Shown here piece after piece: positions 1-64,000 of a DNA stretch of 64,000 nt. This stretch comes from Actinomycetes bacterium (GTDB taxonomy: Bacteria > Actinomycetota > Actinomycetes > Nanopelagicales > Nanopelagicaceae), in assembly GCA_947383695.1 (NCBI GenBank), contig OX376642.1, forward strand, positions 434,001 through 498,000. Reading direction: 5' to 3'. The notes beneath the pieces were generated by a model that was not told the DNA's origin, searched no databases, and saw only the letters and a program-made list of their open reading frames with translations. Position 1 is the first letter of the stretch; each line of letters starts with the position of its first letter. Both the position numbers and the translations under genes were made by a program.

Positions 1-79
1 CGCTATGCAGCTTTAACGCTGCACCAACACTAGATAACTCAAAGGGATCATCAATGATCACCAAAACACGATCACTCAT
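1..79 (-). CDS. response regulator, N-terminal fragment (partial, runs off the window)
   Basis: Reading the minus strand from an ATG at 77-79 gives MSDRVLVIIDDPFELSSVGA and then leaves the window after 26 residues. A short beta-strand followed by an acidic pair (VLVIIDDP) at the very N-terminus is the usual opening of a CheY-like receiver domain, so a two-component response regulator is the likeliest product; the effector domain cannot be seen. A weak AGAGGT lies almost against the ATG. It would be transcribed in the same direction as nnrD, but 86 bp downstream of it. Too little sequence remains to rule out another protein with a Rossmann-like start. Confidence 0.5.
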   Translation of the reverse strand, partial: MSDRVLVIIDDPFELSSVGAALKLHS

Positions 80-125
80 ACCTCTAAAGTTACGCTGAGT
101 AATCTTGATAGTGAAGCATGGAGTA

Positions 126-142
126 CTAACTATGAGAGTTAG
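126..142. repeat. inverted repeat between nnrD and the response regulator
   Basis: CTAACT-ATGAG-AGTTAG is a perfect 6-bp inverted repeat with a 5-nt centre. No T-tract follows on either side, so it looks more like an operator or a weak RNA hairpin than an intrinsic terminator. Confidence 0.4.
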
Positions 143-165
143 CGCCAGATAGGGCTTCCCCTACA

Positions 166-1017
166 TCATTGTCGCTTAAGAAGTTTGGCTACCGTTTCAG
201 GGATTGCCACAATGATTGCCTCAGCATTTATTGGTCCGCCAGCAGATGCTTTCTCCGCCGCTTGGTTGTGAATGAAGGCCGCTGATGCAGCAACGTATGC
301 AAGGTGGTTGTAATCATTGAGAATCTCAATTGCATTAGTTGCAACCAACGCTCCCATGATTCCCGCCAAAACATCGCCGCTACCTGCAGTTGCAAGCCAT
401 GGTGTTGCCACAGGTAACTGAATTAAAACCTCATCATTGGCAACATAGGTTGTTGCACCCTTGAGTAAAACTGTTACTCCCAAAGTATCGGCTGCATTCT
501 GCACCCACTTCTTAGGATCTCCTTCAATCGCCTCTGCTGTTACCTGCACACCACGTGCTGAAAGCAAGGTCGCAAGCTCGCCGCTATGAGGAGTAATTAC
601 CGTTGGCTGTTCCAATGATCCAGCTAATGACAAAGCTCCAGCATCCAAAATTGTCGGAACAGATTGCAAACGAATTAATTTGAACCAGCGATGACGCAAC
701 CAGGTTGTGAAGTCTGAGTACTTCTTGGCACTAATTCCACTTCCTACCAACCAAGCTGCAACCTTTCCTGGTTGAACAACTGCAGATGGAGTTGTATGCA
801 AAACAAGATGGGCTAAACCTGATGAACTATGAAAACGCACCATGCCAACACCGGTTGCTGATGCTGCAGCTGTTGTTAATACAGCAGCTCCTGGAAACTG
901 CGCAGAACCTGTGATCAGACCCAACACTCCGCGACTGTATTTATGGTCTAAGTCTGATGGGGAGATAATGCATTTCGCAGCATCTCTTGCGCTCCACTTT
1001 TTCACTGTTCTCGTCAT
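166..1017 (-). CDS. nnrD: ADP/ATP-dependent NAD(P)H-hydrate dehydratase
   Basis: Repairs hydrated NADH or NADPH by nucleotide-driven dehydration, in the cytosol. The protein (283 aa from this start) has the ribokinase-like fold signature of the YjeF C-terminal family: an early glycine-rich segment GLITGSAQFPGAAVLT, the central ITPHSGELATLL, and the diagnostic ATAGSGDVLAGIMGAL near the C-terminus, which contributes the catalytic aspartate. The epimerase half (NnrE) is absent, so this is the stand-alone dehydratase form. The ATG at 1015-1017 is preferred over a TTG at 1023 because a TAGGCT -10-like hexamer ends 6 nt before it, predicting a leaderless mRNA. It is divergent from katG, sharing a 70-80 bp promoter region. 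Confidence 0.87.
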   Translation of the reverse strand: MTRTVKKWSARDAAKCIISPSDLDHKYSRGVLGLITGSAQFPGAAVLTTAAASATGVGMVRFHSSSGLAHLVLHTTPSAVVQPGKVAAWLVGSGISAKKYSDFTTWLRHRWFKLIRLQSVPTILDAGALSLAGSLEQPTVITPHSGELATLLSARGVQVTAEAIEGDPKKWVQNAADTLGVTVLLKGATTYVANDEVLIQLPVATPWLATAGSGDVLAGIMGALVATNAIEILNDYNHLAYVAASAAFIHNQAAEKASAGGPINAEAIIVAIPETVAKLLKRQ

Positions 1018-1023
1018 GATCAA

Positions 1024-1029
1024 AGCCTA
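1024..1029 (-). promoter_or_regulatory. -10-like element of nnrD (leaderless type)
   Basis: TAGGCT on the minus strand, followed by exactly 6 nt and then the ATG of nnrD. No convincing -35. Matches the TAnnnT-N6-start pattern repeated across this window. Confidence 0.4.
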
Positions 1030-1040
1030 TCTCTCATAAT

Positions 1041-1069
1041 TTGCGGGCAAACACAACGCAACCCATACT
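1041..1069 (+). promoter_or_regulatory. katG promoter
   Basis: TTGCGG (1041-1046) and CATACT (1064-1069) are separated by 17 bp, a good sigma-70-type arrangement. Transcription would start near 1076, giving a short 5' UTR that contains the AGGAGG ribosome site at 1093-1098. Confidence 0.5.
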
Positions 1070-1093
1070 TAGGTCAGTTCACTGTATTCATAG

Positions 1094-3256
<2,163 letters not shown>

Positions 3257-3268
3257 ATTCTTTACTGA

Positions 3269-3286
3269 AGTGGGGCGGGTCGGGCT
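3269..3286. repeat. att-like direct repeat, distal copy (tRNA-Met 3'-end fragment)
   Basis: Exact 18-bp copy of 13799-13816. It reproduces the 3' half of the T-arm, the 3' acceptor strand and the discriminator base of tRNA-Met but nothing further upstream of the tRNA, as expected for a displaced attachment core. Confidence 0.7.
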
Positions 3287-3298
3287 ACTTGCTTGAGA

Positions 3299-5866
3299 TT
3301 AGATCTTAAGTAGCTTCTTTCCCTTTACTACAGCATCGTTTCGATCGGTGGCGTTTAATTTCCGATAGATACTCTTTAAGTGTGTCTTCATCGTATTTTT
3401 CGAGATACACAGATCGGTTGCTATTTGCCCAATTGGCAGCCCTGTACCCAAATGTCTCAAAATGTCAGCTTCGCGTCTAGTAAGTGAACGTGTTGGATCA
3501 TCGCTTCCGACCATCATTTCATTCAATCTTTCTCCCGCGGCTTTAGCTAATCTCTCATTAAACGGGGTTGGAGACTCTGCAACGAGCGAAATGTATTGTT
3601 GAATGACATCTGACCGCTGAGTAAGAAAATGCTTGAAGTACCCATGCTTAGATCCAATTTCCACCGCTTGCCGCACTTCATTGAATTGGCCACGAGGGGA
3701 ATCAGAGAAAATGTGTGCTCTGTACAAGTGATAGGTAAGTTTTTGTCGGGGAATCTGTAAATCAAAAGTTTCAGTTATTTCTAGAGCCTTGGAGTTGTTT
3801 CCCTTACTCATATAAATTCCAGCCTTGAAGGCGCGCATTAGATATGAGTTCGGAGATCGAGATAAGAGGTCATCCGCGCGCTTGTAATCCATAACCCAGT
3901 ACCTAACTCGCGCCTCCCAGATATCTACCGCTTGATGAAGCTCTTCCGAAAGGTCGTTGTCAGTAATCATTTCTCTACTTTGATTAATGCAGGACAAGGC
4001 TTCCTCTGTGTTTCCAAGAAGAACTTGCTGATACGACATGCGTCCGAGCAGAGTTGCAACCATTGGAAAGTTCTTCGCCCCAATGGCTTGATCAAGCGCA
4101 GCCTGCAAAAGAGCTAAACCCTTTTGGTGATCACCACTTTCTGAAACGATCATGAACTCTGCCAAGTACCCACCAAAGGATGCGAAGAAGCCTTTGTGTT
4201 TCTGCCCATCAGATTCAAGTGGCACCGCGAGTTCATTCTTCGCCTCAATAAACCGACCTTCATGTGCCGCAATTAAGGCGTGCATAGAATGAATAATCGT
4301 TGTGTGATGAAGAGTAGCGCTTGTAAAACTCTTTGACTTTAGAGCTTGTGAGATTCTCTTAATTTTTGAATCATCATCTTGGATCACCGCACACCATAAT
4401 GCCAATTGCAAAAATGTGACCGTGTTGCCTCTAGATACAAAGATCTCTTCAGCCGGAGTTTCGACGCACTCCATGGCTTTTTCAAAACATTGATTGAGAT
4501 CTCCCTTTGCATAAGAGAGAATCGATTCATATGCGAGCAACTCTCGTTTCAAGCCTTTAATTTCAAAACCAGATTGACCTGAAGTAAGCACGTGCAGTGC
4601 TTGCAGATTAGATTGAGCATCGAGAAAATTGCCACACAAGATACTTATGTAGAAGGATATGATTCTCTTCGCCAGCTCTTCAATTTTCGGCACATACTCA
4701 AAAACATCTAGCCAATTCTTGAGGTGATCGATTCTGGATGAGTAAATAGCTTCTTGAATGCTCAAATCTATGTGTCGAGCCACAGTAGGCTCCTGAACAA
4801 TTTTCATCAATTTATCCATCGAACCTAGCTGCAACAAAATTTTTGTGACCTCACGGATTCTTCCGCTATCCAGTAAACAGGAAATGAGGTTCTCGCTTTT
4901 AGCTTGGAACTCATCTAAACGCTGATATTCACTAACAAGCACCTTACGGAGCAAAGGATGAATCGCGAATTCAGGTGGGCTGTCATTAGTCTGTGCGACC
5001 ACCATTGAATCTTGACTCAATAAGGTCAGTATCCGAACGACATCAATGTTGCCCGTAAGGGTCAATGCTGTTTTCGCATCAATACTCTCAAGCAAGGAAA
5101 GTTCAGTAACAATTTCTAACTCCTCTTGAGCCAAACTCGCCAAAATTCTTTGGGCGGGAACTGTGAATTGATCCTGGCCCTTGTTCTGAATTGAAGAGAT
5201 TAGAGATTTAAAATCCTTGGTTACCGCCAGCTGGGAGAGTGCGATATGAACGCCTAGGGGCCATCCTTGAGATAATTCTTGAATTTCAATCAAATTACTA
5301 GTGCTAAGTTCGACGCCAGATTGAACTGCTAATTGCTCAGCCTCATCCGATGTGAAGTTCAAATCTGTAGGTGTGATAATTGTGAATCGTCCTGCGCCAT
5401 GTTCTTGTAAGAAGCTAGTTCGCGGGGATGTCTCGGTAAGTAAAATCAATTTTATGTGTGAAGGGAGCTTGCCGACTAAGAAACGTGCAAATCCATTGTG
5501 ATCTCTCCGAATTACTTCGGCATTGTCAATGACGATGTGAAACTTACTTTTGTCCTTCTCGATGACCTTTAGGAATTGGGAAAGAACACCATCATCAACT
5601 TCCTTAAGGTTTTCAAACTGAGCCAAACTTTTATTCAGCGAGGGGATACTTTTTCTAATTTCAGAAACGATCGAACCAAATAGTTCTGCTACTTGAGATG
5701 TCGCGAAGCCATCAAACCAAATGATCGGATCTGACTGAGTGTCTGCCCACTGCCTTGCCAGTACTGATTTCCCAAACCCAGTTGGTCCGTAGATATAAAC
5801 AACGTTGTCAGTTGAACTATTGATCGTATTGATTAAGCGCCGGCGCAGTAGAAGCTGGGATCCCAT
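3299..5866 (-). CDS. MalT/LAL-type STAND ATPase transcriptional regulator (LuxR HTH)
   Basis: Large signal-integrating transcription factor, about 855-870 aa. It has an N-terminal STAND/AAA-type NTPase (Walker A GPTGFGKS near residues 42-49 and Walker B FHIVIDNAEVI near 124-134, counting from the GTG at 5911), a long helical TPR-like middle, and a C-terminal LuxR-type helix-turn-helix (LTRREADILRHLGTG ... ISKNTMKTHLKSIYRKL). Such proteins are typically inducer- and ATP-dependent activators. An ATG at 5866 is preferred: CAAAAT ends 6 nt before it, and three GGGTGAA-like boxes then lie wholly upstream, the nearest about 40 bp away. The GTG at 5911 would overlap a box. It is divergent from the giant surface gene, which it probably controls together with itself. 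The ligand is unknown. Confidence 0.88.
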   Translation of the reverse strand: MGSQLLLRRRLINTINSSTDNVVYIYGPTGFGKSVLARQWADTQSDPIIWFDGFATSQVAELFGSIVSEIRKSIPSLNKSLAQFENLKEVDDGVLSQFLKVIEKDKSKFHIVIDNAEVIRRDHNGFARFLVGKLPSHIKLILLTETSPRTSFLQEHGAGRFTIITPTDLNFTSDEAEQLAVQSGVELSTSNLIEIQELSQGWPLGVHIALSQLAVTKDFKSLISSIQNKGQDQFTVPAQRILASLAQEELEIVTELSLLESIDAKTALTLTGNIDVVRILTLLSQDSMVVAQTNDSPPEFAIHPLLRKVLVSEYQRLDEFQAKSENLISCLLDSGRIREVTKILLQLGSMDKLMKIVQEPTVARHIDLSIQEAIYSSRIDHLKNWLDVFEYVPKIEELAKRIISFYISILCGNFLDAQSNLQALHVLTSGQSGFEIKGLKRELLAYESILSYAKGDLNQCFEKAMECVETPAEEIFVSRGNTVTFLQLALWCAVIQDDDSKIKRISQALKSKSFTSATLHHTTIIHSMHALIAAHEGRFIEAKNELAVPLESDGQKHKGFFASFGGYLAEFMIVSESGDHQKGLALLQAALDQAIGAKNFPMVATLLGRMSYQQVLLGNTEEALSCINQSREMITDNDLSEELHQAVDIWEARVRYWVMDYKRADDLLSRSPNSYLMRAFKAGIYMSKGNNSKALEITETFDLQIPRQKLTYHLYRAHIFSDSPRGQFNEVRQAVEIGSKHGYFKHFLTQRSDVIQQYISLVAESPTPFNERLAKAAGERLNEMMVGSDDPTRSLTRREADILRHLGTGLPIGQIATDLCISKNTMKTHLKSIYRKLNATDRNDAVVKGKKLLKI

Positions 5867-5906
5867 GGGGTTATTTTGGAATGTGACTTCACATTTTGGA
5901 AGATTT

Positions 5907-6056
5907 CTCACCCCAATTCCGCCGTTTCACCCGCCTTTTCACCCTCTAACCCCCGATTTCCACGCTGCCAATCGCCGTTGGCTTAACCGGTTGGGTGAAT
6001 TCTGGGGGGATTTGAGGGTGAATAGGTGCATCCACCCCTATTTCTTGAGGTGAGAA
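5907..6056. promoter_or_regulatory. symmetric six-box divergent operator region
   Basis: Three TTCACCC-type boxes point left (CTCACCC 5907-5913, TTCACCC 5926-5932, TTCACCC 5938-5944) and three GGGTGAA-type boxes point right (GGGTGAA 5993-5999, GGGTGAA 6016-6022, AGGTGAG 6048-6054). The innermost left box and the middle right box extend into a long imperfect inverted repeat (5938-5954 against 6004-6022). Between the groups lie CCAA-TCGCCG-TTGG (5968-5981) and the palindrome AACCGGTT (5985-5992). The arrangement suggests cooperative binding by the adjacent LuxR-type regulator in both directions. Confidence 0.6.
6021..6042. repeat. inverted repeat upstream of the giant surface gene
   Basis: AATAGG (6021-6026) and CCTATT (6037-6042) are perfect inverted arms around a 10-nt centre, lying about 30-50 bp before the predicted transcription start. 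A possible second operator type within the box array. Confidence 0.4.
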
Positions 6057-6059
6057 AAG

Positions 6060-6065
6060 TATTTT
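6060..6065 (+). promoter_or_regulatory. -10-like element of the giant surface gene (leaderless type)
   Basis: TATTTT followed by 6 nt and the ATG at 6072. No -35 resembling TTGACA is present at the right distance, which fits activator-dependent transcription. The GAGG at 6047-6050 is too far from the ATG (21 nt) to serve as a ribosome site. Confidence 0.4.
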
Positions 6066-6071
6066 TCCCGC

Positions 6072-9000
6072 ATGGTTTCAATCATGAATCTGAATTGGCG
6101 GAACAGACTTTTCAGATCACGCATACTTGTCCCACTATTAATTGCAATTTCGGCATTTTTCTTAATCGTTCTTGAAAGTAACTTCAGAACAGCGTCGGCT
6201 TTAGCCCCTACTTTGACCATTGTGAAAGACCAGTCTAATACTAATGCTGATACATCTATTCCTTTGCCCGCCACAGGGTGGACCCATATCGCCAGGCCTT
6301 GCTTGGATGGAGCGCAGCAATACTCATACGTAAACAATCAAACTGCCCCTGACAATTCTACATGTGACTCTAATGAGCCTGGGCGCTATGGAAACATTGA
6401 CGGTGATCATGTGCGTACGGGTTACAACTATAATTCTTTCAAAATCACATTTGTAAATCCTGTTTCTGAGTTCATCTTTGACTCCGGAGGCGTTGTTGCT
6501 GACAATCAAGCATATATTCACGTTTTCTTTGAGAACAAAACTCCCACAAATTTCTACTCGGATACCTCTGCTTATGTGAGTTTTCCGTTAACACTCAATT
6601 ACAGTGGCGGGTCGGGTTGGTCAACCAGATACAAAGTGTCATTTAGCGATGGCACACAAATAACAAAAATTGGCTTCAGCTACAACTCATCGGGTACATC
6701 TTTCTCAAACTATCCGAGCATGTTTGACAATTTTGGAATACCTAATGCACCAACTGTCAGCACCTTCTCGAGCAGTACAACAACTCCACGTAACGATTCA
6801 AATGCTTCATACAGTCTTGTTTTCTCCCAGAGCGTTACAGGTTTGACTACTGATGACTTTGAAAATGCAGGCACCGCAACGGGATGTTCTTACACAGTAA
6901 CTGGATCAGGAACTACCTATACCTTAAGTATTTCCTCGTGTTCCGATGGAACGATTCAACCTAGAATAAAGACTAATTCTGTAACGGGAAGCACGTTTGA
7001 TGGTCCTGCAAGTGCCGCCACAACAACAAGCACTATTACTAAAGACAGTTTCGCTCCCACAGCATCAGTGACAACAGCAACAATTCTTGCCTCGGGAAAC
7101 GCTTCAGTACAAAGTTCTGAGGCTGGTACTGCATACCTCGTGAATGAAACGGTCACTGTGACCAGCTTGGCAAGTATTACTGGAGCGGCTGACAATCTGC
7201 AAAACTCTGTTTCAATTACAACGGCAAATACCAACACAAATCTCGCAGCGACCGGATTAGTTCCTGGAACCTACAAGCTCTATACGACTGACGGTGCCGG
7301 AAATCTCTCTGCAGCATCTACAAATTCGATTTCGATTAAACCAGCCACACCTGGAACTCCTGATCTCGATTCTGCTTCAGATCTTGGAACGAACAATGAC
7401 AATAACACTTCAGATGACACTCCTACATTCACTCTCTCATCCCTTATCTCCGGAGCAAGTGTTACCGTGGCAGCAACACCAAGTTCTGGAAACGCGGTAA
7501 CTTGTTCATTTACTTCAACCGGTAATAGTGGTTCTTGTACCTTTACTTCACTTTCGAATGGAACCTACTCCATAACCGCTGTTCAATCTTTTGGCGGAAT
7601 CAATTCAGATACCAGTACCGCACTCGCAAATGTTGTTATTAACAAAGCGACTATCTCTAGGCCTGCCAGACCGGATTTGGCAACTTCATCTGATTCTGGA
7701 AGTTCGAGTAGCGATGACCTTACAAATGACAACACTCCGACTATAAACGTAACAGGAACATTCACGGGGACGGCAACCGTTACTGCTGCGAAAATGGGCT
7801 CTACAAGCGTGACGTGTAGCGTTTCATCAAGTACTTGCACTCTCAGCACTTTGAGCGATGGAGTTTGGAACATCACAGTCACAGACGGAGATGCAGCAGG
7901 AAATAGTGCAACTTCTGAAACATTATCGATCACTGTTGACACCACTGCACCGTCAACACCGACGATAACTGCTCAAACCGTGTCAGATAGGGAGTCTATT
8001 TCCATCCAAGTTGCTGACACAGGTACGGCTTATTTGTATCGCTGGTTATCGACTAATACTCCTTCAACGCCTGCCGATGTCACCACGAAGGCCTCGGAGT
8101 TTTGGAATTCTGTGGCAGTTGTTGCCAACACTTCAACATCGATTTCCACTTTGGACCTTGGAACTGGATATAACTATAAACTTTATGTTGTTGATGAAGC
8201 CGGAAATATCTCAAGCGGAAGTACCAATTTAGTCAAAGTTGATCCTGCTAGTAGCCCCACTATTTCGGGGCCTACCCGACCATCTTCGTCAAGTCCAGCT
8301 GACAAAGTTGGATCGACGCTAACTAATGTAATGTCTGTTTCAGGGCTTCCTGTGCCAACAATAAGTTATCAATATGTGCGCTGCCCAAGTGTTTCAGGTA
8401 ATTGGGTGCCAACGTGCGTCGATATCCCTGGTGCAACGACGAGCACCTACATTTTGACGGCTGAAGATGCAGGTCAGCATATTGGCGTAGAAATAACTGC
8501 AACCAACTCACAGGGCTCGACCGTTCAAATTGGAGTTGCTACAGCGAAGGTTGAGGCGTCCGTACCTGGTGCCCCTACTTCCGTTGCAACGACAATTACA
8601 GGATCCACAACAGCATCGATCGCATTCACAGTCCCGGCCTCAAATGGTGCTTCGATAACGGATTATGACCTTGAGTACTCAAGCAATAATGGAAGCACTT
8701 GGACAAGTTTTAACAATGGAACAAGTACTACGAATCCAATTCTCGTTACTGGATTAACAGCAAATACGAGTTATATTTTCCGCGTCAAAGCCAAGAATTC
8801 GGCTGGAGATGGAAGTTTTTCTATTGCCACATCGCCCCAGACAACACTTCAAGCCCCATCAGTGGCAACTAATGAAGCACCACAGAATTTAGCTTCCCCA
8901 GGCGTCTTCAAAGTTGGGGACACCATTACTAACCAAATGACCTTTGATGGTTTTCCAAACCCAACTCTGTCTTATCAGTTTCTGCGATGCCCGACGGTTA

Positions 9001-12000
9001 CGTATAGCTCAAATGATTGTGCCGAAATTCCTAGTGCTACATCGAGTACATACACACTCACAGGTGAAGATGTTGGCAAATACATGGGTGTGAAGATTAC
9101 CGCGACGAACTCAAGTGGAAGTCTTGTTCAAACTCCTATGCGAAATACTCTAGTCACGGCAGCGAGACCCGGAGCGCCAACTTCTGTTGCAGTAAGCATT
9201 ACTGGATCAACGACAGCGACGGTTTCATTCACAGCCCCGGTCTCAAATGGTGGTTCTGCAATCACTGGTTACACGGTTACTTCAACACCTTCAGGAGCTG
9301 TTTGTGCAGCCGGTGCAAGTAGCACCACATACAACTGCACTGGGTTAGCTGCCGGTACGTCATATACCTTCAAGGTGAAGGCGACAAATACAGTTGGATC
9401 AGGAATTGATTCTTCTCCGTCATCAAGTGCTGTCACGCTTGTTGCACCGACTCTGACGGTCCATAAAGATGAATCAAATAATGCAACTGACACACCAATT
9501 TCATTACAATCTGGAACACTCACAGATCCATGTGCAAGTAATTCATATTACACAATCACGTTTTCATCCGGCTCGTGTAACAGGGAGCCAACCAACTATT
9601 CATCTGGAAATGTAAATGCGGATAACATGTTCGTTGATACGAATCGGTCGGTATTCCTTAATTTATTACAGCCGATAAATTCCTTCACTTTTGATGCTTG
9701 TTGCGTTGATCGCTCTGTTTATGTATTAGTTCAATACGAAGATTCAAATCCGAGCAGTTTTTATGTCGGCAATTCAGGATTTGTTAGCTATCTCCTAACA
9801 GCCAATGCTTCTTCCGTGCCGTCGACTAGATATCAGATTAGTTTCGCAGATGGCAGACTAATTAAGAAGATTGGTTTGGGATTTAATTCAGATGGTTCTA
9901 GCAGTTCGGGTGATATCACGATTTACGACAATTTTGGCTTCTCGGTTGCACCATTAGCGACATCTGTATCCGTATCAAGTAAATCATTAACGGCTGGTAC
10001 TGCTGCCACTTCTTTCACCCCGATTAATGCTTCTGGAGGAGGAAGTTCTAAAACCTATTCAATCTCTCCATCACTACCTTCTGGATTGTCATTGAATGCT
10101 TCAACAGGAGCGATTACAGGAACGCCGACAGGAGCGAGTGCATCGACTAGCTACACAGTTTCTGTTACTGACGGATCATCAACTTCAACCGCAACCTTCT
10201 CACTAGGCGTCAATGCGGCATTGAGTTCTACGACAGGAACGGTTCCTTCAGGAGTCTATAAAGATGTGGCAGTAACGGCATTTACGCCAGTTAGCTTTAG
10301 CGGTGGAACATCGCCAGTCACATATTCTGTCTCTCCAAGCTTGCCAGCGGGGCTCTCACTTAATACTTCAACGGGCGTGATTAGCGGTACAGCCACAGGT
10401 ACAGCTGCAAGCACCACTTATACAGTGACTGCCACCGATGCAAATGGCGCCTCAGAGGCAAGCACCTTTGCTTTTGCCGTCACCAATCAGCCAACCGCAC
10501 CGGGTGCTCCAACTATTGGTGCTGCGACATCAACAGGCCAAACAACGGCAACAGTTGCTTTCACCGCCCCAGCAAATACTGGTGGTGCTGCAATTACAAC
10601 TTATACAGTTACTGCAAGTCCAGGAAGCATTACTGCAACTGGTTCTTCATCGCCAATAACTGTTTCTGGATTAACGGCCGGAACGGCGTATACATTCTCG
10701 ATCACCGCAACTAACGCTGCAGGTTTAACATCATCTTCATCATCGCCAAGTAGCAGCATCACAACTGAATCTGCGCCTGTTCAAAACAACAATAATGGCG
10801 GCGGCGGTGGAGGTGGCGGGGGAGCACCTGCTCCAGCACCTGAACCAGCCCCGGAACCTGTTTGTAACGCTACATGTGTAGCTGCACAAAATGCAGCAGC
10901 AAAAGCTGCTGCCGATAAAGCAGCGGCAGAGAAGGTAGCCGCTGAAAAGTTAATAGCTGACAAAGCTGCGGCGGTTGCAGTTGCAGAGAAGGCAAAAGTT
11001 GATGTGAGTGCGGCTGTAGCTTCAGCAACTGCCGCTGCTGAGAAAGTCAGCGCTGCGACTGTCGCAAAGGTTGCTGTTGACACTATTGCGGCCGCGGTAA
11101 GTACCGTGGTGAATTCAGCGAATGCTGCGCAAACAAGTACATCCAAAATTACAAGTGAGGCTGCTGCATCAATAAAGAGTGCACCAGCTGCAGCAACTAA
11201 GGCTGCAAGTACTGCTTCTGCAAACTCCAAGGCAAACACGGCAGCTACTCAAGTTAAGGCTGCAGCCAATGCTGCTCAAAAGGCCGCGGCAAGTTCGCAG
11301 GCGCAGACTTCAAATACGCCAGAGATTGCATTTGGATCTTCAAATACCGCTTCTGCGGCTTCGCAAGCTGCAGCAAAGGCTGACGCGGCTGCACGCGCTG
11401 GAAAGTCGGCTGCCAATGAGGTAGCTGCTGCAGCAGAAGTTAAGTCGATTGAATCTAGAGTAACGGCAACGGCGCTACAGAATGAGGCAAATGCCGCTGT
11501 TGCAGAAGCGATTGCTGAACAAAAGGTGGCTGCGGCATTGGCCACGGAGGCTAAAGTTGCTGCAGATAAAGCAAGCGCCGCTACTACAGAAAAGATTGCT
11601 GCAACTGCTGCAGCAAAGACAGCTGCTGAAACTTTGGTCACTTTATTAACAGAAAAAGTTGCGATTGCCGAAAAGGTTGCAACCGCGGCTTCTGAGGAAG
11701 TACGAGCAGAGGCCCAAAAGACACTTGATACGGTAAATATCAAGATTGCAGAGGCTGAAAGAGCTGTCACTGAAACGGTAAGCAAGGCCGATGCAGCAAT
11801 TGCTGCACAAGCAGAGGCGATTAAAGTTGCTGAAGCAACTAAAGCCACTGCAGAAGCCCAGGTAAGAAAGGTAGATCAGTTACTCGCCTCGGTTCCTATC
11901 AAAGCAACAGCAGCCGTTCGCGCAGCTTCCGCGGCTGCAGTAGCGGCAAAGGTTGCAGCCGCTGCAAAGGTTGCAGCTGCGACGATCCCATCAAGAGCGG

Positions 12001-12116
12001 TCATCTCTGCTAAGCCAGGTGTTTCAACAGGCAAGAATTCAACTCGAGCGACAATCTCTGGATTAAAGCCTGGCCAAAAGGTTAAGGTAACTGTGAATGT
12101 GAAGCCAAAGCCATGA
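6072..12116 (+). CDS. giant secreted multidomain surface protein (Ig-like / FnIII / Ala-rich stalk)
   Basis: 2014 aa, no recognised enzymatic domain. Residues 1-44 form a signal peptide (basic start, hydrophobic core about 18-35, end at SALA). A module of about 175 aa (47-223, from TLTIVKD to DNFGI) recurs diverged at about 1127-1293 (from TLTVHKD to DNFGF). Between them are bacterial Ig-like repeats with Asp-rich linkers (SDSGSSSSDD) and two copies of a unit containing TSTYxLTxED plus an FnIII domain opening with PGAPTSV (about 830-925 and 1032-1125). Two putative-Ig domains (SPSLPSGLSLNxSTGxITGT, about 1313-1470) and a third FnIII (about 1476-1570) follow. Then come a polyglycine hinge, a Pro/Glu strip, about 370 residues rich in Ala/Lys/Val/Glu (likely helical stalk) and TISGLKPGQKVKVTVN. 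No LPXTG sorting signal. Likely an adhesin or surface-layer fibre; function is inference. Confidence 0.8.
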   Translation: MVSIMNLNWRNRLFRSRILVPLLIAISAFFLIVLESNFRTASALAPTLTIVKDQSNTNADTSIPLPATGWTHIARPCLDGAQQYSYVNNQTAPDNSTCDSNEPGRYGNIDGDHVRTGYNYNSFKITFVNPVSEFIFDSGGVVADNQAYIHVFFENKTPTNFYSDTSAYVSFPLTLNYSGGSGWSTRYKVSFSDGTQITKIGFSYNSSGTSFSNYPSMFDNFGIPNAPTVSTFSSSTTTPRNDSNASYSLVFSQSVTGLTTDDFENAGTATGCSYTVTGSGTTYTLSISSCSDGTIQPRIKTNSVTGSTFDGPASAATTTSTITKDSFAPTASVTTATILASGNASVQSSEAGTAYLVNETVTVTSLASITGAADNLQNSVSITTANTNTNLAATGLVPGTYKLYTTDGAGNLSAASTNSISIKPATPGTPDLDSASDLGTNNDNNTSDDTPTFTLSSLISGASVTVAATPSSGNAVTCSFTSTGNSGSCTFTSLSNGTYSITAVQSFGGINSDTSTALANVVINKATISRPARPDLATSSDSGSSSSDDLTNDNTPTINVTGTFTGTATVTAAKMGSTSVTCSVSSSTCTLSTLSDGVWNITVTDGDAAGNSATSETLSITVDTTAPSTPTITAQTVSDRESISIQVADTGTAYLYRWLSTNTPSTPADVTTKASEFWNSVAVVANTSTSISTLDLGTGYNYKLYVVDEAGNISSGSTNLVKVDPASSPTISGPTRPSSSSPADKVGSTLTNVMSVSGLPVPTISYQYVRCPSVSGNWVPTCVDIPGATTSTYILTAEDAGQHIGVEITATNSQGSTVQIGVATAKVEASVPGAPTSVATTITGSTTASIAFTVPASNGASITDYDLEYSSNNGSTWTSFNNGTSTTNPILVTGLTANTSYIFRVKAKNSAGDGSFSIATSPQTTLQAPSVATNEAPQNLASPGVFKVGDTITNQMTFDGFPNPTLSYQFLRCPTVTYSSNDCAEIPSATSSTYTLTGEDVGKYMGVKITATNSSGSLVQTPMRNTLVTAARPGAPTSVAVSITGSTTATVSFTAPVSNGGSAITGYTVTSTPSGAVCAAGASSTTYNCTGLAAGTSYTFKVKATNTVGSGIDSSPSSSAVTLVAPTLTVHKDESNNATDTPISLQSGTLTDPCASNSYYTITFSSGSCNREPTNYSSGNVNADNMFVDTNRSVFLNLLQPINSFTFDACCVDRSVYVLVQYEDSNPSSFYVGNSGFVSYLLTANASSVPSTRYQISFADGRLIKKIGLGFNSDGSSSSGDITIYDNFGFSVAPLATSVSVSSKSLTAGTAATSFTPINASGGGSSKTYSISPSLPSGLSLNASTGAITGTPTGASASTSYTVSVTDGSSTSTATFSLGVNAALSSTTGTVPSGVYKDVAVTAFTPVSFSGGTSPVTYSVSPSLPAGLSLNTSTGVISGTATGTAASTTYTVTATDANGASEASTFAFAVTNQPTAPGAPTIGAATSTGQTTATVAFTAPANTGGAAITTYTVTASPGSITATGSSSPITVSGLTAGTAYTFSITATNAAGLTSSSSSPSSSITTESAPVQNNNNGGGGGGGGGAPAPAPEPAPEPVCNATCVAAQNAAAKAAADKAAAEKVAAEKLIADKAAAVAVAEKAKVDVSAAVASATAAAEKVSAATVAKVAVDTIAAAVSTVVNSANAAQTSTSKITSEAAASIKSAPAAATKAASTASANSKANTAATQVKAAANAAQKAAASSQAQTSNTPEIAFGSSNTASAASQAAAKADAAARAGKSAANEVAAAAEVKSIESRVTATALQNEANAAVAEAIAEQKVAAALATEAKVAADKASAATTEKIAATAAAKTAAETLVTLLTEKVAIAEKVATAASEEVRAEAQKTLDTVNIKIAEAERAVTETVSKADAAIAAQAEAIKVAEATKATAEAQVRKVDQLLASVPIKATAAVRAASAAAVAAKVAAAAKVAAATIPSRAVISAKPGVSTGKNSTRATISGLKPGQKVKVTVNVKPKP

Positions 12117-13783
12117 TGCGTAAATTACTTTTGCTGACGTTAATCTTTCTGAACTTTTCGGTTTTGCCAGCTGATTCCGCCGAGAAAAAGGTTGTCATCG
12201 ACAGGCTTACTCAGTCAGAGGCTGAGGATCTTGATATCGAAATCCCTGATGAAGTCCCTCCAGGTTTTCACTCCATCACCATTGAGGTCTATGACGACAA
12301 TGGAACGGTAAGCCAGAAAGAGATTGAGTTTTGTAAGGATGAAGAGGGTGTTGTTCAGTGGGATAACAACTGCCCTAATTTGAATTTGGATGAAGAACCC
12401 GCACCTGCTGATCCAGAACCGGTAAAGGCGATTAAGACAGGGTTACAGCCTTACGATCCACTGGGCGATCCAGAGACGACAAAGGGGCTGCATTTGGCTG
12501 CTTTTGCTGCCCTTGCTGCGTTGACATCGGTCAAGCGCAATGAGAAGCAAAGTGATGAAGAGGCAGAGCAGGAGTCCTTGCAATCTGTCTCATCAGGAGC
12601 GTTGAAGTTACTGAAGAATGAACCAGGCAAGGGCGATCTGTCACAAACCTGGGACAACAAATTTACAGATGAGACAGATTTCGCTTTTGTATCTTTAGCA
12701 CATCGCTTTAACCGTTTCTCGCCATTGCTTACCCGCACGATTCAAGACGGCAACACAGTGCGAGCAATCATTGGCTCCTTTGCAGCGCTATTGATCCCTA
12801 TTGGTTTGATTCTTGGAATCATTGCAGCGATCAATACAGGCGCTCAGGCGTTGCCACCTGTTTGGGCAATCGTCGGTGCCATTATGGCGGTTGCAATCTT
12901 TGATGCATTTGCGGGCTTTATCGCAGGCTTTGTTTTCTTCTTAGCAGCATTGCTAACTGGAAACATCACTAACCGTCCTGAGCTGCTTACATCAATTGGT
13001 GTAATGGTTCTGTTCTTTGCACCAGCTTTGCTTGCAAGTGCATTCCGTCCATTCCGTCGTTTGGTTCGAAATCAAGATGATATGTGGGAGCGCATTACAG
13101 ATTATGCGCTTGGAACATTGTTAACTTTCTGGGTAATTACAAAGATGGTTGCTGCCATGAACGGTTTGGCTCGTCTTGAGCTGCCAATTACAGAGTATGG
13201 AACTGAGCTCGCTTTTATTGCTGCCGGTTTGTTGTTGATCCGCGTTGCTTTGGAAGATATTGCGGTTGAGCACTATCCAATGCGTCTTCGTGCGCTACAT
13301 GTTGAGATCAAGAAGCCATCACAGAATCAGAAGATTCGCTCACTTGCCTTCAAAATCTTTGTCTTCTTCATTATGGCCGCGCCATTTGTCGGTTCAACAC
13401 TGAACTTGGTTCTAGGAACCTTGTTGTTTGCGATTCCTCAGATCACATCACTTAGCCTTGAAGACAACCTGCCTAAGAAGAAGTTGTATCTACCAAAGGG
13501 TGTTTTCAAGACGGTTGTGATGATCTTTGTAATGGCACTTACCTCAAATCTAATCGAAGGTGCTTTTTCATCACCTGAAGCCTTCTTAAAGTGGAGCTTT
13601 GTGGTGATGGCCTTGCCTGGCTTCTTCCTGCACTACTTAGATGCAATCACAGATGCACCAGAGTCGGATTGGAAAACCACAGACAAGGGTCGAAAGATCT
13701 ATCGCATCGGTGGAGTCATCGTGTTTATCTTGATGGTGCTGGTTGTGAAGGGCGTAGATATCGCTTCATGGCTTGTTGGGTAA
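12113..13783 (+). CDS. polytopic membrane protein coupled to the giant surface protein
   Basis: 556 aa, family not recognised. A short signal sequence (residues 1-22, ending DSA) precedes an extracytoplasmic domain with a Cys pair (C74, C87) and an Asp/Glu/Pro-rich linker. Hydrophobic segments follow near 125-140, 217-241, 248-284 (probably two), 292-311, 331-350, 365-380, 411-440, 464-482, 492-508 and 532-550, so about ten transmembrane helices. Its ATG overlaps the TGA of the giant gene (ATGATG), implying translational coupling and a shared job, for example export, anchoring or signalling for the surface protein. A second ATG three bases later is an equal start candidate. The gene ends 15 bp before the att-like repeat, so it is the last gene of the island. 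Confidence 0.78.
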   Translation: MMRKLLLLTLIFLNFSVLPADSAEKKVVIDRLTQSEAEDLDIEIPDEVPPGFHSITIEVYDDNGTVSQKEIEFCKDEEGVVQWDNNCPNLNLDEEPAPADPEPVKAIKTGLQPYDPLGDPETTKGLHLAAFAALAALTSVKRNEKQSDEEAEQESLQSVSSGALKLLKNEPGKGDLSQTWDNKFTDETDFAFVSLAHRFNRFSPLLTRTIQDGNTVRAIIGSFAALLIPIGLILGIIAAINTGAQALPPVWAIVGAIMAVAIFDAFAGFIAGFVFFLAALLTGNITNRPELLTSIGVMVLFFAPALLASAFRPFRRLVRNQDDMWERITDYALGTLLTFWVITKMVAAMNGLARLELPITEYGTELAFIAAGLLLIRVALEDIAVEHYPMRLRALHVEIKKPSQNQKIRSLAFKIFVFFIMAAPFVGSTLNLVLGTLLFAIPQITSLSLEDNLPKKKLYLPKGVFKTVVMIFVMALTSNLIEGAFSSPEAFLKWSFVVMALPGFFLHYLDAITDAPESDWKTTDKGRKIYRIGGVIVFILMVLVVKGVDIASWLVG

Positions 13784-13798
13784 TAGAACGCCGAAACT

Positions 13799-13816
13799 AG
13801 TGGGGCGGGTCGGGCT
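13799..13816. repeat. att-like direct repeat, tRNA-proximal copy
   Basis: 18 bp identical to 3269-3286. It covers the tRNA-Met 3' end (13801-13816) and two downstream bases. Confidence 0.7.
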
Positions 13817-13874
13817 CGAACCGACGACGACGGAATTATGAGTTCCGGGCTCTAACCAACTGAGCTACCGCCCC
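13801..13874 (-). tRNA. tRNA-Met (anticodon CAT)
   Basis: 74 nt cloverleaf on the minus strand. Acceptor arm GGGGCGG / CCGCCCC with discriminator A; D-arm GCTCAGTTGGTTAGAGC; anticodon arm with the loop CTCATAA; T-arm GTCGGTTCGAGCCCGAC. The anticodon CAT is the complement of 13838-13840. No CCA is encoded. The CTCATAA loop and absence of initiator features point to an elongator tRNA-Met; a lysidine-modified tRNA-Ile cannot be fully excluded by eye. Its 3' end forms one border of the putative island. Confidence 0.93.
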
Positions 13875-13889
13875 TAACGAGTGTGAACT

Positions 13890-14222
13890 TTACCTTGATT
13901 TTTTCTCGCGCTGGAATCCTCTGCGACCCCAGAACTCCCAAAGCCCCATAACGGAGAGAACAAGCGCAAAACCAAAGAGCAGATCCTCTATGGGAGCTGC
14001 TGCAATTCGATATCCGGTAATTGAATCTGGGTTATACATAACGATCGCTTTTCCATCACCGCGAAGATGAGTAAGCCACCAGTTAGTTAATAACTGGAAG
14101 GGAAGAATGATCATGTAGGAAAGCCAAAAGGCTAGGCGTGTAAGCAAAGAGTTCTTGAAAAGAAAGAGATCAACAACAACCGCGACAAAGACCGCCGCTA
14201 CCGCGATATCGCTATAGCTCAT
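13890..14222 (-). CDS. crtYd: lycopene beta-cyclase subunit CrtYd
   Basis: Second half of the actinobacterial heterodimeric lycopene cyclase, which converts lycopene to cyclic carotenoids in the membrane. 110 aa with three hydrophobic helices and the family signature of a polar pair after the second helix (NPDSITGYRIAAAPIEDLLFGFALVL, written here only by its key residues P, E and D). The C-terminus is basic (RRGFQREKKSR). Its ATG overlaps the stop of crtYc by 4 nt, so the two subunits are translationally coupled, as expected for partners needed in equal amounts. It sits directly beside blh, which would use the beta-carotene product. Confidence 0.85.
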   Translation of the reverse strand: MSYSDIAVAAVFVAVVVDLFLFKNSLLTRLAFWLSYMIILPFQLLTNWWLTHLRGDGKAIVMYNPDSITGYRIAAAPIEDLLFGFALVLSVMGLWEFWGRRGFQREKKSR

Positions 14223-14566
14223 TTCTCCTCATCCTTTCCGAACTCTTTTTCGCGCAGATGAGGCTTAACTGTTGTAACTCCTTCGATGGTCAAGATCGCC
14301 GCCATGGGCACGATGATGAAAAAGAGAAACTCTTCGAGCGGAATATCAAAAGGTCCATAAATACCAAGCATGCGATCGCGATTAAAGAACCAATGACCTT
14401 GGGCAATTGCATAGGCATCCCAAATTAAGAACAGGGTGCTGATCGGAAGAATGCTCAAGAGTGCACGCTTCCAACGACGAAGTACGCTGGTTTTCAAAAC
14501 GATCTCTAACCAAAAAGAGCCACAAACGGTGAAGGCGAGCATCGCCATATAACCGAATTTTTCCAC
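14219..14566 (-). CDS. crtYc: lycopene beta-cyclase subunit CrtYc
   Basis: First subunit of the heterodimeric lycopene cyclase, with three membrane helices and the conserved loop between helices two and three (WDAYAIAQGHWFF ... GPFDIPLEEFLFF). A GTG at 14566 (VEKFGYMAML) is preferred because it gives about 115 aa, in line with the family. An ATG at 14620 would add 18 residues without similarity and would overlap the start codon of the divergent blh gene, leaving no room for promoters. Forms a two-gene unit with crtYd. With the lycopene-forming enzymes absent from this window, substrate must come from genes elsewhere. Confidence 0.82.
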   Translation of the reverse strand: MEKFGYMAMLAFTVCGSFWLEIVLKTSVLRRWKRALLSILPISTLFLIWDAYAIAQGHWFFNRDRMLGIYGPFDIPLEEFLFFIIVPMAAILTIEGVTTVKPHLREKEFGKDEEK

Positions 14567-14593
14567 GTCAGATCTTCTCACATCCACCTTTGA

Positions 14594-14599
14594 TAGGGT
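14594..14599 (+). promoter_or_regulatory. -10-like element of blh
   Basis: TAGGGT lies 20 bp before the blh ATG and is followed by an AAGGGGGC ribosome site, so blh would have a short conventional leader. No clear -35. Confidence 0.3.
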
Positions 14600-14618
14600 T
14601 ATCAAAAAGGGGGCAGAC

Positions 14619-15566
14619 ATGCAGGAAAACGTGGTTGCGCTCTTTAAACAGGTACGGCTCTTTTCATCGGTGGCTGCAGCGATCGGAATCCTGCTTTCCT
14701 TAATTTTCTCTGGGTTACTTCAAACAAGCTCTATGGGGTGGCAGGTTGTTGTCGCAGTTGTTGCTTTAGCAATAGGTATTCCTCATGGAGCTTTGGATCA
14801 CTTAGTAACTCTTCCAAAGTCGCAGCCATCAAAGATGGCGATCTTTATTGTTATTTATGTTGCCGTCGCGGTTGTAGCCGTTGTTGGAATTCTGAAGTTC
14901 AACACTGTTGGATTTATTCTCGTCTTGTTTATGAGTGCAATCCACTTTGGAATTGGTGATGCCGCCTTTATTAGCGAGATAGATAAGCGCACCAATCCTG
15001 AGAGAAAACTCAATCGCTGGTGCTATATTCCTGCAGCCGGATTTACTCCGGTGTTTATACCTTTAGTGAACTCTGCAAGCACCGAAGCGCTGGCATCTGT
15101 GAATCCTGCGTTGATTAATTGGCACCAGGGATTTGATTCTGAAATCTTGATACTTGTCTCTGCCTTTGCCGTACTTTCCATTGCTGTGATGTTTGTGGGA
15201 AAGAGAAAACGAGAAGGTGTGGATCTAACTTTGCTTTTGCTCTTGGCCCATCTCGCACCTCCATTAATTGCATTTGCTGTCTACTTTGGATGCTGGCATG
15301 CAATGCGGCACACAGCTCGCTTGACCCTTTCTCTGCCGAAATGTATTGAGAGTTTGAATCTAGGCTTGAATAGAAAAGCCTTTTTTTGCGCCGTTATTCC
15401 AGGATTACCTGCTCTGGTTGGAACCTTTGTAGTTGCTGCGGTTTTAGCGTTAAGTGGCCAGAGTTTTTCCGATGAGTTTTTCTGGATGGCGTTAGTAGTT
15501 GTGTGGGCGCTCACTGTGCCTCACATGGTAGTTACCGCTAAATTGGATCGTGCAGCACTAGCCTAA
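14619..15566 (+). CDS. blh: Brp/Blh-type beta-carotene 15,15'-dioxygenase (retinal-forming)
   Basis: Membrane enzyme that cleaves beta-carotene into two molecules of retinal, the chromophore of microbial rhodopsins. 315 aa with about eight hydrophobic helices. Conserved iron-binding histidines are visible: H56 and H61 in IPHGALDH, H108 in IHFGIGDA, H226 and H230 in CWHAMRHT, plus VPHMVV near the C-terminus. An AAGGGGGC ribosome site precedes the ATG. It is divergent from crtYc/crtYd, so the last step to beta-carotene and its cleavage to retinal sit in one 1.7-kb cassette. No rhodopsin gene is in the window; dependence on an actinorhodopsin elsewhere is inference. Confidence 0.88.
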   Translation: MQENVVALFKQVRLFSSVAAAIGILLSLIFSGLLQTSSMGWQVVVAVVALAIGIPHGALDHLVTLPKSQPSKMAIFIVIYVAVAVVAVVGILKFNTVGFILVLFMSAIHFGIGDAAFISEIDKRTNPERKLNRWCYIPAAGFTPVFIPLVNSASTEALASVNPALINWHQGFDSEILILVSAFAVLSIAVMFVGKRKREGVDLTLLLLLAHLAPPLIAFAVYFGCWHAMRHTARLTLSLPKCIESLNLGLNRKAFFCAVIPGLPALVGTFVVAAVLALSGQSFSDEFFWMALVVVWALTVPHMVVTAKLDRAALA

Positions 15567-15570
15567 GCTC

Positions 15571-16161
15571 ATGAAGTTAAAAGCAAGTGTGATTGCTGCC
15601 TTTATTGTGGCAACGACATTGACTCCGGCACAGGCCGCTCCGATTTATGTATTCCCAATCGCCAATTGCGAAGCTAACTATGCACGCGCACACCATGATT
15701 ATGCTGCGACAGATATTTTGACAAAAGCCGGGTGCAAGTTTGTTGCGCCAATAGATGGTGTTGTAGATGAGGTTAATCGAACAGATCTTTGGAAAGGTAA
15801 GACAAATCTAGGTATCGATCGCGGTGGTTTGTATGTATCGATCATCGGCGTTGATGGAGTTCGCTATTACGGTTCACATCTGCGTTCGATTCCAGCAAGC
15901 ATTCAACCAGGAGTATCTGTGAAGGCAGGTCGTCCGTTAGGTGCTGTCGGTTCAACCGGAAGTGCGCGAGGCACTGCGCCACATCTTCACTTTGGAATTT
16001 CCTGGCCAACAGCTGAAAATATTTGGTGGGTTCGTCGCGGTGAAGTATTGCCGTGGAAGTATCTAGATGCATGGAAAGCTGGAAAGGATTTATCTCCAGT
16101 TAAAGAAGTTAATGCTCGCAAATTAAAGGTGGGAGAGCTTCCACCAGAACCAAAGAAGTAA
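15571..16161 (+). CDS. secreted M23-family (LytM-like) peptidase
   Basis: 196 aa. A signal peptide (residues 1-22, ending AQA) directs it out of the cell. The Zn-binding pattern of M23 endopeptidases is present: H41/H42 with D48 in HHDYAATDIL, and the HxH motif at H138 and H140 (APHLHFGIS), with an additional histidine at H103 (GSHLRS). Such enzymes cut peptide cross-links in peptidoglycan, or act as inactive scaffolds; here the metal ligands look complete. It starts 4 bp after blh and ends at a strong bidirectional terminator, so it may share the blh transcript despite an unrelated role. Confidence 0.85.
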   Translation: MKLKASVIAAFIVATTLTPAQAAPIYVFPIANCEANYARAHHDYAATDILTKAGCKFVAPIDGVVDEVNRTDLWKGKTNLGIDRGGLYVSIIGVDGVRYYGSHLRSIPASIQPGVSVKAGRPLGAVGSTGSARGTAPHLHFGISWPTAENIWWVRRGEVLPWKYLDAWKAGKDLSPVKEVNARKLKVGELPPEPKK

Positions 16162-16163
16162 AT

Positions 16164-16198
16164 AAAAAAACCCCGCCAGTTACCCGGCGGGGTTTTTT
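16164..16198. terminator. bidirectional intrinsic terminator
   Basis: Stem CCCCGCC (16171-16177) / GGCGGGG (16186-16192), flanked by an A-run (16164-16170) on the left and a T-run (16193-16198) on the right, so it can end both the M23 gene (+) and the cold-shock gene (-). Confidence 0.92.
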
Positions 16199-16213
16199 AA
16201 TAGTTAGTGTTGA

Positions 16214-16417
16214 TTAGGCAGGGTTTACTGCATCAGCCTGAGGACCCTTTGGACCCTGTACGACCTCAAATGAAACTGCCTGACCCTCTTCAAGGGACTT
16301 GTAACCGTTTCCTTGAATAGCTGAGTAGTGAACGAATACATCTTGTCCGCCACCATCAACTGCAATGAAACCGAAACCCTTTTCAGAGTTGAACCACTTA
16401 ACTGTGCCTGTTGCCAT
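16214..16417 (-). CDS. cold-shock domain protein (CspA family)
   Basis: 67-aa single cold-shock domain that binds single-stranded RNA and DNA and melts mRNA structure. The RNP1 motif KGFGFI and RNP2 motif VFVHY are intact, and the N-terminus [18 protein letters not shown] is typical of the actinobacterial group. A GAAGGAAAA ribosome site lies about 9 nt before the ATG. The upstream leader contains a strong hairpin (16443-16467), in keeping with the structured 5' UTRs that control cold-shock genes. Single-gene unit ending at a bidirectional terminator. Confidence 0.95.
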
Positions 16418-16442
16418 GTATTTATTTTCCTTCGATATGTGG

Positions 16443-16467
16443 GTGATCCGAGAAATCCTCGGTTCAC
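16443..16467 (-). promoter_or_regulatory. stem-loop in the cold-shock gene 5' leader
   Basis: GTGA-T-CCGAG-AAATC-CTCGG-T-TCAC: two stacked perfect stems (5 bp and 4 bp) separated by one T-T mismatch, with a 5-nt loop. It lies about 10 nt upstream of the ribosome site of the cold-shock gene and inside its predicted leader. Confidence 0.55.
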
Positions 16468-16494
16468 GGTCTTCCTCTTGCTCCAGCGATACCG

Positions 16495-16500
16495 ATTATG
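16495..16500 (-). promoter_or_regulatory. possible -10 of the cold-shock gene
   Basis: CATAAT on the minus strand; transcription would start near 16488, giving a leader of about 70 nt that includes the hairpin. No convincing -35. The rest of 16501-16689 shows nothing recognisable apart from the DUF3145 ribosome site. Confidence 0.3.
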
Positions 16501-16689
16501 CAAAACATGAAACGGGTACTGATTAAGCGTCCGACTGAGCCCAACTGTACCGCCTACCGCTCCGTATGCCTAAAGGGGGAGTAGACAGTTTCAGGCTCAT
16601 TGGTGTCTAATTGAGGTGTTCGCTCCGCAAGTTTGAGCCGAAAATGCTGCTGGGGAAGGTCGCATTTGGGCAACCTTGCAAGGAGAACC

Positions 16690-17199
16690 ATGGAACGTTT
16701 AACCACGCCTTCAAACCGTCAGCAGGTTCGGGGCTTTCTAACCATTCACTCAACGCCATCTGCTTTGCGCCACCATATTGATTGGGCGGTTCAAGCTGTT
16801 CTTGGAACCTGGGTAAAACCATCGTGGACTCCACAACCTTTAATTCCTGGCTCTTATCGCACACAAATTGAGTTTCGTGATCGTGCAGGAGCCGCTGCCG
16901 AACTTGCAAGCTCACTTCGTAGTTGGCATTACTTAAACTTTGAGGTTATTGAAAACAGTGACAATGGTGGCGAATTATTTAGATGTACGCCCGAGCTTGG
17001 AATACATCGCGCAATCGTTGATCAGACAGGTGCGGTCATTCTTACTGAAAATCAACTGAGCGCGGTATTAAAAAACGCCTTTGATGAAGAAAGTATTCGC
17101 GAAGCAATTTCTTCACTTCTGGGAAACCCATGGGAGTTAGAGCTCGATCGCTTCAGGAGTGTTGACCTTCAAGAAATTGCTCACCTTCGCGCAATCTAG
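16690..17199 (+). CDS. DUF3145 family protein
   Basis: 169 aa, matching the actinobacteria-restricted DUF3145 family, whose function is not known. The family's N-terminal pattern is clear: RGFLTIHSTPSALRHHIDWAV, followed by WTPQPLIPGSYR, a RDRAGAAAELASSLRSW helix and the TPELGIHRA segment. The ATG at 16690 is chosen over an upstream in-frame ATG at 16633 because an AGGAGA ribosome site sits 4 nt before it and the extra residues do not resemble the family. It is divergent from the cold-shock gene and 15 bp upstream of the SIMPL gene. No signal peptide or membrane segment, so it is probably cytosolic. Confidence 0.85.
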   Translation: MERLTTPSNRQQVRGFLTIHSTPSALRHHIDWAVQAVLGTWVKPSWTPQPLIPGSYRTQIEFRDRAGAAAELASSLRSWHYLNFEVIENSDNGGELFRCTPELGIHRAIVDQTGAVILTENQLSAVLKNAFDEESIREAISSLLGNPWELELDRFRSVDLQEIAHLRAI

Positions 17200-17202
17200 A
17201 AG

Positions 17203-17208
17203 TAAGAT
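17203..17208 (+). promoter_or_regulatory. -10-like element of the SIMPL gene (leaderless type)
   Basis: TAAGAT followed by exactly 6 nt and the ATG at 17215, with no ribosome site. No clear -35. Confidence 0.4.
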
Positions 17209-17214
17209 ATAGAC

Positions 17215-17973
17215 ATGACTCAACTTAATGAAAGCCCAATCATCACCGTAGAACGTCGCAAAGCTGTCACAATTATTATTGCAGCTGTCATCATGTCACT
17301 TGCTATTGGTGGCGGATTGATGAAGGTTGGTTCGGGCTTTGCTTCGCGAAGCAGCGATGGAATCACTGTAACCGGTTCTGCAAAAACTACAGCGACAGCA
17401 GATAACGCGGTCTGGGTTCTCAATGTCAGTCTTTCATCACCAACAGTTGCAACCGCCGTTAAAAAGGTAGATGCAGATGTTGCAGCGCTATCTCAGTACT
17501 TAACTGAAGGTGGAATCGCTGCAGAGGGTTTAACACTTGGTGCGGTTGCTACCTTTGCAAATGAGGAGTACATCAACGGCAATGCAACAGGAAGAATTCT
17601 TTCCTACCGTGCAACTCGTGAAGTAACTGTTCGTTCAAAGGATGTACAGCTTGTTTCAAAGTTGAGCCAAGGAATCGGATCATTGCTTGCAACAGGAATT
17701 AATGCCAACAACTACGGACCTCAGTACTACATCTCAAACCTTCCAGAGCTTCGCCCACAGTTAATGGCAGAGGCGATGAAGGATGCAAAGGTTCGCGCAG
17801 AAGCACTCACAAAGGCTGTTGGCGGAAATATTGGATCACTTGTCAATGTAAAGGCTGGCCCAATTCAGATCACGACACCTGATTCAACAATGACAGCTGA
17901 TTACGGTGCCTATGACACATCAACTATTGAAAAGACAGTAACAGCTACCGTTTCGGTAACTTTCAAAAGCTAA
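17215..17973 (+). CDS. SIMPL (DUF541) domain protein, membrane-anchored
   Basis: 252 aa. An N-terminal membrane segment (residues about 17-37) is followed by a SIMPL domain: ITVTGSAKTTATADNAVW at the start, paired repeats of DVAALSQYL and LVSKLSQGI, and the terminal KTVTATVSVTFKS. Relatives include the periplasmic E. coli YggE and the animal signalling protein SIMPL; the precise molecular role is unsettled. The absence of a typical cleavage site suggests a single-pass anchor with the domain outside the cell. A -10-like TAAGAT ends 6 nt before the ATG. Its 3' end overlaps the convergent carboxylase gene by 4 bp. Confidence 0.85.
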   Translation: MTQLNESPIITVERRKAVTIIIAAVIMSLAIGGGLMKVGSGFASRSSDGITVTGSAKTTATADNAVWVLNVSLSSPTVATAVKKVDADVAALSQYLTEGGIAAEGLTLGAVATFANEEYINGNATGRILSYRATREVTVRSKDVQLVSKLSQGIGSLLATGINANNYGPQYYISNLPELRPQLMAEAMKDAKVRAEALTKAVGGNIGSLVNVKAGPIQITTPDSTMTADYGAYDTSTIEKTVTATVSVTFKS

Positions 17974-19361
17974 AGAGGGATGTTGCCGTGTGATCCACGG
18001 CGATGAGGTGCGTTAGCAATCGATTTTGCTAGCGCACTTCGTGTTTGTGCAGGTGTGATCATTTCATCCACTGCACCAATCTCAATTGCCTTTGCAACTC
18101 CACCCGAAACCTTTTCATGCTCTGCCGCTAATTCAAGCTCCATAGCTTCACGTTGCTCAACAGGAATATCAGCCAATATTCGACGGTGTAGCACTCTTAC
18201 CGCAGCAACTGCGCCCATCACTGAAACTTCAGCGTCAGGCCAGGCAAAGACTCGTGTGGCACCTAATGATTTAGAGTTCATCGCGACGTAGGCACCGCCA
18301 TATGCACGTCGCGTAATCAGTGTTACTCGCGGGACAACCGCTTCGCCAAAGGCGTGCAACAACTTTGCACCGCGACGAACAGCGCCTTCCCATTCTTGTC
18401 CTGCACCTGGCAAGAAGCCCTGCACATCTGCAATAACAATAAGTGGAATTCCAAAGGCATCACAGGTGCGAACAAAGCGAGCAGCTTTTTCTCCAGCTGC
18501 TGCATCCAGAACACCAGCTAAATGCGCTGGGTTGTTTGCAAGGACTCCAACGGTTGCACCGCCTAAGCGACCAACTATCGTCGTCATATTAGGAGCCCAC
18601 ATTGAAAGAAGTTCAATGTGTTCTGCATCCTTATCTAAAATTGCATCAACAAGCGGATGCACCTCGTAAGTGCGTACCTTTGATGGTGGAACAAACTGCG
18701 AAAGATCTACATCATCAACATCTGGATTCATGAAGCCTTGGTTAGCAAAGAGCGCGGTGAGATCTCGAATATCCTCAAAAGCCTCTTCCTCACTTGCGGC
18801 GATTGCATGTGCCAGACCACTATTTTTCTTATGCGCCTCAGGCCCGCCAAGTAATGCCATATCAATATCTTCACCAGTAACGCTCTTTACAACATCAGGT
18901 CCAGTTACAAATATTCGACCTTCAGGTGCAAGTACAACAACATCGGTTAATGCAGGACCGTATGCACCACCACCAGCTGTTGGGCCTAACACCAATGACA
19001 ACTGCGGAATACGACCGCTTGCTGAAATCATTGATTGAAAAACTTCACCAAAGGCATCTAGGGATGCAACACCATCAGATAAACGGGCTCCACCTGAGTG
19101 CCAAATTCCAATAATCGGAAGCTGTGCACCCATTGCTGCCTTGTATGCGGTGACAATTACCTGTGAACCATCTATACCTAGTGCACCACTTTTGATGGTT
19201 GCATCAGATGCAAAGATGACAACCTTGCAACCCTTTACGCTGCCTGTTACAGCAAGCATTCCGCATTCAGTGCGAGGGACTAAGAACTCAAACTTTCCAT
19301 CATCAACCAGGCGTTCAATTCGTGCAATTGGATCGCGTGGGTCATGCGAGGTGGGAGACAT
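17970..19361 (-). CDS. accD: acyl-CoA carboxylase, carboxyltransferase subunit (AccD/PccB type)
   Basis: Transfers CO2 from carboxybiotin to acetyl- or propionyl-CoA, feeding malonyl-CoA to fatty-acid synthesis. 463 aa with both crotonase-like halves fused, as in actinobacterial enzymes. Visible features are the N-half oxyanion region (LVLGPTAGGGAYGPALTDVV), the VTGPDVVKSVTGED segment and the C-half DVQGFLPGAGQEWEGAVRRGAKLLHAF. It lacks the zinc ribbon of the E. coli AccD form. Its ATG directly abuts the fabF stop (TAAATG), so it is the last gene of the fab operon, consistent with acetyl-CoA as main substrate; substrate choice cannot be read by eye. The biotin-carrying alpha chain is not in this window. 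Confidence 0.88.
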   Translation of the reverse strand: MSPTSHDPRDPIARIERLVDDGKFEFLVPRTECGMLAVTGSVKGCKVVIFASDATIKSGALGIDGSQVIVTAYKAAMGAQLPIIGIWHSGGARLSDGVASLDAFGEVFQSMISASGRIPQLSLVLGPTAGGGAYGPALTDVVVLAPEGRIFVTGPDVVKSVTGEDIDMALLGGPEAHKKNSGLAHAIAASEEEAFEDIRDLTALFANQGFMNPDVDDVDLSQFVPPSKVRTYEVHPLVDAILDKDAEHIELLSMWAPNMTTIVGRLGGATVGVLANNPAHLAGVLDAAAGEKAARFVRTCDAFGIPLIVIADVQGFLPGAGQEWEGAVRRGAKLLHAFGEAVVPRVTLITRRAYGGAYVAMNSKSLGATRVFAWPDAEVSVMGAVAAVRVLHRRILADIPVEQREAMELELAAEHEKVSGGVAKAIEIGAVDEMITPAQTRSALAKSIANAPHRRGSHGNIPL

Positions 19362-20597
19362 TTATATGCTCTTAAAGACCAATACAACGTTGTGTCCACC
19401 AAAACCAAATGAATCATTAAGCGCTGCGATATCTCCGGCAGGAAGTGCGCGTGGCTTATCCCGTACAACATCTACAGTTACAGCAGGGTCGAGATTTTCA
19501 ATATTAATTGTTGGGGGAGCCATGCGATCCTGCAAGGTCTTAACGATAAATACAGATTCAATTGCGCCTGCTCCACCCAATAAGTGGCCGGTCATTGATT
19601 TTGTCGCAGATACGGCGACGTGATCAGCATCCTTGCCCAATGCAGCGCGCAAAGCGTTAGCTTCAGCAACATCTCCTGCGGGAGTTGATGTTGCATGGGC
19701 ATTTAAGTGCACGATATCTGCCGTAGTTAACTCAGCATCTCGTAGTGCGAATTTAACAGCACGTTGAACTCCAGCTCCAGATGGATCTGGTGCTGCGATG
19801 TGATACCCATCAGATGACAAACCTTGTCCTGCAATCTCGCAGTAAATCTTTGCGCCACGTGCCTTTGCATGCTCGTACTCTTCTAAAACTAAGATTCCGC
19901 CACCTTCACCCAAAACAAATCCATCACGATTGAGATCGTAAGGACGTGATGCGCGTGCTGGCTCATCATTACGAGTAGAAAGTGCTTTCATCGCAGCAAA
20001 AGCTGCCATCGGAAGTGCGTGACATGCAGCTTCAACGCCACCACTAACAACAATATCTGCGCGGTTATTGCGAATCATGTCGAATGCATAACCAATAGCT
20101 TCTGCACCAGATGCACATGCGCTCACCGGTGTGTGGACTCCTGCTTGCGCCTGAAGTTCAAGGCCAATATTTGCTGCAGGGCCATTAGGCATCAACATTG
20201 GAACGGTATGAGGGCTTACTAAACGAGAGCCCTTGCTGTTCAAAATGTCATACTGCTCAAGAAGAGTTGTAACTCCACCGATGCCTGATGCAACAACAAC
20301 ACCGAGGCGCTCTTTATCAACCTCAGGTGAGCCGGCATCTTTCCATGCTTCGCGAGATGCGATTAATCCAAACTGTTCCGAACGGTCAAGGCGACGTAGC
20401 TCGACTCGCTCCATCTGCTCGCTTGGTTCTACTGCGACCCTCGCTGCGAAGGTCACTGGAATGGTCTGTGCCCAATCCTCAGTCAGAGAACGCACTCCAC
20501 TTGTGCCTGCCAAAAGGCCTGCCCATGTAGATGTGACATCTCCACCTAAAGGAGTGGTTGCACCGAGTCCAGTGACTACAACGCGACGACGGGTCAT
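19362..20597 (-). CDS. fabF: beta-ketoacyl-ACP synthase II
   Basis: Elongating condensing enzyme of type II fatty-acid synthesis: decarboxylates malonyl-ACP and extends acyl-ACP by two carbons. 411 aa, a standard length. The thiolase-fold Cys-His-His triad is present: cysteine in PVSACASGAEAIG, first histidine in NAHATSTPAGD and second in KSMTGHLLGGAGA, whose lysine is also conserved. N-terminus MTRRRVVVTGLGATTPLG is canonical. It lies 12 bp downstream of acpP in the fabD-fabH-acpP-fabF-accD order known from Streptomyces and relatives. Confidence 0.95.
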   Translation of the reverse strand: MTRRRVVVTGLGATTPLGGDVTSTWAGLLAGTSGVRSLTEDWAQTIPVTFAARVAVEPSEQMERVELRRLDRSEQFGLIASREAWKDAGSPEVDKERLGVVVASGIGGVTTLLEQYDILNSKGSRLVSPHTVPMLMPNGPAANIGLELQAQAGVHTPVSACASGAEAIGYAFDMIRNNRADIVVSGGVEAACHALPMAAFAAMKALSTRNDEPARASRPYDLNRDGFVLGEGGGILVLEEYEHAKARGAKIYCEIAGQGLSSDGYHIAAPDPSGAGVQRAVKFALRDAELTTADIVHLNAHATSTPAGDVAEANALRAALGKDADHVAVSATKSMTGHLLGGAGAIESVFIVKTLQDRMAPPTINIENLDPAVTVDVVRDKPRALPAGDIAALNDSFGFGGHNVVLVFKSI

Positions 20598-20609
20598 GTA
20601 CTTAAAAAC

Positions 20610-20858
20610 TTACTTTGATGCGTTGACGATGAAATTAACTGCATCTCCGACAGTTACTAGATCTGTAACGCTGTCATCAGGAATCTTTACTCCGAAGCGC
20701 TCTTCAGCAGCGACAACAACCTCAACCATGCTGAGTGAATCAACATCTAGATCATCTGTGAAGTTCTTATCCATTTCAACTGTTGCAGCAGGAATACCAG
20801 CTACTTCTTCAACGATTTCCTTTAATCCTGCAAGTACATCTGCTTGTGCAAGTGCCAT
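20610..20858 (-). CDS. acpP: acyl carrier protein
   Basis: Carries growing acyl chains on a 4'-phosphopantetheine arm. 82 aa, with the attachment serine S41 in DDLDVDSLSMVEVV and the usual four-helix acidic composition. The ATG at 20858 (MALAQADVLAGL) is chosen over one 39 bp upstream because it matches the family N-terminus; an AGAGGA lies 11 nt ahead. The 122-bp gap from fabH holds its own promoter-like sequence and a TTACT-N4-AGTA element, so acpP may be boosted independently of fabDH, as expected for one of the most abundant cell proteins. Confidence 0.95.
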   Translation of the reverse strand: MALAQADVLAGLKEIVEEVAGIPAATVEMDKNFTDDLDVDSLSMVEVVVAAEERFGVKIPDDSVTDLVTVGDAVNFIVNASK

Positions 20859-20924
20859 GGTGATTTCATCCTCTTCTATCTCGATCGGGCTGTGCAAGGT
20901 GATTATTGTGTATCAACTTCTGGC

Positions 20925-20938
20925 TTACTTACGAGTAT
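20925..20938. promoter_or_regulatory. TTACT-N4-AGTA operator candidate upstream of acpP
   Basis: TTACT-TACG-AGTAT in the fabH-acpP gap. It lies where the -35 would be for an AATAAT -10-like element on the minus strand (complement of 20902-20907). Same core as the fabD and etfB elements. It partly overlaps another inverted repeat, CTTACG (20928-20933) / CGTAAG (20946-20951). Confidence 0.5.
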
Positions 20939-20980
20939 TGCACGCCGTAAGTGGCATAAATCTCAAGGCTCACGCGTACA

Positions 20981-22000
20981 TTATGGTCGAGGTGGTAGCT
21001 CTACTACTTGAGCGGCGTACACAAGTCCTGCACCATAACCAATCAGCAAAGCTAACTTTCCATGCAATTCTGGATGCTCTTCTAAAATTCGATCCATCGC
21101 TAGGGGAATGGAGGCTGCTGAAGTATTTCCATTTGTTCTAATGTCATCGGCGATTAACACAGAATCAGGAATTTTCATTTCCTTCGCCATGGTTTCGATA
21201 ATGCGGATATTTGCTTGGTGCGGAATGAAAGCGCCAAGTTCATCGACGGTAATTCCGGCCGCTTCAAGTGCTTTGATTCCAGCCTTGCTCATTTGATACA
21301 CAGCCCAACGAAATACGGTTTGACCTTGCTGTGAAATATTTGGCCATCCTAAATCTGCAACACCTTTAGTGGGATTCTTCTTGTAATCCAAAAATGATGG
21401 CGTCAAAGTGATGGCATCACGAGAATCAGCATCTGATCCCCAAATAGTTTGAGCAATTCGCGGTTCATCGCTTTGGCCAATAACGACCGCGCCTGCGCCA
21501 TCTGCAAAGATAAAAGCTGTCGCTCGGTCATCAGGATCTGTGTAATCAGATAACTTTTCAACACCGATTACTAATACATTTTTTGATGTGCCAGATCGAA
21601 CTAAATCGCTACCCATGCCTACGCCGTAGCAAAAACCGGCACATGCTGCGCTGATATCAAATGCTGCAGCCTTTGGATTTCCTAATTCGTTGATTAACTC
21701 TGTGGCAGCACTGGGTGCCTGAAAAGGATATGAAATAGTAGAAAGAATCACCGTATCGATATCGGCAATAGTTAACTTCGCGCGCTTGAGTGCTATCTCG
21801 CAGGCAGCCTTAGCCATTGAAATAACGGTTTCATCATCTCCGGCAAAGCGACGACTTTCAATTCCGGTGCGCTGCTGGATCCACTCATCAGTTGAATCAA
21901 TGCGATCCACAATTTCAGAGTTAGGTACTAATCGCTTTGGACGGTATGAGCCGACCGACAGAATGCGACTGTTACCTACTGGTGCAACTTTGATACTCAT
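20981..22000 (-). CDS. fabH: beta-ketoacyl-ACP synthase III
   Basis: Initiates fatty-acid synthesis by condensing an acyl-CoA starter with malonyl-ACP. 339 aa. Catalytic C120 lies in DISAACAGFCYG, the histidine in FIPHQANIRI and the asparagine in RTNGNTSAASIP, giving the Cys-His-Asn triad of KAS III enzymes. In actinobacteria FabH starter preference sets straight versus branched fatty acids; the local branched-chain keto-acid pathway would supply precursors, but preference cannot be read here. ATGA overlap with the upstream fabD stop shows translational coupling. Confidence 0.95.
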   Translation of the reverse strand: MSIKVAPVGNSRILSVGSYRPKRLVPNSEIVDRIDSTDEWIQQRTGIESRRFAGDDETVISMAKAACEIALKRAKLTIADIDTVILSTISYPFQAPSAATELINELGNPKAAAFDISAACAGFCYGVGMGSDLVRSGTSKNVLVIGVEKLSDYTDPDDRATAFIFADGAGAVVIGQSDEPRIAQTIWGSDADSRDAITLTPSFLDYKKNPTKGVADLGWPNISQQGQTVFRWAVYQMSKAGIKALEAAGITVDELGAFIPHQANIRIIETMAKEMKIPDSVLIADDIRTNGNTSAASIPLAMDRILEEHPELHGKLALLIGYGAGLVYAAQVVELPPRP

Positions 22001-22905
22001 AAGTGCCTCTCTGCAAACTCTCGCGCCGCCGGTAAATCATCTACGCTCTTTAATGCAAAGGTTTCTATCTCACTTGCAGCGCGCTTGAGTAAGCCAACCA
22101 GAGTTCCGGCGGGTGGAAGCTCAATGACACCCGTAACGCCAAGTGATTTCATTGTCTCCATGCATAGATCCCAACGCACAGGGTTTGCAATTTGATTAAC
22201 GATGCGTGTTAAGACTTCAGCGCCATCTGAAACAACTTCGCCATCCCTGTTTGAAATCACATTAATCTGAACTGGGTGAGTTGCAATCGTTGCCGCTTTA
22301 GTGCGTAATGGTTCGACTGCAGGTTGCATATAAGAGGTGTGAAATGCGCCAGCAACAGCAAGTGCGCGAACTCGCGCTGATGCTGGTGGATTTTCAGATA
22401 GTTGAGCAAGTGCGCTTAAGTCTCCCGCGGCAACGATCTGTCCAGCACCATTGTCATTTGCAGCGACAAGGTTCAACGCAGCGATCGCAGCTAAAACTTC
22501 ATTTCGATCTCCGCCGAGAACAGCTGACATTCCAGCAGGTGATGCTGCAGCGGCCTTGGCCATCTCTACGCCACGTGAGCGCACTAAGGAAAGAGCATCA
22601 CTGCTACTGATTGCTCCTGAAAGCGCTGCAGCTGCTAACTCGCCAACGGAATGTCCCGAAGTCACGGCATAGTTTGTGAGACCAAGTGCATGTGCACCTA
22701 ATAGAGAGGTTGCAACAATTAAAGGTTGAGCGTTTGCGGTGTCCTTGATTTCATCGGCATCGGCTGTGGTTCCTAAATGCAACAGGTCTAAATCAATGGC
22801 TTGCGACCAGCTTTCGATCAGCGCCTTGAGCTCTGGGTTTTCTATCCACGTATTGAGCATTCCAGGTGTTTGTGAACCTTGACCTGGAGCGATGATTGCG
22901 AGCAC
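21997..22905 (-). CDS. fabD: malonyl-CoA:ACP transacylase
   Basis: Moves malonyl groups from CoA to acyl carrier protein. 302 aa from a GTG at 22905. The nucleophile S86 is in GHSVGEL, and the N-terminal APGQGSQTPGML loop is canonical. The GTG is preferred over a TTG six bases upstream because VLAIIAPGQG aligns with the usual family start and because a TAACAT -10-like hexamer ends 6 nt before it, predicting a leaderless message. First gene of the fab operon. A TTACT-N4-AGTA element covers the -35 region, implying repression by an unidentified lipid regulator; no regulator gene adjoins. Confidence 0.93.
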   Translation of the reverse strand: MLAIIAPGQGSQTPGMLNTWIENPELKALIESWSQAIDLDLLHLGTTADADEIKDTANAQPLIVATSLLGAHALGLTNYAVTSGHSVGELAAAALSGAISSSDALSLVRSRGVEMAKAAAASPAGMSAVLGGDRNEVLAAIAALNLVAANDNGAGQIVAAGDLSALAQLSENPPASARVRALAVAGAFHTSYMQPAVEPLRTKAATIATHPVQINVISNRDGEVVSDGAEVLTRIVNQIANPVRWDLCMETMKSLGVTGVIELPPAGTLVGLLKRAASEIETFALKSVDDLPAAREFAERHL

Positions 22906-22911
22906 AGCCAA

Positions 22912-22917
22912 ATGTTA
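22912..22917 (-). promoter_or_regulatory. -10-like element of the fab operon (leaderless type)
   Basis: TAACAT on the minus strand, then 6 nt, then the GTG of fabD. Confidence 0.45.
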
Positions 22918-22931
22918 GTGGTGCTTCTTAC

Positions 22932-22945
22932 TTACTATCTAGTAC
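22932..22945. promoter_or_regulatory. TTACT-N4-AGTA operator candidate upstream of fabD
   Basis: TTACT-ATCT-AGTAC, containing the perfect inverted repeat TACTA-TC-TAGTA. It covers the expected -35 of fabD and overlaps the last codons of glgX. Same core as elements before acpP and etfB. Confidence 0.5.
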
Positions 22946-25043
22946 GCGACACCAACCACACAAGCACGCTGTGTTCTGGAACTTGAACCTTTGCAGCTGG
23001 TGCAGCAATTACTGGTTCGTAGGTTTCAACCTTTTTAGATGCATCAAAAATACATCTAAATGTTTCACCCCAACTTGAATCAGGCAAAGTAAAAGTAGTT
23101 TCTTCGCTGGAAGAGTTGAGCATCAGCAGTAAACCCTTATTTGGGTCTGCTTCAACAAAGACTGTGATGCTTCGTTTTTCTTCATCCCGCCAGTGGTCAT
23201 CACTCATCTCGTTGCCGCCTAATGAAAACCAAGCAATATCTTTTCTATTGGTTCCCTTATCAACGGCGCCAGTAAAGAACTCGGAAGCAACATCTGCTAA
23301 ATAGGTTTCACGAATCTGAGCTAATGACTTAACAGCATTGAGAATGTCGGTCTGATTGTCATTGAGATTCCACGGTAGTGCCCACCCACCATTGAAAGCA
23401 GCCTCACTTAAATCTGAATCATTAATCGGCAATGAGTACGCATTGTTAGAACCGTTTTGAGTACGACTTACCTCATCGCCCATATTGAGCATCGGAACAC
23501 CTGATGACAGCATCAAAGTTGCAAGTAATGATTTCTTCAGACGATGACGAATCTCTTGAATATGTGGTTCGCTACTTTCACCTTCGTGCCCAACGTTCCA
23601 TGAGCGATTTGAATCATTGCCATCCCCATTGTTTTCCAGGTTAGGTTGATTGCGCTTTTCGTTGTAGCTGACCATGTCATGAACAGTGAATCCATCGTGG
23701 GCGGCCACAAAGTTAATAGATGAAGTTGGACCGCGATAATGGAAGATATTGCTCGATCCGCTGATGCTCGCTGCGATATCTGAAACGCCTTCGCCGTAGC
23801 CTCGCGCTAGATCGCCAAGCCAGAACTGTCGCACAGAGTCTCGATACGCATCATTCCATTCACGCCAAGGATGCGGAAAATCTCCTAGTGAGTACCGAGA
23901 GATGTCCCAAGGCTCAGCAATCATCTTGAAGTTACGCAGCACTGAATCGGCGCCAATCGCTGCCATGAGCGAAGAGTTAAATGCGCTATTACTGGTGTAC
24001 AAAGCGGTAGTCAGATCAAAACGGAAACCATCAACTCCGACCACTTCGATCCACCAACGCAAAGAGTCAATGATTTGTCGTACAGAATGTGGCTTACTTG
24101 CAGCAAAGGTGTTGCCACAACCCGTTACATCTACATAATTTCCATGGGCATCCTGCCGGTAATAAGCATGCCCATCAATACCCTTATAAGAAAGGGTTGG
24201 TCCACCAACGCCACCTTCGGCGGTGTGGTTATAAACAACATCCAAAATAACTTCGATCCCTGCAGCATGCAGTTGATCTACCGACCACTGAAGTTCCGAG
24301 ATCGGATCTGATGTTGCTGCATACTCTTTATGTGGCGCGGTAAAAAGCAAAGAGTTATAGCCCCAATGGTTTTTGCGTCCTCGACCATGGATCGTTGGCT
24401 CAGTAATGGATTGTGCAATCGGAAGTAATTCAAGTGCGGTGACACCAATTGATTTCAAATGCGCGATGGTGCTGGGATGACCAAGGGCTTTATAACTTCC
24501 GCGTTCATTCTCTGGAATCTCTTGATTGAAAGCGGTAAGACCCTTCACATGTGCTTCATAAATAATTGTCTTTGCCCATGGAACTAAAGGTCGATTAACT
24601 TCACGAACGGCATGATCAGTAACTACTGAATACGGAACCTTTCCTGCACTGTCCCGTGGATCTCGTTCATTTAAATCACCTGTACCTAAACCATCATGAG
24701 CTACATGGCCGTAAATTTCAGGACAGTAAGTGACCTCGCCATCAATGACATGGGCATAAGGATCGAGCAGTAACTTTGCGGCGTTAAATCGAACACCGTA
24801 TTCAGGAATCCAAGGACCATAAACGCGGTACCCATACCGTTGTCCTGGACGAACCCCGGCAAGGTATCCATGCCAGATAGGTCCATTGCGATGAGACATT
24901 GCAAAGCGGGTTTCTACCAACTTGCCATTGACCTCATTAAAGAGGCATAGCTCCACGGCATCGGCGGCGTTGCTCCAGATCGCAAAGTTGGTTCCACCAT
25001 CTGTCACGGTGGAGCCAAGGGTGCGGGGATCTGCAGGAAGCAT
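22935..25043 (-). CDS. glgX: glycogen debranching enzyme (GlgX/TreX type, GH13)
   Basis: Hydrolyses alpha-1,6 branches of glycogen or limit dextrins. 702 aa with an N-terminal CBM48-like domain (LGSTVTDGGTNFAIWS ... GYRVYGPW), then the GH13 barrel: region I DVVYNHTAEG, region II GFRFDLTTAL carrying the nucleophile Asp, region III EPWDI carrying the acid Glu, and region IV NFVAAHDGFT. These match the isoamylase/GlgX group. The catalytic set is complete. It precedes the fab operon on the same strand but fabD has its own promoter. No glgA/B/P genes are nearby. Confidence 0.93.
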   Translation of the reverse strand: MLPADPRTLGSTVTDGGTNFAIWSNAADAVELCLFNEVNGKLVETRFAMSHRNGPIWHGYLAGVRPGQRYGYRVYGPWIPEYGVRFNAAKLLLDPYAHVIDGEVTYCPEIYGHVAHDGLGTGDLNERDPRDSAGKVPYSVVTDHAVREVNRPLVPWAKTIIYEAHVKGLTAFNQEIPENERGSYKALGHPSTIAHLKSIGVTALELLPIAQSITEPTIHGRGRKNHWGYNSLLFTAPHKEYAATSDPISELQWSVDQLHAAGIEVILDVVYNHTAEGGVGGPTLSYKGIDGHAYYRQDAHGNYVDVTGCGNTFAASKPHSVRQIIDSLRWWIEVVGVDGFRFDLTTALYTSNSAFNSSLMAAIGADSVLRNFKMIAEPWDISRYSLGDFPHPWREWNDAYRDSVRQFWLGDLARGYGEGVSDIAASISGSSNIFHYRGPTSSINFVAAHDGFTVHDMVSYNEKRNQPNLENNGDGNDSNRSWNVGHEGESSEPHIQEIRHRLKKSLLATLMLSSGVPMLNMGDEVSRTQNGSNNAYSLPINDSDLSEAAFNGGWALPWNLNDNQTDILNAVKSLAQIRETYLADVASEFFTGAVDKGTNRKDIAWFSLGGNEMSDDHWRDEEKRSITVFVEADPNKGLLLMLNSSSEETTFTLPDSSWGETFRCIFDASKKVETYEPVIAAPAAKVQVPEHSVLVWLVSRTR

Positions 25044-25081
25044 GGTGGGTATCTTGCCCTATGAGCAGCCCTATTTTGAAG

Positions 25082-25933
25082 TTAAGAGACTCTTTCCTCG
25101 TAAACTTCTTGTAAATCAGCGATTGATTGTGGCTGAAAATCTGCAAAATACAAATTTGATAGGTCTGATTCGCTTCGATTTGTAAATCCGCGTAACAATT
25201 CTGCAACCATCAATAGTATTGCTGCAGGAAATAAATCGACTGACCGTTTCAAAAACCAAGGTGTCCCATTTCGAAGCATCCACTTAACTGATTGAACTTT
25301 AGAAATTTCTTTTACAGCTTCAACTTCGATAGGAGAAATACTCCAATCCTTTTGAATCAATATTTCCCGAAAATGCTTGGCAAGTAATTGGTGTCCAAAC
25401 TTGCTGGGATGCATTCGATCTACGTGCCAAACCTTTCGATCATAAATATTGTCAATGCGACGTGTTTGCAATACATCGGCACCAAACTCATTTGCCAACG
25501 ATTGAGTAACACGATTTACGGCATTGATTCGCCGTCTAAGCACCTTTGCCAATAATCTTGGAAGTGGAACTATTTTAGTTGGATCATGAAGTTGAAGCAG
25601 AACCACATCACTGCCCAAAGCTCTCAATTTGGAAATAGTTTGTTGAAGGTTCTCGTGAAGTTTTGATGGGTTAAACCCATTTCTAAGCGCATCATTTCCT
25701 CCTACAATGACGGCAGCAATGTCAGGCTTGCAAAGTAAAGCCTGAGGGAGTTGAACTTCTAAAACTTCTAATGATTTAGCACCAGGCCTTGAAAGATTTG
25801 TATAGACGATGGGATGTTGAATTGATTGAGTTAGATAGTAAGCCCACCCTCTATTAACTCCATTTATATCTGCATCTCCAACACCAGATGCCGCGCTATC
25901 ACCCAAAACCGTGAAAGTGATAACTCTTTCCAT
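25082..25933 (-). CDS. SGNH/GDSL-family hydrolase
   Basis: Serine esterase or acyl-hydrolase of unknown substrate, 283 aa. Block I is VLGDSAASGVG with nucleophile S13; the Gly and Asn oxyanion residues are in GGNDALR; the Asp-x-x-His pair is in DRMHPSKFGH. No signal peptide, so it probably acts in the cytosol or at the inner membrane face; a hydrophobic stretch near the C-terminus (LFPAAILLMVAELL) may attach it peripherally. Its ATG abuts the stop of the upstream glycosyltransferase (TAAATG), implying a joint role in building or editing a glycolipid or lipoglycan. Confidence 0.85.
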   Translation of the reverse strand: MERVITFTVLGDSAASGVGDADINGVNRGWAYYLTQSIQHPIVYTNLSRPGAKSLEVLEVQLPQALLCKPDIAAVIVGGNDALRNGFNPSKLHENLQQTISKLRALGSDVVLLQLHDPTKIVPLPRLLAKVLRRRINAVNRVTQSLANEFGADVLQTRRIDNIYDRKVWHVDRMHPSKFGHQLLAKHFREILIQKDWSISPIEVEAVKEISKVQSVKWMLRNGTPWFLKRSVDLFPAAILLMVAELLRGFTNRSESDLSNLYFADFQPQSIADLQEVYEERVS

Positions 25934-27094
25934 TTAAGCAGCTCGCAATTTTCGTTGAAGGGCAGTTACTTCTCGACCAGCACCATGGAGTCGTAACATC
26001 ATCATGAGGGTTGAGCTCCAAGGAAAGTTTTCCGCCTGATGATGGCACCGTTGGTGTAAGTCGGGATGAGAATTCTTTGTTGTCAGAACCTTTTCAATGG
26101 CATCAGCAAATGCTTCGGGCTTATTCTCAGCAACAGCGCCTACAGGGTTTTTCGAATCCAACATCAGAAACTCACCAACTGCACTCGTTGCAGATGCCAC
26201 TACTGGCGTTCCAGATGCCAATGATTCTAAAGCTGCTAAACAAAAAGTTTCGATAGGTCCTGGAGCGATTGAAACATCAGCACAAGCCATTATTTCAGCC
26301 AATTTTTTGCGATCGACTATGTATCCCAAAAAAGTAACAGGCTGACCTTCAGCCAATTTCTTGAGTTTGGCAAACATTGGACCCATTCCTACATAGATCA
26401 AACGTGCATTGATTCCACGTTTACGCAATTCAATTAGCGCAAGGATTGAGTTTTGTGGGTTTTTTTCAGGAGACATTCGACCCAAGTGAATCAGAAGAAC
26501 ATCTTGACCTTTCAAGAGCTCTTCTCGCATTGGTGTATTTCTGAGTTGAGGAGAAAAAGTCTCCAGATCCACACCTAGTGGAATGTTAACTAGGTTTTGG
26601 ACCTTGATTGACTCAAACTCCCTTGATGCGAAGGCTGTTGTTGCAATTACATGGTTAAACCGTGAAGCAAGTCGGGCATTGTGCCAGTTGACTAACTTTT
26701 CGAATCGAAATCCAATAATTGATTTGACTAAACCTGAAAGAGTTTCGTGACTGAAAACAACAGTGTGAATATTTCTCTTCTTAGCCCACAAGCCGACACC
26801 AGAAAGTGTAAACCGATCAGAGATTTCGAGTGCATCAGGCTTTAAAGTAATCAGAAGCTTCTTTACATCCTTGTTGTTTCGAATTATTCGATACCCACCA
26901 CTAAATGGAAGAACAACTGAAGGAACCGTTATTTTCTTTCCATGAATGGTCTCTTCGCAAAAGAATCCATTTCCAGGCACAATGTAAGTGAACTCATGCC
27001 CGCGGGCTTTATACCCTTTGCCAAGCTCATGCAAAGTTGTTCTTATCCCACCAGATTTAGGTCCGTAAAAGTTTGCGATGTGGACGATTTTCAT
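25934..27094 (-). CDS. GT4-family glycosyltransferase
   Basis: 386 aa, GT-B fold. The N-terminal acceptor half begins MKIVHIANFYGPKSGGIRTTL. The C-terminal donor half has GRMSPEKN and the nucleotide-sugar binding EX7E-type motif in GPIETFCLAALESLASGTPVV. Family members move a sugar from a nucleotide donor to lipids or glycans; here the neighbours (an MgtA-like mannosyltransferase and an SGNH hydrolase) suggest a cell-envelope mannolipid, but sugar and acceptor are not known. Its ATG overlaps the stop of the upstream glycosyltransferase by 4 bp (ATGA). Confidence 0.85.
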   Translation of the reverse strand: MKIVHIANFYGPKSGGIRTTLHELGKGYKARGHEFTYIVPGNGFFCEETIHGKKITVPSVVLPFSGGYRIIRNNKDVKKLLITLKPDALEISDRFTLSGVGLWAKKRNIHTVVFSHETLSGLVKSIIGFRFEKLVNWHNARLASRFNHVIATTAFASREFESIKVQNLVNIPLGVDLETFSPQLRNTPMREELLKGQDVLLIHLGRMSPEKNPQNSILALIELRKRGINARLIYVGMGPMFAKLKKLAEGQPVTFLGYIVDRKKLAEIMACADVSIAPGPIETFCLAALESLASGTPVVASATSAVGEFLMLDSKNPVGAVAENKPEAFADAIEKVLTTKNSHPDLHQRCHHQAENFPWSSTLMMMLRLHGAGREVTALQRKLRAA

Positions 27095-28233
27095 GCGACC
27101 TTTACCTCATCCTCTTGAACCTTGCTCTTAATTAAATCTTCGTAATGAGCAATCAATTGGGTATTTACAGAGTGCCAAGTTCGCTCAATTACAGACTCTC
27201 GAGCTCTAAACCCCATAAGAGCTGGTTCAGCTAACTGAATAATCTGATTAACGGCATGGTTAAGGCTGTACGAGTTTGCAGTGTCAATTAGATAGCCGGT
27301 CCAACCATGTTTTACAAGATCGGTTGGACCGCCATAATTTGGTGCGATGACAGGCACACCGCTAGCCAGCGCCTCTTGAACACTCTGACAAAAAGTTTCA
27401 TGTTTGCCCGTGTGGATAAAAATGTCTAGAGAAGCGTAGTAACGGGCTAAGTTTTCACCACTCTGGTATCCGACAAATTTAGCATTGGTCAAAACTCTTT
27501 CAAGTCTTGATCGTGCAGGACCTTCACCAACGATTACTAGCTGAATATCATCTCGTGCATCTAATGTTGCAAGATCATCGATTCGTTTTTCATTTGCTAA
27601 GCGTCCGACATAACCAACAAGTTTTCGATCCGGACGATCGCCGAGAAGTTCACATCTCAAAGTGATGTCCCGCTTGTCTGGCGAAAATTTCTCGGAATCA
27701 ACACCACGTGGCCATAAGTGCACATTAGAAACTCCAGAAGCTCTCAGATCTTCACAGGACCAATTTGAAGGCGCCAATGTTCGGGTAGTGCGGGAGTGAA
27801 TTTTTGCAACCCATCGCTTCAGCGAATCATGCGCCATTGTTAAGCCGTAGTGACGCGCAAAACCTGCGATATCGGTTTGATAAATTGATAAAGTGGGAAT
27901 ACCTAAACGCTCAGCAACTCTTGAAGCGTAATTTCCAAGAAAAAACGGAGAAGCTAGATGAACCACATCTGGGTTGAACCCATCGATCAGAGGTTCCATA
28001 GTTTTTTGTGGGAATCCAAAAGGCAATAAACCTTTCATTTCTAAACTTGGAACACGCTTCACTCTAAATCCGGCGTACTCAGTGATACCTCCGGCGCTTT
28101 CCGGGGCAATTACAAGCGCTTGATGTCCTTGCGCTCGTAGATGCTCCAGAACGCGAAGCACGGAGTTGGTAACGCCATTGACCTGAGGCAGGAAGGACTC
28201 CGTCACCACGACAACTCGAAGGGATCGCTTCAT
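27091..28233 (-). CDS. GT4 alpha-mannosyltransferase, MgtA/PimB-like
   Basis: 380 aa. The N-terminus LRVVVVTESFLPQVNGVTNSVLRVLEHL, with later HLASPFFLG and YQTDIAGFARHYGL (cited by key residues only), closely follows the mycobacterial/corynebacterial MgtA group, which mannosylates glycolipids in the inner membrane using GDP-mannose. The donor site is visible in GRLANEKRIDDL and the E-x7-E motif of GKHETFCQSVQEAL. ATG at 28233 matches the family N-terminus, with a CAATCT hexamer 6 nt ahead; a TTG at 28251 is an alternative. First gene of a three-gene minus-strand unit; divergent from etfB across 120 bp. Confidence 0.85.
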   Translation of the reverse strand: MKRSLRVVVVTESFLPQVNGVTNSVLRVLEHLRAQGHQALVIAPESAGGITEYAGFRVKRVPSLEMKGLLPFGFPQKTMEPLIDGFNPDVVHLASPFFLGNYASRVAERLGIPTLSIYQTDIAGFARHYGLTMAHDSLKRWVAKIHSRTTRTLAPSNWSCEDLRASGVSNVHLWPRGVDSEKFSPDKRDITLRCELLGDRPDRKLVGYVGRLANEKRIDDLATLDARDDIQLVIVGEGPARSRLERVLTNAKFVGYQSGENLARYYASLDIFIHTGKHETFCQSVQEALASGVPVIAPNYGGPTDLVKHGWTGYLIDTANSYSLNHAVNQIIQLAEPALMGFRARESVIERTWHSVNTQLIAHYEDLIKSKVQEDEVKVA

Positions 28234-28328
28234 GTCGTCAGATTGAGGCAACTCTCAGGCTTAAAGTAGAAGTTGAGGTTACGAGTCGGCAAACCGTGCG
28301 TGAAATCTCTGACATCGGTAGAAAAAAT

Positions 28329-28346
28329 GGTTACTCACCAGTAACC
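28329..28346. promoter_or_regulatory. perfect operator-like palindrome over the etfB promoter
   Basis: GGTTACT-CACC-AGTAACC: 7-bp perfect inverted arms with a 4-nt centre. Its right arm overlaps the -10-like TAACCT (28342-28347), so a bound protein would block RNA polymerase. Its core TTACT-N4-AGTAA is shared with elements at fabD and acpP. Confidence 0.6.
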
Positions 28347-28347
28347 T
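28342..28347 (+). promoter_or_regulatory. -10-like element of etfB (leaderless type)
   Basis: TAACCT, then 6 nt (GTGGCT), then the ATG at 28354. Confidence 0.4.
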
Positions 28348-28353
28348 GTGGCT

Positions 28354-29136
28354 ATGAAAATCGCCGTTTGCGTAAAGCAGGTCCCAGATTCATGGGCCGA
28401 AAAGAAGATGGTCAATGGAATTCTTGATCGCGAGAATGTTGATGCGGTTTTAAATGATCTTGATGAGTACGCAGTTGAAGAAGCGCTGCGTATCGCAGAA
28501 GCTCATGGTGGAAATGAAGAGGGTGGCCCACACACAGTTACCGTCATTTCAATGGGACCAGAGCGTGCAACTGAAGCGGTTCGCAAAGCATTATCAATGG
28601 GTGCCAATGATGCGATCTTGGTGACGGATGCAAAGCTGGCAGGTGCAGATGCGCTCGCAACATCTGCAGTTCTTGCAGCAGTCATTGAAAAGGGTGGATT
28701 TGATTTAGTTATTTGCGGAACAGAATCAACCGATGCACGTATGAGCGTTGTTCCAGCGATGTTGGCTGAACGTTTAAATGTTGCACAGTTAACCTTTGCC
28801 TCAAAGGTTGATGTAGATCCTGCAGCACAGAAGGTTTCTATTACACGTGTTACCGAAGCTGGCGTTGATGAAATGAACGCCGCTTTTCCATGTGTTATCT
28901 CAGTTGTTGAAAAGATTAATGAACCTCGTTACCCATCATTTAAGGGAATCATGGCGGCGAAGAAAAAGAGTATTGAAAGTAGAGATTTAGCTGCTGTTGG
29001 TGTGACTGTTGATTCAGCATGGTCACTAGTTGCAGATTCATCACCACGTCCACCACGTGCAGCCGGAATCAAGGTCAGCGATGATAATTCAGCTGATCAA
29101 ATGGTTTCATTCCTAGCAGAAAAGAAGTTGATATGA
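28354..29136 (+). CDS. etfB: electron transfer flavoprotein, beta subunit
   Basis: Small subunit of the EtfAB heterodimer, which collects electrons from acyl-CoA dehydrogenases and passes them to the quinone pool; it holds AMP. 260 aa. The N-terminus [13 protein letters not shown], the [11 protein letters not shown] helix, [15 protein letters not shown] and [18 protein letters not shown] are all typical. The ATG at 28354 is preferred over a GTG two codons upstream because the former sits 6 nt after a -10-like TAACCT and matches the family start. Overlaps etfA by ATGA. A palindrome over the promoter indicates repression, probably linked to fatty-acid availability. Confidence 0.93.
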
Positions 29137-30086
29137 GCAATGTATTGATTTTGGCTGACTTTGTAAGCGGTAAGGCCACGAAGACAAATGCTGAATTAGC
29201 AACAGCTGGTGCTCGTATTGGCGAAGTCACCGCAGTAGTTCTTGCTCCTGCAGGAAAAGGTGCAGCGATGGCTGCCGAGATCAATAAGGGTCCGGTTACA
29301 AAAGTTGTAGTTGTTGAATCAGATGCATTTGTTAACAATGGCGTTGCTGCCGTTGCTGATGTCCTTGCGCAAATTATCGCTGCGCAATCACCTGCTGCGG
29401 TCTTGATCGCATCACATGCATTTGGCAAAGAGGTTGCTGCTCGCACAGCGGTTAAGAGCGGTTCTGGAATCATCACAGATGCGGTTGATGTCTCTGCAGA
29501 TGTAACAGCGACCCAACTTGTTTTCGGTGGATCGACAACGGTTCACTCAAAAGTTTCTCATGGAACACCAATCATTACTGTTCGCCCAAACTCAGTTGAT
29601 GCACAAACAGCTGCTGCAACACCTACCGTTGAAACTCTTTCACTACAAGTTTCAGATGCATCAAAGAAAGCAACCGTTACCTCATCACAACCTCCAGTTC
29701 AGGGTGGTCGTCCAGAGTTAACAGAGGCGAACATCGTTGTATCTGGTGGACGTGGAACAAATGGAGATTTCTCTGCTATCGAAGGTTTTGCTGACTCATT
29801 AGGTGCAGCTGTTGGTGCATCACGTGCAGCAACTGATGCGGGTTGGTACCCACACTCTTATCAAGTGGGACAAACCGGCAAAACAGTTAGCCCACAGCTC
29901 TACGTTGCATGTGGAATTTCAGGAGCGATCCAGCATCGCGCAGGAATGCAGACAAGTAAGACGATCGTCGTGATCAATAAAGATCCTGAAGCACCGCTCT
30001 TTGAAATCGCAGATTTCGGCGTTGTAGGAGACCTGTTTGCCGTTCTACCGAAGGCAACGGAAGGCGTTAAAGCCCACAAGTCATAG
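29133..30086 (+). CDS. etfA: electron transfer flavoprotein, alpha subunit
   Basis: FAD-carrying partner of EtfB, 317 aa. The C-terminal FAD-binding domain is well conserved: [49 protein letters not shown] and [20 protein letters not shown] (key motifs [17 protein letters not shown]). Start ATG overlaps the etfB stop by 4 bp, as is general for this pair. In actinobacteria etfBA is often followed by a cysteine desulfurase and mnmA, as here. Its stop codon lies inside the -10-like element of that next gene. Confidence 0.94.
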
Positions 30087-30089
30087 ACT
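30084..30089 (+). promoter_or_regulatory. -10-like element of the cysteine desulfurase gene (leaderless type)
   Basis: TAGACT, overlapping the etfA stop codon, then 7 nt and the GTG at 30097. Confidence 0.35.
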
Positions 30090-30096
30090 TAGGCCC

Positions 30097-31235
30097 GTGC
30101 CTTCAATCTATGTAGACCATGCTGCAACGACACCACTGTCGCCTGCCGCATTTAAGGCGATCACCTCTCAACTTCAAGAGCTGGGTAATCCTTCAAGTCT
30201 GCACACCCATGGACGCGCAACCCGTAAAGCGTTAGAGGATGCTCGTGAAGCAATTGCACAACAAGTTTCTTGCCTGCCCTCTGAAGTAATTTTCACAGCT
30301 TCTGGAACAGAGGCAAATAACATCGCGCTTAAGGGTTTGTGGTGGAATGGAAAGGCCCATGGCAAGAAAGTTGTAGTTATTTCCGCAGTTGAACATCATG
30401 CGATTTTGGATCCTGCACATTGGCTAGAAACCCATGAAGGTGCTGAAGTAATCCAAGTTCCGGTAGATGTTCATGGGGTTATCAATTTAGATTTTCTCAA
30501 AGATTTGATCACCAAACGATCTGAAGAAATTGCAGTTATCTCAATCATGCACTCCAACAATGAAACCGGTGTCATTCAACCAATTCAAGAGGTTGTTGCT
30601 ATGGCTGGAAAAATTCCGGTGCATACCGATGCGGTTCAGAGTTTCAAGAAGGTTCCACTGTCATACAAAGATTTAGGTGTGACCGCGTTGACCCTAAGTG
30701 CCCACAAAGTCGGAGGCCCGCTTGGAATCGGCGCATTAATTCTGCGTCGAGCGTATGAGATTCCAGCGCTACTTCACGGTGGGGGACAAGAACGAGAAAT
30801 TCGAAGCGGCACTTTAAATGCACCGAGCATCGTCGCTTTTTCGGCCGCTGCAACTGAAAAGTATCCAAGCAATGAGGTTCAAACTCTGCGCGATAATTTT
30901 ATTAAAGCGTTACATCAGGAAATTCCAGATGCATATGTCAATGGCGAAGCAAGCCAACGCTTGCCTGGCATTGTCAATGTAACTTTTCCCGGAACTCAAA
31001 GCGATACTTTGTTGCTTCTTCTCGATAACGCTCATGTGTCAGCTTCGACTGGTTCTGCATGTAGTGCAGGAGTTCATGAGGCAAGCCATGTACTGCTTGC
31101 GATGGGCCATACCGAAGCGACCGCTCAATCCTCACTTCGCTTCTCATTTGGAGCCGCTTCTACGCAGGCAGATGTTGATTTTGTAATGTCAGTGTTGCCC
31201 GATGTAATTAGTACAGGACGGGCGGCACACCTTAA

Positions 31236-31239
<4 letters not shown>
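30097..31239 (+). CDS. cysteine desulfurase (IscS/NifS family)
   Basis: PLP enzyme that takes sulfur from cysteine for tRNA thiolation and Fe-S clusters. 380 aa from GTG at 30097 ([13 protein letters not shown]), the family start; the upstream in-frame ATG at 30037 lies inside etfA and is rejected. PLP lysine is in [15 protein letters not shown]; the sulfur-carrying cysteine is in [17 protein letters not shown], on a loop length typical of group I (IscS) enzymes. Overlaps mnmA by ATGA, so its main client is probably MnmA. The next-upstream etfA is unrelated in function, and this gene may have its own promoter. Confidence 0.92.
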
Positions 31240-34327
<3,088 letters not shown>

Positions 34328-34333
34328 TAGTAT
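34328..34333 (+). promoter_or_regulatory. -10-like element before the 40-aa membrane protein gene
   Basis: TAGTAT, starting at the last base of the ligA stop codon's neighbourhood, followed by 7 nt and the ATG at 34341. Leaderless pattern. Confidence 0.4.
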
Positions 34334-34340
34334 TTCATCC

Positions 34341-34463
34341 ATGATTACTCTTGCTAGCGAGATAACCCGCGAACTTCCAGCACCTCCAGTCTTTTTTGGA
34401 ATCTTCACCTTTGTTGTGATGTCACTCTTTCTGTACTTAGTACTTCGCCTAGACCGAGACTAA
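34341..34463 (+). CDS. 40-aa single-pass membrane microprotein upstream of nadD
   Basis: Encodes MITLASEITRELPAPPVFFG followed by a hydrophobic helix (IFTFVVMSLFLYLVL) and a charged tail RLDRD. It has one predicted membrane helix with a short acidic/proline-containing N-terminal segment. I recall similar small proteins directly upstream of nadD in other actinobacteria, but cannot confirm this here; no function is known to me. Reality is supported by a -10-like TAGTAT 7 nt before the ATG, by correct hydrophobic patterning, and by its stop lying 1 bp before the TTG start of nadD. It is below common ORF-length cutoffs and easily missed. Confidence 0.7.
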   Translation: MITLASEITRELPAPPVFFGIFTFVVMSLFLYLVLRLDRD

Positions 34464-34464
34464 T

Positions 34465-35013
34465 TTGTCCCGAGTTGGTATTTACGGAGGAACATTTGAC
34501 CCAATTCATTTGGGTCATCTGCATGTAATTACCCAGTTAATTGAAAAGAAGTTAGTAGATCTATTATTGGTTGTTCCTGCAGGAGAACCTTTACTGCGCG
34601 AGAACGCACCGATTGCAACTGCTCAACAACGACGAGCAATGTGTCAGTTAGCACTTGCCGATTTACCAGCAGCTGTCGCCAGCAAAGTGCAGGTAAATCC
34701 AATCGAGGTTCTGCGAATGGGACCGAGCTATGCAATCGATTCCGTTGAAGCGGTTGCTCAAAATTATCCTGATGACACAATTGTTTTGGTGATCGGCCAA
34801 GATGCTGCAGAAAAGTTGGATCAATGGCATCGCATCGATGAGTTACGAGGCATGGTCGAATTCTTGATCATCGGACGACCTGGATATTCAGGTGATGGTG
34901 TTGATATTGGTGCTCTCAATGTTGCTGCGACCACGATTCGCCAGGGATTGAGCGCAGATCTCTCGTCATCGGTAGCTGCATTTATACGAGAGAATAACCT
35001 CTATGACAATTAG
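34465..35013 (+). CDS. nadD: nicotinate-nucleotide adenylyltransferase
   Basis: Makes deamido-NAD from nicotinate mononucleotide and ATP. 182 aa, with the nucleotidyltransferase motif GGTFDPIHLGHLHV and the C-terminal ATTIRQGLSADLSS (ISSTxxR-like) motif; VIGQDAAEKLDQWH matches the family GxDxxxxxxxW region. TTG start, 1 bp after the upstream 40-aa gene with no ribosome site of its own, so it probably depends on coupling to that gene. The following rsfS start overlaps its end by 11 bp. Confidence 0.93.
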   Translation: MSRVGIYGGTFDPIHLGHLHVITQLIEKKLVDLLLVVPAGEPLLRENAPIATAQQRRAMCQLALADLPAAVASKVQVNPIEVLRMGPSYAIDSVEAVAQNYPDDTIVLVIGQDAAEKLDQWHRIDELRGMVEFLIIGRPGYSGDGVDIGALNVAATTIRQGLSADLSSSVAAFIRENNLYDN

Positions 35014-35380
35014 CAGCAGAACACTCGAGATCACCCAAGTAGCCGCCAAAGCCGCAATCGACAAGATTGCGGTAGATGTAGTGGCATTGGATCTTTCTGA
35101 TCAATTAGTTCTGAGCGAGGTCTTCTTAATTGCAACCGGCCAAAATGAGGCACAGGTTGATGCGATTGCAGATGAGGTAGAGCGCCAGCTTGCAGCAATT
35201 GGTGACAAGCCACTTCGCCGCGAACATGGTGCTGAATGGATCTTGTTAGATTATTCAGATCTTGTTGTACATGTTCAAAGTGCTGAGCTTCGCAAGTACT
35301 ACATGTTGGATCGTTTGTGGAATGACTGCCCAACAATTGATTTAGAAGCAGTGAGGGAGGCCGCCGTCAATGGCCGGTAA
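35003..35380 (+). CDS. rsfS: ribosomal silencing factor RsfS
   Basis: Binds bL14 of the large ribosomal subunit and blocks subunit joining when nutrients are scarce. 125 aa; the DUF143/Iojap fold is recognised by VVALDLSDQLVLSEVFLIATGQNEAQVDAIA and by GAEWILLDYSDLVVHVQ plus RKYYMLDRLW (motifs VALDLS, GAEWILLDY, HVQ, YYxLDRLW). The nadD-rsfS-phosphatase order is a standard actinobacterial trio. Overlaps both neighbours by 11 bp. Confidence 0.94.
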   Translation: MTISSRTLEITQVAAKAAIDKIAVDVVALDLSDQLVLSEVFLIATGQNEAQVDAIADEVERQLAAIGDKPLRREHGAEWILLDYSDLVVHVQSAELRKYYMLDRLWNDCPTIDLEAVREAAVNGR

Positions 35381-36020
35381 TCGCATTGTTTTATGGCGTC
35401 ACGGCCAAACTGATTGGAATGTAGTAAATCGTTTTCAAGGTCACTCAGATATTGCTCTCAACGAGGTCGGTCGTTTTCAAGTTCAGCATGCTGCGCAAAT
35501 TCTTGCAGGTATGAAGCCAACCATGATTATTTCAAGTGATCTGGGACGTGCACGAGATACTGCGCAATCATTAGCTGATCTCACTGGTTTATCTGTCGAA
35601 ATCGATGAGGATCTTCGTGAAACAAATGGAGGATTATGGGAAGGAAAAACAGGTGCAGAAAATCGCGCCGAGGATTTCCAAAACTTTATTCGTTGGATTG
35701 ATGGTGAAGATAATCCCGCAGGTACAACTGGTGAGCGACGTAGCGAGGTTGCAGATCGCGCAGTTCGAGCAATCAAAAAAGCATTAGGGGATAAGACAGA
35801 TCAGTTATTAGTTGTGACAACCCATGGTGGAACAGCGCGTTGCATCTTGGGATCTCTGCTGCAACTTCCGATGTCCCACTGGGGAGTAATCGGCGGACTA
35901 TCTAATGCATCGTGGTCGATTCTCGAACGTAACCCACGACAATGGAATTTGATCGAACATAATGCGGGCTCTATTCCAGAGCCTGTTTATGGCGAAGAAA
36001 GCGGTGCAACTTCAGCTTAA
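35370..36020 (+). CDS. histidine phosphatase family protein (phosphoglycerate-mutase-like)
   Basis: 216 aa. The phosphohistidine loop is LWRHGQTDWN, with supporting motifs RARDTAQ, LRETNGGLWEGKTG and VTTHGGTARCIL carrying the second catalytic histidine. Members include phosphoglycerate mutases, but small cytosolic forms like this more often act as general phosphatases; in actinobacteria this position beside rsfS is usually annotated as phosphoglycerate mutase or glucosyl-3-phosphoglycerate phosphatase. Substrate remains undetermined. Last gene of the ligA-nadD cluster. Confidence 0.85.
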   Translation: MAGNRIVLWRHGQTDWNVVNRFQGHSDIALNEVGRFQVQHAAQILAGMKPTMIISSDLGRARDTAQSLADLTGLSVEIDEDLRETNGGLWEGKTGAENRAEDFQNFIRWIDGEDNPAGTTGERRSEVADRAVRAIKKALGDKTDQLLVVTTHGGTARCILGSLLQLPMSHWGVIGGLSNASWSILERNPRQWNLIEHNAGSIPEPVYGEESGATSA

Positions 36021-36025
36021 GGCTG

Positions 36026-36042
36026 ACCGCAGTAAATGCGGT
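36026..36042. repeat. inverted repeat before tRNA-Ala
   Basis: ACCGCA-GTAAA-TGCGGT, a perfect 6-bp hairpin without a T-tract. It could be a weak transcript end for the phosphatase gene or part of the tRNA promoter region. Confidence 0.35.
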
Positions 36043-36067
36043 AAGGTCTGCACTCGCAGAAAAAATC

Positions 36068-36140
36068 GGGGCTATAGCGCAGCTGGTAGCGCACCTGCAT
36101 GGCATGCAGGGGGTCAGGGGTTCAAATCCCCTTAGCTCCA
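36068..36140 (+). tRNA. tRNA-Ala (anticodon GGC)
   Basis: 73 nt. Acceptor GGGGCTA / TAGCTCC (one G-T pair) with discriminator A; D-arm GCGCAGCTGGTAGCGC; anticodon arm CCTGC-ATGGCAT-GCAGG with GGC at 36101-36103; T-arm AGGGGTTCAAATCCCCT. No encoded CCA. It ends only 3 bp before the leuS start codon. Confidence 0.95.
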
Positions 36141-36143
36141 CGT

Positions 36144-38633
36144 ATGAATAACAACGTGAATGATGAGCGCGAGCACGCGGCATATGACTTTGCCTACGTG
36201 CAGGAAAAATGGCTGCCTGTTTGGGATGAACTTCAACCATTTAAATCAGGGCGCGCAGATGACACACGTGAAAAGAAGTATGTCTTGGATATGTTCCCGT
36301 ACCCATCGGGAGATCTTCACATGGGTCATGCCGAGGCTTACGCACTTGGCGATGTAATCGCTCGTTACTGGGCGCAAAAGGGTTTCAATGTTATGCACCC
36401 GATTGGCTGGGATGCCTTTGGTTTACCCGCTGAAAACGCTGCGATTAAGCGAAACTCAGATCCACGTATTTGGACCTATGAAAACATCGCGGTGCAAAAG
36501 GCATCGATGCGACGTTATGCATGTTCATTTGATTGGGATCGAGTCTTCAACACCTGCGATCCTGAATACTACAAATGGAATCAATGGTTGTTCTTAAAGT
36601 TTTACGAACGTGGCTTGGCCTATCGCAAAGATTCAGCGGTTAACTGGTGTCCAGGTTGCCAAACAGTTTTGGCTAATGAACAGGTAGTTGCGGGACTCTG
36701 TGAGCGATGTGATTCAACAGTTACTAAAAAGAAGTTGAACCAGTGGTACTTCAAAATTACTGATTATGCCGATCGCTTGCTTGATGACATGGCACAGCTT
36801 GAAGGTAAGTGGCCTGACAAAGTTTTAACGATGCAGCGCAACTGGATCGGTCGTTCAACCGGTGCAAATGTAAAGTTTGAAATCGAAGGTCGTACCGAGC
36901 CTGTAACAATTTACACAACCCGCCCCGACACATTGTTTGGTGCAACATTTATGGTGGTTGCAGTCGACAGTGAGCTTGCTGCCGAACTTGTTCAAGGCAC
37001 CGGCGTTGAAGCTGAGTTCGCTAAGTATTTAGAAACTATCAAGGCGGCAAGTGATATTGATCGTCTTGCAACAGATCGTCCTAAGAGCGGCGTATTCCTT
37101 AATCGTTTCGCGATAAATCCAGTAAATGGCGAGAAATTGCCGATCTGGGCAAGTGATTATGTATTAGCTGATTACGGAACTGGCGCAATCATGGCGGTTC
37201 CAGCACATGATCAACGCGATTTAGATTTTGCTCGCGCCATGAAACTACCTGTGCGGGTTGTTGTCGAAACTGGCGAGGAAGATCCCAATGCAACGGGTGT
37301 TGCAACCGTTGGTGATGGAAAGTTAGTTAACTCAGATATTTTGAATGGCCTGAACAAGGCTGATGCAATCGCGGCAATTAACAAGAAGTTAGAGGCAGAA
37401 GGAAAAGGTGTTGCTGCACGTAACTACCGCCTGCGCGATTGGCTAGTGTCACGTCAGCGTTACTGGGGCACACCAATTCCAATCATTCACTGCCCATCAT
37501 GCGGCGAGGTTCCAGTTCCTGCCGATCAACTGCCTTTGACTCTTCCCAATGCTGAAGGTTTAGACCTTAAGCCAAAGGGAACATCACCACTTGGTGCTGC
37601 AACTGATTGGGTGAACGTAAAGTGCCCAAAGTGTTCTGCAGATGCAAAGCGCGACACAGATACGATGGATACTTTTGTTGATTCTTCTTGGTACTACCTG
37701 CGTTATGCAGATCCAACCAACGCCAACGAACCTTTCTCTAAGAAAGATGTTGATACCTGGTTGCCTGTAGATCAATACGTTGGTGGAGTTACTCACGCGA
37801 TCTTGCACCTTCTGTACAGCCGATTCTTTACCAAGGTGTTAAACGATATGGGAATGGTTGATTTCAATGAACCATTTACCCGCTTGCTCAACCAAGGAAT
37901 GGTTGTCATGGATGGCTCTGCAATGTCTAAGAGCCGTGGAAATCTTGTTCGCCTGTCAGATGAGTTAGAAAATCATGGAGTCGATGCGATTCGTTTATCT
38001 ATGGTTTTTGCAGGGCCTCCAGAAGATGATGTGGATTGGTCTGATGTTTCGCCATCAGGTTCAGTTAAGTTTTTAACTCGTGCATGGAGATTGTCAGGGG
38101 ATGTTACAAGCCCGGCAGGAGTCGATTTCAGTACCGGCGATTTAACGTTGCGCAAAGCAACCCATAAAGCACTCCATGATGCTGGCTTTGCAGTTGAATC
38201 CTTCCGCTTCAATGTTGCAGTAGCTCGCGTGATGGAGTTAGTAAATGCAACACGTAAAGCTATTGATTCGGGTTGTGGAGCTGCAGATCCTGCGGTCCGT
38301 GAAGCGGTTGAAGCGATCGCGATCATGTTGTCTCTTGTTGCGCCATTTACCGCAGAGGAGATGTGGGAGCGCCTTGGCCATAAGCCATGTGTAGCACTTG
38401 CTGGCTGGCCTGCAGTTGATGAAAAGCTTTTAGTTGCAGATGCGGTAACTGTTGTTATTCAAATTAATGGAAAGATCAAAGATCGCATCGATGTAGCACC
38501 AACAATTTCAGATGCAGATCTTGAGGCAGCAGCTCTTGCGCTACCAAGCATTGTTGAAGCGCTAGCCGGGGCGACGGTCAATAAAATCATTACTCGTGCG
38601 CCAAAGCTAGTAAATATCGTTATCAACAACTAA
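36144..38633 (+). CDS. leuS: leucyl-tRNA synthetase
   Basis: Charges tRNA-Leu. 829 aa. HIGH-equivalent motif [15 protein letters not shown] near the N-terminus, KMSKS-type loop [13 protein letters not shown], the CP1 editing domain ([32 protein letters not shown]), zinc-binding cysteines and the C-terminal anticodon-binding part. The ATG at 36144 is the true start: an upstream in-frame ATG at 36099 lies within tRNA-Ala. Only three bases separate the tRNA 3' end from this ATG, so no ribosome site exists outside the tRNA and tRNA processing would give an almost leaderless mRNA. Confidence 0.95.
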
Positions 38634-38667
38634 CTCACCCATTTCTGTAAGGCTTTAATGCCAACTT

Positions 38668-38673
38668 CAGAAT
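38668..38673 (+). promoter_or_regulatory. -10-like element of comEA (leaderless type)
   Basis: CAGAAT, one mismatch from TAnnnT, followed by 6 nt and the ATG at 38680. Low certainty. Confidence 0.25.
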
Positions 38674-38679
38674 TGGCAG

Positions 38680-39288
38680 ATGGAACAACTTCGCACAGCC
38701 TTCGAATCCTTGTCACAGTGGTGGTTTGATTTACATTTTTCACACAATCAAAAAAGAGCTCTCGGTTTAATAGCAGCGATTGTTCTTGTCCTATCTGTTT
38801 TCATAGTTATTCGTGGAAACACACAGAGCAGCACAGCTCCCGAAATTGTTCCAATAACGCTCGCCGAACCTGAAATATTTGTTGATGTCACCGGTGCGGT
38901 GAATAAGCCTGGTGTTTATACCTTGACCGGAAAATCACGGGTAATCGATGCGATAAAAGTGGCGGGAGATAGCGCACCTGGTGCGGATTTGAGCACTATC
39001 AATTTGGCACGTGTACTCAATGATGGTGAACAAATCTATGTTGATTCATTAGTTATGAATAGCGCAGGCCAGCGAGTTAGCAAGAAAACGCCATTAGGGC
39101 CGATCAACATCAACCGAGCAACCGCTCGTCAACTAGATGCACTGGATGGAATCGGACCTGTAATCGCTGCTCGAATCGTTGAGTATCGAAAAGTGAATGG
39201 CTCCTTTTTAAGTATTGATGATCTTCAAAAGGTAAGTGGAATCGGTGCTGCAAAATTCGCTCAGATCAAATCAAAAGTCAGAATTTAA
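38680..39288 (+). CDS. comEA: ComEA family DNA-binding competence protein
   Basis: Captures double-stranded DNA at the outer face of the membrane for uptake. 202 aa: one N-terminal membrane anchor (about 28-45), an SLBB domain (VDVTGAVNKPGVYTL), a short linker and a C-terminal double helix-hairpin-helix (INRATARQLDALDGIGPVIAARIVEYR; LQKVSGIGAAKFAQIK). The order comEA-comEC-holA is conserved in many bacteria. Its stop codon appears to overlap the comEC start by 1 nt. Confidence 0.92.
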   Translation: MEQLRTAFESLSQWWFDLHFSHNQKRALGLIAAIVLVLSVFIVIRGNTQSSTAPEIVPITLAEPEIFVDVTGAVNKPGVYTLTGKSRVIDAIKVAGDSAPGADLSTINLARVLNDGEQIYVDSLVMNSAGQRVSKKTPLGPININRATARQLDALDGIGPVIAARIVEYRKVNGSFLSIDDLQKVSGIGAAKFAQIKSKVRI

Positions 39289-41516
39289 TTGATTACCGAG
39301 CCCTTGCCTTAGGCGGGGCTTTATGGGCCGGAGCGCTGATTCAAAGTGCGGTTGCACCATGGCGTATTTGTGCCGCCACCATACTTCTTGCAGGGTTTGC
39401 AGTAGCACAAAGCAAGAAGAGATTAACCCTGGTGCTGCTCACAATCATGGTTGGTGCTGCTGCGATGTCGCTGCGACAAGCCTCGCTAGAGCACTCTGTA
39501 ATCAATGCTTATCTCAATCAAAGAGTTGATTTTGTCGCTCAGGTGAAAACCGATCCGACCAAAACAAGTAGCGGTAATTACTCATTCACCGCACGGTTGT
39601 TGAGCTTTACAGCAGATGGCAAGAGTTACACCGTTCGCACTCCAATTCGTGTTATTAGTAAAAATCAGATCACAGCGTTGCCAGGACAAAAGATCGCGGC
39701 GACCGCAACCGCCCTTAAAAGTAAAGAGGCACGGGTTGCCGCTCTTGTCATCGTTAATGGAGATATCACCATTTTGACTGAGCCATCTGCGTGGGCATCA
39801 GGGTTAGGTGCTATCCGCGAAGGATTACGTAACAACTCAGGTGATGGTGATGCTGGAGCGTTAATTCCTGGAATGGTCTTGGGGGATACATCAAAGCAAT
39901 CACCTGAATTTAAGGAGGCGATGAAACGTTCTGGTCTGACCCACCTAGTTGCAGTAAGTGGTGCAAATTTTGCAATTGTTTCAACATTTGTTTTGTGGTG
40001 CATGCAGTTTTTGATTCGACGAAAGAATTATCGAGTATTGGCAACTGCGGTTGCACTTGTCTGCTTTATCGCATTAGTTCGGCCTTCTCCATCGGTTTTG
40101 CGAGCAGCCGCGATGGCTGCGGTATTGCTATCGGCCCAACTGGGCAAACGTGCATCAGATTCTTTGCCAGCGTTAGGTTTTGCAATCTGCGCGGTTGTTC
40201 TTGGAGATCCATGGCAATCTCGAGATGCCGGCTTTGCACTGTCCGTCTTAGCAACTGCGGGTTTGCTTCTCCTTGCGCCGAAAATTGAAGAAAAACTACC
40301 GACACATCAAAAGTTAGCGGGTGCGCTAGCTCCGCCGATAGCTGCCATGGTCTTTTGCGCACCTATTCTTGTTGCACTGTCGGGGTATTTGTCACCCATG
40401 AGCGTTGTTGCCAACTTATTTGCAGCACCTGCCGTAGCCCCCATCACCGTACTGGGATTCATTGCAGCCCTTATTTCTCCCGTCGCCCCATGGATAACCC
40501 AGTTAATTATCTTTTGTATTCGCTTTCCAGCTGGGTTTATTACATGGGTTGCGCACTGGGTTGCAGATTTTCCGGTGTTAACGATTCATAACGGATTGAT
40601 TGGCTTCGTATTAGTTGCTGCAATTTTGTTGGTACTGATCCTTTTCAAGAAACACTGGAAGCACAGTGCCGCAATCCTATTAATCATTGTCATTTCCTTA
40701 GGATGGTTGCAACGTTGGCCCGCAGGAGATTGGCAGGTAGCCCAGTGCGATGTAGATCAAGGCGATTCACTTGTCATCAATCTCGGAAATCATCGCGCAG
40801 TAGTAATTGATACCGGGCCAGATTCAGCGGCTGAAGATAAATGTCTGAAAGCTTTGGGTATTAAACACATCCCCTTGCTGATCCTTTCTCATTTTCATGC
40901 AGATCATGTCGGCGGGCTATCTGGTTTGCTCGATGGAAGATCGGTACAACAGGTATGGATTACAAATAATCTCGAGCCAAAGGTAGAAAGTGAAATGGCT
41001 TTAAAGGAACTGAGGGGAGCACAGGTCATCACAGTGCAACGAGGATTAATTGCACAAATTGGAGAAGTAAATCTGAAGGTAGTGTGGCCAGAGGCAACAA
41101 CAAGAAGTTTTGAGGAGTTACCTGGTGAAGGATCTCAGATCAACAATTCCAGCATCGCGGTGATTGCATCGACTAAGGATTGGAGTTTGTTTTCTGCAGG
41201 AGATCTAGAACCGCCAGCACAACATGAATTGATAGATCGTGTGGGACCGGTCGATATATACAAGGTGTGCCACCACGGCTCTAAGTATCAAGATGATGGG
41301 TTAATGCAAGCCCTGTCTGCACAAATTGCACTTATTAGCGTGGGAGCAAAAAACCCGTACGGTCACCCCGCTGCAGAAATCGTCGACTCTTTGACTAGAC
41401 TCGGCACGCAAGTTGTTCGGACAGATAGAGATGGTGCGGTAGCTATTACAGCCTCAGCTCACCACTTGAGGGTTCGAAAAAGCAAAGGCAGAGTAAGGTT
41501 GTTTTACTGGAGCTAG
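39288..41516 (+). CDS. comEC: ComEC/Rec2 family DNA uptake channel
   Basis: Membrane channel that passes single-stranded DNA into the cell. About 742 aa: N-terminal helices, a DUF4131-like/OB segment, the competence domain (GLTHLVAVSGANFAIVS, multiple helices) and a C-terminal metallo-beta-lactamase-like domain (LILSHFHADHVGGLSGL ... CHHGSKYQDDGL) that probably degrades one strand. The first standard start is a GTG at 39432, but the frame stays open upstream and encodes a plausible first transmembrane helix (DYRALALGGALWAGALI). The best start is then ATT at 39288, overlapping the comEA stop as TAATT. Non-ATG/GTG/TTG initiation or a sequencing error are both possible; the 39432 start is the conservative alternative. 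Confidence 0.85.
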   Translation: MDYRALALGGALWAGALIQSAVAPWRICAATILLAGFAVAQSKKRLTLVLLTIMVGAAAMSLRQASLEHSVINAYLNQRVDFVAQVKTDPTKTSSGNYSFTARLLSFTADGKSYTVRTPIRVISKNQITALPGQKIAATATALKSKEARVAALVIVNGDITILTEPSAWASGLGAIREGLRNNSGDGDAGALIPGMVLGDTSKQSPEFKEAMKRSGLTHLVAVSGANFAIVSTFVLWCMQFLIRRKNYRVLATAVALVCFIALVRPSPSVLRAAAMAAVLLSAQLGKRASDSLPALGFAICAVVLGDPWQSRDAGFALSVLATAGLLLLAPKIEEKLPTHQKLAGALAPPIAAMVFCAPILVALSGYLSPMSVVANLFAAPAVAPITVLGFIAALISPVAPWITQLIIFCIRFPAGFITWVAHWVADFPVLTIHNGLIGFVLVAAILLVLILFKKHWKHSAAILLIIVISLGWLQRWPAGDWQVAQCDVDQGDSLVINLGNHRAVVIDTGPDSAAEDKCLKALGIKHIPLLILSHFHADHVGGLSGLLDGRSVQQVWITNNLEPKVESEMALKELRGAQVITVQRGLIAQIGEVNLKVVWPEATTRSFEELPGEGSQINNSSIAVIASTKDWSLFSAGDLEPPAQHELIDRVGPVDIYKVCHHGSKYQDDGLMQALSAQIALISVGAKNPYGHPAAEIVDSLTRLGTQVVRTDRDGAVAITASAHHLRVRKSKGRVRLFYWS

Positions 41517-41527
41517 AAGGGGATGGG

Positions 41528-42478
41528 ATGAACTCTTTTTACTTAATCCTTGGCTCCGAGTCGGCGTTGGCAGATCGTGCCTTAACAAAACTCAACGCAC
41601 AGCTCAAAGATGAAAACTGCGAAATCACAACTCTGTTTGCTGCGGACACAATTGTGGGCGATATTGCGGATGCACTAGCGCCTTCGCTTTTTTCTGAAAG
41701 ACGCGCACTTATCATTCGCGATCTTCAAGATTTGCCTGAAGATAACCGGGATGAAATTACCCGCTACCTAGATCAACCAGATCCTTCGACAACTGTAATT
41801 TTTGTTCACAAAGGTGGAGTAAAAGGTAAAGCACTTCTAGATGCGATCAAAAAGATTAAGCCTGAATTAATCGCATGTGATCCTTTGAAGAAAGAGGCGG
41901 AGAAAGAGGAGTTTGTTAAATCCCTTTTCCTTGATCTTGGACGGAAAGCCTCAGCTGGCGCAGTCTCTGCCTTAGTGGGTGCGCTCGGAAATGATTTGCG
42001 TGAACTTCAAGGCGCGGTTGGACAGATTGCAGCGGATGCTCCTTCTGGATTAATTGATGAAGCGATGGTTGATAAGTATCACCAAGGTCGAGTTGAGACC
42101 ACAGGTTTTGATGTCGCAGATGCAACCCTAGATGGCAATCTTTCCGCTGCACTTATTTCTCTACGCAGTGCCCTAGAAACCGGAACCGACCCAGTAATGA
42201 TCACAAGCGCAATCGCATCATCACTGCGTTCATTGGCAAAGGTTGCAGGAGCAAATCGCAATCAAAAATCATTTGAATTAGCTGGGCAATTAGGAATGGC
42301 CCCATGGCAGATTGATAAGGCTCGCAGACAGCTCAACCGTTGGAGCCCAGCCCAAATCGCCGATGCCGTTGGGGCGATCGCCCTGGCAGATGCTGAAGTA
42401 AAGGGTGCGGCCAGCGACCCTATTTATGCGCTGGAAAAGGCTGTGACCAGGATCGTCTCATCGCAATTTGACCGCTGA
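41528..42478 (+). CDS. holA: DNA polymerase III subunit delta
   Basis: Clamp-opening subunit of the DNA polymerase III clamp loader. 316 aa: N-terminal degenerate AAA+ domain (FYLILGSESALADRAL ... PSLFSERRALIIRDLQDLP), the D/E-rich middle and C-terminal collar helices (SLRSLAKVAGANRNQKSFELA; MAPWQIDKARRQLNRW). An AAGGGGATGGG ribosome site directly precedes the ATG. Follows comEC by 11 bp, the common arrangement in actinobacteria. Confidence 0.9.
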   Translation: MNSFYLILGSESALADRALTKLNAQLKDENCEITTLFAADTIVGDIADALAPSLFSERRALIIRDLQDLPEDNRDEITRYLDQPDPSTTVIFVHKGGVKGKALLDAIKKIKPELIACDPLKKEAEKEEFVKSLFLDLGRKASAGAVSALVGALGNDLRELQGAVGQIAADAPSGLIDEAMVDKYHQGRVETTGFDVADATLDGNLSAALISLRSALETGTDPVMITSAIASSLRSLAKVAGANRNQKSFELAGQLGMAPWQIDKARRQLNRWSPAQIADAVGAIALADAEVKGAASDPIYALEKAVTRIVSSQFDR

Positions 42479-42497
42479 GCACACGCTTGCGTACGCT
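42468..42497 (+). promoter_or_regulatory. promoter of rplU-rpmA
   Basis: TTGACC (42468-42473) and TACGCT (42492-42497) with an 18-bp spacer, overlapping the holA 3' end. Transcription would start near 42504, leaving a leader of about 53 nt that contains a short GCCT-CAATT-AGGC hairpin before the GGAG ribosome site. Confidence 0.5.
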
Positions 42498-42556
42498 TAC
42501 CCTCTGCCCACGAGCCTCAATTAGGCCACGGCTTAGAAGATGAACTGGAGTAACAC

Positions 42557-42871
42557 GTGTACGCAATCGTTAAAGCTGGCGGACGCCAGGAGAAGGTCGC
42601 AGTTGGCGACACAGTAATCGTTGATCGTATCGACGCTGCTGCTGGTGCAACTGTCTCATTCCCTGCCCTGCTCGTAGTAGATGGTGCAGCAGTTACAACA
42701 GATCCAAAGGTTTTGTCTGGCGTAAAGGTAACTGGCGAAGTTCTTGAAGAGCTTAAGGGTCCAAAGATCGATATCTTGCGTTACAAGAACAAGACAGGTC
42801 ACCGTCGTCGCCAGGGATTCCGTGCGCAACTGACTCGTGTAAAAATTACCGCCATCAACGGCGCGAAGTAA
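42557..42871 (+). CDS. rplU: 50S ribosomal protein bL21
   Basis: 104 aa large-subunit protein; [19 protein letters not shown] at the N-terminus and [19 protein letters not shown] at the C-terminus are diagnostic. GTG start with a GGAG ribosome site 8 nt ahead. First gene of a ribosomal pair with rpmA, 14 bp apart. Confidence 0.97.
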
Positions 42872-42885
42872 GGGAGACGAAGTAA

Positions 42886-43140
42886 ATGGCAAGTAAGAAG
42901 GGTGTCTCCTCGACACGAAACGGTCGCGATTCCAATCCACAGTACCTTGGTATCAAGCGTTTCGGCGGACAAGAAGTTAATGCTGGCGAAATTTTAGTTC
43001 GTCAGCGCGGAACACATTTTCACCCAGGCAAGAACGTAGGTCGCGGTAAGGATGACACTCTGTTTGCACTAGCTGCAGGCGTTGTTGAATTCGGTCGCGC
43101 TCGCGGTCGCCGTGTAGTGAATGTGGCTCCGGTAGCTTAA
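42886..43140 (+). CDS. rpmA: 50S ribosomal protein bL27
   Basis: 84 aa protein whose N-terminal tail reaches the peptidyl transferase centre. [22 protein letters not shown] and [23 protein letters not shown] (cited by key motifs RNGRDS, GTxFHPG, GxGxDxTLFA) are the standard sequence. No Firmicutes-type cleavable N-terminal extension. Ends before a strong intrinsic terminator, after which obgE has its own leader. Confidence 0.97.
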
Positions 43141-43157
43141 TTTTAGGTTTCTTGTAA

Positions 43158-43191
43158 AAGAGCGAGCCGTAATCATGCGGCTCGCTTTTTT
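43158..43191 (+). terminator. intrinsic terminator after rpmA
   Basis: Perfect 9-bp stem AGCGAGCCG (43161-43169) / CGGCTCGCT (43178-43186) with an 8-nt loop, followed by a T-run to 43191. Confidence 0.93.
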
Positions 43192-43229
43192 CATTCATCA
43201 CCATTGTAAGAAGCGAAGGGAGTTCATAA

Positions 43230-44756
43230 GTGACAACATTTGTTGATCGTGTAACTCTCTACGCCGCTGCCGGAAAAGGTGGCGATGGTTGTGTTTCTGT
43301 AAAGCGTGAAAAGTTCAAGCCACTGGGTGGACCAGATGGCGGTAATGGCGGACGCGGTGGAGACATCATTCTTATTGTCGATCCAAATGTGACAACACTT
43401 CTAGATTTTCACCACTCTCCACATCGCAAAGCAACATCTGGTCACCAGGGTTATGGCGATCGCAAAGATGGTCACCAGGGTGAGGATTTAATCCTTGGAG
43501 TTCCTAATGGAACGGTTATTTACGATAAAGATGGCGAGCAGATCGCCGATTTAATCGGCAATGGAACAACATTTATTGCAGCTCAAGGTGGCTTTGGTGG
43601 TCTAGGAAACCTTGCACTGTCATCTTCTAAGCGTCGTGCACCAGGTTTTGCATTGCTTGGTGAACCAGGTGAAGAACGCACTTTGATTTTGGAGTTAAAG
43701 AGCGTTGCAGATATTGCTCTTGTTGGATTTCCAAGTGCTGGAAAATCCTCTTTGATTGCAGCGGTTTCTGCTGCTCGTCCAAAGATCGCTGATTATCCAT
43801 TTACAACCTTGGTTCCAAACCTTGGTGTTGTGCAGGCGGGCGAGACTCGATTTACCGTTGCAGATGTTCCAGGCCTTATTCCAGGTGCATCACAAGGTAA
43901 GGGCTTGGGCCTTGAGTTTCTGCGTCACGTAGAACGCTGCGTTGCATTAGTACATGTACTTGATTGCGGAACTTTAGAGACAGATCGCAACCCTGTTGCA
44001 GATCTTGAAGCAATTGAAAATGAGTTAGCTCTATACGGTGGTCTTGAAGATCGCGTCCGTATCGTTGCTTTGAACAAGATCGATTTACCTGATGGCAAAG
44101 CTATGGCCGAAATGGTTGAACAAGAGCTTCGCGATAAGGGGTACGAGGTGTACGCAGTTTCTGCAGCATCTCGTGAAGGTTTACAAGATTTAATCTATGC
44201 AATGGGTCGGTTAGTTCATAAGAATCGTGTCGAGGCTGGAGTTCCAGAACGTACACGAATTATCTTGCGACCAGTTGCAGTTGATGACTCAGGTTTCACA
44301 GTCCATGCAAACGCCGATGAATCATTCACGATTCGTGGCAAGAAGGTTGAACGTTGGGTTCGCCAAACTAACTTTAAGAACGCTGAAGCTATTGGTTACC
44401 TTGCAGATCGTTTGGCACAACTCGGAGTTGAAAAAGAGTTGTACAAAAAGGGTGCCGTTGCTGGCAGCGAAGTACGTATCGGCGATGGTGATACTGAAGT
44501 TGTATTTGATTGGGAGCCAACTATTGAGGCTGGCGCTGAACAACTTGCCGGTCACCTGCACCGTCGAGGCGAGGATTCACGTCTTGAATCAACTTGGAAC
44601 ATGCCTGAGCGTGTTGAGAATGTTTTGACCGATGATGAAATCGCAAAGCAGTGGGAATACAACGTAGTTGACCCTCACACGCCTAAACTTTCAGCACCGA
44701 TAATCACAAATACAGACACCACAGAGGAAAATCAAGAGGATGGAGATGACAAGTGA
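43230..44756 (+). CDS. obgE: Obg-family GTPase
   Basis: Ribosome-assembly and stress GTPase, 508 aa. Glycine-rich Obg domain at the N-terminus ([29 protein letters not shown]), then the G domain: G1 [11 protein letters not shown]2 at DYPFTTL, G3 DVPGLI, G4 NKIDLP, G5 SAASREGL. The OCT domain follows ([25 protein letters not shown]) with an acidic C-terminal tail, as in actinobacteria. GTG start behind a GAAGGGAG ribosome site. Its stop overlaps proB (GTGA), linking it to proline genes as in many relatives. Confidence 0.96.
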
Positions 44757-45868
44757 GCCGAGAGCAGATCACCTCTGCAAAACGCATCGTCATCAAGATT
44801 GGTTCCTCCTCTCTTACCGGTAAAGCCGGATCTGCACTCGATGCAGCTGCAGTAAACAAACTTGTTGATGTTGTAGCCGCCTGCAAGAAGCGTGGCGCAG
44901 AAGTTGTCGTAGTTTCATCAGGTGCGATTGCTGCAGGGCTTGCACCACTTGGATTATCAACCCGCCCAAAGGATCTAGCTACGCAGCAGGCTGCTGCATC
45001 GGTAGGCCAAGGATTACTTGTGGCTCAATACACCCAAAGCTTTGCACGTCACTCAATTACCGCTTCACAGGTATTGCTAACAACAGAGGATGTTGTTCGT
45101 CGTTCTCATTATCAAAATGCGCAACGTACTTTGTACAAATTGCTTCAACTAGGTGTTGTGCCAATCATTAATGAAAATGACTCTGTCGGAACTCAAGAGA
45201 TTCGCTTTGGTGATAATGATCGTTTAGCAGCGTTAGTTGCACTTTTGATTGGTGCCGATCTTTTAGTTTTAGTCTCTGATATCGATGCACTGTATGACGC
45301 GCCTCCTACTCAAGCTGGAGCACAAAGAATCCATGAGGTTTCATCTGTTGCCGAAATCGAGGGCGTAACTCTTGGTGGAGCCGGTTCTGCAGGTGTTGGC
45401 AGCGGGGGAATGGTTACCAAGGTTGAAGCTGCACGCATCGCAACCTCAGCTGGTATTCCAATGTTGCTCACTTCGCTGGAGGATTCCGATAAATCACTTG
45501 CTGGAGAAAAATTCGGCACCCATTTTCATTCACAAGCAAGTAAGACAACCTCACGTTTGTTGTGGTTAGCACACGCGACTAAGTCACAAGGAAAGTTGAT
45601 TCTCGACAAAGGCGCGGTCACAGCGATTCTTGAAAGAGGTGTTTCATTGCTACCTGCAGGAGTCACCGCTGTTGAGGGTGATTTCATTGCAGGCGATGCG
45701 GTAGAACTTGTTGGTCCAGATGGTGTGGTTATTGCACGCGGGCTGGTTGCATTTGATTCAGAGGATCTGCCACAGATGTTGGGTAGATCAACAAAGGAAC
45801 TTGCAGCGGCTTTAGGTGCCGAATACGAACGCGAACTAGTCCACCGAGATGATTTGGTGTTGATTTAA
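44753..45868 (+). CDS. proB: glutamate 5-kinase
   Basis: First step of proline synthesis from glutamate. 371 aa: amino-acid kinase domain ([56 protein letters not shown], by key motifs IKIGSS, SSGAI, NENDxV, FGDND) followed by a C-terminal PUA domain ([26 protein letters not shown]). GTG start overlapping the obgE stop. The next gene is proA with no gap. Confidence 0.96.
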
Positions 45869-47137
45869 ATGAGCGCACAACTTTTGATTTCCTCCCTCGC
45901 AGATTCTGCCCGCATTGCCGGAAGAACCTTGAGTGTTTCCACCGTTGGGCAGCGCAAAGCGGCTTTGAATGTAATCGCCGATGCGATTGAAGCTAGAAGT
46001 GCAGAAATCCTTGCTGCTAATGAGAAAGACATGGAGGCAGGTCGCGCAGCTGGGTTGAACTCATCGCTGCTTGATCGACTCTTGTTAACACCAGATCGAA
46101 TTAAGGGAATTGCTGGGGGAGCGCGGCAAGTGAGCCAACTTCCAGATCCACTCGGAAATACATTGCGCAAATCAACCTTGCCTAATGGCATCGAGTTAGA
46201 ACAGATTTCAGTTCCATTTGGGGTTATTGGAATGGTGTACGAAGCTCGTCCCAATGTAACGGTTGATGCTGCGGTAATTTTGTTGATGTCCGGAAATGCA
46301 GCTTTGCTTCGCGGCTCATCAAGTGCGGCTCATAGCAATGAAATTCTGGTGCGCGTCATGCGTGAAGCCTTAGCTTCAACCTCAATTTCGCCAGATGTAA
46401 TTCAACTTGTTCCTTCAGAGGATCGCGAAACTGTTAAAGCACTGCTGAACGCCCGCGGAAAAGTAGATCTAGTAATTCCACGCGGAAGCGCAGCGCTCAT
46501 TCGCATGGTTGTGGATGAGTCATCGGTTCCAACAATCGAAACCGGTGCAGGCGTCTGCCATGTGTACATCGACGAGTTTGCCGATCTCAGCAAAGCGGTT
46601 CCGATCATCATTAACTCAAAGGTTCAGCGACCAAGTGTGTGTAACGCTGCCGAGACATTGTTGGTGCACTCAGCGATTGCAGATTCATTTATGCCAACTG
46701 CGCTTAAGGCTCTGCATGAAGCCGGAGTGATTGTGCACTGCGATAGCGCTAGCTTGGCAATCGCACACAAGGTTGGAGTTCCTGCAACTCAAGCTACAGA
46801 TGAAAATTTCTGTACCGAGTATGGAACGCTCGAGATGAATGTGGCAATGGTGGATTCAGTTGAAGCTGCAAGTGCACATATTGCTAAGTACGGAACTCAG
46901 CACACTGAGGCGATCATTTCTGAGAACAAGGATGTAGTTAAGAAATTCATAGCTTTGGCTGATTGTGCTGCGGTAATGGTCAATACATCCACGCGATTTA
47001 CAGATGGTGAGCAGATGGGTTTTGGGGCTGAAATCGGTATCTCAAATCAAAAATTGCATGCCCGAGGTCCAATGGGGCTAGAGGCGATGACAACGACTAC
47101 TTGGATCGTTACCGGAAATGGGCAAATTCGCAGTTAG
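45869..47137 (+). CDS. proA: gamma-glutamyl phosphate reductase
   Basis: Second step of proline synthesis, reducing glutamyl-5-phosphate with NADPH. 422 aa, aldehyde-dehydrogenase fold. The catalytic cysteine is in KVQRPSVCNAAETLLVH; GVIGMVYEARPNVTVDAAV and PRGSAALIRMV are family motifs, as is EIGISNQKLHARGPMGL at the end. The ATG abuts the proB stop (TAAATG). proC is not in the window. Confidence 0.96.
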   Translation: MSAQLLISSLADSARIAGRTLSVSTVGQRKAALNVIADAIEARSAEILAANEKDMEAGRAAGLNSSLLDRLLLTPDRIKGIAGGARQVSQLPDPLGNTLRKSTLPNGIELEQISVPFGVIGMVYEARPNVTVDAAVILLMSGNAALLRGSSSAAHSNEILVRVMREALASTSISPDVIQLVPSEDRETVKALLNARGKVDLVIPRGSAALIRMVVDESSVPTIETGAGVCHVYIDEFADLSKAVPIIINSKVQRPSVCNAAETLLVHSAIADSFMPTALKALHEAGVIVHCDSASLAIAHKVGVPATQATDENFCTEYGTLEMNVAMVDSVEAASAHIAKYGTQHTEAIISENKDVVKKFIALADCAAVMVNTSTRFTDGEQMGFGAEIGISNQKLHARGPMGLEAMTTTTWIVTGNGQIRS

Positions 47138-47150
47138 CGCTGAATTTAAT

Positions 47151-47156
47151 TAGACT
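47151..47156 (+). promoter_or_regulatory. -10-like element of gatCAB (leaderless type)
   Basis: TAGACT, then 7 nt and the gatC ATG; TTCGCA at 47127-47132 is a weak -35 candidate at 18-bp spacing. Confidence 0.4.
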
Positions 47157-47163
47157 TGCGCCT

Positions 47164-47460
47164 ATGAGCAGCCTTTCCCGCGATGATGTCGCCAAACTTG
47201 CAGGCCTAGCCCGCATCGAAATGAGCGAGGAAGAGTTAGTCAATCTTTCTAATGAGTTCACAGTTATTTTGGATGCGGTCGCTCGCGTGCAGGAAGTTGC
47301 CGGAGCAGATGTTGAACCAACCTCGCACCCATTGCCATTGCGCAATGTATTTCGTGCAGATGTAGTTGTCCCAAGTCTTACCCCTGAAGAAGCACTCTCT
47401 GGTGCACCAGCTCAAGAAGAACAACGTTTCCGCGTTCCTCAGATTTTGGGTGAAGAATGA
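47164..47460 (+). CDS. gatC: Asp-tRNA(Asn)/Glu-tRNA(Gln) amidotransferase subunit C
   Basis: Small subunit that stabilises GatA and links it to GatB. 98 aa. [22 protein letters not shown] at the start and the C-terminal [15 protein letters not shown] are diagnostic. The ATG at 47164 matches the family start and follows a -10-like hexamer by 7 nt; an ATG at 47101 lies inside proA and is rejected. Overlaps gatA by ATGA. Confidence 0.94.
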
Positions 47461-48953
47461 TTCGTAACTCAGCATCCGAGATGGCGGCAAAACTTGCTGC
47501 TGGAGAAACAACATCAGTTGCTTTAACTCAAGCACACCTTGATCGCATCACCGCCGTTGATGCAGATGTTCATGCATTTTTATATGTAGACACCGAAGGT
47601 GCATTGGCACAAGCTGCTGCAGTTGATGCAAAGCGTGCAAAGGGTGAAAAATTGTCACCACTTGCTGGTGTTCCACTTGCCCTCAAGGATGTTATGGCGC
47701 AAAAGGGAGTTCCAACTACTTGTGGCTCCAAGATTCTTGAAGGTTGGCGTCCACCATATGACTCAACTGTTGTTGCAAATCTTAAGAAGAATGATGTTGT
47801 TATCTTGGGTAAGACAAATATGGATGAGTTTGCAATGGGTTCATCAACTGAAAACTCTGCCTATGGTCCAACACATAACCCTTGGGATTTAACTCGTATT
47901 CCTGGTGGTTCAGGTGGCGGTTCATCTGCTGCCCTTGCCGCCTTTGAAGCACCTCTTGCAATTGGTACCGATACAGGTGGATCAATTCGCCAACCTGCAG
48001 CGGTTACTGGAACTGTTGGAGTGAAGCCAACTTACGGCGGCGTTTCTCGTTTTGGTTTGGTTGCTTTTTCTTCCTCATTAGACCAAGCAGGTCCATGTGC
48101 ACGAACAGTTTTAGATACAGCCTTATTGCATGAGGCAATTGCAGGACATGATCCAAAGGATGCAACAAGTATTAATGCACCTGTTCCTCAAGTAGTTGCC
48201 GCTGCAAAATCTGGTGATGTAAAGGGAATGAAGATTGGTGTGGTTAAGGAACTTAACGGCGATGGTTATCAGCCAGGAGTTCGTGCGCGCTTTGAAGAAT
48301 CACTTGAATTATTGGCAAAGGCTGGAGCAGAAATTGTAGAAGTCTCTGCACCTAACTTCGAATACGCACTTGCTGCGTACTACTTAATTGCACCATCTGA
48401 ATGTTCATCTAACCTGGCTCGTTTTGATGCGATGCGTTATGGCTTGCGTGTTGGCGATGTTGATGGTGCTTCTGCTGAATCTGTAATGAATTTGACCCGC
48501 GAAGTAGGTTTTGGCAAAGAGGTAAAGCGTCGCATTATCTTGGGAACTTACGCCTTGTCATCTGGTTACTACGATGCTTATTACGGCAGTGCTCAAAAGG
48601 TTCGCACACTGATTACACAAGATTTCACAAAGGCGTTTGAAAAGGCAGATGTCTTGGTTTCACCAACCTGCCCAACAACAGCCTTTAAAATTGGCGAGAA
48701 AGCTAATGATCCACTTGCTATGTACCTCAATGACATCGCAACTATTCCGGTAAATATGGCTGGAATTGGCGGAATGTCATTGCCTTCAGGTTTAGCTGAC
48801 GAAGATGGATTGCCAGTTGGTTTCCAGATCATGTCTCCTGTTATGAAGGATGAGCGCATGTACTCAGTAGGTGCAGCACTTGAAGCTGCGCTGCTTTCCA
48901 AGTGGGGAGCTCCATTGCTGGACAAAGCTCCTGTTCTAGGAGGTGCACGATGA
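47457..48953 (+). CDS. gatA: Asp/Glu-tRNA amidotransferase subunit A (amidase)
   Basis: Releases ammonia from glutamine and channels it to GatB to convert misacylated Glu-tRNA(Gln) or Asp-tRNA(Asn). 498 aa amidase-signature enzyme with the Lys-Ser-Ser triad: K77 in PLALKDVM, S152 in [11 protein letters not shown] and S176 in [11 protein letters not shown]. Sits between gatC and gatB with 4-bp overlaps on both sides, so all three subunits are translationally coupled. Confidence 0.97.
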
Positions 48954-50455
48954 CACTTTCTTATGATGATGTAATCGCAAAGTACGAACCCGTACTAGGT
49001 CTTGAAGTACACGTTGAGCTCAATACAAACTCAAAGATGTTTTGTGGTTGCAGCACCGTCTTTGGTGCAGAACCAAATACTCAAACATGTCCAGTGTGTT
49101 TGGCGCTGCCAGGAGCTTTGCCGGTAGTTAATGAAAAGGCGATTGAGTCAACGATCAAGATCGGTCTTGCGCTGAACTGTTCGATCGCGCCATTTTCACG
49201 TTTTGCTCGTAAGAACTACTTCTACCCAGATATGCCTAAGAACTTCCAGATCTCGCAGTATGACGAGCCAATCTGTGTTGATGGATATGTAGATGTTGAA
49301 ATTGAAACTGATGAGGGTCCAAAAACTTTCCGCGTTGAAGTTGAGCGCGTGCACATGGAAGAGGACACCGGAAAGTCATTGCACGTTGGTGGTGCGACGG
49401 GACGTATTCATGGGGCTGAATACTCACTTCTCGATTACAACCGTGCCGGAATTCCTTTAGTTGAAATTGTCACCAAGATTGTTCCAGGCACAGGAAAGTA
49501 CGCACCAGAGGTTGCTAAGGCCTACGTTGCAGAACTCCGCGACATTTTGCGCGCACTTGGCGTAAGTGATGTGAAGATGGAGCAAGGCTCACTGCGTTGT
49601 GATGCAAATGTTTCCTTACGTTTGATCGGTGCTGAAAAACTAGGTACTCGCAGCGAAACAAAGAATGTGAACTCATTGCGCTCTGTTGAGCGCGCAGTCC
49701 GTGGCGAAATGATTCGCCATGCAGAGCTGTTAAATGCTGGGGGACGAGTAGTTCAAGAGACTCGCCACTTCCAAGAGGACACAGGGTTAACTCGCTCTGG
49801 TCGTTCAAAGGAGCAAGCAGAGGATTACCGTTACTTCCCAGAGCCAGATCTAGTGCCGGTTGCACCTGATGCTGCATGGATTGAAGAGTTGCGTGCGACT
49901 TTGCCAGAACGACCATCAATTCGTCGCAAGCGTTTGCAGGAAGCATGGGCTGTTCCTGATAAGGAAATGTCTGCGATGATCAATGCAGATGTTCTTGATA
50001 TTGTTGAAGCAACAGTTTTGCTAGGTTCAGATCCATCAAAGGCGCGCAGTTGGTGGCTTGGTGAGATCTCACGAATTGCAAATGATAAAGATGTTGCGAT
50101 TGCAGATTTAACAATCACTCCACAGGATGTTGCCGAGATTGTGGCCCTTGTTAATGCAGGGGAGCTAACTGACAAACTTGCTCGCCAAGTTGTTGAAGGT
50201 GTTATCGCTGGTGAAGGAAAGCCTTCAGAGGTAGTTGCAAAACGTGGCATCAAGGTTGTAAATGATGATGGCGCACTGATGGCAGCGATTGAAAAGGTAT
50301 GCGCAGAGCAGGCAGAGACTGCAGAAAAGGTTCGCAACGGACATTTACCTGCAGCAGGTGCGCTCATTGGCGCTGTCATGAAAGAGACAAAGGGCCAAGC
50401 AGATGCTGCTCGCGTACGAGAGCTTCTACTTGGCCACCTTGGACAAGGGAACTAA
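48950..50455 (+). CDS. gatB: Asp/Glu-tRNA amidotransferase subunit B
   Basis: tRNA-binding kinase/transamidase subunit, 501 aa from the ATG at 48950 ([24 protein letters not shown]), which overlaps the gatA stop. Zinc-site cysteines are in FCGCSTVFG and [31 protein letters not shown] is a signature. C-terminal YqeY-like tail ([15 protein letters not shown] ... [17 protein letters not shown]) is complete. The ATG at 48902 lies within gatA and is rejected. Convergent with the exporter gene 7 bp downstream; no terminator is seen between them. Confidence 0.97.
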
Positions 50456-50462
50456 TTTCTAG

Positions 50463-51926
50463 TTAGTGAAAGCCTGCGCCTTCAGTTTCAACCAGTGACT
50501 CTTTACCAATATTGATAAAGAAGAACAGCACTATCGCTCCAACAAAGAGCAGAGCAGCACTGAACTTAAATGCGACGGTAAAACCATGTGTCATTGCAAA
50601 TGGCATCACCTTGTCACCTAATTGAGTATTTGCCGCGGCAAATGTTGTGGTCGCAGTTGCTGCAACAGTGTTCAACAGCGCCGTTCCAAGTGATCCACCA
50701 ATCTGCTGGCTGGTATTCACCATCGCACTTGCAACACCTGTGTCATGGTTTGAAACCGCGTGTAATGAGGTTGATGTCAGCGGGATAAATACCAAAGCCA
50801 TTCCGCTGGACATAATCAATAGTGATGGCAAAACATGTGTTGTATATGAGGTTTCAGGGGTAATACGAGTCATCATAAGCAAACCAAGGCTTGCTGCTAA
50901 TAATCCTGGAACCATCAATGGCTTTGGTCCAACCTTAGGAAGCAGTGTCGATGCAATTCCTGCAAAGACGATGATGCCTGCGGTAAATGGTAGGAATGCA
51001 AAACCAGATTTCAAAGGACTGTAACCCAAAATTACCTGAAGGTATAAACCTAGGAATAAGAACATTGAGAACAAACCGGCTCCAACAACGAGTGATCCAA
51101 GGTATGAACCTCCACGGTTGCGCTCTGTTACTACACGAAGTGGCATCAAAGGATTCTTAACGCGCATTTCAATCATCACAAAGATAATAAGTAAAAGAAC
51201 TGCTGTAACTAAGAAAGAAATCGTTGTAGAGCTTGACCAACCCTTTGTAGCTGCTTCATTGAATCCGTAGGTCAGTGAGAACAAACCTGCTGTTGCTGTA
51301 ACTACACCTGGAATGTCGTATGTGTTGTCACCTTGTGCTTTTGACTCCTTAACAAACTTGATTGCAAGGATTGCAGCAAAGATCGCGATAGGAGTGTTTA
51401 CTCCTAGACACCAGCGCCACGAGAAGAATTCAGTGAGGGTTCCACCAAGAATTAAGCCGATAGCCGCTCCGCCACCAGAGATAGCGCCGATGACACCGAA
51501 GGCCTTTGCGCGCTCCTTTGGAACGGTGAAGGTCACAGAAATAATTGCAAGTGCGGCAGGTGCTAGTAGGGCACCAAAAACTCCTTGTAGAGCACGTGAA
51601 GCAAAGAGCATTCCTTGAGTTGATGCGATACCACCAAGGGCAGATGCTGCAGCAAAGCCGATCAATCCAATTAAGAAGATCTTCTTGCGGCCCATGTAAT
51701 CGCCAATACGTCCACCCAGTAGAAGCAGTGAACCAAAGGCCAAGGTGTAGGCGGTGATAACCCATTGCTGATTAGCATCTGAGATTCTGAGATCTACCTT
51801 TGCGCTTGGAATCGCAATGTTCATAATGGAGCTGTCCAACACGATCATTAACTGTGAAATCGCGACAACGAACAAAGTTCGCCATCTGGTTGGATCTAAG
51901 GTTTCGGCAGGGGCGGATTGTGACAC
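50463..51926 (-). CDS. MFS drug/solute exporter, DHA2 (EmrB/QacA) family
   Basis: 487 aa with about fourteen membrane helices. Motif A-like GGRIGDYMGRKKIFLIG, the D1-type motif LDSSIMNIAIPS in helix 1 and motif C-like GGGAAIGLILGG are characteristic of DHA2 proton-coupled exporters. Substrate unknown. The GTG start is supported by a TTGGAG ribosome site 7 nt upstream. Divergent from ilvD with a 57-bp gap holding a shared palindrome, so export of a branched-chain amino acid or keto-acid intermediate is conceivable but unproven. Confidence 0.88.
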   Translation of the reverse strand: MSQSAPAETLDPTRWRTLFVVAISQLMIVLDSSIMNIAIPSAKVDLRISDANQQWVITAYTLAFGSLLLLGGRIGDYMGRKKIFLIGLIGFAAASALGGIASTQGMLFASRALQGVFGALLAPAALAIISVTFTVPKERAKAFGVIGAISGGGAAIGLILGGTLTEFFSWRWCLGVNTPIAIFAAILAIKFVKESKAQGDNTYDIPGVVTATAGLFSLTYGFNEAATKGWSSSTTISFLVTAVLLLIIFVMIEMRVKNPLMPLRVVTERNRGGSYLGSLVVGAGLFSMFLFLGLYLQVILGYSPLKSGFAFLPFTAGIIVFAGIASTLLPKVGPKPLMVPGLLAASLGLLMMTRITPETSYTTHVLPSLLIMSSGMALVFIPLTSTSLHAVSNHDTGVASAMVNTSQQIGGSLGTALLNTVAATATTTFAAANTQLGDKVMPFAMTHGFTVAFKFSAALLFVGAIVLFFFINIGKESLVETEGAGFH

Positions 51927-51948
51927 TTTATTACTCCAATTATTCGAC

Positions 51949-51965
51949 TGATAAATGCGTTATCA
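51949..51965. promoter_or_regulatory. palindromic operator candidate between the exporter gene and ilvD
   Basis: TGATAA-ATGCG-TTATCA, 5-6 bp perfect arms. It sits just upstream of the ilvD -10 element (51972-51977), overlapping where the -35 would be, and 23 bp from the exporter start. Confidence 0.45.
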
Positions 51966-51971
51966 AGAGGG

Positions 51972-51977
51972 TAGAAT
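51972..51977 (+). promoter_or_regulatory. -10 element of ilvD (leaderless type)
   Basis: TAGAAT, then 6 nt and the ATG at 51984. Confidence 0.5.
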
Positions 51978-51983
51978 TCTCTC

Positions 51984-53657
51984 ATGCCCACCATGAAACC
52001 TCGCTCTGGAGTAGTTACCGATGGACTCGAAAGAGCGCCAGCGCGTGGAATGTTGCGCGCAGTTGGTATGGGTGATGAAGATTGGGTCAAGCCACAAATT
52101 GGTATTGCATCTTCATGGAATGAAATCACACCATGTAACCTCTCATTAGATCGTTTAGCTAAAGCATCTAAGCAAGGCGTTATTGATGCAGGTGGTTTCC
52201 CAATGCAGTTTGGAACTATCTCTGTTTCTGATGGAATTTCAATGGGCCATGAAGGTATGCACTTTTCACTTGTATCTCGTGAAGTGATTGCAGACTCAGT
52301 TGAATGCGTAATGCAGGCTGAACGTTTAGATGGCATGGTTACCTTTGCAGGGTGTGACAAATCACTTCCAGGAATGATGATGGCAGCGGCTCGTATCGAT
52401 GTGGCAAGTGTTTTTGTCTATGCAGGTTCAACATTGCCAGGACAGGTTGATGGCAAAGATGTCACCATCATTGATGCATTTGAGGCGGTTGGTGCTTGTG
52501 CACGTGGCTTGATTACTCAAGAACGTGTCGATCAAATTGAACGTGCGATCTGCCCAGGAGAAGGTGCTTGTGGCGGTATGTACACCGCAAACACCATGGC
52601 AAGTATTGGTGAGGCTATTGGGCTTTCACTTCCGGGATCTGCAGCACCTCCAGCTGTTGACCGTCGACGCGATACATATGCAATCGCATCAGGTGCAGCT
52701 GTCGTTGAACTTATTCGTCAAGGAATCACTACACGCGATATTTTGACAAAACCTGCCTTTGAAAATGCAATCACTATTTTGATGGCGCTTGGTGGTTCTA
52801 CAAACGCAGTTCTCCACCTTTTAGCTATTGCTAATGAAGCTCATGTTGATCTTTCACTCGATGATTTCCATCGCATTGGCTCAAAGGTCCCATTGCTTGG
52901 AGATCTCAAGCCATTTGGAAAGTTTGTAATGAGCGATGTAGATAAGGTTGGCGGAATCCCAGTTGTTCTCAAGGGATTACTCGATGCTGGATTACTTCAC
53001 GGAGATGTATTAACTGTTACCGGAAAGACGATGGCGGAAAATCTCAAGGAGATCGCTCCACCAGATCCAGATGGACAGATTCTGAAAGCTGTTTCCTCAC
53101 CGATGTCTACCGATGTTGGAATCACAATTCTTGGCGGAACCCTTGCAACAGAAGGTGCTGTGTGTAAGACAGCCGGAATTGGAATTGAAAGTTTTGAAGG
53201 ACCGGCACGAGTATTTGAACGTGAACAAGCTGCGATGGATGCACTTGAAAATGGAACTATTCAAGCCGGTGATGTTGTTGTCATTCGTTATGAAGGCCCT
53301 AAGGGTGGACCAGGAATGCGCGAAATGTTAATGATTACCGGCGCCATCAAGGGTGCAGGTTTAGGTAAATCAACTCTGCTCTTAACTGATGGACGTTTCT
53401 CTGGAGGATCAACTGGTTTATGTGTTGGCCATGTTGCACCAGAGGCTGTTGATGGGGGACCGATCGCATTTATTAAGGATGGCGATATCGTGCGAATCGA
53501 TATCACCAATCGCACCCTTGATCTCTTAGTTGATCCCGCTGAATTAGCTGCTCGCAGAGTTGGCTGGAAGCCATTGGGACATAAGTACTCACGTGGAGTT
53601 TTGGCCAAGTATTCAAAGTTGGTGGGATCTGCATCCAAGGGCGCGGTCTGCGATTAA
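51984..53657 (+). CDS. ilvD: dihydroxy-acid dehydratase
   Basis: Third common step of valine, isoleucine and leucine synthesis; an Fe-S dehydratase. 557 aa. Cluster cysteines are in [29 protein letters not shown] and [17 protein letters not shown]; the C-terminal [21 protein letters not shown] is the family signature. Predicted leaderless start: a TAGAAT -10 ends 6 nt before ATG and no ribosome site is present. Separated from the ilvB operon by a 215-bp region that holds that operon's promoter and attenuator. Confidence 0.96.
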
Positions 53658-53685
53658 GCAGATCTGCCCAAATTGTGAGATCTGC
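53658..53685. repeat. repeated AGATCTGC element after ilvD
   Basis: GCAGATCTGC (53658-53667) is a perfect palindrome, and AGATCTGC recurs at 53678-53685, 18 bp away and just before the -35 of the ilvB leader. Possibly an operator pair; no T-tract, so not a terminator. Confidence 0.35.
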
Positions 53686-53695
53686 ATCTCAACCC

Positions 53696-53724
53696 TTGAC
53701 GTTGAGCCTGCTTCATTGGAGAAT
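53696..53724 (+). promoter_or_regulatory. promoter of the ilvBNC operon leader
   Basis: TTGACG (53696-53701), a 17-bp spacer and GAGAAT (53719-53724). Transcription would begin about 6-7 nt later, at or next to the leader-peptide ATG. Alternatively, the GGAGA at 53718-53722 could be a ribosome site on a longer transcript. Confidence 0.5.
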
Positions 53725-53730
53725 AAGCAC

Positions 53731-53760
53731 ATGAGCACAACATTTGTGGTGGTGATTTAA
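53731..53760 (+). CDS. ilvB leader peptide MSTTFVVVI (attenuator)
   Basis: Nine-codon reading frame ATG AGC ACA ACA TTT, three GTG codons, ATT and a TAA stop. Three consecutive valines and one isoleucine in a nine-residue peptide placed directly before two RNA hairpins is the hallmark of ribosome-mediated attenuation: scarcity of charged Val- or Ile-tRNA stalls the ribosome and lets transcription read into ilvB. The peptide itself probably has no function. No leucine codons, so leucine is not sensed here. Confidence 0.85.
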   Translation: MSTTFVVVI

Positions 53761-53761
53761 A

Positions 53762-53790
53762 GGCGCGTGATCGGTAATTGATCATGCGCC
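53762..53790 (+). promoter_or_regulatory. pause/anti-terminator hairpin of the ilvB leader
   Basis: GGCGCGTGATC (53762-53772) pairs with GATCATGCGCC (53780-53790) around a 7-nt loop, starting 1 nt after the leader stop codon. A ribosome at the stop would cover its left arm. Its exact part in the switch is inference, since it does not overlap the terminator stem. Confidence 0.65.
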
Positions 53791-53815
53791 ACCCTCAGTT
53801 ATCTGAGGGTTTTTT
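53791..53815 (+). terminator. attenuator terminator of the ilvB operon
   Basis: Perfect stem CCCTCAG (53792-53798) / CTGAGGG (53803-53809), tetraloop TTAT, then six T (53810-53815). It stands 57 bp before the ilvB start. Confidence 0.9.
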
Positions 53816-53872
53816 CATTTCACACCTAGAAATGGTGGGCCACATTAAAGAGCGAATCGAAAGGAGATGGAT

Positions 53873-55612
53873 ATGAGCAAGAAGATGAGTGGAGCTAGTT
53901 CACTCGTGCAATCTTTGGAGTCTGCCGGCGTCGATGTGATGTTCGGACTTCCAGGCGGTGCGATCCTTCCTGCCTACGATCCAATCTTTGATAGCAAGAT
54001 TCGCCACATCTTGGTTCGCCATGAACAAGGTGCAGGTCATGCTGCAACTGGTTACGCCCAAGTCACTGGTCGTGTTGGAGTGTGTATTGCGACCTCTGGA
54101 CCTGGAGCTACAAATTTAGTAACACCACTTGCTGATGCTGCGATGGATTCAGTTCCACTTGTAGCAATCACAGGCCAGGTTCCATCTGTTGCAATTGGAA
54201 CAGATGCATTCCAAGAGGCAGATATTCGTGGGATCACGATGCCATTTACTAAGCACAATTATTTGATCACCGATCCCAAGGATATTCCGCGCGCAATCGC
54301 TGAAGCCTTTTATATTGCAGGTTCTGGTCGACCTGGTCCTGTCTTGGTTGATATCGCAAAGGATGCACTTCAAAAGGAGACTGATTTTGTATATCCAAAG
54401 GAGCTTTCACTTCCTGGATATCACCCACAACTAGAACCTGAAAATCAATTTATTAAGGATGCAGCTGCGCTCATCGCACAATCATCAAAGCCTGTCTTTT
54501 ATGTCGGTGGCGGAGTTATCAAGTCCAATGCATCTAAGGAGTTAATGCAGTTAGCTGAACTCGTTGGTGCTCCAGTTGTTACAACTTTGATGGCATTGGG
54601 ATCCTTCCCAGATAGCCACCCACAACACCTTGGCATGCCTGGAATGCATGGAACAGTTGCCGCTGTTACATCACTTCAAAAGGCTGATTTACTTATTACA
54701 TTAGGTGCGCGTTTTGATGATCGTGTAACCGGAAAGCTTTCCACTTTTGCTGTGAATGCAAAGGTTATTCACGCAGATATTGACCCAGCAGAGATCGGTA
54801 AGAACCGATTTGCCGATGTACCAATCGTTGGAGATTTGAAGCGCACCATCGCAGCGTTAATCCCTGCGGTTAAGGCGGAATTTGCTAAGAATAAGGCTGA
54901 TTTAACGCCATGGATCGCATCAATGAACAAGCTTCGTGCAACCTATCCATTGGGATATGAACTTCCAAAGGATGGATCACTTTCTCCTCAATATGTAATT
55001 GAAAGAATCAGTGCGTTAACTGGTCCTGAAGGTATTTATGTTGCAGGTGTTGGTCAGCACCAGATGTGGGCTTCACAGTTTGTGAAGTATGAAAATCCAC
55101 GTACCTGGTTGAACTCTGGCGGTCTCGGAACAATGGGATATGCAGTCCCTGCTGCAATGGGTGCAAAGGTTGGCGCACCTGATGCAACTGTGTGGGCGAT
55201 CGATGGTGATGGATGCTTCCAGATGACTAACCAAGAGTTAGTAACGTGTGCGCTCAACAACATTCCAATCAAGGTTGCGATCATTAACAATGAATCTCTC
55301 GGAATGGTTCGCCAGTGGCAGACCCTGTTCTACGAGGGGCGATACTCCAATACAAGTTTGGATTCAAAGCGAGTTCCAGATTTCGTAAAGCTTGCTGAAG
55401 CTATGGGTTGTGTTGGCTTAAGTTGTGAGCGTCCTGAAGATGTGGATGCAATCATCAAGCAGGCAAATGCAATTAATGATCAACCAGTAGTTGTTGACTT
55501 CCGAGTTTTCAGAGATGCGATGGTGTGGCCAATGGTTGCAGCGGGAACATCAAATGATGACATCATGATCGCGCGAGAACTTGCGCCCGACTGGGATTCA
55601 CAGGAGCTCTAA
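53873..55612 (+). CDS. ilvB: acetolactate synthase, large (catalytic) subunit
   Basis: Thiamine-diphosphate enzyme making acetolactate or acetohydroxybutyrate, the entry to branched-chain amino acids. 579 aa. Catalytic Glu is in [16 protein letters not shown]; the C-terminal ThDP motif spans [14 protein letters not shown] ... NNESLGMV. The ATG at 53873 ([10 protein letters not shown]) is preferred over one at 53867 because the AAGGAG ribosome site (53861-53866) is then 6 nt away. First structural gene of a seven-gene operon controlled by the Val/Ile attenuator. ilvN follows with a 1-nt TAATG overlap. Confidence 0.97.
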
Positions 55613-56166
55613 TGAGTACACATACGCTGTCCGTTCTCGTCGAAAACTCTCCGGGTGTACTTGCACGTGTTGCAGGCTTGTTCTCTCGTCGTGCCTACAA
55701 CATCGACTCATTGGCGGTAGGTCCTACAGAAAATCCAGATATTTCCAGAATGACAATTGTTATCAATGTCGAAAGCCACTCTTTGGAACAAGTTATTCGC
55801 CAGCTGGATAAGTTAGTAAATGTCATCCATATCGCTGAGTTAAAACTGGACGAATCAGTTCAGGCTGAACTCTTGCTCGTAAAGATCTCTGCAACATCAA
55901 AGAATCGCTTTGATGTCGATGCTGTTCTCGAGACCTACAGCGCATCAATTGTTGATGAGGGCGCTGATTACATGACGATTGAGGCGACGGGTGATGCTGC
56001 CAAAATCAGTGATCTACTTAACGCTCTTGAGCGTTTTGGCATCCGTGAATTAGCTCAATCAGGCTTAGTCGCGATCGAACGTGGCAGCGGCTCGCTCGCA
56101 GACCGTACCCTTAGCACTCAAAGTATTCCTACCGCTGACAGCGGTCAGGCTGATTATCAAAACTAA
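55612..56166 (+). CDS. ilvN: acetolactate synthase, small (regulatory) subunit
   Basis: Valine-binding regulatory partner of IlvB. 184 aa, longer than the minimal form: an N-terminal ACT domain (HTLSVLVENSPGVLARVAGLFSRRAYNIDSLAVG, by key motifs ENxPGVLxRV and NIxSL) and a C-terminal ALS_ss_C domain (VKISATSKNRFDVDAV). Both domains are complete, so feedback inhibition by valine is expected. Start overlaps the ilvB stop by 1 nt. Confidence 0.96.
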   Translation: MSTHTLSVLVENSPGVLARVAGLFSRRAYNIDSLAVGPTENPDISRMTIVINVESHSLEQVIRQLDKLVNVIHIAELKLDESVQAELLLVKISATSKNRFDVDAVLETYSASIVDEGADYMTIEATGDAAKISDLLNALERFGIRELAQSGLVAIERGSGSLADRTLSTQSIPTADSGQADYQN

Positions 56167-58818
<2,652 letters not shown>

Positions 58819-58819
<1 letters not shown>

Positions 58820-59853
58820 TGAGAACAATTAATTTAGCTGTCATTGCAGGCGATGGAATCGGCCCTGAGGTTGTTGGTGAAGGCCTCAAGGTTTTAGATG
58901 TTGTTGCTAAGAAGTATTCAGTGGAGTTTAAGAAAACTTCCTATGATCTTGGTGCAGCGTTTTGGCATCGCACAGGCGAGGTACTACCTGATGCAACCTT
59001 GGCAGAGCTTGCAAAGGCTGATGTCATCTTGCTTGGCGCAGTTGGAGATCCAACTGTTCCCAGTGGTGTTCTAGAGCGCGGACTTCTTTTAAAGCTTCGC
59101 TTTGCCTTTGATCACTACATCAATCTGCGTCCTGCACGTTTGATGCCTGGTGTTACGGGACCTCTTGCAACTAAAGCTCCCATTGATTTTGTTGTAGTTC
59201 GCGAAGGCACAGAAGGCCCATATGTTGGCGCTGGTGGAGTCCTTGCAGAAGGTACAGATGCTGAGATTGCAACTGAAGAAAGTTTAAATACCCGACGTGG
59301 TGCAGAGCGTGTAATTCGTGATGCATTTGAGCGTGCTTCAAAGCGTGAGCGCAAGAAGTTAACTCTGGTGCACAAGAACAATGTTCTAACACGTGCAGGT
59401 GGTTTGTGGACTCGTACCTTTAATGAGGTTGCCAAGGAGTACCCAGCGATCACAACTGATTACCTACATGTTGATGCCGCATCGATGTTCTTTGTTACTA
59501 ATCCAGAGCGCTTTGATGTAGTTGTTACAGATAACTTATTTGGAGACATCTTGACTGACATCGCCGCAGCGATCTGCGGAGGAATTGGTCTTGCCGCATC
59601 TGGAAATATCAATCCAACTGGAAAGTTCCCATCTATGTTTGAGCCGGTTCATGGTTCAGCACCAGATATTGCCGGAAAGAACTTAGCTGATCCAACAGCA
59701 ACTGTGATGTCAGTTGCCATGATGCTTGATCACTTAGGACTTGCCGATGCTGCACGCGAAGTTGAAAAGGCGGTTGCTGCAGATCTTTTGGCACGTGGAG
59801 ATAAGAAGCGCAGCACTACTGAAATTGGAGATGCGCTAGCAAGCGCACTGTAA
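58819..59853 (+). CDS. leuB: 3-isopropylmalate dehydrogenase
   Basis: Oxidative decarboxylation step of leucine synthesis; the homologous step of the citramalate route to isoleucine can use the same enzyme. 344 aa. N-terminus [15 protein letters not shown], substrate arginines in [19 protein letters not shown], and the metal-binding [29 protein letters not shown] (motifs [11 protein letters not shown] and GGIGLA). TAATG overlap with serA. leuA, leuC and leuD are not in the window. Confidence 0.95.
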
Positions 59854-59855
59854 TC

Positions 59856-60935
59856 ATGAAGATCACTCTCAACCCCAACGCTAAAGATGCTGCTACGCGT
59901 GATGCGCTAGTTGCTGAAGGTGGTTTTGGTAAGTACTACACCGATCACATGGTGATGTGCGAGTGGAGTGAAAAGGATGGTTGGGGCGAACCACATTTAA
60001 TGCCATACGGTCCAATCTCATTAGATCCAGCAACCGCGGTTTTTCACTACGGACAAGAGATCTTTGAGGGCATGAAGGCGTATCGCCAACCAGATGGATC
60101 GATTTCATTATTTCGCCCAACAGCAAATGCAAAGCGTTTCGCAAACTCTGCCAAGCGTTTAGCACTTCCTGAAATGCCGGTTGAATTATTCATGGAAACG
60201 GTTGAAGCACTTGTTCACCAAGATGCTGGTTGGGTTCCAAACAAGGTCGGGGAGTCGCTGTATATCCGCCCATTTATGATCGCAACTGAGGTTGGTTTAG
60301 GCGTACGTCCAACAAACAAAGCCACATACCTTCTTATTGCAACACCAGCGGGTGCTTACTTTGATCCATCAAAGGCTGTCTCAGTATGGATTTCAACTGA
60401 GTATGTTCGTGCAGCTCAAGGTGGAACAGGTGAAGCAAAGTGCGGTGGAAATTACGCAGCATCACTGGTTGCACAAAAAGCTGCTGCTAAAGAGGGATGC
60501 GATCAAGTTGTCTGGATCGATGCAAAAGAGCGCAAATGGGTTGAAGAGATGGGCGGCATGAACCTTTACTTCGTAAAGGGAAAAGGCGCAGATGCAACTG
60601 TCATAACTCCACAGTTAACCGGAACCTTGTTGCCAGGAATTACGCGCGATTCAATTTTGTCTGTGGCTAGCGATCTTGGGTACAAAGTCGATGAGGTAAT
60701 GCTCTCAGTTGATGATTGGCGCGATGGTGTCACATCGGGAGAGATCACTGAAATCTTTGCTTGTGGAACCGCTGCCGTTGTTTCTCCTGTTGGTCAGGCA
60801 AAAAGTGCCATGGGTACATGGGTAACTGGCGATGGTCAACCAGGAACTATCACCATGCAGATTCGTAATCACTTATTAGGAATTCAACACGGAACAATTG
60901 CAGATTCGCACAACTGGATGAGTGCGGTTAAGTAA
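59856..60935 (+). CDS. ilvE: branched-chain amino acid aminotransferase
   Basis: Final transamination to valine, leucine and isoleucine. 359 aa, class IV PLP enzyme of the BCAT type. GQEIFEGMKAYR binds substrate; the PLP lysine is in GEAKCGGNYAASL; EEMGGMNLYFV and GTAAVVSPVG are family signatures. Two bases separate it from leuB, and it overlaps cimA by 1 nt (TAATG). Confidence 0.96.
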   Translation: MKITLNPNAKDAATRDALVAEGGFGKYYTDHMVMCEWSEKDGWGEPHLMPYGPISLDPATAVFHYGQEIFEGMKAYRQPDGSISLFRPTANAKRFANSAKRLALPEMPVELFMETVEALVHQDAGWVPNKVGESLYIRPFMIATEVGLGVRPTNKATYLLIATPAGAYFDPSKAVSVWISTEYVRAAQGGTGEAKCGGNYAASLVAQKAAAKEGCDQVVWIDAKERKWVEEMGGMNLYFVKGKGADATVITPQLTGTLLPGITRDSILSVASDLGYKVDEVMLSVDDWRDGVTSGEITEIFACGTAAVVSPVGQAKSAMGTWVTGDGQPGTITMQIRNHLLGIQHGTIADSHNWMSAVK

Positions 60936-62524
60936 TGCCAGTTAATGATTCATTTCATATCTATGACACGACCCTTCGCGACGGTGCGCAGCAAGAGGGC
61001 TTAAATCTTTCTGTTCATGACAAGCTCAACATCGCTCGCCACCTAGACGAATTAGGTGTTGGCTTTATCGAAGGTGGATGGCCTGGGGCAAACCCAAAGG
61101 ACACTGAATTCTTCGCACTTGCGAAAAAAGAGTTAAAACTCAAGAACGCAACATTTGTTGCTTTTGGTGCAACACGTCGCCCTCATGCAAAAGCTGCAGA
61201 TGATGTACTGCTCGGAGCACTTCGCGACAGCGGAGCTCCTGCTGTAACCCTTGTTGCAAAGGCCTTTGATCGCCATGTTGATCTTGCACTTAAGACAACA
61301 CTGGATGAGAACCTTGCGATGATTCGTGACTCTGTTACTCACTTAATCCAAGAAGGCCAACGTGTTTTCCTTGATGCAGAGCACTTCTTTGATGGGTATC
61401 GCAGCAACCGTGCCTACGCACTAGAAGTTGTACGGGTAGCTGCAGAGGCTGGAGCAGATGTAATTGCCTTGTGCGATACCAACGGCGGAATGTTGCCTGA
61501 TGAGTTATCGCAAGTTGTTCATGATGTTTTAACTGCAAGCTCTGCTCGCTTAGGTATTCATTGCCACAATGACACAGGGTGCGCGGTTGCAAATTCAATG
61601 GCAGCTGTTGCTGCAGGTGCCACACATGTTCAGGGCACACTCAATGGATATGGCGAGCGAACCGGAAACGCTGATCTAGTAACAATCATTGCAAACTTAG
61701 AATTGAAAAAGAAGCAGTTAGTTCTTCCTCAAAATGCGCTGCAAGAAGCCTTCAGAATTTCACATGCAGTTGCTGAGGTAACAAATGTGGCACCTAGTAG
61801 TCGCCAACCTTATGTTGGTGTTTCAGCATTTGCTCACAAGGCCGGTCTTCACGCCAGCGCAATTAAGGTAGATCCTTCTTTGTATCAGCATGAAGATCCA
61901 TCATCTGTCGGAAACGATATGCGCATGCTTGTGTCAGATATGGCTGGCCGTGCATCAATTGAATTAAAGTCACAAGAACTTGGCGTAGATCTTGGTGGAG
62001 ATAAAGAGCTCATTGGTCGCATCGTTGACCGAGTTAAAGAGATGGAATCACGCGGATTTACCTTTGAAGCAGCCGATGCCTCATTTGAACTATTAGTTCA
62101 TGAGGAAATGTCAGGCAAGCGTCCATCATTCTTTACTATCAATCACTGGGTTACATCTGTAGAACGCGCAGCTGATCAGACAATTACAACCAAGGCTGAA
62201 GTAACAGTGACCGCAAAGGGTCAAGAGATCACCTGCAGCGGCGAAGGTAATGGTCCAGTTAACGCCTTTGATAATGCGCTTCGAACAGGTTTGATCTCTT
62301 TGTATCCAGAGCTTTCAACCCTTGAATTAACAGATTACAAGGTACGTATCCTTGAAGGTCGTTTAGGAACAGGCGCTGTAACACGCGTATTAGTTGAAAC
62401 TAGCGATGGCAAGGGCGAGTGGAACACCGTTGGTGTTCATGAAAACGTTATAGCTGCATCTGCCATGGCACTTGAAGATGCCGTTACCTTCGGCCTTATG
62501 CGTCAGGGACGTAAGCCCGAGTAA
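60935..62524 (+). CDS. cimA: (R)-citramalate synthase
   Basis: Condenses pyruvate and acetyl-CoA to citramalate, giving a threonine-independent path to isoleucine. 529 aa. DRE-TIM fold with IYDTTLRDGAQQEGLNLSV, the HCHNDTGCAVANS metal site and GTLNGYGERTGNADL; the C-terminal LeuA-type allosteric domain is present. The GWPGANPKDTEFF segment and overall length fit the citramalate synthase subgroup better than LeuA, and the operon position supports it. Last gene of the operon. Its stop codon lies in the -10-like element of xerC. Confidence 0.9.
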   Translation: MPVNDSFHIYDTTLRDGAQQEGLNLSVHDKLNIARHLDELGVGFIEGGWPGANPKDTEFFALAKKELKLKNATFVAFGATRRPHAKAADDVLLGALRDSGAPAVTLVAKAFDRHVDLALKTTLDENLAMIRDSVTHLIQEGQRVFLDAEHFFDGYRSNRAYALEVVRVAAEAGADVIALCDTNGGMLPDELSQVVHDVLTASSARLGIHCHNDTGCAVANSMAAVAAGATHVQGTLNGYGERTGNADLVTIIANLELKKKQLVLPQNALQEAFRISHAVAEVTNVAPSSRQPYVGVSAFAHKAGLHASAIKVDPSLYQHEDPSSVGNDMRMLVSDMAGRASIELKSQELGVDLGGDKELIGRIVDRVKEMESRGFTFEAADASFELLVHEEMSGKRPSFFTINHWVTSVERAADQTITTKAEVTVTAKGQEITCSGEGNGPVNAFDNALRTGLISLYPELSTLELTDYKVRILEGRLGTGAVTRVLVETSDGKGEWNTVGVHENVIAASAMALEDAVTFGLMRQGRKPE

Positions 62525-62527
62525 ACT
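62522..62527 (+). promoter_or_regulatory. -10-like element of xerC (leaderless type)
   Basis: TAAACT, beginning with the cimA stop codon, then 6 nt and the GTG at 62534. Confidence 0.4.
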
Positions 62528-62533
62528 ATTTAC

Positions 62534-63448
62534 GTGAGCGAAAATTATGAAAAGCTGATTGCAGCTTTTACTCGCCACTTAGAGGTTGAACGCTCACTAT
62601 CTGTACACACAATCCGTGCTTACTTAGGCGATCTTGAATCATTGCTTACGCACTTAGAAACAATTGGTGTTCAAGACATTTCACAGCTAGAACTAGTGCA
62701 TCTGCGTTCTTGGCTTGCCAATCAACAGATTAAAGGGGGAGCGCGGACAACCCTTTCTCGCAGAGCGGTATCGGTTCGCTTGTTTACAAAATGGGCGGTT
62801 AAAAACAAGTATTTAGCTAAAGATGTTGCAGCAACGCTGGCAACGCCTAAGGGGCATCGCACACTGCCTGAGGTTTTAGAAATTGCTGATGCAAAGGTGG
62901 CTATGGATTCACTTGCTACTCGTGCCGCAGAGGAAGAAACACCTATTTCATTACGGGATGTTGCGATGGTCGAACTCTTGTATGCAACGGGTGCTCGTGT
63001 GGCTGAACTATGTGGCTTAGATTTAAGTGATATCGATTATGACCGTCAAACAATACGCGTTTTGGGTAAAGGAAACAAAGAGCGCACGATTCCGTTGGGA
63101 AACCCTGCGATGAAGGCTTTGAATGCTTGGTTAAAGGATGGGCGAGATTCAGTAAAGAACTCGCAATCCGAAAACGCTGTTTTCCTTGGAGCACGCGGAA
63201 AACGCATCGATCAACGTACAGTGCGTACAGTTGTGTACAACGCCCTTGAAGCAATTGAAGGGATCAAACGCATGGGTCCCCATGCACTGCGACATTCAGC
63301 CGCAACGCACTTATTAGAAGGTGGTGCAGATTTGCGTACAGTCCAGGAAATTTTGGGGCATGCATCACTTGCCACAACTCAGATCTATACCCATGTATCC
63401 ACTGAACGTTTACAAAAAGCCTTCAAGCAGGCACATCCACGCGCATGA
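62534..63448 (+). CDS. xerC: tyrosine recombinase XerC
   Basis: Site-specific recombinase that resolves chromosome dimers at dif. 304 aa, standard length: N-terminal SAM-like core-binding domain (FTRHLEVERSLSVHTIRAYLGDL, cited by key residues) and the catalytic domain with R in YATGARVAELCGLD, K in VLGKGNKERTIPL, HxxR in PHALRHSAATHLL, H in ILGHASLATTQIY, and the nucleophile Tyr in IYTHVS. Complete, so active. Housekeeping rather than island-borne, though whether it could act on the tRNA-Met repeats is untested. GTG start; ATGA overlap with the next gene. Confidence 0.92.
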   Translation: MSENYEKLIAAFTRHLEVERSLSVHTIRAYLGDLESLLTHLETIGVQDISQLELVHLRSWLANQQIKGGARTTLSRRAVSVRLFTKWAVKNKYLAKDVAATLATPKGHRTLPEVLEIADAKVAMDSLATRAAEEETPISLRDVAMVELLYATGARVAELCGLDLSDIDYDRQTIRVLGKGNKERTIPLGNPAMKALNAWLKDGRDSVKNSQSENAVFLGARGKRIDQRTVRTVVYNALEAIEGIKRMGPHALRHSAATHLLEGGADLRTVQEILGHASLATTQIYTHVSTERLQKAFKQAHPRA

Positions 63449-64000
63449 GATCTGCACTCGTAGTTATACCTACTTATAACGAAGCTGAAAGTATCGGCGA
63501 GATTCTTGCTGCGCTAAAGCCTCTGGATTGCGATGTACTTGTCATCGATGATGGATCACCTGATGGCACGGCACAGATTGTGCGCAACCTTGGTATCGAA
63601 GTAATAGAACGAGCAGGAAAGCAGGGTTTGGGCAGCGCATATCGTGCAGGTTTTTCACTGGCGATGGATCGCGGATATACCTACATCATTCAAATGGATG
63701 CAGATGGCTCACACCAGGTGAGTGATCTTGAAAAGATGATGGAGTGGATTGGAAGCGCGGATTTACTGATCGGATCGCGATATGTAAAGGATGGCGGCGT
63801 TGCCAACTGGAGCACTTTTCGCAAGAACTTATCGAAATCAGCAAATAAGTATGCAAATGTGATCCTCTCGCTCGGCATTAAGGACACTACTTCTGGTTTT
63901 CGCATCTATACATCAGCGCTTGTAAAGAAGATGGAGATCTCAACAATTCGAAGCGAGGGGTACTGCTTCCAAATTGAGATGACCCGACGAGCGATAGCTC
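63445..64000 (+). CDS. polyprenol-phosphate mannose synthase (GT2), partial
   Basis: 185 residues are visible before the window ends. GT2 fold opening with ALVVIPTYNEAESIGEIL, nucleotide motif DDGSPDGT (35-42), metal site DADGSH (85-90), then IGSRYVKDGGV and DTTSGFRIY and GYCFQIEMTRRA. These match the dolichyl/polyprenyl-phosphate mannosyltransferase domain (Ppm1/DPM1-like), which makes the membrane mannose donor for lipoglycans and protein O-mannosylation. The usual proline after DADGSH is replaced (HQV). ATG overlaps the xerC stop by 4 bp. Whether an N-acyltransferase domain is fused, as in some actinobacteria, cannot be seen. Confidence 0.88.
   Translation, partial: MRSALVVIPTYNEAESIGEILAALKPLDCDVLVIDDGSPDGTAQIVRNLGIEVIERAGKQGLGSAYRAGFSLAMDRGYTYIIQMDADGSHQVSDLEKMMEWIGSADLLIGSRYVKDGGVANWSTFRKNLSKSANKYANVILSLGIKDTTSGFRIYTSALVKKMEISTIRSEGYCFQIEMTRRAIA

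Follow-up and report, generated by a model that had tools for sequence, protein, structure and literature searches.

Additive flexible genomic islands with repeats of tRNA fragments have been described in Ca. Actinomarinales (PMC7771536), and those of Ca. Methylopumilus are marked by repeats of the final 20 bp of tRNA-Lys (PMC10872708). As described in the latter work, the tycheposons of streamlined plankton are cargo elements that sit at tRNA genes, tRNA-Met(CAT) among them. Cis-mobilizable elements (CIMEs) possess att sites without a recombinase (PMC5704250), and the Islander scheme, which demands an integrase, describes a T-stem/acceptor and an anticodon class of crossover (PMC4383910). The locus analyzed here is part of a 64,000-nucleotide stretch of DNA (the window) from the complete, single-contig genome (1,431,431 bp) of a bacterium of the Nanopelagicaceae. 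With a probability of roughly 0.8, the region from 3287 to 13798 of the window is an integrase-less genomic island that is one occupant of a tRNA-Met integration hotspot, inserted and carrying its cargo in the way proposed below. The type of island is already known, namely the additive flexible genomic island, of which this is a newly and cleanly documented example. The features of the locus, in window positions, are the following.

1103..3256, plus strand: left flank, katG (catalase-peroxidase), which adjoins tRNA-Met in genomes with an empty site
3269..3286, plus strand: displaced tRNA-Met 3′ fragment, the distal attachment-site copy, 12 bp past the katG stop
3287..13798, no strand: island, the cargo between the repeat copies, missing as a unit from the empty site of congener G077, where the flanks are joined at one copy
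3299..5911, minus strand: STAND/MalT-like LuxR-type regulator of 870 aa (Pfam, NCBIfam), divergent to the surface-protein gene
6072..12116, plus strand: surface or secreted passenger of 2014 aa, with a signal peptide region, fn3 and bacterial Ig-like domains and an Ala-rich coiled-coil-like region
11982..12110, plus strand: conserved C-terminal tail of the passenger (..ISGLKPGQKVKVTVNVKPKP), detected with tail profile A2
12113..13783, plus strand: P4, a multi-helix membrane partner of 556 aa, whose gene overlaps the passenger stop by 4 bp
13799..13816, plus strand: proximal attachment-site copy inside the tRNA-Met 3′ end (repeat match and ARAGORN)
13800..13874, minus strand: intact tRNA-Met(CAT), the integration target (ARAGORN)
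13890..14620, minus strand: right flank, two small membrane proteins (crtYc/crtYd-like, as named in the original prediction), used as anchor for the locus search in relatives

Like the islands of Actinomarinales and Methylopumilus, this locus combines cassettes next to a tRNA gene, partial-tRNA direct repeats, a streamlined aquatic host, repeated insertion at one site and a variable cargo of one to many genes. It differs from them in the host genus, in the use of tRNA-Met rather than the tRNAs reported there for the repeats, and in its cargo of a surface passenger, a membrane partner and a STAND-LuxR regulator; a further difference is that the exact empty site could be demonstrated here, in a sister species. 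The resemblance to CIMEs lies in the retention of attL/attR-like ends, the lack of integration and transfer genes and the accretion at a tRNA 3′ end; unlike for CIMEs, no parent ICE/IME was found in this genome, the other genomes being incomplete, and several cassettes at the site consist of one gene. As in Islander islands, an intact tDNA is accompanied by a displaced 3′ fragment in the same orientation on the downstream side, and the 18-bp copy fits the T-stem/acceptor junction subsite (J) whereas a 41-bp copy in congener G104 reaches the anticodon (A); an integrase gene inside the island, required there, is absent here. A cargo-carrying element at tRNA-Met(CAT) in streamlined plankton also recalls the tycheposons, but this island contains no tyrosine recombinase. 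An integron gene cassette was rejected, as no integron integrase was found in the genome, which has two XerC/XerD-sized tyrosine recombinases only (their Xer nature being deduced, see below). A prophage or phage satellite was likewise rejected, since Pfam and NCBIfam revealed no structural or packaging genes among the three island genes and P4 is absent from phage records.

The original prediction held that an exact 18-bp direct repeat joins the tRNA-Met 3′ end to an orphan fragment between convergent genes. This was confirmed: the two copies of AGTGGGGCGGGTCGGGCT are identical at 18/18 positions, and ARAGORN places one of them on the tRNA, where the repeat includes the 3′ strand of the acceptor, the 3′ strand of the T-stem, a portion of the T loop and about 2 bp more. 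The other copy sits between the stops of the convergent katG and LuxR genes. When up to three mismatches were allowed, the 18-mer occurred at two sites only in the genome, both of them the repeat copies, and it is therefore not a motif that is widespread away from tRNA genes. As was also predicted, the 10.5 kb between the copies holds only three long genes, for the STAND/MalT-like LuxR regulator, the giant surface protein and the membrane protein P4. Recognition of the island by base composition was rejected, its GC content (0.459) being close to that of katG (0.467) and of the rest of the window (0.469). The window also contains a tRNA-Ala gene, for which no repeat was found within the window.

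To locate the same site in relatives, 135 congeneric genomes were searched with katG and the right-hand flanking protein. In G077 the two matches lie within 0.5 kb of each other. Window positions 1-3286, the katG flank, align to L010 12257-8971 (92.6% identical) and positions 13799-20000, the tRNA flank, to L010 8988-2786 (96.3% identical); the alignments share exactly 18 bp, a single repeat copy at the end of the tRNA, and nothing at this locus matches the island. At the left junction both sequences read ...TGA followed by the repeat, and at the right junction the repeat is followed by CGAACC..., as in the tRNA. G077 thus offers what the Islander scheme looks for, an unoccupied site with a single copy in a relative, and it has exactly the junction expected if removal of the island were to place katG beside tRNA-Met. 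As a check, the original prediction had suggested looking for genomes that lack the three genes and in which tRNA-Met comes straight after katG. Besides this exact empty site, the search yielded the genomes G009 and G052 (katG 91-93% identical), in which katG directly adjoins the tRNA-Met 3′ end, and the distant G103 and G092. The empty site is thus a common state and probably the ancestral one. Nor are the three genes present at the same place in all relatives: for the LuxR gene only matches of about 24% identity exist in the other 134 congeners, and P4 was matched in 44 of the 135. The flanks are unequal in their identity to G077 (over 1 kb, 91.5% on the left versus 97.0% on the right), and homologous recombination or exchange around the site may therefore have acted in addition to insertion.

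Comparison of 41 loci with the tRNA-Met anchor showed that the genes between the conserved left genes and tRNA-Met differ strongly between clades. In several genomes, tRNA-Met 3′ fragments are present in direct orientation downstream of the tRNA, with lengths of 14-41 bp versus 18 bp here, and the cassettes at this tRNA-Met in other species measure 0.7-3 kb. Such fragments were found in G120 (34 bp, 1.4 kb away), G061 (14 bp, 1.4 kb away), G040 (19 bp, 0.73 kb away, enclosing a one-gene cassette with a gene of 173 aa) and G104 (41 bp, ending at the anticodon loop, 1.66 kb away, with a single gene of family F47). G022 carries a 2.7-kb cassette with a surface protein resembling part of the giant protein of the window, and a member of family F47 just outside the repeat. 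In G083 two repeat copies lie 9.8 kb apart on one contig that ends within the tRNA region, and this genome probably carries other cargo at tRNA-Met too. A homologue of the 173-aa gene of G040 is located immediately outside the tRNA fragment of G120, an arrangement that would follow from the entry of newer cassettes on the side of the tRNA. The original prediction had proposed to look for other cargo flanked by 3′-end repeats at this tRNA-Met; it was found in five genomes and probably in a sixth. Different cassettes occur repeatedly at the same tRNA in relatives, the mark of an additive flexible genomic island, and the katG/tRNA-Met junction is a genus-wide insertion hotspot. This hotspot character, the pairing of passenger and P4 described below and the assignment of the island to a known type are new relative to the original prediction.

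Other arrangements were seen at this junction. G003 has two identical full copies of tRNA-Met, together with a tandemly duplicated HAD-type phosphatase gene (L035 15879-17212); this was rejected as a cassette, since the duplication is a recent tandem one that takes in the HAD gene and extends into the gene after it. Clade-specific gene blocks lie to the left of tRNA-Met throughout the genus (L014, L015, L031-L034, L038-L054); they comprise repeated similar gene sets, ABC-transporter-like genes and a block that is phosphate-regulation-like by appearance. In G128 (L101 72-2630) a frame of 852 aa lies between the left conserved genes and tRNA-Met and ends inside the tRNA gene; it is possibly another cassette.

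The regulator gave a Pfam match to GerE (3.6e-14), an AAA/NB-ARC-type ATPase match and a partial NCBIfam match to MalT (1.7e-34). Close relatives are absent from the genus; the next matches, among them a second copy in its own genome, are at about 24% identity. Judged by gene order and domains, it is likely a local regulator of the surface module.

P4 received no Pfam or NCBIfam assignment above cut-off, and no credible solved fold matched its model (pLDDT 69; best Foldseek E 0.067, TM 0.13). It was not found in the phage, plasmid or viral collections, and the search of named genomes with back-translated patterns gave no confirmed case. A P4 paralogue of 91% identity is encoded at 1.39 Mb of the same genome, where its gene follows immediately on that of a giant surface protein whose domains are quite different. 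We surveyed the loci, window included, that had a P4 homologue at least 32% identical and readable upstream sequence. In 15 of the surveyed loci the end of the gene before P4 lies at most 3 bases from the P4 start, and this gene encodes the same C-terminal tail, while its length and domains differ; L110 and L116, which are without the tail, are exceptions. The tail reads (G/N)LKPGQKhKVTVKhK in the closer P4 loci and is of the general type (G/N)LKxGxKhxhThK. Tail profile A2 matched only two proteins in the genome of the window, both of them passengers directly before the two P4 genes. These observations of gene order and domains indicate that passenger and P4 form a recurrent cognate pair, which would be dedicated to surface display. 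No described family was found for the pair within the libraries searched; it is the more novel part of the island and possibly an undescribed sorting or display system.

The family of tail-bearing passengers with P4 comprises window 11982-13783, L007 9996-19507, L067-L069, L106, L107, L109, L112-L115, L120, L121, L123 and L124; besides L110 and L116, the distant L117, L122 and L027 are exceptions. The second pair of the genome (G000:C1:1389999-1399507, L007) lies beside a pyroglutamyl-peptidase-like gene, and this same neighbour gene also follows P4 in G081, G120 and G128, so that the place of this pair looks like the older position. It was rejected as another tRNA-bounded island: it is located downstream of a tRNA-Arg gene, and no tRNA-Arg repeat was found. 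In G060 about 95 bp of a P4 3′ end lie beside the same tRNA-Met and are followed by other genes. The last 42 bp are identical in the P4 gene of the island (P4a, window 13742-13783), in the paralogue (P4b, the end of L007 gene 9996-11666) and in the G060 relic (L012), whereas P4a and P4b are only about 80% identical outside these 42 bp and other species differ within them. Recombination, or repeated capture from the P4b type, may have brought this about. In view of the relic at the same tRNA, presence and absence do not reflect one simple gain.

The genome of the window encodes only two PF00589 tyrosine recombinases (open frames of 307 and 323 aa), which are presumably XerC and XerD because nearly all congeners have PF00589 genes of this size; no PF00239 resolvase was detected in this genome. 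Neither of the two lies in the island, whose three long genes include no PF00589 match, as the original prediction had it. A profile built from phage and genus integrases detected no integrase in the tRNA-Met and P4 contigs examined, apart from the XerC-like gene of the window itself and an Xer-sized gene in L095, and no integrase remnant was found in the tRNA-Met contigs examined. In 5 of 8 loci inspected elsewhere in the genus (L078, L079, L080, L082 and L084), extra integrase genes lie beside tRNA-Thr, tRNA-Arg or tRNA-Leu. G074 has eight PF00589 matches.

In three IMG/VR viral contigs (L070, L072 and L073), the 23-bp end of tRNA-Met is present exactly, with no tRNA gene around it, and adjoins a gene for a tyrosine integrase of 384-386 aa. 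The identity to the 3′ half of tRNA-Met extends over 32-46 bp and is attP-like, and these contigs appear to be phages targeting this tRNA-Met. Going by the position of this tRNA-Met end beside the integrase genes, integrases of such specificity probably exist. A helper enzyme acting in trans on the island is plausible, and we infer that it may have been one of these phage-type integrases, the link of the phages to the host genus being putative. The junction expected of a circular form, GAAACT-AGTGGGGCGGGTCGGGCT-ACTTGCTTGAG, was absent from the viral contigs, and there was no sign of excision or of a circular form. Four other viral matches were not used: those in L075 and L077 lie within predicted coding sequence of GC-rich phage contigs, that in L071 lies within a phage tRNA gene, and that in L074 (76 bp at 88%) could represent a phage copy of the tRNA that has diverged.

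These results allow the other explanations of the locus to be weighed. The repeat might be coincidental, for instance a GC-rich terminator-like sequence, for which a position between convergent katG and LuxR stops would be suitable. However, the genome (1.43 Mb) has no site like it other than the two copies, and the junction of G077 at exactly this copy already refutes a chance identity, which the original prediction had rightly called very unlikely and which we consider to have practically no probability. It might also be argued that the empty state is derived, an ancestral island having been lost from G077, G009 and G052, and the G060 relic does show that a P4 gene was once present at the same junction in another branch. 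We regard this as unlikely: katG lies beside tRNA-Met in several branches, including the distant G103 and G092, congeners have nothing closely related to the LuxR gene, and for exactly one repeat copy to remain after a loss, excision by a site-specific or repeat-mediated route would in turn be required.

Another explanation is that the island is a CIME-like, decayed remnant of an autonomous integrative element, which lost its integrase and transfer genes after insertion and moves only by homologous recombination between flanking genes. The att-like ends retained in the absence of a recombinase, the unequal flank identities and the G060 relic, which shows in-place decay of such islands, make this a real possibility, if one somewhat short of probable. 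Repeated independent decay of large elements, with the integrase lost every time, is however hard to fit with the smallest cassettes (0.73 kb and 1.66 kb, one gene each), and integrase remnants were not found in the tRNA-Met contigs examined. The recurrence of integrase-less cassettes at one tRNA, together with phage contigs that carry the tRNA-Met end beside a tyrosine integrase, would be in line with insertion in trans by a phage or satellite integrase using the same site, with the cassettes as passengers needing only a copy of the tRNA end. This too we hold tentatively, as a possibility below even odds, since the genomes examined have no such integrase next to tRNA-Met and the integrases found elsewhere in the genus often adjoin other tRNAs (Thr, Arg, Leu).

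We therefore retain the reading of an integrase-less island inserted at the tRNA 3′ end, which is supported by the checks of the original prediction that were run, none of them speaking against it. Points that weigh against the reading are the shortness of the repeat, the lack of a recombinase, the unequal flank identities and the G060 relic. The insertion would have been made by a tyrosine integrase recombining in the T-stem/acceptor part of the tRNA gene, which may have acted in trans, for example from an actinophage, or have come from a part of the element that has since been lost. The cargo would constitute a cell-surface module that can be switched: the STAND-LuxR regulator would control the giant secreted passenger, and the dedicated P4, whose gene comes directly after that of the passenger, would handle the passenger's C-terminal tail by anchoring or exporting it. 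By acquiring the island, a cell would alter the surface that phages, grazers or particles encounter. A more far-reaching and rather doubtful extension is that the tRNA-Met end is an open cassette port of the genus, into which small recombinase-free cassettes, even of a single gene and equipped with no more than a tRNA-Met 3′ end, would be inserted repeatedly beside the tRNA by integrases acting in trans, with an undescribed display system of unrelated passengers, each with the shared tail and its own P4, as one recurrent class of cargo.

The pair of passenger and membrane partner, with the C-terminal tail common to the passengers, has the look of a system for sorting or display that is so far undescribed. 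Should the trans-acting integrase be identified, the movement of integrase-less islands in planktonic bacteria becomes a testable question. The island provides a base-precise case, proven by an empty site, in which very small, streamlined freshwater bacteria still acquire large surface genes, and the 3′ end of tRNA-Met is a named port at which the gain of surface genes can be followed across the genus.

Follow-up and report, generated by a model that had tools for sequence, protein, structure and literature searches.

The intergenic region at positions 5867 to 6071 of the window, by which we mean the whole 64,000-nucleotide stretch of DNA that was analysed (GC content, 46.8%; genome size, 1.43 Mb), separates two divergent genes, a leftward one encoding a MalT-like LuxR regulator and a rightward one encoding an exported protein of 2,014 aa. 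Judging from genome size, GC content, and the genes present, the DNA probably comes from a streamlined freshwater actinobacterium of the Planktophila/Nanopelagicaceae type. The features of the locus are listed in Table 1. A catalase-peroxidase gene (cat_per_HPI, 1103-3256) adjoins the regulator gene, and a gene for a Brp/Blh-type carotene dioxygenase (14619-15566) lies downstream of the giant operon.

Table 1. Features of the divergent locus (window coordinates)
Feature	Position	Strand	Remarks
MalT-like LuxR regulator, 855 aa from ATG 5866	3299..5866	-	ORF open to GTG 5911 (870 aa)
Candidate -10 (CAAAAT)	5873..5878	-	6 nt before ATG 5866; possibly leaderless; without a good -35; predicted by reading
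Box R1 (TCACCC; GGGTGA toward regulator)	5908..5913	-	exact
Box R2 (TCACCC)	5927..5932	-	exact
Box R3 (TCACCC)	5939..5944	-	exact; 12-bp-spaced direct pair with R2, a pair that also precedes the 43% homologue of G191
Box S1 (GGGTGA toward giant gene)	5993..5998	+	exact
Box S2 (GGGTGA)	6016..6021	+	exact
Box S3 (AGGTGAG)	6048..6054	+	degenerate; 5 nt upstream of giant-gene -10, at -24 to -18
Imperfect inverted repeat, outer	5904-5916 / 6045-6057		92%
Imperfect inverted repeat, inner	5934..5954 (left arm) / 6006..6026 (right arm)		86%
Candidate -10 (TATTTT)	6060..6065	+	6 nt before ATG 6072; possibly leaderless; predicted by reading
Giant exported protein, 2014 aa	6072..12116	+	Pfam fn3, Big_13, He_PIG
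Exported polytopic partner, 556 aa	12113..13783	+	4-nt overlap with giant gene

Within these 205 bp, three exact GGGTGA/TCACCC hexamers point leftward and two rightward, and a sixth copy, AGGTGAG, is degenerate. An earlier note on this DNA had described six boxes, and the array proved to be real: five exact boxes were reached by none of 20,000 dinucleotide shuffles (shuffle mean, 0.19), and five copies of any hexamer at all were reached in 9 of 5,000 shuffles of the region. A lone GGGTGAA is found at about background frequency genome-wide (177 occurrences versus 153 for the reversed control), and the window is the sole place in the genome that has a direct pair of the heptamer in the same orientation (GGGTGAA-N5-25-GGGTGAA). 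The long imperfect inverted repeat that had been reported was recovered as the inner pair of arms, and it shares a common centre near 5980 with an outer pair. Of 1,000 shuffles, 2 produced an arm pair of such strength, and 1 produced two strong pairs with a common centre. The symmetry ascribed to the region holds for these two arm pairs, and we limit the term to them because the dyad symmetry of the entire region is not above chance (285 of 400 shuffles were as good).

A scan of the window region found no sigma-70 -35/-10 pair. If the regulator starts at ATG 5866, its boxes lie 42 to 78 bp upstream (about 41 to 78 bp had been proposed), and this start is supported by our own reading of an alignment in which a GTG stands at the same codon in the 43% homologue of G191.

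The regulator ends in a LuxR/GerE HTH domain (Pfam PF00196, 52.5 bits against a cut-off of 23.5, 3.6e-14), while its N-terminal part is a STAND-type ATPase with a Walker A motif, GPTGFGKS, a match to ATPase_2 (PF01637, 4e-8) that is barely above the cut-off (33.8 versus 33.2 bits), and a match to PF13191 that is below the cut-off of that model. It thus has both the GerE HTH and the Walker A ATPase, at about 850 to 900 aa, of LAL/MalT-like STAND LuxR regulators, as well as at least three GGGTGA/TCACCC boxes upstream of its gene (five in the window). Because the NCBIfam MalT model PRK04841 gives only 118 to 119 bits against an equivalog cut-off of 537, we call the protein MalT-like and not MalT; likewise, the core of its boxes is GGGTGA and not the GGATGA of a MalT box.

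Matches to the regulator at E values of 0.001 or lower exist in 131 of 135 genomes of the genus, many of them to the HTH only, and its same-genus relatives share 22 to 26% identity over their length. Homologues of higher identity are found in G191, which belongs to another genus (43%), and in G293 (29%). In a FastTree phylogeny, the window regulator groups with these two (support, 1.0 and 0.84) rather than with its own genus, which suggests that it either arrived laterally or is an old paralogue. The G191 homologue adjoins a gene of 999 aa, not a giant surface gene, and has upstream a GGGTGA-N6-GGGTGA pair whose spacing and strand are identical to those of R2 and R3. Searches for closer homologues gave a single match, to the HTH only, in genome contigs (Rugamonas), none in viral contigs, and on plasmids only distant LuxR proteins (49 records), none of which covered 80% of the query. 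The HTH is conserved across the regulator family, with a near-invariant recognition helix, S-NT-(M/I)-KTHL, that resembles what we take to be the helix of MalT.

The earlier note had proposed a search for the boxes near similar regulators, and they are there. At least two boxes lie upstream of all 43 regulator homologues scored and at least three upstream of 41, where 55 regulators were parsed, 12 were left out because the Walker pattern did not fit, and only identical C-termini were removed as duplicates, so that near-duplicates remain. The 12 include the window's own regulator, L177, and short types of about 530 aa; six loci had no regulator frame. The two regulators that have two boxes only, L029 and L181, count against the explanation that we favour below. 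Upstream of the homologues, GGGTGA occurs 176 times, versus a mean of 5.5 per hexamer, and ranks first of 2,080 hexamers, while none of 19 ordinary LuxR response-regulator genes used as a control has GGGTGA boxes upstream. Most of the same-genus regulators examined are preceded by a tight palindrome, TCACCCC-N3/4-GGGGTGA, and the palindrome is present in 83 of 135 genomes of the genus. The window lacks it, its boxes being spread out, which is a further point against. Among 44 good genomes, a TCACCC-N3-6-GGGTGA palindrome exists in 26 of 28 with a regulator versus 4 of 16 without one (Fisher P = 6e-6). The association is circular in part, since it is mostly at the gene for the regulator that the palindromes are found. 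The regulator-box pattern extends to other genera, including the shorter regulators (about 525 to 555 aa) of g9.

In the giant protein, a hydrophobic signal-like segment at the N-terminus is accompanied by Ig-like and fn3 domains, an Ala-rich tail, and a C-terminal GLKPGQKVKVTVNVK motif. No homologue of its N-terminal domain was found beyond the window's own copy among the 135 genus genomes or the 296 family genomes. The divergent regulator/giant pair is therefore not conserved among these genomes, which counts against the explanation that we favour. Homologues of the partner (91, 81, 66, and 51% identity) occur at the ends of this genome's second giant gene and of giant genes in G104, G254, and G111, and every one of the partner genes (12113-13783 in the window, L256 5997-7667, L260 10074-11747, L263 11896-13554, and L259 11561-13246) has an overlap of about 4 nt with the end of its giant gene. 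In the window's genome, the two partner copies have 91% identity, although they accompany different giant proteins, and a C-terminus close to GLKPGQKVKVTVNVK is common to the window's giant and the four others. The partner has no match in Pfam and only a sub-threshold one in NCBIfam; judging from the gene overlap and the common C-terminal tail, our guess is that the partner may export or anchor the giant protein.

The boxes are also found at giant genes. In the window's genome, TCACCC-N3-8-GGGTGA occurs in two places, at a paralogous, second MalT-like regulator, whose promoter lies at C1:387443, and upstream of the second giant exported gene (3,452 aa; C1:1402104), whose homologues in G111, G060, G120, G026, G066, and G040 retain boxes. 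The locus is thus not the self-contained module that had been proposed, and crosstalk with the second regulator is likely. A search for direct pairs (GGGTGA-N5-8-GGGTGA) across the 135 genomes gave at least 70 distinct places among the loci examined, 36 of them without a further box. A direct pair within a group of four or more boxes is present in 24 arrays (L146, which appeared as two rows, was counted once). Regulators follow 10 of them and genes for large exported proteins 11, 1 is the window itself, and the remaining 2 (L133 and L140) lie at unrelated genes and count against our explanation. Hence 22 of the 24 belong to a regulator, an exported protein, or the window. In 24 genomes of other genera, arrays precede regulators (L220, L222, L228, L230, L233, L236, L241, and L243) and exported proteins (L221, L226, L227, and L232), and three-box arrays occur elsewhere at L224, L234, and L244. 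The array of G293 precedes another giant gene (3,738 aa) that overlaps a different gene of 922 aa. In G013, whose genome lacks such a regulator, the giant gene was seen in full; it has neither upstream boxes nor a partner of this kind, and its product has a different C-terminus. No arrays were found at the glycine-rich weaker homologues L081 to L083, L085 to L089, L091 to L095, L098, L102, and L104, many of which are loci that exclude the promoter, the match being inside the gene, so that among the weaker homologues we give weight only to the G013 gene.

We consider it probable that the locus is an autoregulated MalT-type (STAND/LAL) switch with its operators and that it belongs, along with other giant surface operons, to a larger regulon. 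In such a switch, 5908-6054 would be the shared operator region of the two divergent promoters, and the GGGTGA boxes would be the predicted binding sites of the regulator encoded at 3299-5866. The regulator would be monomeric in the off state; upon sensing a presumed inducer, it is predicted to open, to bind ATP, and to multimerise. The multimer would fill the tandem boxes cooperatively and recruit RNA polymerase to two weak promoters without a -35, and from their putative start sites one would drive the regulator's own gene (autoregulation) and the other would drive the giant operon, in which the genes for the surface protein and the membrane partner overlap. The same boxes at the promoters of related regulators and of several kinds of giant exported-protein operons would make up the wider regulon. 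Cooperative binding of a multimer to the arrays appears to be the likeliest reading in view of the known MalT operators, the multimerisation of MalT as a STAND protein, and the likeness of the recognition helices.

Box conservation at both kinds of genes supports the activator-operator reading of the earlier note, and activation at both promoters is what we would expect. We favour it because no -35 was found and because the characterised MalT proteins are activators (PMC7567727, PMC4381067). The alternative that the regulator binds the boxes and represses both promoters until its inducer is present seems unlikely to us, but it deserves attention because the boxes sit in or beside the core promoters. 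S3 lies between the -35 and -10 positions, where a site is more usual for repression, which counts against activation. According to our own reading of the spacing, an exact TCACCCC, in the orientation opposite to that of S3, also stands 5 nt before the -10 in the giant-gene promoters L076, L145, L156, and L167. Furthermore, of 54 regions upstream of homologues, 17 contain a promoter of the form TTGNNN-N17-CACCCT with a TCACCC box that overlaps its -10. However, in the same 17 regions the palindrome is located just upstream of the -35 (-60 to -43), a typical place for an activator. This promoter stands 5 to 6 nt before the start codon, which suggests leaderless transcripts.

Less probable still is the explanation that an unlinked factor binds GGGTGA and that the MalT-like regulators and giant genes are mere targets. 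Boxes are indeed present at many unlinked genes, and G101, a draft genome that is 82% complete, has box-bearing exported genes while no match to the regulator was detected, a point against our explanation as well. Nevertheless, the boxes track this regulator family, and not other LuxR genes, across genera and length subfamilies, and their motif is similar to the sites of MalT. That the array arose by chance, or is a structural or recombination element with no role in regulation, is hardly credible, since the imperfect inverted repeats that might suggest it are set against the shuffle statistics and the promoter conservation across genera. In addition, recurrent coding sequence is among the places that have two boxes and no more, which by our own reading is what chance predicts for those places.

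Among the characterised systems, the autoregulated switch proposed here is closest to MalT of Actinoplanes sp. SE50/110, an actinobacterial MalT-like LuxR regulator with many target promoters. Its operator is TCATCC-N5-GGATGA, inverted hexamers that overlap the -35 (PMC7567727). GGATGA and GGGTGA differ by one base per half; the spacer in the relatives studied here is mostly N3-4 between heptamers, whereas the boxes of the window are spread out; and the system here targets its own regulator gene and giant exported operons instead of a metabolic region. MalT of Escherichia coli is a STAND protein that multimerises upon inducer binding (PMC4381067) and has repeated G-rich boxes, GGGGA(T/G)GAGG (PMC7567727). 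It shares with the window regulator an ATPase followed by a C-terminal LuxR HTH, and the MalT model matches the N-terminal part of the regulator; however, the score is far below its cut-off, as given above, the box core differs, and no maltose genes are seen beside the regulator. The LAL regulators of Streptomyces, such as SCO0877, SCO7173, and SCO6993, are likewise large ATP-binding LuxR-family proteins of actinobacteria; they are known to control antibiotic and phosphate genes, and in the literature consulted on them no GGGTGA arrays at giant surface operons were met.

Our novelty check covered the literature on LuxR regulators and giant surface proteins of Planktophila and Nanopelagicales and on GGGTGA, in which the system was not found, and the literature on MalT boxes as direct repeats, which gave nothing. 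Within this scope, the findings suggest that the cell surface of these small bacteria is under a form of control that had not been described before. It is conceivable, although we would sooner doubt it than rely on it, that the switch is family-wide, with MalT-type STAND sensors that read environmental signals and act through GGGTGA arrays on giant exported proteins; these would have the GLKPGQKVKVTVNVK tag in common at their ends and be translated together with a dedicated membrane partner that exports or anchors them. The window would then hold sensor, operator, giant, and partner together. The arrays would represent a concrete and testable regulatory code for a family of small-genome bacteria with few transcription factors, would connect giant surface proteins with an orphan class of STAND sensors, and would allow prediction of which exported proteins are switched. 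It also becomes possible to ask whether a nutrient, a predator, or a phage provides the signal.

A few arrays lie at genes of other kinds. Array L133 (1407-1517) is located between genes that we read as rhodopsin-like and hemolysin-III-like, and a similar one exists at L158 (2914-2970); the genomes concerned, G073 and G109, both have a short-type regulator. An HTH gene that we read as RodZ-like is preceded by three boxes in the window's genome (L249, about 1490-1540) and by four in G041 (L140, 2860-2943). Three TCACCC boxes, two of them inside a tandemly repeated stretch, precede groEL of the window's genome (L245 1501-1538; G000:C1:127950), and the arrays of the exported giants of G045 and G080 likewise lie beside groEL.
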